NCBI GenBank assembly: GCA_947330515.1
Contig: CAMZOE010000035.1
Coordinates: 1-34,414 of the forward strand
Direction of reading: 5' to 3'
Length of the DNA stretch: 34,414 nt
Source: an uncultured Mycoplasmataceae bacterium
Lineage (GTDB): Bacteria > Bacillota_I > Bacilli_A > Mycoplasmatales > Hepatoplasmataceae
The position numbers were made by a program, and so were the translations under genes. Positions 1 to 34,414 of this stretch are shown here, one piece after another. Position 1 is the stretch's first letter. Each line of letters opens with the position of its first letter. The notes beneath the pieces are model-generated. The model saw only the letters and a program-made list of their open reading frames with translations, was not told the origin of the DNA and ran no database searches.

Positions 1-15
1 AAGAAAGAAGAAGAT

Positions 16-885
16 ATGAATATCTTTAAAAGAGAATTAAAGTGATTGCTTTCTCTTAAAAAAGTAATATTTTTAGTTTTTTCAATATTTTTTATGATAA
101 CATTGTTCAATTTTTGGTTATCTCCTTCAAGTGAATCTTACGGAGTACTTGAATTACTATCTTTAGTTTATGGAACTATGTTTTTTACAATAATTTATAA
201 AAAATATTCAAATATTATTTATCAAAAAAAATTAAATGTTAATTCAATTTCAAATTTAAAAATTATTACTAATATTTCGTTAGCTGTTTTCACTTACTTA
301 ATAATAATGTCATTTATTTATTTTGCTGTATTTATGGTAATGACATCTTTAAATATGTTATTTATGGGTGATCTTAGTTATCGTTTATCTGGTGTTGCTG
401 ATAGAAGGTCTCCTGATGTAATTAATTGATTTCAAGGAGATCAAGATTGACTTTATTTATATTTAAATTATTCAATTATTATTATTGCCATTATTGGTTT
501 TGCATTTACACTTAATGTTGTTTTTAATAATTTTGGAACAATTTTTTTCATAGTTTTCATTTATTTCGTTTGAACAATTATTTTCGGAAATATTATGATT
601 TCTTACTATATTCCAAAAGATGAAACATCGATTGTTTCATATACTGAAATGTACACAAACTCTTATTCATTTAAGGTTAATGAACTATTCTTTCCGTGAT
701 TTCAATTTGGAGCATTAAGCGTAAATACTATTACTTCAATTGAGGTCTTCAAAGACATTAATTACTTAGAATCTTTTAAAAGTTTATCTGTATTGTCTTG
801 AAGAATCGCTTTTTCAACATTTCAAATTATCATTAGTTGAATGTTGCCATCGGCTTTATTAATTAAAAGAAGAATTCTTTCTTAA
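16..885 (+). CDS. Polytopic membrane protein, possibly ABC-2 type permease
   Basis: The frame is open from ATG 16 to TAA 883-885 when TGA is Trp (for example at 43, 427 and 448), giving 289 residues. The frame is also open to the left edge, so the true start could lie outside the window. ATG 16 is preferred because AAGAAG-like purines lie just before it. About six hydrophobic segments are visible: near residues 11-30, 36-52, 73-105 (probably two helices), 150-200 (two) and one just before the basic end KRRILS. The basic start (NIFKRELK) and the topology resemble ABC-2 permeases of mollicutes. An upstream ATPase gene could end in another frame by TAA 38-40, overlapping this start, but that gene is not in the window. 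No diagnostic motif is present, so the transport role is inference. Confidence 0.6.
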
Positions 886-910
886 AAGTAATTCTTTTAT
901 AAATTAGAAA

Positions 911-948
911 AAATACTTAAATAATATTTGTTTAAGTATTTTTTTTTT
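911..948 (+). terminator. Rho-independent terminator after the membrane protein
   Basis: The arms AAATACTTAAA (911-921) and TTTAAGTATTT (931-941) form a perfect 11-bp stem with a 9-nt loop, and a T run reaches 948. It lies 25 bases after the stop of the preceding gene. Confidence 0.85.
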
Positions 949-1032
949 AAAATATTATTATAATTAAAATTATTATTAGTTTTTTTAATTTAACTTTAAA
1001 TAATATTTAAGAATAAAAAAGTGAGAAAAAAA

Positions 1033-1442
1033 ATGAATACAGATTTAACAATAGATTTAACAACAGAAGAAATAGTAAAAATGCTTTATAACCGTTTCGT
1101 TTTATTTCATAATGAAACTAAAAAAAAGAAAAAGAATATGAGGAAGAATTGATAAGTATTCAAAAAAAATATAAATGAACACTTATAGGTTTTATTATTT
1201 TTTATCCATTTATATTACTTATTCCATTTTTAATAAATGATAAAAATAAAAAAATAGAAGAAGTTGAAAAAGACATTATAAAGTTAGGGAAAGAAACAGA
1301 AGAATTTCTTGTTGCTTTTAGTGTTGTAATTGCAAAATATGATATTGAGTTTGAATTTGAAGATTATTTTGTAAAACATTGGTATAAAAATAAATATAAT
1401 TTAGAAGATATTGATTTATATGATATTTTAAAGAAAAAATAA
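1033..1442 (+). pseudogene. Small membrane protein split by a -1 frameshift at an A-rich tract
   Basis: Translation from ATG 1033 stops after 41 residues at TAA 1156-1158 in the zero frame. Shifting -1 at about 1122-1128 gives a coherent 136-residue protein ending at TAA 1440-1442. That product has an acidic/lysine-rich N-terminal half, a hydrophobic segment (WTLIGFIIFYPFILLIPFLI) and a charged C-terminal domain. The shift point is A8-G-A5 and contains A AAA AAG in the correct phase at 1122-1128, the heptamer known from dnaX and IS-element -1 frameshifting. Three explanations remain open: decayed gene, homopolymer phase variation (one extra A restores the frame) or programmed frameshifting. 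The downstream half has no ATG of its own near the junction. The family is not recognised. A terminator follows at 1502. Confidence 0.5.
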
Positions 1443-1501
1443 ATATTAAAAGAATTCTAAGTTATTAGAGTTATATGAATAAATGTATGAATAAAGATTT
1501 C

Positions 1502-1525
1502 CCTCTTATTTCAAGAGGTTTTTTT
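1502..1525 (+). terminator. Rho-independent terminator
   Basis: CCTCTT (1502-1507) pairs with AAGAGG (1513-1518) around a 5-nt loop, followed by seven T. It would end transcription of the frameshifted gene at 1033-1442. The rest of 1443-1619 is AT-rich with nothing else that I can identify. Confidence 0.75.
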
Positions 1526-1605
1526 ATCAAAAGATTATAAAATTTACATTATTGTTTTAGTTAATAATTATATTTATTTGTATATTCTTAGAATTTATTT
1601 GATTT

Positions 1606-1643
1606 TATTAAAAATAAAATTCCACTTGATTATTCAAGTGGAA
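1606..1643 (-). terminator. Terminator of the DUF4238 gene
   Basis: TTCCACTTGA (1620-1629) and TCAAGTGGAA (1634-1643) form a perfect 10-bp stem with a 4-nt loop. Read on the minus strand, the stem is followed by a T-rich stretch (ATTTTATTTTTAAT), so it terminates the minus-strand gene that stops at 1675. Confidence 0.8.
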
Positions 1644-1674
1644 AGATGTTTTATTTATTTTAGTTTTTTAAAAT

Positions 1675-2718
1675 TTAAACATCATCTTCAATTCTAAAAA
1701 GATGATATTCTTCTTTTATTTTTTTTGCATTTTCTAAATCTTCTTCATTATTATAGATGATTAATTCTCTTGCTTGTGAAAGTTGATATGCATTTAAAAC
1801 ATTTATTTCTGTAAAATTAACTATATTCAAAGGATAAGCAAAAGTATCTTCTCAAGAAGGTGTTCTATCAAAATTAATATATTTTGTTTTACCATCAAAA
1901 GTAAAAAACTTTTTTTCACTAATATTAAAAGCACTAGCAAACATTTTTTTATCATTTGCTAAAAAATCAAAATTTTTTTCTCTTGTAAAAGAACTACTAC
2001 TTCTTAATAAAGCGATAATAATATTTTTATTTATTGGATAAAGATCTATTAAAGAAGCGGGATAAAAAGCACTAAGTTTACTGACAATAATTTGAGTAGA
2101 AGTTCCATCATTTAAAATAAAATTTCCTTCTTCTGAATAAATAAATTTTAATGAGTTGTTCGACATATCTTTAAAAAAAATGTTATATCCATTTAAATCA
2201 TTTACTTCAGGATTTAACTTATTTGCTTCATTATATGTTTTAGAATTTCTTCTTGCTAAATAAAATTCTAAATATTTGTTAACTTCTTCCTTTCATATTT
2301 CATTTATTTCTTCATCACTTTTACCATTAAATTTCTGATTAAAGAAAGAATCCCCTTCTTTGTTTTTAGTCCTTTCTCTTAGTGTTTTTGTTCTTTTTGT
2401 TGAAATCATTAAAAAGAACTTTATTGTTTCTAAATCTTTTCTAGTTAAAGTTATCTTACCTTTTTCATAATCAATTTTATTAATGATTTTAGAAAAATGA
2501 CTTTCTATTTTTCCTAGTTTATCTTCAATTTCATTTTCATTTTTATTATCACTTTCGTAGAAATACTTTTCAAAAAAATTATCTCCATTTATTTTTCTTT
2601 TTGTTACTTTCATTGATTTTTTAATTTTTGTATCAAGATATTCTATTTTTATTTTGTTATTGACTTCTCAACCTTTTAAAATAAATTTTGGAATTCAATG
2701 TTGTTTTTCAGTTTTCAT
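1675..2718 (-). CDS. DUF4238 family protein
   Basis: This is a 347-residue frame read with TGA as Trp, starting at ATG 2718-2716 behind a strong AAGGAGA SD (2730-2724). Features matching the DUF4238 pattern as I know it are: N-terminal KQHWIPKFILKGW (residues about 5-17), the usual H-x-x-P-x-F-x-L-x-x-F/W motif; KYFYESDNKNENEIEDKLGK followed by IESHFSKIINKI, matching the family's 'fY…IE…lg.iE…' block; FFLMISTKRTKTLRER, matching the 'Q.~Rt…r' helix; and FYPASLIDLYPINKN, near the family's 'P.sp' strand. The biochemical role of the family is unknown. The gene stands alone between two minus-strand terminators. A TATAAT at 2808-2803 is a possible -10 box. DUF4238 genes are patchily distributed in bacteria, so acquisition by transfer is plausible here. 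Confidence 0.8.
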
Positions 2719-2870
2719 TTTTTTCTCCTTATATTATTTTTTAATAACAAACTACCATTTTATTATTTTTTATTTGGTTTTTAAAAAGAATAATTTAAAG
2801 AAATTATATATATAAATTTTTTGGATATTATTTTATATGATTATTTTTAATAAGAAAAAATGCTAAAAAA

Positions 2871-2893
2871 AATAACACTTTAAAAGTGTTATT
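2871..2893 (-). terminator. Terminator of rpmB
   Basis: AATAACACTT (2871-2880) and AAGTGTTATT (2884-2893) form a perfect 10-bp stem. Read on the minus strand it is followed by TTTTTT and begins right at the rpmB stop codon. Confidence 0.85.
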
Positions 2894-3085
2894 TTATATT
2901 TTTCCTTTATTTTTATAAGTTCTGATAGCTTTTGTAGACATCATTACTTTTTGTTTTTTACCATCTATTTCAATAGTATAAGGTTGTAGATTAACATTTC
3001 ATTTTCTACGAGTTGAATTAAGAGCTTTTGAACGTGTATTTCCGCTTTGTGGCCCTCTATTTGTAAATTCACATTTTCTTGACAT
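2894..3085 (-). CDS. rpmB: 50S ribosomal protein L28
   Basis: The product has 63 residues, a normal length for L28. It begins MSRKCEFTNRGPQSGN, followed by SKALNSTRRKWNVNLQP, the characteristic zinc-less L28 N-terminal region with the conserved N-x-x-S-H/K-x-x-x-x-T-x-R-x-W/F-x-x-N pattern, and ends with KVMMSTKAIRTYKNKG. One tryptophan (RKW) is encoded by TGA. L28 is a structural protein of the large ribosomal subunit near the exit site. No convincing SD precedes the ATG; two overlapping -10-like hexamers lie only 7-19 bases upstream, so the mRNA may be leaderless or nearly so. In many Firmicutes rpmB also sits beside fakA (yloV), as here, where the two genes diverge. Confidence 0.95.
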
Positions 3086-3091
3086 ATAAAA

Positions 3092-3104
3092 ATTATACAT
3101 TATA
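3092..3104 (-). promoter_or_regulatory. Tandem -10 boxes for rpmB
   Basis: On the minus strand, TATAAT occurs at 3104-3099 and again at 3097-3092, 7 to 14 bases before the rpmB start codon. No good -35 box was found at standard spacing. The short distance implies a very short 5' leader. Confidence 0.5.
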
Positions 3105-3167
3105 TTTTTTAAAAAGTAAATAATATCTTTCATTTGTGTTATTAACCTTTTTATAAAAAAGAGAATA

Positions 3168-3188
3168 ACAAGGTATAATTACAAGGTA
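3168..3188 (+). promoter_or_regulatory. Putative promoter of the fakA operon with direct repeat
   Basis: TATAAT at 3174-3179 is embedded in a direct repeat of ACAAGGTA (3168-3175 and 3181-3188, 13 bases apart). The hexamer lies about 130 bases upstream of fakA. A second TATAAT at 3266-3271 is nearer to the gene and could be used instead. No strong -35 was found for either. An AT-rich inverted repeat (TAATAAT/ATTATTA, 3191-3209) follows. Confidence 0.35.
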
Positions 3189-3308
3189 AATAATAATCAT
3201 TTATTATTATGATAGCGTTTTAACTTATAAGATAAAATTTAAAATACAATAAGAAGAAAAGATATTATAATAATAAATTTGATAAATTTGCTTTTAGAAA
3301 GAAACGTT

Positions 3309-4946
3309 ATGAAAAATAAAAAAATTTTATTATCCATCATTGAATCAGGAATTGCTAATGTTCAATTAAATGAACAAATTATTAATGATTTAAATGTTTT
3401 TCCCATTCCTGATGGAGATACTGGATCAAATATGCTTTCAACCTTAAGATCAGGTTACAATAGTGCAAAGGAATTTATTGAAACAAATATTAATAATAAA
3501 GCAGTAGATTTTTTTGCAACATTTGCAAAAGGAACTTTATATGGAGCAAGAGGAAATTCAGGAGTAATCACTTCACAAATTATGAAAGGGTTAGCAAAAG
3601 GAGTAGAAAATCATGGAAGTGATTTTGATGATTCAAAAGTAGTCAAAGGAATCCTAAATGATATGAAAACTTATGCATATAACTCTGTTCATAATCCTGT
3701 CGAAGGAACTATTTTATCTATTATTAGATATACTGCAGAAAATTTCCAAGGAAAAGGAAATAACTATAAAACATATTTTGATGAAATTGTTGAACTTGCG
3801 GAGTTTGCTTTAGAAGAAACTCCTAATCAACTTCCAATTTTAAAAGAATCTGGAGTTGTTGATTCTGGTGGAATGGGAATTGTTCTTTTTTATAAAGGAG
3901 TACAATTACATTTCAATAAAAAAGGATTAAAGTTATATGCTTCTAATACTAAAGAAGAAGTCTTTAGAAAAGCAGATGCTTTTAAAAATATTGGGTATTG
4001 TTCAGAATTTATTCTTACTTTAAAAGAAGTAGATAAATATGATAAAGCATACTTTCAAGAAATTCTCAATAAAATGGGAGATTCCATTGTTCTTATTATT
4101 GAAGATGATATTTTAAAAGTTCATATTCATGTTAAAGAACCTGGAACTTTACTTAATACCTTTCAAGAGTATGGTCAATTTTCTAAAATAAAAATTGAAA
4201 ATATGACTACTCAGGTAGATGAGAATCCAATGGTTCTTGAAAATGGATATGATAAAGAACAAATTGGTAAAAAAACAAAAAAAACTAAAACACTAGGAGT
4301 TATTTCTGTTTCTGAAGGTGAAGGAATTACCAAAATCATGGAAGAAAAAGGAGTAGATTGTATTATTAATGGTGGACAAACCGATAACCCTTCTGTTGAA
4401 GATTTTGTTAGTGCAATTAATTCTTTAGAAAATGAAGAAATTATTATTCTTCCAAATAATTCAAATATTATTATGGCTGCAAAAAGTGCTATTGAATTAA
4501 TTAATGATAAAAAGGTTTATTTATTACCAACAAAATCAGTACAGCAAGGATTAGCAGTTTTATTTAATTATTCTAAAGAGTTTGTTCCTTTTCATGAATA
4601 TGAAGATTTCCTTATTAATATTATTAAAGAATTGTCTTTTGGAAGCATTACTGTTGCTAATAGAGATGTTACTTTAAATGGTGTTGATGTCAAAGAAGGA
4701 CAATATATTGCTATTTCTGAGAAACAAATTATTGCTTCAAATAAAGATTTTTTAACTTCTGTATATAATCTTCTTGATAAAATTGTTATTGATGAACAAG
4801 AGATTGTTTATATTATTTATAATCACGAGATTAAAGTAGAAGAATTAAAAAGTATTAAAAATTATTTAGTTAAAAATTTTGATATTCAAATTGAGTTTAT
4901 TTTTGGTAAACAAAAAATTTATCATTTACTTGTTTTTGGTGAATAA
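3309..4946 (+). CDS. fakA: Fatty acid kinase, ATP-binding subunit FakA (DAK2/DegV-linked, YloV family)
   Basis: The product has 545 residues from ATG 3309, which follows an AGAAAG SD; a longer frame from TTG 3279 is less likely. The N-terminal DAK2 (DhaL-like) domain shows VFPIPDGDTGSN (30-41), which ligates Mg-ATP, GARGNSG (79-85), PVEGTILSI (130-138) and VDSGGMG (184-190). The C-terminal half has GGQTDNPSVEDF and ILPNNSNIIMAA blocks typical of full-length FakA/YloV. In the known system FakA phosphorylates fatty acids bound to FakB (a DegV-like protein, not in this window) to acyl-phosphate, which enters phospholipid synthesis. plsX follows 29 bases later, fitting one lipid-precursor unit. 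For a mollicute this is the likely route for host-derived fatty acids. Confidence 0.9.
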   Translation: MKNKKILLSIIESGIANVQLNEQIINDLNVFPIPDGDTGSNMLSTLRSGYNSAKEFIETNINNKAVDFFATFAKGTLYGARGNSGVITSQIMKGLAKGVENHGSDFDDSKVVKGILNDMKTYAYNSVHNPVEGTILSIIRYTAENFQGKGNNYKTYFDEIVELAEFALEETPNQLPILKESGVVDSGGMGIVLFYKGVQLHFNKKGLKLYASNTKEEVFRKADAFKNIGYCSEFILTLKEVDKYDKAYFQEILNKMGDSIVLIIEDDILKVHIHVKEPGTLLNTFQEYGQFSKIKIENMTTQVDENPMVLENGYDKEQIGKKTKKTKTLGVISVSEGEGITKIMEEKGVDCIINGGQTDNPSVEDFVSAINSLENEEIIILPNNSNIIMAAKSAIELINDKKVYLLPTKSVQQGLAVLFNYSKEFVPFHEYEDFLINIIKELSFGSITVANRDVTLNGVDVKEGQYIAISEKQIIASNKDFLTSVYNLLDKIVIDEQEIVYIIYNHEIKVEELKSIKNYLVKNFDIQIEFIFGKQKIYHLLVFGE

Positions 4947-4975
4947 AATTATTAGATATAGATAAAGGATAAAAT

Positions 4976-5947
4976 ATGAAAATAGGATTTGATTTACAAG
5001 GTGGAGATAGTAATTATAGTGAACCTTTAAGTGGATTAACAAAATTTATTAATTTAGATACAAATACAAAAATTGTTGTTTATCTAACTAAAGATTTTGA
5101 TTTTCCTGAAGAACTTACTAAGAAAGTAGATTTAGTTTATTGTGAAGAACTTGTAAAACATGATGATAGTGTTCTTGATATTAGACGTAAAAAAGATTCC
5201 ACTTTAGTAAAAGGACTTAATGATCTAAATGAAGGATTAATTGATGGACTAATTTCTGCAGGTGCTTCTGGACCGTTAATGGCAGGATCTTATCTTACCA
5301 TTAAAACTTTTGATAAGAGTGTTCGTCCAGCTTTTGCTCCCTTATTTATGGGATTTGATAAACGTATTCGTATTCTTCTTGATGCGGGTGCTAATGTTGA
5401 AGTTGATGCTCAGCAATTAATGCAATTTGCAATTATGGGCGGGACATACGCAAGCTTAATCAATAATATTGATAAACCAAAAATTGGGTTATTAAATATT
5501 GGTAAAGAAGCTAAAAAAGGAACAAAAATTCATCAAGAAGCATACAAACTTCTTGTAGATAATCAAGAAATTAATTTTATTGGTAATATTGAAGCAAATG
5601 ATATTATTAGTGCAGATTATGATGTTCTTGTAAGCGATGGTTTTAGTGGTAACATTCTTCTTAAATCTTATGAAGGTGCACTAAAACAAACTAAAGAATT
5701 TTTAAAAAGTTTTTCTCAAAATTCGCCAATGGCAAAAGTTGGTTTATTGTTTGGTAAAAAAATGTTTAAAGAGATGGAAACTCTTCAAACCGATGAAAGA
5801 TTAGGGGCGGCTATTGTTTTGGGGCTTAATAAACCAGTAATCAAAATTCATGGAGAAGGAGATAGAAATCAATTTTTCAACTCTTTTAAAATTATGGAAA
5901 ATATTATAAAAAATGATTTAATTAATAAGATTAAGGAGAAATTTTAA
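4976..5947 (+). CDS. plsX: Phosphate acyltransferase PlsX
   Basis: The product has 323 residues with the start ATG 4976 behind AAAGGA. Family features are the opening KIGFDLQGGD, SAGASGPLMAG near residue 95-105, RPAFAPLF, LLDAGANVEVDAQQLMQFA, PKIGLLNIGKEAKKGT and VSDGFSGNILLKSYEG. PlsX is a peripheral membrane enzyme that interconverts acyl-ACP and acyl-phosphate; PlsY then uses acyl-phosphate. With fakA upstream it connects imported fatty acids to the ACP pool. The stop TAA (5945-5947) abuts the ATG of rnc, and the rnc SD lies inside plsX. Confidence 0.93.
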   Translation: MKIGFDLQGGDSNYSEPLSGLTKFINLDTNTKIVVYLTKDFDFPEELTKKVDLVYCEELVKHDDSVLDIRRKKDSTLVKGLNDLNEGLIDGLISAGASGPLMAGSYLTIKTFDKSVRPAFAPLFMGFDKRIRILLDAGANVEVDAQQLMQFAIMGGTYASLINNIDKPKIGLLNIGKEAKKGTKIHQEAYKLLVDNQEINFIGNIEANDIISADYDVLVSDGFSGNILLKSYEGALKQTKEFLKSFSQNSPMAKVGLLFGKKMFKEMETLQTDERLGAAIVLGLNKPVIKIHGEGDRNQFFNSFKIMENIIKNDLINKIKEKF

Positions 5948-6679
5948 ATGCACGGAAGTGTTGACAATAATAAAATTACTAAAATTGAATTATTTTTACT
6001 TAAAAAAAATATTCAATATAAGAATATCGCTTTGTATAGAAAAGCGTTTACACATACATCATATGTTCACGAAACTAACGATGATTCAATAGATTCTTAT
6101 GAACGCTTAGAATTTTTAGGAGATGCTATTTTAGGGAAAACTATTGCTGTTTATCTTTATGAAAATTACAGTGATTTAGAACCAGGAGATTTATCTTTAA
6201 TGCGTTCAAATATTGTATGTAAATCTTCGCTTGCTAAACTTGGAAAAAGATTTGAACTAGAAAAGCTTGCTTTTTTTGGAAGGGGAGAAATTAATAAAAC
6301 TCCTTCTGATTCTATTTATGAAGATATGGTTGAATCATTAATTGGAGCAATTTATCTTGATTTAGGAGAAGAAGTTACCAAAAAATTCATTATTAAGTTA
6401 TTTAAACCAATTATTATTGCTATTGATTTAAATGCTTTAAAAGATTTTAAAACACAATTACAAGAAGAACTACAATCTGAAAAAAGAAAAACAGTTAAAT
6501 ATAGAACAATTGATAAAAACAACGATAAAAATGAAAAAATGTTTTTTTCTCAAGTTTTATTAGACAATTTAGTTCTTGGAGAAGGATTCTCTACAAGTAA
6601 AAAGAAAGCTGAACAAAAAGCTGCTCAAAATGCTTTAGAGAAAAAAGCTGCTAAAGAAGGAAGTGAAGATGTTTCTTAA
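5948..6679 (+). CDS. rnc: Ribonuclease III
   Basis: The product has 243 residues and starts immediately after the plsX stop; AAGGAG at 5935-5940 is the SD. The RNase III domain carries the signature [11 protein letters not shown] (52-62), with acidic residues E52, E55 and D59, and the second acidic pair D126/E129 in [17 protein letters not shown]. The C-terminal dsRNA-binding domain (about 160-235) opens [11 protein letters not shown] and ends with [16 protein letters not shown]. It cleaves double-stranded RNA in rRNA and mRNA processing. The last 11 bases overlap the smc start, suggesting translational coupling. Confidence 0.95.
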
Positions 6680-9524
6680 AAAAATGTATCTTAAAGGATT
6701 TAAGTCTTTCGCTTATCCTGTTGAAGTTTCTTTTACTAATGGGCTTACAGTTATTGTTGGTCCTAATGGTTCAGGAAAATCAAACATTAATGATGCATTG
6801 AAATGAGTTTTAGGAGAAGCTTCCAAAAAAAATCTTCGCGCTTCAAAAGCTAGTGATATGATTTTTTCAGGTTCGCCAGATGAAAAACCTTCTGAATATG
6901 CAGAAGTTACTTTGTTTGTTGATAACTCTAATAAAATTCTTAACTCTAAAGAAAAAGATATTTCAATTACAAGAAAAAGTTATCTTAATAGTCATGAAAA
7001 TGAATATTTCATTAATAAAGAATTAGTAAGAAGAAAAGATGTTAAAGATCTTTTTTTAGATACTGGATTAGGAAATACTGATTTATCAATTATTTCTCAA
7101 GGATCTATTTCTAAAATCATTGAAGCATCTCCTAAAGCAATGAGAGAAGTTTTAAATGAAGCAGCTGGAGTTTCAAGATATCAAAAACAAAAAGAAGAAG
7201 CTTTAAGAAACTTAATGGGAGTAGAACGTAATTTAGAAATTCTTGATGTTAAACATGCTTCTTTAGAAAAACAAATTAAACCATTAAGAAAAGCATCAGA
7301 AAAAGCTCAACAATACTTTAAAATTCGTGAAAAATTAGAAAAAATAGAACTGCCTATTATTCAAAAACAACTTATTCAAAGTAATAAAAATGTTAAAGTT
7401 TTTTCCGAAGAATTACAAATTGAACAAGAAAAAGTTACTTTTTCTAATGACAAATTAAAAAATAATAATAATATTTTTGTTCGTAATCAAAAACAAATTC
7501 TTAAAGATGAAAGTACTATTCGTAAACTTACACAAAGATTAGAAAAGTTAAAAGAAAAAATAGAACAACAAAAACATAGTAAAAAAAGCGATATTGATGG
7601 TTTAAAATTTAAAATTGAAGAAATTAAATCATCATTATCAATTTTAAATAAAAATCTTGATAGTTATAGTGAACAAGAAAGTTTATTAAAACGTGAACTA
7701 ACACAAAAAAAAGATGAACTATTAAAAGTTAATAATTATCGTAATAAAGGATTTTTAGAACTTCAACAATTAGAATCTAATCTAAAACAAATAAATCGTG
7801 ATGGTGAAATTAAAGTTCCTTATGGAGTAAAAAAGATTTTAGAAAATAAAAGTATCTTTAAAAATCTTATGGGAACAGTTAAAGATTTATATAAAAGTAA
7901 ACCAGGGAAAGAAATTGCAGTTAGTGTTGGAACAGGCTCTAACAATAATAATATTGTAATGAAAGATGAACATAATATTAAAGAAGCGTTACAATTTTTA
8001 AAACAAAATAGTTATGGAGTTGCAACTTTTATTCCTTACGAGCAGGTTAAACCGAAAACTATTTCTGAAGAGTTTAGATCAATTTTAGATAACATTCGTG
8101 GTTACCAAGGAACACTAACAGAAAATATGGAGTTCCATGAAAAATATACTAGATTATTTCAATTTGTTGGAGGAACAACTTTAATTTTTGATACCTTTGA
8201 TAATGGATTGAAAGCTGCAAAGATTATTGATTACCGTTTTAAAATTATCTCTTTAGATGGTGATACTATCTTACCTGGATTTTTAATTAGAGGTGGGTCA
8301 AATAAATCAAAATCAAAATATCTTGATAATCAACGTCAAAAAGTTGAAGAACAAATTAAAGAATTACGTACTAAACTTGATGAGTTAAAAACAAGAAAAC
8401 CAGGATTAGAAAAATTTATTGATGAAACAGAAAAAGAAGTTGATACCTTAAGATATGAACAGGTAAGAATTCAAGAAAAAATTACTAGTAAAGAAAATGA
8501 TTTAAGTTCTAATCTTTATCTTTATCAAGAAAATACTGGTGAAGAATATAATCAAGATAAAAACACTTTAAATAAAGGTGATGCAAAGAATTTTAATTCC
8601 ATCGAAGAAATTGATTTAGAAATTAAAAAGCTTATTTCTTCTAAAGAGATTTTAAGTAAAGAAAATCTTGCTTTAAAAGAAGTCGAAGAAGGTTTAAGAG
8701 AAGAATGATCTACAGCTTCAGGAAAAGTTACTGATTTAAAAATATCTTTAAACAAGGATAGAAATTTACTTCAACAAAATATTTTAATTTTACAAAAAGA
8801 ATATAAAATTAATGAAGAAATTTTATTAGAAAAAGAGTTTCCTAAATTAAATATTTCTAAAGCAGAAGCTGAAAAAAAGATAGCAAAATATCGTGAAGAG
8901 ATTGAAGAGATAGGAGCAGTAAATGTTGACTCCATTAAAGAATTTGCTACTTTAGATAAAGAGTTTCAAACATTAACTTCAGAACTTCAACAATTAAGAG
9001 AAACAAAAGAAAAACTTCTTTCAACTGTTGAAGAAATGGATAAAAGGATGATTGAAAAATTTTCAAAAACTTTTGATAATATTAATGTTGAATTCAATGC
9101 TTCTTTTATTAAGTTATTTTCTGGAGGAACTGCAAGAATTAAATATACCGATCCAGAAAATATTTTAGATTCAGGAATTGAAATTTATGCACGTTCACCA
9201 GGGAAAAACGTTAAAAACATTCAACTTTATTCTGGTGGAGAAAAATCAATGATTGCGATTGCTTTAATTTTTGCAATTAATAAAGTAAGATCTTTACCAT
9301 TATTAATGCTTGATGAAGTTGAAGCAGCACTTGATGAAGCGAACGTAGAACGTTTCGCTTCTTTTGCGAAAGAAATTAATAAACATACACAAGTAATTAT
9401 TACTTCACATAGACCAGGAACGATGGAAAAAGCAGATGTGCTTTTTGGAGTAACAATGGAAAAACAAGGAATTACCAAAATATTAACTGTAAAATTAGAA
9501 GAAGCAGTAAATATGACAGAATAG
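6669..9524 (+). CDS. smc: Chromosome segregation protein SMC
   Basis: The product has 951 residues from ATG 6669, behind an AAGGAAG SD inside rnc. The start [14 protein letters not shown] is typical of SMC. Walker A is GPNGSGKSN (31-39); the conserved DALKWVLGE follows, with its Trp (46) encoded by TGA. A long charged coiled coil runs from about 140 to 375, a hinge domain with [12 protein letters not shown] and LPGFLIRGG lies at about 378-550, and a second coil follows. The C-terminal head has the SGGEK signature (855-859) and Walker B with D882 and E883 (LLMLDE). At 951 residues it is shorter than the roughly 1,190 of Bacillus SMC; the loss is mainly in coiled coil. SMC with ScpAB condenses and segregates the chromosome. 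An internal TGA at 8706 is Trp, so the gene is not broken. Confidence 0.95.
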
Positions 9525-9534
9525 AGGAGAGAGA

Positions 9535-10587
9535 ATGGGTTTTTTTAACAAACTAAAAGCAAAATTTAAAAAAGATAAAGAAAAAAAAGTTGCTAAGGAA
9601 ATAGAAACTAAACGAATAGAAGAAAATTATCATAAGGGATTAAAGAAAAGTAGAGGATCAGAATCCTTTATTTATAAACTTAAAAAATTAACTTCTTCTT
9701 CTAGAGAAGTAAATGAAGAATACTTTATTGCTTTAGAAGAAATTTTAGTAATGTCAGATATTAATTATTCTTATGTTGTTGATTTAATTAAAATTCTTAA
9801 AAAAGATTCACAGGTAAGAAAAATAAAAGATCCAAAAGAATTAACTGAACTTTTATTTGATAATATGTTTTCTATTTATTTAAATAAAAATGAAAAAGTA
9901 ACTCACTTAAATATTTCGAAAGAAAATGATTTAAATATTATTTTAGTAACGGGAGTAAATGGAACAGGAAAAACTACTTCTATTGGTAAGATTGCTCATA
10001 TGTATAAAAAAGAAGGCTATAAAATTCTTTTAGCTGCAGCTGATACTTTTAGAGCGGGTGCGGTTTTACAATTAGAAAAATGAGCTCAAAAAAATGAAGT
10101 CGATATTGTTACTCCTTCAAAACCTAATCAAGATCCTGCATCAGTTGTTTATGAAGCGATGAATAAAGCTAAAAATGGTGACTATAATTTAATTATTATT
10201 GATACCGCTGGAAGGTTACAAAATAAGAAAAATCTAATGCAAGAACTAGGAAAAATTCATAAAATTATTGCTAAAGAAAGCGGTCAAGAACCAAATGAAT
10301 CATTATTAGTAGTTGATGCAACAACAGGTCAAAATGGAGTTAATCAAGCAAAAGAATTCAATGAAGTTACTAATATTACTGGAATCATTCTTACAAAAAT
10401 GGATTCTTCTTCAAAAGGTGGAATTATTTTATCAATTAAAAATTCATTTAATATTCCAGTTAAACTAATTGGTCTTGGTGAAGGAATTGAGGATTTAGAA
10501 TATTTTGATATTGGTAATTACTTAGTTGCTTTAACTTCTGATATTGCTCATGAATATGAAACTAATGAAAATGCAAAAAACAAATAG
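9535..10587 (+). CDS. ftsY: Signal recognition particle receptor FtsY
   Basis: The product has 350 residues; ATG 9535 follows AGGAGAG, 10 bases after smc. The N-terminal about 45 residues are very lysine-rich (membrane-binding A-type region, much shorter than in E. coli). The N domain helices lead into the GTPase G domain: P-loop GVNGTGKTT (140-148), [15 protein letters not shown] (223-227), TKMD (287-290) and [13 protein letters not shown] near the end. The Trp in LEKWAQK is TGA at 10081-10083. FtsY docks Ffh-ribosome complexes at the membrane and both GTPases activate each other. ffh and ylxM follow in the same transcript direction. Confidence 0.95.
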
Positions 10588-10912
10588 TCGTAATAATAAA
10601 ATTAATAAGTTAAACAATCATGTTTTTTTATATTATTATTATCAAGAACTTTTAACTCCAAAACAAAGAAAATTATTTGAGATGTATTATGATGATGATA
10701 TGACTTTAGAAGAAATAGCTACTATTCAAAAAGTAAGTAAAGTTGCAATTCATGATAGTTTAAAAAAATCCGAGTCTTTATTGGAAGAATTTGAAAATAA
10801 GATAAAATTAAAGACAAAGGTAGAATTGTTAACTAAAGAAATTGCTATATTAAAAGAAACGGCAAGCAAAGAACAATTAACCGTTATTGAAAAAATGGAA
10901 AAGATATTTTAG
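10571..10912 (+). CDS. ylxM: YlxM family DNA-binding protein (SRP operon)
   Basis: The product has 113 residues if it starts at ATG 10571; in-frame ATGs at 10550, 10556 and 10565 are possible and no clear SD separates them. It overlaps the end of ftsY. The family hallmark is the sigma-like helix-turn-helix: YQELLTPKQRKLFEMYYDDD, then MTLEEIATIQKVSKVAIHDS, then LKKSESLLEEFE. The C-terminal half is a lysine/glutamate-rich helix. YlxM (UPF0122) is nearly always encoded just before ffh, and in streptococci it binds SRP components and modulates the GTPase. The gene order ftsY-ylxM-ffh supports the call. Confidence 0.88.
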   Translation: MQKTNSRNNKINKLNNHVFLYYYYQELLTPKQRKLFEMYYDDDMTLEEIATIQKVSKVAIHDSLKKSESLLEEFENKIKLKTKVELLTKEIAILKETASKEQLTVIEKMEKIF

Positions 10913-10931
10913 AAAAGAGAAGAAAAAGAAA

Positions 10932-12269
10932 ATGGCATTTAATTTTTTAGAATCAAGAATGGAAAAAACTATTTCTAAGATTCAAAAATCATCATCAATT
11001 AGTAAAGAAGAATTAGAGATAATTTTAAAAGAAATCCGTCAATCATTATTAGAATCCGATGTTAACTATCAGGTTGTAACAAAACTAATGGCAGATATTA
11101 ATGAAAAAGCAATTGGTGCATTAGTTGAAAAAGGAAAACAAAAATCAGAAAGAATTATTGAAATTATTACTGAGGAGTTAACCCTTATTTTAGGAAAAAA
11201 AACTTCTGAATGAAAAAAAGGTAATCCAACAATTGTAATGATGGTAGGACTTCAAGGATCAGGAAAAACAACTTCAACTGCTAAAATTTCAAAATTTTTA
11301 ACAGATAATAAGATGTATAATAATCCTTTATTAATTTCTTTAGACGTTTATCGTCCGGCAGCAATGGAACAATTAAATACTCTTGCTGATGATTTAGGAT
11401 TTATGTTTTATGCTGATAGAAGTACTAAAGATGTAGTTAAAATCGCTCAAGATGCAGTTGAATTTGCTCAAGATATGGAAAATGATTTAATTATTTTCGA
11501 TACTGCTGGAAGAATTCAAACTGATGAACATCTAATGGAAGAACTAGCAGATGTTAAAAAAGTAGTTAAACCAAGCGAAATAATTTTTGTTGCCGATGGA
11601 ATGAGTGGGCAAGAAATTATTAATGTTGCTAAAGAATTCGATCATACTTTAAAACTAACTTCAACAATAATTACTAAGTTAGATTCTAACGCTAAAGGAG
11701 GAGCTGCACTTTCACTTGCTTCTCTTTTAGATATTCCAATTAAGTTTGTTGGAGTTGGAGAAAAAATTGATGAACTTGAAATTTTCCATCCTGATCGAAT
11801 GGCATCAAGAATTCTTGGACTTGGTGATTTAGAAACATTACAAGAAAAAGCTAAAAAAGTTTCTAAAGAATCTGACAATGAAAGACTTATGCGTAAAATG
11901 ATGAATGGTAAATTTGATTTAGAAGATTTATTATTATCATTAAAACAATTAGCTAAAATGGGTAATTTAAAGGGAGTAACAAAAATGCTTCCTGGAGCAA
12001 AAATTTCTCAAGAGCAAACTGATCAAGCACAAGAAAAAGTAGAGGTTTTCTCTTATTTAATTTCTTCAATGACACCAAAAGAAAGAAGAAATCCTAAACT
12101 TATTAAACATCCAAAACGTGCAACAAGAATTGTTAAAGGTTCAGGAAGAACTCAAAAAGAATTAAATGAATTAATTCGTCAATTTGAGAAATCTCAAAAA
12201 CAAATGAAAGCGATTGCTAAAGCAGTTAAAAGTGGACAATTACCAAGTGAATTTATGAAACCTAAATAA
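10932..12269 (+). CDS. ffh: Signal recognition particle protein Ffh
   Basis: The product has 445 residues from ATG 10932 (MAFNFLESRMEKTISKIQ), the normal start and length for Ffh. The N domain is at about 1-95, with the linker Trp encoded by TGA at 11211. The G domain has P-loop GLQGSGKTT (106-114), DVYRPAAMEQL, DTAGR (190-194), TKLD (248-251) and GVGEKIDELE. The M domain, about 295-440, has the FDLEDLLLSLKQLAKMG block and the RNA-binding loop region RATRIVKGSGRT. Ffh with 4.5S RNA recognises signal sequences on ribosomes and hands them to FtsY. The many secreted A/B proteins downstream are plausible clients, though that is only inference. I see no strong terminator directly after it. Confidence 0.96.
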
Positions 12270-12300
12270 AATTTTTATTAAATTCACTTTAATTGTATAA

Positions 12301-12329
12301 TTGTATTGATGAATAATCGATACTATAAT
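12301..12329 (+). promoter_or_regulatory. Promoter of the 47-aa gene
   Basis: TTGTAT (12301-12306) and TATAAT (12324-12329) are separated by 17 bases, an ideal spacing. The transcript would carry a leader of about 115 nt before ATG 12450. The leader shows no riboswitch or tRNA-like fold that I can recognise. Confidence 0.6.
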
Positions 12330-12449
12330 ATAAACAATAAAGATTTACAAAATGGATAAAACTTTGAAAAAATAATCTATTACATAGTAAGTATTTAATT
12401 TATAGAATAAATTGATAAAGATCTATTTTTTGAAAGGAGTCTTAAATAT

Positions 12450-12593
12450 ATGCAAAAATTTAAATGAGAAGTTCTTGAAGAAATGTCTTGAAGAGACAAA
12501 GAATTCAAACCTGGTGATATTATTGTTGATACTGACAATGGTTACATGAGAAGCATGGCTGACCAAGGTAAATGCAAAAAAATCGAAGGATAA
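12450..12593 (+). CDS. 47-residue conserved-looking small protein, function unknown
   Basis: ATG 12450 follows a strong AAAGGAGT SD (12433-12440), and the frame ends at TAA 12591-12593. Two tryptophans are encoded by TGA (residues 6 and 14), which hides the gene from standard-code ORF calling. The product is soluble, with a Trp-containing charged N-terminal helix (KWEVLEEMSWRDKEF) followed by FKPGDIIVDTDNGYMRSMAD and a lysine-rich end. There is no signal peptide or membrane segment. It has a good promoter, a strong terminator, a near-consensus SD and a base composition less AT-biased than the surroundings, which together suggest a real, well-expressed gene. I do not recognise the family. Confidence 0.75.
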
Positions 12594-12609
12594 TTTTTTC
12601 GAAACTTTT

Positions 12610-12640
12610 AAAAGCAACATTTTATAATGTTGCTTTTTTT
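12610..12640 (+). terminator. Strong Rho-independent terminator
   Basis: AAAAGCAACATT (12610-12621) pairs perfectly with AATGTTGCTTTT (12626-12637) around TTAT, with the T run reaching 12640. It closes the 47-aa gene and separates the housekeeping block from the surface-protein region. Confidence 0.9.
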
Positions 12641-12679
12641 ATTTATTAATTTATAAAAAAAACTTTAATTTTTAAATTT

Positions 12680-12709
12680 ATGACATTTTTTTTCTTTTAA
12701 TATTATAAT
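12680..12709 (+). promoter_or_regulatory. Promoter of the three-repeat surface protein gene
   Basis: ATGACA (12680-12685, five of six to TTGACA) and TATAAT (12704-12709) are 18 bases apart. Transcription from here would give a leader of about 140 nt before ATG 12855. Confidence 0.6.
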
Positions 12710-12738
12710 GGTATTGTTTTAGAGTTATTTATAAAAAA

Positions 12739-12852
12739 ATGTTTAAGAGTGATAAAAATAAAATACTAAAACAAAATAGCGATTTTTATATTATTAATTT
12801 TATTTGTAAAGTAGTTTCGGTTTTTATATGTGAAAATATTAAGATAGGATAA
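12739..12852 (+). CDS. Possible 37-codon leader peptide
   Basis: An ATG-initiated frame of 37 codons (MFKSDKNKILKQNSDF…) spans most of the leader and its TAA (12850-12852) ends two bases before the ATG of the surface protein gene. It has no clear SD and its composition could be chance in such AT-rich DNA. If translated, it would couple to or regulate the downstream gene. It resembles no known leader peptide. Confidence 0.25.
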   Translation: MFKSDKNKILKQNSDFYIINFICKVVSVFICENIKIG

Positions 12853-12854
12853 AA

Positions 12855-14336
12855 ATGGAAACAACAGAAAACAGTTCAAATTCTTCTTCATTAAAAACAA
12901 TTTTTGCAGTAGTGTTAAGTCTTTTATTATTGGGTTTAACAACATTGATGATAGTTTTAATGACTAAAAATGAGGACACAGATACAATTAAAACCTTTCA
13001 ATATGTAGAAAAAATAGATGGAAGAAATAATTATACACTTGATGTAGAAATGAATTTAACTAATAATAGTTATAGATATAAATTTTCATCTCCTTATGAT
13101 GTTTATAAACAAGAAGCTATTACTGATAGTGAAATAGAATCAGAAGACATTGGTAATTATACTTATAATAATCATAAATATGATGAAAGTTATAAAGTTA
13201 ATGTAAAAGATGAATTTACTAATTGAATGATTTCATCAAGTGATGAAATTAAATTTGATCAAACTGATTTTTTTCTAGATATTAATCATAATGGTTATTT
13301 TCTAGAAGAGGTTATTGATCATTCAACAGACAAACACACAAGTATCGATGAAAGATTTAAAGAAGAACAATTTTTCCAAGCAACACTAAATTTTAATGAA
13401 CAAAGTTTCATTGTTGATGATACTAGTGAAAAAAATATTAAATCTTTTGAATATGTGCAAACAATAAATAATGCTATTGCATATGTTATTGATGTTGAAA
13501 TGAATGTAACAACTAATTCATATAGATATAAAGTAACATCATTAGTTGATATTTATAATAAAAAAGCAGATGATGGTAATATACAAGGAAAATCATTATC
13601 CTTCAATGATAAAATATTTTTTTATTTAAAATATGATGAAAAAGAAATAGTTACTTTTAATTCAGAATTTAGTGAATGAAAAGAATCTGATAAAGATATT
13701 CTTTATTATGATCAAGATGATTTCTTTATTGATATCAATAAAGATAATAGTTATCAAGAACATATTCTTAATAAAATAACTAAAAAAACAATGAACGTTA
13801 ATCAAAGAATTCAAGAAAAACAATCTCTTCATGCAACTTTAAATTTTCAAGATCAAACCTTTAATGTTAGTGATATTTCAACAAATCCAATTAAAACTTT
13901 TGAATACGTTAAAAAAACTAATGATAATATTGATTATATTGTTGATTTTCAAGTTGATACAATCGTTAATGCTTATCGTTATAAAGTTTCAACAACATCA
14001 ACAATATATAAAGAAGGAGCAGAAACAGAAACTATTAATCAATTTATTGAAGGAAATTTAGTTCATACTCAATATCTATATGATAGTGAAAAAGAGATTA
14101 TTCTTAATGAAGGATATTCTCAATGAGTAACTTCTAAAAAAAATGTTATAGAATATAATGCTAATTTTTATATTGATCTTAACGATAATAATGCTTATAA
14201 AGATACAATCTTAAATACTGAAACTCATGAAATTAAAAAAATTGATGAGAGAAGTACAGAAAAACAATCACTTAATGCAACTTATAATTTTAGCAGTAGA
14301 ACACTAAAAATTAATGATGAAGAGATTAAACTTTAA
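12855..14336 (+). CDS. Membrane-anchored surface protein with three ~150-aa repeats
   Basis: The product has 493 residues, read through TGA codons at 13224, 13677 and 14124. A short polar N-terminus is followed by one hydrophobic segment (about 15-36, KTIFAVVLSLLLLGLTTLMI), probably an uncleaved anchor with the rest outside; there is no lipobox Cys. Three repeats follow at 45-194, 195-345 and 346-493. Each opens IK(T/S)F(Q/E)YV, contains NSYRYK (or NAYRYK) plus I/VYK, then a Trp followed by YDQxxFFIDIN, and closes with EKQSLHATLNFxxQTFxV. The repeats are diverged in sequence but constant in length, as expected of a folded beta-rich domain. I know no matching family. The downstream gene (14560) is a two-repeat paralogue. 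SD: AGGA before ATG 12855. Confidence 0.85.
12987..14333 (+). repeat. Three tandem coding repeats of about 450 bp
   Basis: Units at 12987-13436, 13437-13889 and 13890-14333 encode the three homologous domains. Landmarks recur in order in each: IK(T/S)F, N(S/A)YRYK, a Trp-containing stretch, and the ATLNF or ATYNF near the end. Confidence 0.85.
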
Positions 14337-14360
14337 AGTTTTTTAAAAAAAATCTTTTTA

Positions 14361-14394
14361 AAAAAAATCAACTATTTTATGGTTGATTTTTTTT
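14361..14394 (+). terminator. Rho-independent terminator
   Basis: AAAATCAAC (14364-14372) pairs with GTTGATTTT (14382-14390), extended by A/T pairs, and ends in a run of eight T. It lies 24 bases after the stop of the three-repeat gene. Confidence 0.85.
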
Positions 14395-14403
14395 ATAAAC
14401 TAT

Positions 14404-14456
14404 TATAATTAATTTATGGGTTAAGATAATGCTTTATTTTTTCTAAAAAAGCATTA
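14404..14456 (+). promoter_or_regulatory. Putative -10 box and leader hairpin of the two-repeat gene
   Basis: TATAAT at 14404-14409 sits in the same TATTATAAT context as the upstream gene's promoter. A 9-bp inverted repeat, TAATGCTTT (14427-14435) with AAAGCATTA (14448-14456), follows close to the expected transcript start. It has no U-run, so it is not a terminator. A second hairpin (14519-14527 with 14533-14541) lies 18 bases before the ATG. Confidence 0.4.
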
Positions 14457-14559
14457 CTTAAAATTATTTGTTTTATTGATGTTTTTTTATTTTCTTATTA
14501 ATTTTATTGTTGATTACATTTTATATTAAAAAAATATAAAACAAAAAAGAGAGAATCAA

Positions 14560-15600
14560 ATGAATAAAGAAAGAAATAATAGTCGTTGAGCCAAAGGACT
14601 ATTAATCACTGTTACACTAATAGTAGTTTTCGCACTACTGGCTGCAGTGGGAATTAAAATTTATCAAAATAATAAAAAAGCGAATAATGATATTAAAACC
14701 TTTGAATATACAAAAGTACATGATGGAATAGAAGATTATACTATTGACGTTGAAATGAATACAGAAAACAATAGTTATAGATATAAAGTATCATCAGAAT
14801 TTACTATTTATAGAGAAAGCGCAATCATTAAACAACAACTTAATCTTATTGAATCTACAGATACTGAAAAAATTTTTGCTTTAGAATATGATGAAGAGTT
14901 TAAAATTGAATTAAATCAAGAATTTTCTAATTGGATTGTTGCTGATGATAATGTTGTAACTTATGATCAAGGTGAATTTTTTATTGATGAAAATAATAAT
15001 ACCGTTTTCTATCAATACATTTATAAATTAAATACTAATGCTAAAGTAGAAAAAGTTGATGAATTGGTTAATGAAGAACAATCACTTCATGCTACTTTAA
15101 ATTTTCAAAATCAAACCTTTACTGTTGCAGAAAAACCTTTTTCATATATTAAAACTTTTGAATACACAAAAGTAACTAATGGAATAGAAGATTATACTAT
15201 TGATGTTGAAATTAATACAAAAAACAATAGTTATAGATATAAAGTATCATCAGAATTTAATATTTATAGTTCGATTGATGATCAAACTTTCACTGTTATA
15301 GAAAATACAGATATTAAAAAAAGTTTCGCTTTTGGATATAATGAAAAATTTAATATAGAACTAAATCAAGAATTTTCTAGCTGAATTATCGCTAAGGATA
15401 ATATTGTAACTTATGATCAAAGTAAATTTTTTGTTGATGAAAATAATAATACTTTTTTTAAACAATACATTTATGTTTTAAATGATCATAAAGAAACAAT
15501 AATTAATGAAGTACCTAACGAAAGACAATCACTTCATGTTTCACTAAATTTTAGTAGTAGAACATTAACAATTAATGATGAAGTTTTATTTCCTTTATAA
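14560..15600 (+). CDS. Membrane-anchored surface protein with two ~150-aa repeats
   Basis: The product has 346 residues from ATG 14560, preceded by a GAGAG purine SD; TGA at 14587 and 15382 are Trp. The N-terminus is basic (NKERNNSRWAKG), then one hydrophobic helix (about 13-34), then a lysine-rich linker. Repeats cover 45-196 and 197-346, and the first repeat begins at residue 45 exactly as in the upstream paralogue. The two units are much more alike than those of the upstream gene: both have a GIEDYTIDVE block, NNSYRYKVSSEF and EKFNIELNQEFS-like stretches, so their duplication is recent or homogenised. The equivalent Trp is TGG in unit 1 (14935 region) and TGA in unit 2 (15382). Function unknown; a cell-surface role is inferred from the anchor and repeats. 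Confidence 0.85.
14692..15597 (+). repeat. Two tandem coding repeats of about 450 bp
   Basis: Units are 14692-15147 and 15148-15597. The first 130 bases of each are almost identical at the nucleotide level, for example around 14730-14800 and 15183-15256. Confidence 0.85.
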
Positions 15601-15630
15601 AGTTAATTATTTTATAAAATAATAATTTAA

Positions 15631-15662
15631 AAATAGCCAAAATTATTTTGGTTATTTTTTTT
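15631..15662 (+). terminator. Rho-independent terminator
   Basis: AAATAGCCAAAA (15631-15642) pairs with TTTTGGTTATTT (15646-15657) with one G-U pair, ending in eight T. It closes the two-repeat gene. Confidence 0.8.
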
Positions 15663-15828
15663 AAAAAAAAAGAAATAAACAAACTAAGTTGATGTTTAAA
15701 TAGATACTAATTAATAGCAAAAAAATGATAAAAAAAATAAGTTGTTAATCACACTTTATATTTTTTAAAAATCTTTAAATATTAGTAAAAAAACATGTAT
15801 TTCACAATAAAAAAAAGCTGAATTATTA

Positions 15829-15910
15829 TATAATTTAAATATAAATAATTAAGAAAATTAACAGAAAATAAATAATAAAATAAATAAGCAATTAGCTTAT
15901 TTATTTTATT
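15829..15910 (+). promoter_or_regulatory. Upstream region of A1: -10 box and perfect 16-bp inverted repeat
   Basis: The gap 15601-15945 holds the terminator at 15631, a TATAAT at 15829-15834 and an inverted repeat whose arms 15874-15889 and 15895-15910 (AATAAAATAAATAAGC and its exact complement) surround AATTA. The right arm ends 35 bases before the A1 ATG. There is no U-run after the stem, so an operator or mRNA 5' hairpin is likelier than a terminator. The rest of the gap is AT-rich with no gene. Confidence 0.45.
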
Positions 15911-15945
15911 AAATTTTTCAATTAAAGAAAGTGATAACATAAAAA

Positions 15946-18462
15946 ATGAAAAAAAAATTATTTTCATTTATGTTCTTTACAACGGTTGTGTCAAGTGTTT
16001 TTACACCAACGTTTTTATCTTTAGAAACTAAGGTTTTTAATAATAAAAAAGATCAAGAACTCAATAATGAAAACTTAATTCCAATGGAATGAAAAAATGA
16101 AATGGATACCATTTTAAGAAGTCCAGAAAAAGATTTTTCTGGAAAATATGTAGATTATTTTCATAATAGTAAAACATATTATTTAAAACAAGATATTGAT
16201 TATTCTGAAATGAATAAAACAAAAAATATTTACGATGGAACTTCAAATATTAAACTTATATCTGGTTCTACTTTTAATGGTAATAATCACCAAATTAAAA
16301 ACAGATATGATAAAGCTAATTTTCAAAGTTTTATTAGTTCCAATGAAAAAGCATTTGAAGAATTTGGTCGTGGAAATGTTAATATATTAAATAAATTATT
16401 TTTATTTGATAAATTAGAAAATCAAGATTTAGTTAATTTAACTTTTGATAATTCTCCTTTTGTAGTTAATCAAATCAAAGGAACTTCAAAATTACATAAT
16501 ATTAATTTAAAGGATATTGATATTTCTCATTTATCATTATCATTAAAAAGTGATAAAACAACTACTAATAATTTAAATCCAATTAGTAAACAAAATACTT
16601 TTGCTTTACCTCTTCTTGCATTTGAGATGGGATCGAATACAGTTGTTGAAAATTCTTACTATGATAATATTAATTTTTCAGATAATAATTTTTCTTTAAC
16701 TCAAGCAAATGGTGGTTGGAAAACAAATGTTGGTTTTAATGTAACATTATCACTTGTTATGTATGTTACTTCAGATGAAACAGTTACTTCAATTCCTGGA
16801 GTTTTTGAAAACTTAGAATATAACCATTGAACAATTGCCAATAATAATGTTGAAAGTAATACTTGGAAATCTAATTATAAAAACGAAAATATAATTACTT
16901 TTACTCCATTTTTTATTGGTGGTAATGCTTTTGGAACATATCAATATTTTCTTCCTAACAATAATAGTCATTCTTCTTTAAATCATAATTTAGGTGATGC
17001 TAAAGAAAACACTATTAATATTAACAATATTTACTTTAACGATTTTAATGTAAATAATAATAGTGGAAAAATTAAAGATACTGGTACAGCAACAGAAGGT
17101 TTTAATTTTACAATTATTCCTATGTTTAATGATGATAATTTAATTTTTCTTTCATATAAAACTATTTTATTAGGTAATAAAATGAATTTTAATGAAAATG
17201 ATATAAAAGCAATTAATTTTATTACTGATGAAACTAATACTATTTTATCTTCATCAAATTTAATGTATTCAGAAAGTATTTCTTCTGGATTAAAAAAAGT
17301 AATGAATGATTACTGAGATGAAATAAGTGACGAAAACTTATCAACAAATAAATTCAAAGAATTTAATTATGATGCTTCATACTGAAATGTTAATAATGGT
17401 GAAGAATTAACTTTAAAAACTGATAATAATTTTTCAATTGATTCAAATGTTTTTATGGGAGAAGATAATAATGCATATATTAATGTTCATTCATTAACAA
17501 ATAATTTTATTCCTACATACTTTGAATATGATTTAAGTAAAAAAACTTCATCATCTTCTACTTGAACATCAGTTAAAAGCGATAGTTTTGATAAAACAAA
17601 AGGAATTGATTTATTTGAAAATAATTTTGATTATGCTATTCCTTTAAGTCTTTTTTATTTTACTTCTGATGATCAATTAAAACTTGAGATAAAAACTAGT
17701 CAAAGTGAAGATAGTTTTGTTTACACAACAGAAATTAATACTAATCAAGAAAACTTTTTAATTTATGATTTTACTAATAGCTATGATTCTTATAAAGATG
17801 AATTAACATATTCATTTTCAGTTACAGATACTTTTAAACAAATAAAAAGTTGAGAACTTGCTGCTTATCAAAAAAATAAAAAACTTTTTGTTGGAGAAGG
17901 TAATGGTTTTAATGGCGATACAACAAATCAAGATAAAGAGTTCTCTTCAACAATAAAAATTAACAATCCTAATGATTTATATTTCGTATTTTCAATTACT
18001 TATGATGTTCATGGTGTAGAAAAAACAACAACTTTAACTCCTAAAAATCACAACCAATTTAGAATTTTAGAAGAAAATTTTATTGATAATTTCCTTTCAA
18101 AACCGTTTACTTGAATGCATTATTATTGATGAGTAATCTTAATTATCATCTTATTAATCATTTTTATTATCTTTATTCTTTTAACATTGTTAAAATTAAG
18201 AAAAAATAAATCAGAAATGAATGATGTAGAAGATGCAATGGCACTTTGAGTTCAAGAAAATCAATATAATTATGAAGGTACAAAAATGTTTAGAGAATAC
18301 ATTAATTTAGAAAATTATCTAGATGAAGATGTTTCATATGAAAATTATGATGATTATGAATATGACGTATATGAAGAAGATAATTATAGTGATTATGATG
18401 AAGATAGCTACAATGATTATGATGAAGATAGCTACAACGATTATGAAGGAGAATTTGAATAA
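15946..18462 (+). CDS. A1: type-A single-pass surface protein of the paired array
   Basis: The product has 838 residues with TGA as Trp throughout. A signal peptide (MKKKLFSFMFFTTVVSSVFT, cleavage near 25-30, no lipobox) precedes the family block YVDYF…SKTYYLKQDIDY (about 68-90). Beta-helix-like strands follow: FNGNNHQIKNRYD near 110, LVNLTFDNSPFVV, LHNINLKDIDIS. Family signatures ITFTPFFIGG and PMFNDD (392-397) come next, then a beta-sandwich-like region. The C-terminus has the juxtamembrane motif WMHYYWWV (723-730), one TM helix (about 728-749), the stretch EMNDVEDAMALW and an acidic Tyr-rich tail of about 88 residues. Topology is therefore extracellular N-domain and cytosolic tail. The SD is weak. 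Its TAA overlaps the B1 ATG (TAATG). The family is not recognised; an adhesin or receptor role is inferred. Confidence 0.85.
18397..18444 (+). repeat. 24-bp tandem repeat in the A1 tail
   Basis: Two adjacent 24-bp units (18397-18420 and 18421-18444) differ at one base and encode DEDSYNDY twice in the cytosolic tail. In-frame unit length allows tail-length change without breaking the frame. Confidence 0.85.
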
Positions 18463-20669
18463 TGAAATTTAATAAATGACTATCAGCAACATTTGCAAGT
18501 GCAATTATTGTTACTAGTGGTATTGTTAGTGGAGGAAATGCATTATTACGTAGTAATCAAAATAATTATTCTCTTCAACAAAATTTTTCTTCTAATAATG
18601 TAATGAGTGGAAAAGAATTTGTTAATGCAGTAAATGATGCTTCAAGTAAAAAAATAGATTATAATCTTGAAATGGATGTTGATCTTTCTGATTTAACGGT
18701 TAGCGAAAAAATTAATCTTAACAATATTACCTTAAATGGAAACGGACATAAAATTTATGATCGTAATCTTAAAGGTAAAAATGATTTTGCAATTAGAAAC
18801 GAAGCTAATGAAAAAGATCTATATCTTTTTGAAAGTGTTAATAATGCAACGATTAAAAATCTTACTTTTGATAATGTTATTTTTCCTATTTACACTTTAA
18901 ATAAATCTCATTTATTTAATGTTAATTTTGAAAATACAGCATATGAAAATATGAGTTTTACTATTTATGCTTTTCAAGAAAACTTTAGTGAAGTAGGTTC
19001 ACAAATAGATACTGCAACAATTGGATTATTTATTCTTAGAATGAATAATTCTACTTTGGAAAATGTTGAAATTAAAAATATTTCTTTTAGTAATAATAAA
19101 ATTGAAAATACAGTTGGAACATCTGCAAGAGAAAAAACTGTAATTGTTGCACCAATTGGTTACATCAAAGAACGACTTGTAGGAACAAACTAACCAAACA
19201 CTTTTAAAAATATTTCTGTTCAAGATATTGAATTTAAAAACAATGCTTTTGAAGGTAGCAAATTATTTAATTGAGAAACCACTGGTGGAAAAGGAAGTTC
19301 TACTGATTACGGAAATCTTTCTTCAATCGTATTAACTCCAACAATTGGTGGAGTAATTGGTTACAAAGAAAATGATTCTTATGCTAAAGTAATTAGTGAT
19401 TATGTTGTTATTGATAATATTACTTTTGATAGTAATAGTTCAAACATCACTTTTAATAAAATTTATGGAACGGGATTAGGACAAGGAATCTTTTATAGTC
19501 TTGGACCAGTAATAAATGTCGGAAATCAAATGCTATTAAGTAATACTTATCTTTTTAATCTTAATGTTGTAATAGATGAAACTGATAGCACACTTTTTAA
19601 TACTGGATTTATAACTACGCTTAATAATTATAAAGATTCTTCAAAAGCTTTTTATCAATCAGATAAAAACTATTATTATCAAGAAGATGAACTTAAAGAT
19701 TTCTTGGGGTTTTCAACAATTATGTTTCAAGAATCAAATTATGAAACAATGATTGAAAATATAAATCTTGGTAATGAAAGCACTAACATTAAAAGCATTT
19801 GAGATCAAAATATATGATCTATAGATAATGTTGGTTCTTCTGATACAAAAGCAATAAATTATCATAAAAATCCATGAATTGATAGTGAATTAGGATATGA
19901 ATATACTGAAAAAAATACTTCAATAAAAGGAGAATTTAGAACTGGAGCATATACAAAAAATAATCAATGAAATATTAAAGTTGTTGATGATAATAATACT
20001 CCACAAACATTTTTTGATAAAAAAAATATTACTCCAAATGAAACAATTAAAGCTAAATTTAAAACCGATGAAATTTTAGATCCAACAAGAAACATTATTT
20101 TACAAGCAAATAGTAACGGGGTTAACTTAAATACTATTCTTGATACAACTGCAATTGTTCCTAAAATTACTAATATTTCTAATCAACTTTCTGAAGGTGA
20201 TAATAGAAAACTAGCGTTAAAAGTTGATTTTGTTAATGATTTTAATTACACAATGAAATTTCAAATTAAACTTTTCAGAAAACAAAAATTAATTGATAAA
20301 GCTGATAAAACATTAACAGAAGCAGATTTCAATGAAAATGAATTGATTTTTGAAACATCAGCAACGTTTGATCCTTCTGAATCATTTGATAAATATTATT
20401 ATGATGTTAATATTACTTTCATTGATAGTAATCAACAAGAACAAACTATTTATGATAGTATTATTAATTTTGATACTGAAGGAAGTTTAGTTTCTTTCTC
20501 TCATTATAAAAAAGGAACAAATTGAATTATTATTGTTTCTATAATTCTTTTATTAATTCTTTTAATTTTATTAATTCTTTTAATTTTATTCCTTCTAAAA
20601 AGAAGAAAAAACAAAGCAGAAATGATAAGAGTTTATGAAGAAGTAACTGGATTACAATTAGTAGAATAA
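18462..20669 (+). pseudogene. B1: type-B partner protein with an in-frame TAA
   Basis: ATG 18462 overlaps the A1 stop by one base. The frame encodes 735 codons homologous to B2 and B3 from end to end, but codon 244 (19191-19193) is TAA. The following residues PNTFKNISVQDIEF align with B3 NPTNIFKNIYIDNIIF, so nothing else is lost and no frameshift exists; CAA to TAA is the simplest cause. Domains are: signal peptide (1-~28), ITLNGNGHKIYDRNL, NATIKNLTFDNV, PTIGGVIGYKENDSYAK, GQGIFYSLG, KNPWIDS, YYYDVNITF, TM about 689-712, and tail RRKNK with EMIRVYEEVTGLQLVE. If the TAA is real, the product is a 243-residue secreted fragment without its membrane anchor. A sequencing error or readthrough remains possible. 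Confidence 0.75.
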
Positions 20670-20706
20670 TAAATTTTCCTTAATTTTTTCTACAAAATAA
20701 TAAACA

Positions 20707-20738
20707 AAAAAAATAAGTCCGTAAGAACTTATTTTTTT
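20707..20738 (+). terminator. Terminator of cassette 1
   Basis: AAAAAAATAAGT (20707-20718) pairs perfectly with ACTTATTTTTTT (20727-20738), loop CCGTAAGA, with the T run built into the right arm. It lies 37 bases after the B1 stop. Confidence 0.85.
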
Positions 20739-20779
20739 ATTTTCTCGAAAAAGTTTCAAGCGTTCATTTATTTAATTGT

Positions 20780-20805
20780 TATAATAAAATAGTATTTAAT
20801 ATTTT
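20780..20805 (+). promoter_or_regulatory. -10 box and inverted repeat before A2
   Basis: TATAAT (20780-20785) is directly followed by AAAATA (20786-20791) with TATTTT (20800-20805). No convincing -35 box was found. The inverted repeat ends 39 bases before ATG 20845, a position similar to those before A1, A3 and A4; this is the weakest of the four stems. Confidence 0.4.
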
Positions 20806-20844
20806 GGTTTGTTAAATAACAAAAAAATGGAAAAAAAGGAAAAT

Positions 20845-23421
20845 ATGAAAAAAAAACTATTTTCGTTTTTTTTCTTTGCGGTAATTATTTTGGGAGCAAG
20901 TTCTCCAATGATTGATTATTCTTTTACGAGAAGATTCAACAAAGAAAAAAAACTTAATACAAATGAAAATGATCCCTTAGCCTGGAAAAGCGAAATGGAT
21001 GCTATTTATGATAATCCTAGTAGTGATTATAATGGTAATTTTGTTGATTACTTTTCAGATAGTAAAACTTACTATTTAAAAGAAGATATAAATTATCAAT
21101 CAACTATTGATAGTAATATAACTATTTATGGTGAAAATGCAAATATTAATTTAGTTGCTAATTCTACTTTTAATGGTGATAACCATGAGATTAAAGATCG
21201 CTATAATCAAAGTGAATTAGAAACTTTTATTAATGAAAATTATCAAATCTTTGAAGATTTTAGTGAAAATAAAAGCGATCTTTTAAATAAAATATTTTTA
21301 TTTAATCTTTTTGATAATGAAAAAGTTATTAATTTAAATTTTAATAATTCTCCTTTTATAGTCAATGAGACTAAAGGAAAAACATTAATGCATAATGTTA
21401 ATCTAATAAATATAAAAATTGAAGAATTAAATTTAAAAATTAATGCAATTGATACTAAAGGGATTAGTAGTAAACAAAATACCTTTGGATTACCTCTTTT
21501 TGGATTTAAAATTGGCGCTAACACAACATTAGAAAATTCTTTTTTTAAAGAAATTAGTTTTAGTGGAAATACAATTAATTTTACTCAAAGCGATGAAACA
21601 AGAGTTTTAGGATTAAATTTTGTTCTTTCGCTTTTTATGTATATTTCTTCAGATAACACAGTTACTTCTATTCCTTTGAATTTTAGAAATTTAGAATATA
21701 GTAATTGATTTATTAGTGATAATAAATTTACTACAGATAAATGAGATTCAAATTATATTAATAAAAAAACAATGACTTTTACCCCTTTCTTTATTGGGGG
21801 AGCAAGTTTTCGTTCTGATGATTATTATCTTGCTAATAAAGAAACTAACAGTGAAAAAGTAAATTCTTTTAAAGAAAACACTGTTATTGTAAGTAATATT
21901 TTTTTCAATAATTTTGAAATTAAAAGAAATGATTTTGATGGAGAATTAAGTTTTAATTTTATTCTTCTTCCGATGTTTAATGATGATGATTTAGTTTATC
22001 TTTCTTTTAAAACTATTTTACTCAATAAAATAACAATTGATTCTGGTGAACTTTATGGTGATAACTATATTACAAGATCAGTAAACACTATTTTAACTTT
22101 TTCTAATTTAATTTATAGTGAAGAAATATCAGACAATCTAATCAACGAAATTAGAGACTCTTGAAACAAAAAAAGCAAAGATGTTATTACTTCTAATGAA
22201 TTTAAAGAGTTTAATTTTTCATCCTCATATTGAGATGTAACTGATGGAAAAGATTTAGAATTATTGACAACAAGTAAAATTAAAATCAATCCTAATATTA
22301 TTATGGGGGTAGATAATAAACCATATTTACAAGTTGTTTCTGAGATTAATAACTATTTTTTAACTTATTTAAAATATAGTGTAGTTAAATTTAGCGATGG
22401 TGGAGAACCAGAAACTATTTTAAATAAAGAGTTTTCTGAAAACGATGATCTTTCTTTTGTTCAAAAAAACTTTGATCTTGAGTTTCCTCTTGATGATAGT
22501 TTAAGTTTTGAACAAAATGATAATATTGAAATTGATATTTGATTAAGTAGAAATGAATCTAGTAAACTTACTTACACAATTAATACTAATCAAATAAATT
22601 TCTTAATTTATGATTTTACTAATGATTATAACTCTGAAACAAATGAATTAAATTATTCTTTTTCAATTAGTGATATATTTCATCAAATTGATAGTTGAAA
22701 ACTTACTGCATATCATAAAAGTAAAATCTTATTTGAAGTATCAAATAAAGATAAAAATAATACTAATGAATTATTAAGTGGTGATATAAAAAATCTTAAA
22801 CTTAAAAATAATACTAATTTATATTTTATCTTTGAAGTTACTTTTTTAATTCATGATAAAAAAGAAACAAAAGCTTTGCTTCCTGTAAAAAATTCTAATT
22901 TCAGAATTGGTACTATTAATTATATTGATAAATTCGTTGATAAAAAAAATTCATGAATTCACTATAATTGATGAGTGCTTTTAATTCTTTTAATTTTCCT
23001 TATTTTCCTTATTATTATTCTTTTAGTATTAATGAAACTGAAAAAAAATAGTAAAGAAATGCATGAAGTTGAACATGCAATGGCAATTTGAGCAGAAGAG
23101 CATCAAGATGATGCAGCTGGAATTCAATTGTTTGAAGAGTTTCTTGAAAATAATTATCACAGAAATGATTATGAAGATAACGATTCCAGTTTTAATGAAG
23201 AAGATATAAATGAAATTCAATATCATTCGAATTACAATGAAGAACAAGAAGAATATTTCAGAGAAGAAATTGTTCATAATGATGAGTATTATTCAGAAGA
23301 TGATTTTGAAGATTATACAGAAGAGTATAATGAGTATTATTCAGAAGATGATTATGATGATGAGTATAGTAATCAAGAAATAAATGAGTTTGAAAATGAT
23401 GATATTGAGGAAGGTGAATAA
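20845..23421 (+). CDS. A2: type-A single-pass surface protein of the paired array
   Basis: The product has 858 residues. ATG 20845 is preferred over ATG 20827 because AAAGGA lies five bases before it and a normal signal peptide (MKKKLFSFFFFAVIILGASS) follows. Family blocks are in the usual order: the conserved Trp before the YVDYF-like block (here TGG, in A1 and A3 TGA), NFVDYFSDSKTYYLKEDI, STFNGDNHEIKDRY, NLNFNNSPFIVN, MTFTPFFIGG and LLPMFNDDDLVYLSFKTILL. The C-terminus has WIHYNWWV (704-711), a TM helix (about 709-730), the EMHEVEHAMAIW stretch and a very acidic tail of about 128 residues rich in Tyr, Glu and Asp. One base separates its stop from B2, and a GAGGAAGG SD for B2 lies inside its tail codons. 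Function unknown. Confidence 0.85.
23282..23353 (+). repeat. Direct repeat in the A2 tail
   Basis: An exact 24-bp repeat occurs at 23282-23305 and 23330-23353, 48 bases (16 codons) apart, encoding EYYSEDD twice in the acidic tail. Confidence 0.8.
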
Positions 23422-23422
23422 G

Positions 23423-25606
23423 ATGAAAAAAAGTAAAAATTTTTTTGTTCTTGGAATTCTTGCAACAACTTTTTTTAGTGGTTTGTTTTTTAATGGATTT
23501 CAGTCACTTAAAAAACAGGAAGAAATTCAGTTAGCTATTAATAATTCTCCTGCAAAAGATTTTGTAGATGATTTAAATAATATAGCTCCAGGAGAGACTT
23601 ATAATTTACAAGAAGATATTGATCTTTCTGAGTTAACAGTTGAAGATAACATTAATTTTGATGGAATTACTTTAAATGGTAATGGTCACAAGATTTATAA
23701 TCGCACCCTTCAAAATAAAAAAGATTTTGATTTTGGCACTGAAGCAGAAAGTAAACCTTATTATTTTTTTCAAACGATAGAAAATTCCACAATTAAAAAT
23801 TTAACTTTCGATAATGTTCTTTTTCCTTTTTACGATTTAGATTATTGTACATTAATTAATGTTAATTTTGAAAATACTATCTATGAAGATATTAACTTTA
23901 CAATTGATAGTTTTGAAGAAAATTTTAGTGAAGATAAAAGAATTCATATTAATACTTCAACTATTGGACTTTTTATTTTAAAAACAGAAAATTCTGTTTT
24001 TAATAAAATGGAAATTAAAAATCTTAAGTTTCAAAATAATACTATTACTAATAGTGATAGTAATGACGATCAAGAAGCAACAATTATGATTTCAACAATA
24101 GGATATATTAAAGAAAAAAATGGTGCAGGTTCAAAAACACAAACAAACTTATTTACTAATATTTATCTTAATGAGATTCTTTTTGAAAATAATAATTTTA
24201 CTGGGTTGCCATTATTCGATTGAGAAAAATATTCAAAAGATAGTCCTACAGATTATGGTTCACAATCTTCAATTGTTCTTTCACCCACTATTGGAGGAAT
24301 TATTGGATGAAAGAACTTAGATTCTTATGCAAAAGTAACTAGTAATTATGTAATTCTTGATGATATTACTTTTGCTAATAATATTTCTACCATTACATCT
24401 AATAAAATTTTTGATACAGGAAATGGTCAAGGAATTTTTTATAGTTTAGGTTCAGTAATAAATGTTGGTGCTCAACTAACTATAAACAATACTTATCTTT
24501 TTAATTTTAATGTTATTAATGATTCAAGTGTTGTTGGAGATACACAATTTCTTACAGGATTTATAACTACATTAAATAATTATGTTGAACCTTCAAAAGC
24601 GTTTATTAAAGCAGATTGTAATTACTTTTATCAAGAAAATCTTCTTGAAGAATTTTTAGGTTTTTCTACTATTATTTTTCAACATTCAACCTATCAAACA
24701 ATGGTTAATAACATTAATTTTGGAACAACAACTAATGGTGAAAATTGAGATGAAAATCTTTGATCAAAAACAATGATAAATCTTTTTGATGAAAAAGGTG
24801 AACAAACAACGATTGAAAAAATCTTGTATCATAAAAATCCATGAATTGATAGTATAGATGGTTTTCAATATAAAGAAAAGAAAACTTCAATAGAGGGTTA
24901 TTTTAGAATAGGTGCTTTTGAAAACAAAGATTGAGAAGTAACTATTACTACTAATAATAATGGAATAATTTATCATAATAAAAATTTATCTATTGGTAAA
25001 AAAACAAAAGCAAATTTTCTTACTAAAGAATTACTCGATCCAACAGATACACCACAATTAAATTTTGTAAGTGGTGATTCGGAAGTTAATAATATTTTAG
25101 ATACTACTGAAATAGTACCTAAAATTACTAAAGTTACTAATAACAAAACAGTAGATAATAAAGTTAATTTAAATATTGATTTTTCTAATAATTTTAATTT
25201 TTTTATTAAAATGAGTATTAATCTTTATAAAAAACAAAATTTAATTGAAAAGAAAGATTTTACTTCTTTAGATCAAAATGGTGAATTAAGCTTTATTACC
25301 AATAAAACCTTTGATGAAAATGAAGATTGAAGTCAGTATTATTATGATATTAACATTGAATTTACTGATATAAATAATCAAAATCAAAAAATTTATGATG
25401 CGATTATTAATTATGATAATGAAAGTTTAATTAGTTTTGCACATTATAAAGAAAAAATAAGTTGATGAGTTATTCTTATAATTGTTATTCTTATTTTCTT
25501 ATTAATTTTCTTAATTTTATTAATAGTTTTCTTTATTAAAAGAAGAAAAAATAAAATTCAAATGATCGAACTTTATGAAGAAGTTACTGGAATTCAACTA
25601 GTTTAA
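23423..25606 (+). CDS. B2: type-B single-pass surface protein, partner of A2
   Basis: The product has 727 residues; ATG 23423 is preferred over in-frame upstream starts because it follows GAGGAAGG and begins the signal peptide MKKSKNFFVLGILATTFFSG. The reading frame is intact through several TGA Trp codons. Ordered features are: DFVDDLNNIAPGETYNLQ with DIDLSEL, ITLNGNGHKIYNRTL (about 82-96), NSTIKNLTFDNVLFPFYDL and NVNFENTIYEDINF as beta-helix-like rungs; GLFILKTENS; PTIGGIIGW with DSYAK; GQGIFYSLGSVINVG; KNPWIDS; YYYDINIEF near the membrane; TM about 682-705; and a basic stop followed by QMIELYEEVTGIQLV. Unlike B1 it is uninterrupted. Two cysteines occur (in DYCTL and KADCNYF), unusual in this Cys-poor family. 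Binding target unknown. Confidence 0.85.
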
Positions 25607-25640
25607 ATATTAGTATGGATAAAATTCCAATTGATAAATA

Positions 25641-25668
25641 AAAATAAGCTCATATGAGCTTATTTTTT
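25641..25668 (+). terminator. Terminator of cassette 2
   Basis: AAAATAAGCTC (25641-25651) and GAGCTTATTTT (25656-25666) form a perfect 11-bp stem with loop ATAT and a T run reaching 25668. Confidence 0.9.
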
Positions 25669-25901
25669 CATTTTTCTAAAAAAACAAAATTTTAATAATT
25701 TTGTATAGATATGAATAGAATAAAAATAAATTATCATCAAAATTAATTTTAAATAATAAAAAAATAATTGGAAACTATTATGTTTTTGAACAATTAATCA
25801 ACCATTATACTAAAAATATTTTTTTTATAAATTTAATTTATAAATATTTTTATAAAACAATGAAATAATAGTCAAATATAATTAGCTATTTTTTTCTTAG
25901 T

Positions 25902-25944
25902 TATAATTGTTTTGTATTTGGTAATTGGTTTAAAATTACCAAAT
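25902..25944 (+). promoter_or_regulatory. -10 box and inverted repeat before A3
   Basis: TATAAT (25902-25907) is followed eight bases later by a perfect 11-bp inverted repeat, ATTTGGTAATT (25916-25926) with AATTACCAAAT (25934-25944). The stem would begin near the transcript 5' end and stops 33 bases before ATG 25978. The rest of the gap 25669-25901 is AT-rich, with a palindromic TTTATAAAT/ATTTATAAA near 25825-25844 and no gene. Confidence 0.5.
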
Positions 25945-25977
25945 AAAATAAAGTAAAAAATATTATTTAAGGAAATT

Positions 25978-28704
25978 ATGAATAAAAAAATTTTTTCTTT
26001 CTTGTTTTCTACTGTAATTGTTTTGGGGATTTCTAATCCATTATTTGGTTATTCTTTAATAAATGATAGTAATCAAGAAAGTACAAAAGAGAGTGATGAA
26101 TATACTCCACTTAAGTGAAAACAAGAGATGGACGATATTCTTACAAATGAAAGTGATTATTCAGGGGAATATGTAGATTATTCTCAAAGTAGTCAAACAT
26201 ACTATTTAAAACAAGATATTGATTATACATCAATGATAGAAAATAAATATTCTATTTATGATGAAAAAAATGTTGGTATTAATTTAATTGATGGTTCAAC
26301 ATTTAATGGAAACAATCATCAAATTAAAAATAGGTACGATCAAGATCAATTACAAGTATTTATGGAAGATAACGATAGCGTATTTAAAAGTTTTAAAACG
26401 GGCGAAGATACTAAGGTAAATGATTTATATCTTTTTTCTCCAATAAATGATGAAAAAATATTAAACTTAACTTTTAATAATTCTCCTTTTGTCATTAGTA
26501 AAACAACTAATGAAACTTTATTACATAATGTTAATTTAGAAAATATTAATATTTCAAATTTAGAATTGAGTTTATCTTCAAGCGATGATACTCCTTTAGA
26601 AAAACAAAATTCTTTTTCTATTGGACTACTTGCTTTTGAATTGAGTGCTAATACTATTTTAGAAAATTCTTCTTTTAATAATATTGTTTTTTCTGATAAT
26701 AAGTTTACTCTTGATCAAACAAAAACTGGTGGAAAAGTGGGATTAAACATTACTCTGTCATTAGTGAATTTCATTTCTTCAACAAACACAATTACTTTTA
26801 TTCCTATAAGATTTAGTGAATTAGAATATAATAATTGAACTATTGAAAATAATATTATTAGTACAGATAAATGAGTAGATACTTTTGAAAATCATAATGC
26901 AATTACTTTTACACCATTTTTTATTGGGGGAGCTAATTTCTTAAGTGACGGTTTTGAAAAAGAAATTTCTGAAGAAAAGAATAATAGTTTTTCTAGTAAT
27001 GTAATAAATGGAACAAAAGAAAACAATGTTATTATTAATGATATTTATTTTAATCATTTTACAATTAAAAATAATATTGGAATCTTAAATGAAAAAGAAA
27101 CAAATGCATTTAATTTCATTTTATTACCAATGTTTAACGATGATGATATTATTTATATCTCTTATAAAACAATTATTATTAATAATATGGATTTTGAAAG
27201 TGATAATCTTTATGCAGAAAACTTTATTACTGTTTCTTCTAATACTATTACCTCATATTCTAATTTAGTTTATTCAGATAATACTTCTCCAGAATTAAAA
27301 GCAAATATTTCTGATTATTGAGAAGAAAAAACTACTACAACAATTAATTCTAAACAATTTAAGGAATCAAATTTTTCTAATTATTTTTGAAATACTAATG
27401 ATGGAGAAGAATTAACTTTAAAAAAAGAAGTAAAATTTGAAATAAATTCTAATGTTATTATTGGAAAAAATAATAAACCATTTTTAGAAGTATCTTCTCA
27501 AACAAATAATTTTTATTCTACTTACTTTCAATATACTATAAGTAAAAGTATTGATCAAGAAAACTGAGAAATAATTACTAATAAAGAAATTGAAGATGAA
27601 CTTTCGCTAGTTTTTTTAAGAAAAAATTTTAAGGAATTAATATCAATTTATTCATTAGATGTAAATTCTGATGATTATTTAAAAGTAGATATAAAGTTAA
27701 GTAAAGGTGATGATAATAAAAAATTAGAATATACTTTTGAAGTTAATACAAATAAAGAAAATTTCATGATTTCTAATTTTTCAAGTACTTATAATTTGGA
27801 AGAAAAAAAATTTCGATATGGTTTCATAATTGATGATATTTTTGGACAAATAAAAGGAATAAAACTAAGTGCATATCAAAAAAATAAATTATTATTTAAA
27901 GAACAATATTCTAAAGATAAAATCAACATAATTAGTAATGATGAAGATGTTTTAATTGATAAAAACGTAGGAGATATTGATATTCAAAATCATAATAATT
28001 TATATTTTGTTTTTCAAGTTACTTTTATGATTCACAACAGTGAACAAACTAAAATTTTAACACAAAATACAGAAAATTTTAAAATTGGTAATGTTAATTT
28101 TATTGATAATTTTAATAGTGAAAAAATTAAATGAGCACATTATAATTGATGAGTAATTCTAGTGATTGTATTGCTTATTGTATTATTAATCATTATGTTT
28201 TTAATAACTTTCTTTATTAAAAAAAATAAAGATAAAATTAATGATGTTGAACTAGAGATGGCAATTTGATCAAAAAGTCATCAAGATAATAAAACGGGAA
28301 TTCAAATTTTTAACAAATATTTAAATCAAAATATTGAACCATCTGTTGTTGAAGAACAACAACAAATTACTAAAGAAGAAGTTTCTTATCATAATGAAAA
28401 CTACCACAATGATCATCAAGAAGAAGAAAAAGATTATAATGATCTTCAAGACAACAAAAACTACTACAATGATCTTCAAGAAACAGAAAAAAAATATAAT
28501 AATTTTCAAGAAGAAGAAAATGATGATGAAGATCTTCAAGACAACAAAAACTACTACAACGATCTTCAAGATAATGAAAACTTCTATGATGAACTTCAAG
28601 AAAATAAAAATGAAGTTAGTGACAATAATAATGATGAAAGTGAATTAATAAATAATAATGAAAATGAAACAAGCAAAAAAGATAAAAATAACAAAGAAGG
28701 ATAG
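25978..28704 (+). CDS. A3: type-A single-pass surface protein with repeat-rich tail
   Basis: This is the longest A protein at 908 residues. ATG 25978 follows AAGGAA at ideal spacing and starts the signal peptide MNKKIFSFLFSTVIVLGIS. The ectodomain contains GEYVDYSQSSQTYYLKQDID, STFNGNNHQIKNRYD, NLTFNNSPFVIS, LHNVNLENINIS, ITFTPFFIGG and LLPMFNDDDIIYISYKT. The juxtamembrane motif is WAHYNWWV (719-726), followed by a TM helix (about 724-748) and INDVELEMAIW. The cytosolic tail of about 160 residues is Asn/Asp/Glu/Gln-rich and has seven 10-residue repeats built on YNDLQ. It ends TAG 28702-28704, one base before the B3 ATG, with an AGAAGGA SD for B3 in its last codons. Function unknown. Confidence 0.85.
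28405..28614 (+). repeat. Seven 30-bp tandem coding repeats in the A3 tail
   Basis: The Gln codon of each unit recurs every 30 bases from 28417 to 28597. Units read HNDHQEEEKD, YNDLQDNKNY, YNDLQETEKK, YNNFQEEEND, DEDLQDNKNY, YNDLQDNENF and YDELQENKNE. Two units share a near-identical 30-bp core. This is a coding minisatellite and not a CRISPR: there are no unique spacers. Confidence 0.9.
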
Positions 28705-28705
28705 A

Positions 28706-30922
28706 ATGAAAAAAATAATTAAAACATTTTCATATAGTATTGCTTCAATTGTCATTTTTATGAGTGTAGCGAATATTTCTTGAATAGAACAAAAACGCGA
28801 CCATATTATTCAAAAAAATAACACAACTAATTCAGAAGCTAAGGATTTTATTGATGATTTAAATAACTTATCACCTGGTGACACCTATGAATTAAAAAGT
28901 GATATAGATTTAAGTGATTTAAGTGATTTAGATACTATTGAATTACTTGATAATATTACCTTAAATGGTAATGGACATAAGATTTATAATCGTACTCTTG
29001 AAGATAAAAAGGACTTTACTTTAGAAAATGATTCTAAAGAATTATATTTTTTTAAAGAAATTAAAAATTCAATTATTAACAATCTTACTTTTGAAAATGT
29101 TCTATTTCCAATTTATGATTTATTTGAATCATCATTAGTTAATGTTAATTTTAAAAATACTTCATATGAAGAAATGCAATTTACTATTAATAAATTTGAT
29201 AAGTTATTTGAAGAAAATGACGGGATTATTCATAGTTTTACTATTGGATTATTTCTTTTAAAAATGGAAAATTCAACTATTAATAATTTTACAGCAGAAA
29301 ATATTAGCTTTAATAATAATGTTATTGATAATCATGAGGAAACTCTAGATATTGAAAAAAATATTATTGTATCAATGATTGGTTATGTTGATGAAATTAT
29401 TGATAGCGAATCAGATAACCCAACTAATATTTTTAAAAATATTTATATTGATAATATCATTTTTAGTGACAACTTTTTCATTGGAACATCATTATATGAT
29501 TGAACTGAAGAGACTTCTATTGATTATGGTAGTCTTTCTTCAATTATTCTTACACCAACTATTGGAGGAATAGTTGGTTACAAAGAAAATGATTCATATG
29601 CTAAATTAACAACAGATTTTACTGTTATCGATAATATTACCTTTGCTAATAATAAATCTGAAATTACAAATAACACCACCTCATTAGAAACCGGAAGTGG
29701 TCAAGGAATCTTTTATAGTTTAGGATCAGTTGTAAATGTTGGAACACAATTAACTTTCAGTAATGCTTATGTTTTTAATCTTAATATTGAACAAGATGAA
29801 GCATTAAATACCTTACTACTTACTGGATTTATGACTACTCTTAATAATTATGAAGGAATTTCAAAAGCGTTTACTAAAACTAAAGAAGCTTACTTTTATC
29901 AAGAAGATTTATTAAATGAGTTTTTAGGATTTTCAAACATTCTTTATCAAAGTTCTACCTATAATACAATGATTGAAAATATTAATATTGGAACAATTGA
30001 TAGCGAACAAAATTCTAATGAAGTAGTAGAACTTTGAGATGAAAATGTTTGAGAAAAACAAAAAGAACTTACTTCTGTTGATAAAGCAGAAAAAATAGTT
30101 TATCATAATACTCCATGAATTGATAGTCAAGAAAATTTTGATTATCAAAAAGATAAAATAACAATTAACGGAAAATTTAGAAAAGGTTCATTTCAAGAAG
30201 ATAAATGAAATATCACTATTGAAAGTGAAGATACAACTTTTTTCACTAAAGAAAATCTTCTTCCTAATGAAGAAGTTAAGATAAATTTTAAAACTGATGA
30301 ACTTTTAAATCCGAATAAAAATATCTTTTTAAATTTTGTTTCAGGAGAGATGATTGATTTTAAAACTATTTTTGATACTAGTAATATTGTTCCTAAAATT
30401 ACTAATGTTACTAATCAATGAAATATTATTAAAACAGGTAAAATTGAAAAACCAAAAAAACTAAAATTAATAATTAATTTTGAAAATACTTTTAATTATC
30501 AAATAAATTTTGTCATCAAACTTTTTAATGGTCAAAAGTTAGTTGAAAAAGTTGATAAAACTTTAATTGATAGTGTTGCAGAAAAACAAATAACGTTCAT
30601 TTCTACAACCTTATTTCCTGAGATAAAAACTTTTGATAATTATTATTATGATATTAATATTAGTTTTATCAATCAAAATAATGTAGAAGAAAGAATTTAT
30701 GACAACATTATTAATTACGATAACGATAATAGTTTGATTAGTTATCAACACTACAAAGAGAAAAAAAGTAGTAATTGAATTATTATTGTAAGTATAATAG
30801 TTTTAATCTTGCTCTTATTCTTTGTTATTTATCTTATTTTTTTCTTTGTTAAAAGAAAAAATAATAAAACAGAAATGATTAAAGCTTACGGAGATGTTAC
30901 AGGGATTCAATTAACTGAATAA
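28706..30922 (+). CDS. B3: type-B single-pass surface protein, partner of A3
   Basis: The product has 738 residues, starting one base after the A3 stop. The signal/anchor is MKKIIKTFSYSIASIVIFMS. Ordered blocks are: DFIDDLNNLSPGDTYELK (about 49-66), a duplicated LSDLSDL, ITLNGNGHKIYNRTL, LTFENVLFPIYDL, NVNFKNTSYEEMQF, PTIGGIVGYKENDSYAK, GQGIFYSLGSVVNVG, then TPWIDS in place of KNPWIDS and YYYDINISF. The TM helix is about 692-715, followed by KRKNNK and EMIKAYGDVTGIQLTE. All TGA codons fall at conserved Trp positions. No enzymatic motif is visible. Its partner relation to A3 is inferred from the one-base spacing and the constant A-then-B order. Confidence 0.85.
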
Positions 30923-30930
30923 TTTAAAAA

Positions 30931-30966
30931 AATAAAAACCATTCTTTAAAAAGAATGGTTTTTATT
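30931..30966 (+). terminator. Terminator of cassette 3
   Basis: AATAAAAACCATTCTTT (30931-30947) pairs with AAAGAATGGTTTTTATT (30950-30966), giving a long stem with a T-rich right arm, directly after the B3 stop. Confidence 0.85.
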
Positions 30967-30993
30967 AATTAATTTGATATTTAAAAATATTGG

Positions 30994-31029
30994 TATAATA
31001 ATAATAGATTAAAAAGTAAAGTTTTTAAT
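30994..31029 (+). promoter_or_regulatory. -10 box and inverted repeat before A4
   Basis: TATAAT (30994-30999), with a possible but closely spaced TTGATA (30974-30979), is followed after eight bases by ATTAAAAA (31008-31015) and TTTTTAAT (31022-31029). The repeat ends 38 bases before the A4 start, matching the layout of A2 and A3. Confidence 0.4.
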
Positions 31030-31067
31030 TAAAAAAAGTAAGCAATTTTTTTAGAAAGAAGGTAATT

Positions 31068-33566
31068 TTGAAAAATAAATATTTTTCATTATTATTCTCA
31101 TCAGTGATTATTTTAGGTACCTTTTCCGGTACTGTAGTTAATCGTGAGTTTAATAATTTAACAACCTCTTCTGAACATAGAAGTTCAGGAAAAAATAGAG
31201 AGTTTGATCCATTAACCTGGAAAAAGGAAATGGCAAAAATTAAAGAAAATGACAACTATCATCGAAATATAGATTTTAAAGGTGAATATGTTGATTATTT
31301 TAATAATAGTAAAACATACTATTTAAAACAAGATATCGATTACGCTCCATTAGTTGATAGCGGAATGGATATTTACAATAGAAATACATCATCAATTGTT
31401 TTAGTTGATGGTTCAACATTTAATGGGAATAACCATCAAATTAAAAATAGATATGATCGTTCAGAATTGGAACATTTTATCCAATATAATCCAACAGTAT
31501 TTGAATCTTTTAGTAATTCAACTTATTACAGTGCTGAAACATCTTTATATCTTTTTGATCTTGTTAATAATGTAACTGTTGAAAACTTAACTTTCAACAA
31601 TTCTCCTTTTGTAACAGGACTAGCATCAGGAAAATCAGTTTTCCATAATGTTAATTTAGTAAATATTGATATCTCCGGATTATCAATTAAAGCAGCACCA
31701 TTTTCTTTTAATGGTTATACTAAACAAAATTCATTTGATATTTCCTTGTTTGCAAGGGAATTTGATTCAAATGTGGTTTTAGAAAATTCATATTTTGATA
31801 ATATTAATATTTCTGATAATCATTTCATTTTAAATCAAAATCCTTCATATGATTTAGGACTAAGTGTAGATTTTTCCTTAGTTACTTTAATCTCAGACAA
31901 ATATACAGTAGATGCTCCAGTAAGGTTTGAAAATCTTGAGTATCAAAACTGAACTATTAGAGATAATACTGTTTCAGTAAAAAACTGAAAAGCTGATTTT
32001 ATCAATAAAAACCTTATTACTTTTTCACCATTTTTTGTTGGTGGATCACGTTTTTCATATGAAAGATATCATAAAGCAACTCACAATAATAATGCTTTAG
32101 ATTCTAAAAGTAATTCAGTTTTTGAAACTAAAATATTGGTTCAAAACATTTATTTTAGTGATTTCGTTTTCGAAAACAACAGAGGAGTTCATGTTAACAC
32201 TTCTGAATTAGATGAAGGGATTAATCTTTCTCTTTTACCTATGTTTAACGATGATGGAATAATTGAAATGAATTTTCAAACTATCTTGATTAATAACATT
32301 AATATTTCAAAAAGTAGTCAAATTACTTTTGATAATTATGTTACTAGCTGAGCAAACACTACTATAAGTTTTGGAGATTTAATGTTTTTTGATAACATTG
32401 CTCAAACACTTGCAACATTACTTGAAAAATTACCAACTCCTTGAGTTTCAAAAGCAAGTGCATTAATTACAGATCAAGTTTTCAAAGAAAGATTCTTTTC
32501 GAGTGAATATTGAAATACTTTTCAGGATCAAGAATTAACTTTAAAAAAAGAACCATGATTTGCTATTAATAAAACTATTAAATTAGATGAAAATAAAAAT
32601 CCAGCGCTAGTAGCTACTTCAACTCTTGGTAACTTTAAACCAACATATTTTAAATATGTTGTTAGTTCAAGCAATAATAATAAAACTTGAAAAATTCTTC
32701 AAGAAAAAGAATTTGATGAAGAAACAATTAAAGGTTCAATATGAGAACATAGTTTTTTAAATAAATATTTTGATATTAGTTCTTTAGATATTAATAGTGA
32801 TGATTACTTAAAAGTAGATATCTTTTGAGGAAGAGATGATAAAAAAATCTTTAATATTAATACTAATCAACCAAACTTTTTTGTTTATGATTTTACAAAT
32901 AACTATGATGCAACAAAACAAGAATTTAATTATCATTTTATTGTTAATAATCATCTTAGACAACTTAATTCTTTAGAATTATCATTAGATGATTCTTCAA
33001 CAAACATTTTCCAAACAACTATTGTTGTTGATCAAAATGAAGATATTCAAGAGATAAATGGTTCAATGAGTGTGGTAGTTACACCACCAAAAACTTCAAT
33101 ATTTACTTTTACTGCTAACTATACTGCATTTGGGGAACACTATTCATATTCTTTATCACCAAAAAATGGTAGAAATTTTGAATTTGGATTTGGAGAAAAC
33201 TATATCAAAAATTTTCAAACAATTGATTTTCCAATGCCAACAGGAATTACTCAAAAAACAAAAATTATTATTGAAAGTATTTCTTTAGTAATATTAATTA
33301 TCATTCTTGTGATTATTTTATTTGTTGTTTTTAAAATTAATAAAAATAAACAAGAAATTAATAAACTAGAAGAAGCAATGTTAAGTTGATCGCAAGTTAA
33401 CGGAGGAAATAACAAAGCTTCACAAGAATTTATTGATAATCAAGAAGATGAATTTGATTTTAATTATGAAGAAGAAAACTTTGATTACGAAGAAGAAAAT
33501 AGTTATCTTGAAGATGATTTATATGAAGAAGATTATTATCAAGATGAAGAATTTGGGGCATACTAA
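31068..33566 (+). CDS. A4: divergent type-A surface protein, TTG start
   Basis: The product has 832 residues. The start is TTG 31068, five bases after AAGAAGG; no ATG gives the signal peptide (KNKYFSLLFSSVIILGTFSG). Conserved blocks are YVDYFNNSKTYYLKQDIDY, STFNGNNHQIKNRYD, NLTFNNSPFVTG, ITFSPFFVGG and LLPMFNDDG. It is the most divergent A protein: it lacks the WxHYNWWV motif before its TM helix (about 736-755), has a different membrane-proximal ectodomain (SVVVTPPKTSIFTFTANY…) and an extra proline-containing stretch near residues 435-455. The tail starts with EINKLEEAMLSW, equivalent to the EM..VE.AMA.W of the others, and then about 60 acidic residues with EEENFDYEEEN-type repeats. Its TAA overlaps the B4 ATG by one base (TAATG). 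Confidence 0.83.
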
Positions 33567-34414
33567 TGAAAAAAATTAAAAAAACATTATCACTATCTTT
33601 AGTGACTTTAATGTTAGCTGCTGGCTCAGCAGGAGTGATAAACTCTTATGTTAATGAAACTAATAGTTTAAGTTCATTAACAAATGGTGAAAATAGTATT
33701 CCAGCAACTGATTTTGTAAATGATTTAAATAACTTATCACCTGGTGGTACATATGAACTAACTGAAGATATTAATCTTTCTAGTTTAACTGCAGAAGATA
33801 GAATTAATATTAATGGTATTACCTTAAATGGTAATGGACATAGAATTTATAATCGTGTTTTAAACGGTAATAAAACCTTTAGCATTGATAGTAAAGAGAG
33901 TGAATTTTATTTATTTGAATCTATTCAAGATTCAACTATCAACAACTTAATTTTTGATGATGTTATCTTTCCAATTTATGATTTAAATCATTCGGAATTA
34001 AATAATGTTGTTTTCCAAAATACAGATTATGTTGGAATGAATTTCAATATCAATCATTTTGAAGAAATTTTTCAAGAAGGTAGTTCTCGTCCTTTAAATG
34101 TAGCTACAATTGGATTAGTTATTAATAAAATGGAGGATTCAACTATTGAAGATATTAATATTAAAGATATCTCCTTTAGCGATAATGTTATCGATAATAA
34201 AACACCAACTAAACCTCCTTATCCTTACTATATGGAAGAAAAAACTATTATTGTTTCTTCAATTGGGTACATTAAAGAAAATAGAAATGAAAACAGAAGA
34301 GTAAAAAATATTATTGATAATATTGATATTGAAAATATTGCTTTTGATAATAATTCTTTTATTGGAAATAAATTAAATGATTTATCAGCTCCTACTACTA
34401 TAGATTATGGAAAT
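33566..34414 (+). CDS. B4: type-B surface protein, partner of A4 (3' truncated by window edge)
   Basis: The frame is open from ATG 33566 to the window end, 283 codons, with no stop. The signal peptide MKKIKKTLSLSLVTLMLAAG is followed by DFVNDLNNLSPGGTYELTED, INLSSLTAEDRININGIT, LNGNGHRIYNRVLNGNK and LIFDDVIFPIYDLNHSELNN, the same order as in B1-B3. The region aligned to the B1 premature stop reads ENRNENRRVKNIIDNIDIEN and is open, so the B1 TAA is specific to that copy. The rest, including the TM helix and the VTGIQL tail, would lie beyond the window. Confidence 0.85.
   Translation, partial: MKKIKKTLSLSLVTLMLAAGSAGVINSYVNETNSLSSLTNGENSIPATDFVNDLNNLSPGGTYELTEDINLSSLTAEDRININGITLNGNGHRIYNRVLNGNKTFSIDSKESEFYLFESIQDSTINNLIFDDVIFPIYDLNHSELNNVVFQNTDYVGMNFNINHFEEIFQEGSSRPLNVATIGLVINKMEDSTIEDINIKDISFSDNVIDNKTPTKPPYPYYMEEKTIIVSSIGYIKENRNENRRVKNIIDNIDIENIAFDNNSFIGNKLNDLSAPTTIDYGN

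Follow-up and report, generated by a model that had tools for sequence, protein, structure and literature searches.

Four copies of a two-gene cassette, A followed by B, stand in tandem in the stretch of DNA analysed here, and the genome from which it comes holds at least seven such pairs. The products are predicted surface proteins that match no known family. A and B prove to be diverged homologues of each other, and the pairs were copied as units. We give about an even chance to reading the cassettes as two-gene operons that encode cognate paired membrane adhesins or receptors and were amplified as units.

Results

Gene pairs with an operon-like layout

The stretch, referred to below as the window, is the entire contig C35 (34,414 bases). 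The source genome comprises 832,759 bases in 85 contigs, is 84% complete and reads TGA as tryptophan. Using translation table 4, eight genes were found on the plus strand between 15946 and 34414 in the strict order A1-B1-A2-B2-A3-B3-A4-B4 (Table 1). This is the alternation described in the original prediction. In each window pair the two genes abut or overlap, and hairpins with T-runs are located 3' of B1, B2 and B3. Hence, with this spacing and a hairpin after each of B1 to B3, every pair appears to form a two-gene operon of its own.

Table 1. Coordinates of the A and B genes and of terminator-like hairpins in the window
Feature	Position	Strand	Description
A1	15946..18462	+	838 aa; signal peptide, parallel beta-helix, two FN3/Ig-like domains, TM helix about 730-748, acidic Tyr-rich cytosolic tail (domains predicted)
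B1	18462..20669	+	In-frame TAA at 19191-19193; ATG overlaps A1 stop codon
Terminator-like hairpin 3' of B1	20707..20738	+	z -3.5; under threshold of consensus scan
A2	20845..23421	+	858 aa from ATG 20845
B2	23423..25606	+	727 aa from ATG 23423; begins 1 base past A2 stop codon
Terminator-like hairpin 3' of B2	25640..25667	+	
A3	25978..28704	+	908 aa
B3	28706..30922	+	738 aa from ATG 28706; begins 1 base past A3 stop codon
Terminator-like hairpin 3' of B3	30931..30966	+	
A4	31068..33566	+	832 aa, TTG start; A copy with most divergence in window
B4	33566..34414	+	First 283 codons; ATG overlaps A4 stop codon; gene cut by contig end, rest on C55

Two of the B genes are not intact in the window. 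The stop in B1 is codon 244, and the reading frame is intact on either side of it. This TAA may have arisen recently by nonsense mutation, be polymorphic, or reflect an error in the assembly. For B4, the window end and contig C55 share an exact 141-base overlap, and the gene completed in this way encodes 747 amino acids. Directly 3' of B4 on C55 is a gene for a beta-rich protein with a signal peptide (L028, 1-1530; 510 amino acids), which runs off the contig. By eye this protein resembles A and B, and it has no match to either the A or the B profile.

Searches with A and B profiles identified further pairs in the source genome: A5-B5-A6-B6 on contig C80 and A7-B7 on contig C81. The original count of four is right for the window and rises to at least seven genome-wide. 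A is directly 5' of B in all seven of these close-family pairs, with spacing from a 4-base overlap (ATGA-type) to about 12 bases. An additional adjacent pair on contig C46, A'-B', is very diverged and retains a one-base overlap. Contig C72 carries an A-type gene with no B, immediately 5' of the apparent start of a 16S rRNA gene.

On the 5' side of the cassettes is a conserved chromosomal stretch with FakA-like, PlsX-type, RNase III, SMC, FtsY and Ffh genes. A DUF4238 protein (1675-2718, minus strand, E 6e-26) flanks conserved chromosomal genes. Between the chromosomal stretch and A1, the window also encodes two small neighbouring proteins, at 12855-14336 and 14560-15600, that have an N-terminal TM helix followed by three and two repeats, respectively, of an unrecognised domain of ~150 residues. 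These gave a weak PirA-like match (E 1e-4, under the cut-off).

Sequence relationship between A and B

A and B had been taken for two separate unrecognised families, a view that profile comparison overturns. In profile searches, A matched B1 (E 4e-11 and E 9e-14) and B matched A3. Using hhalign, A was aligned with B over 351 columns (98.9% probability, E 2e-17) and with Hepatoplasma B over 598 columns reaching the TM helix (97.4%, E 1e-11). In the A-B alignments, STFNGNNH of A is placed on TLNGNGH of B, and PFF(I/V)GG of A coincides with PTIGG of B or lies a few residues away from it. Given these nearly coincident positions, PFF(I/V)GG and PTIGG are probably two versions of one site. Judged by sequence, A and B are ancient paralogues that form two branches of one family, and the cassette is a tandem pair. 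Both branches have a predicted beta-helix with NGN(G/N)H-like and P(F/T)(F/I)(I/V)GG-like motifs, a beta-sandwich pair and a C-terminal TM helix.

PMFNDD and PFF(I/V)GG, originally assigned to every A, are present in A1 to A4; A5 on C80 has PLFNDD. PTIGG and VTG(I/L)QL were similarly assigned to every complete B. Both occur in B1 to B3, although in B1 PTIGG and VTGLQL sit past the in-frame stop. Completed B4 keeps PTIGG but has the C-terminus ...AYELSIFNS, without VTG(I/L)QL.

Predicted protein architecture

In hydropathy plots, all members have a hydrophobic N-terminus and one strong TM helix close to the C-terminus, with a tail beyond it. These features agree with the signal peptide, TM helix and cytosolic tail expected of each product; for A1, B1 and B6 the N-terminus is under a simple cut-off. 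There is almost no cysteine in A or B and, hence, no lipobox pattern. The A tails comprise 73-168 residues, have a net charge of -11 to -44 and are mostly Tyr-rich. The B tails comprise about 20 residues and, in six of seven copies, have a VTG(I/L)(Q/E)L-like end.

A 530-aa surface protein on contig C67 (L063, 2857-4449) has a different ectodomain joined to an A-like TM helix and an acidic Tyr-rich tail, which hints at an intracellular docking tail that it shares with the A proteins. In the first protein of the diverged pair on C46 (L062, 3428-5575), part of the cytosolic tail weakly resembles DnaJ (Pfam E 0.03).

The AlphaFold model of B has a mean pLDDT of 73, often exceeding 90 in the beta-helix. 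From the strand pattern, the model confidence and Foldseek matches, we read the predicted fold as a parallel beta-helix (~70-420), two beta-sandwich domains and a TM helix. The best PDB neighbours of this model in Foldseek are FN3 pairs. In BFVD, phage pre-neck appendage proteins and tailspikes are among the top viral neighbours, with low global TM-scores. The A model is of low confidence (pLDDT 52, four sequences) and has the same domain order; its C-terminal part matches FN3 pairs. Among the paralogues, the beta-helix is the most conserved of the extracellular parts, and the FN3-like region and A tail are the least conserved. Such a pattern is not what one would expect of a fast-evolving tip that binds the host.

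None of the Pfam or NCBIfam families scored above its cut-off with A or B. The pentapeptide repeat family PF13599 has a best score of 20.4 bits against a cut-off of 38, which probably arises from the periodicity of the beta-helix.

Duplication and divergence of the pairs

The A paralogues share 33-50% identity and the B paralogues 38-60%, and these values suggest that the pair duplications happened long ago. The A and B distance matrices are congruent (Mantel r=0.94, exact p=0.002; a fit this good was reached by 11 of 5,040 permutations). When pair 4, which has long branches, is left out, the values are r=0.73 and p=0.007. Since the matrices agree, the pairs were copied as units; in the A and B trees themselves, single branches are weakly supported. 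The longest exact DNA match between any two copies is 44 bases. Hence, nothing points to recent gene conversion among the copies or to their shuffling, and we rejected both.

Distribution in and beyond the Hepatoplasmataceae

Ten Hepatoplasmataceae genomes were compared, among which the window genome forms its own genus. B-type genes are present in three Hepatoplasma genomes, each without A, and the Hepatoplasma proteins align with B in hhalign (99.9%, E 2e-37). The B proteins of Ca. Hepatoplasma (H. crinochetorum, H. scabrum) resemble those of the window in being full-length, with a signal peptide, beta-helix, beta-sandwich region and TM helix. They differ in having no A partner and a very short basic tail. 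In Ca. Hepatoplasma, two phage tail-protein-like genes and a small gene related to them share an operon-like cluster with the B gene, which comes last.

The two phage tail-protein-like genes that adjoin the Hepatoplasma B-type genes lie in L041 at 7494-12311 (genome G023), in L042 at 8895-13651 (genome G017) and in L061 at 10851-15653 (genome G011). For most, phrog_2248 is matched with E 1e-11 to 1e-13. One tail-protein-like gene has an extra C-terminal domain that is common to the small neighbouring gene. Genes of this kind occur in exactly the three B-bearing Hepatoplasma genomes and are absent from the other seven genomes of the family. Published work on H. crinochetorum finds no phage genes (PMC3942034).

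Outside the family, nothing convincing was found with the A profile (198 genomes of the order) or the B profile (298 genomes); the matches were short and mostly in the TM region. In named-genome contigs, A had no match, and a search with Hepatoplasma B recovered only two Hepatoplasma records, Ca. Hepatoplasma crinochetorum Ps and Ca. H. scabrum Ps-JP, a result that places the window in the Hepatoplasmataceae. Viral contigs and phage records contained no A or B match. Because of this, and of the chromosomal neighbourhood, we rejected a phage origin for A and B.

Adjacent A-B homologues, which the original prediction had proposed to seek in other mollicutes, were, among the genomes searched, seen only in the window genome. 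The same prediction held that amplification of the pair argues for joint function, and that homologues usually occurring apart would speak against this. The consistent A-then-B order of the pairs and the congruent matrices favour the argument. The lone B-type genes of the three Hepatoplasma genomes and the lone A-type gene of the window genome count against joint function, and the claim is weakened by them.

Comparison with known adhesins

In Mycoplasma pneumoniae, P1 and P40/P90 are paralogous products of neighbouring operon genes. Both combine a large ectodomain with a C-terminal TM helix and a cytosolic tail, and the two form a heterodimer (PMC7560827, PMC11984735). The adhesion complex of M. 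pneumoniae and M. genitalium binds sialylated glycans (PMC7560827, PMC11984735). With P1-P40/P90 and with P140/P110 of M. genitalium (the Nap adhesion complex), A and B have in common that neighbouring genes of what appears to be one operon encode paralogous type-I membrane proteins. The two systems also share a large beta-rich ectodomain, a membrane-proximal domain, a single C-terminal TM helix and a cytosolic tail. However, the head of Nap is a seven-bladed beta-propeller and that of A and B a predicted beta-helix. GxxxG was not found in the TM helices of A1-A7 or B1-B7, unlike those of Nap, and the seven full operon copies also set A and B apart.

No match to P1_N, MgpC, other adhesin models or solved P1, P110 and P140 chains was obtained for A or B, even at E 10. 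Nap proteins were not among the 50 best PDB structure matches of the two models, a result that is less firm for A, whose model is weak. The source genome gave no P1_N or EAGR-box match, to which we attach little weight since the controls were also silent. Hence, the design is common to both systems, but fold, sequence and TM motif differ; we rejected membership of the MgPa/P1 (Nap) family and kept it as a working analogy. The original prediction knew of no described mollicute family with this design. The A/B family is indeed new by sequence, but a paired surface adhesin design is already known in M. pneumoniae.

The giant Ig-like/beta-sandwich ORFs of Hepatoplasmataceae (PMC10928387) offer a second comparison. 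They are found in the same bacterial family and, like A and B, are lineage-specific surface-type proteins with Ig-like domains in tandem clusters. In contrast to these internally repetitive single ORFs, A and B are of moderate size, non-repetitive and paired, with a beta-helix head.

Discussion

The reading of the cassettes as operons for cognate paired adhesins or receptors would work as follows. One ancestor, with a signal peptide, a right-handed parallel beta-helix, two FN3/Ig-like stalk domains and a TM helix, would have given rise to A and B. A would then have diverged to a long, acidic, mostly Tyr-rich cytosolic tail, and B to a short one. Made from one message by touching or overlapping genes, A and B would most likely form a complex, and they are probably displayed side by side at the surface. 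The beta-helix heads would project from the wall-less cell and may bind ligands of the host epithelium or mucus, while the A tail may dock to something inside the cell. Copied at least seven times, with divergence of the copies, the operon would supply the cell with a standing repertoire of complexes for attachment or for use as receptors.

Hepatoplasmataceae inhabit crustacean digestive organs, and their giant Ig-like proteins have been proposed as adhesins (PMC10928387, PMC9636832). Because these bacteria coat gut surfaces of crustaceans, and other surface proteins of the family are proposed adhesins, attachment is most likely the role of A and B. Neither sequence nor fold names a ligand. 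Besides the genes of either type that stand alone, this reading has against it the stronger conservation of the beta-helix than of the FN3-like region and A tail, the TM helices free of GxxxG, and the low confidence of the A model.

Several other explanations were weighed. A and B could be functionally independent paralogous surface proteins, in which case the pair persists only as a duplicated block with a common promoter. The homology of A and B and the genes of each type found alone fit this well. So do the congruent distances, which block duplication accounts for by itself; congruent trees are expected from it whether the proteins bind or not. We nevertheless consider independence rather unlikely, since order and spacing are kept in 7/7 pairs despite 33-60% identity and, the B1 stop excepted, no member has been lost from any pair. 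Even the very diverged pair on C46 has kept its genes overlapping.

A different function is also conceivable for the heads. Polysaccharide lyases and tailspikes usually fold as a right-handed beta-helix, and tailspike and pre-neck appendage proteins are what BFVD returned. Hence, the heads might be carbohydrate-active enzymes, or tailspike-like glycan-binding depolymerases, acting on host mucus or dietary polysaccharides. With low global TM-scores and no enzyme family of Pfam or NCBIfam, we regard this as improbable. Finally, multicopy surface-protein loci of mollicutes often vary, and the cassettes could be an antigenic- or phase-variation repertoire whose copies are switched or recombined. 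An A9 tract after the ATG of A1, A2 and A7 and the premature stop in B1 are in line with such a repertoire. However, the tract encodes a common MKKK start in an AT-rich genome, and the break in B1 is a single in-frame stop codon, not slippage. The paralogues are also old, share at most 44 bases of exact match, and each copy has its own apparent terminator. Accordingly, variation strikes us as very improbable.

Returning to paired adhesins or receptors, a more specific version can be put forward tentatively. The two proteins of each pair would form an obligate heterodimer that has a ligand of its own, and all these dimers would be linked by their acidic A tails to one intracellular partner. The result would be at least seven two-chain receptors derived from one ancestral beta-helix/FN3 protein. 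If this is true, the paired-adhesin design known from M. pneumoniae would have evolved independently a second time. For the question of how crustacean gut symbionts without a cell wall attach to their host, the A/B operons are concrete candidates. They suggest that the bicistronic design of paralogous membrane proteins found in the M. pneumoniae adhesion complex re-arose with an unrelated fold, and that amplification, at least seven-fold, followed in an otherwise strongly reduced genome.
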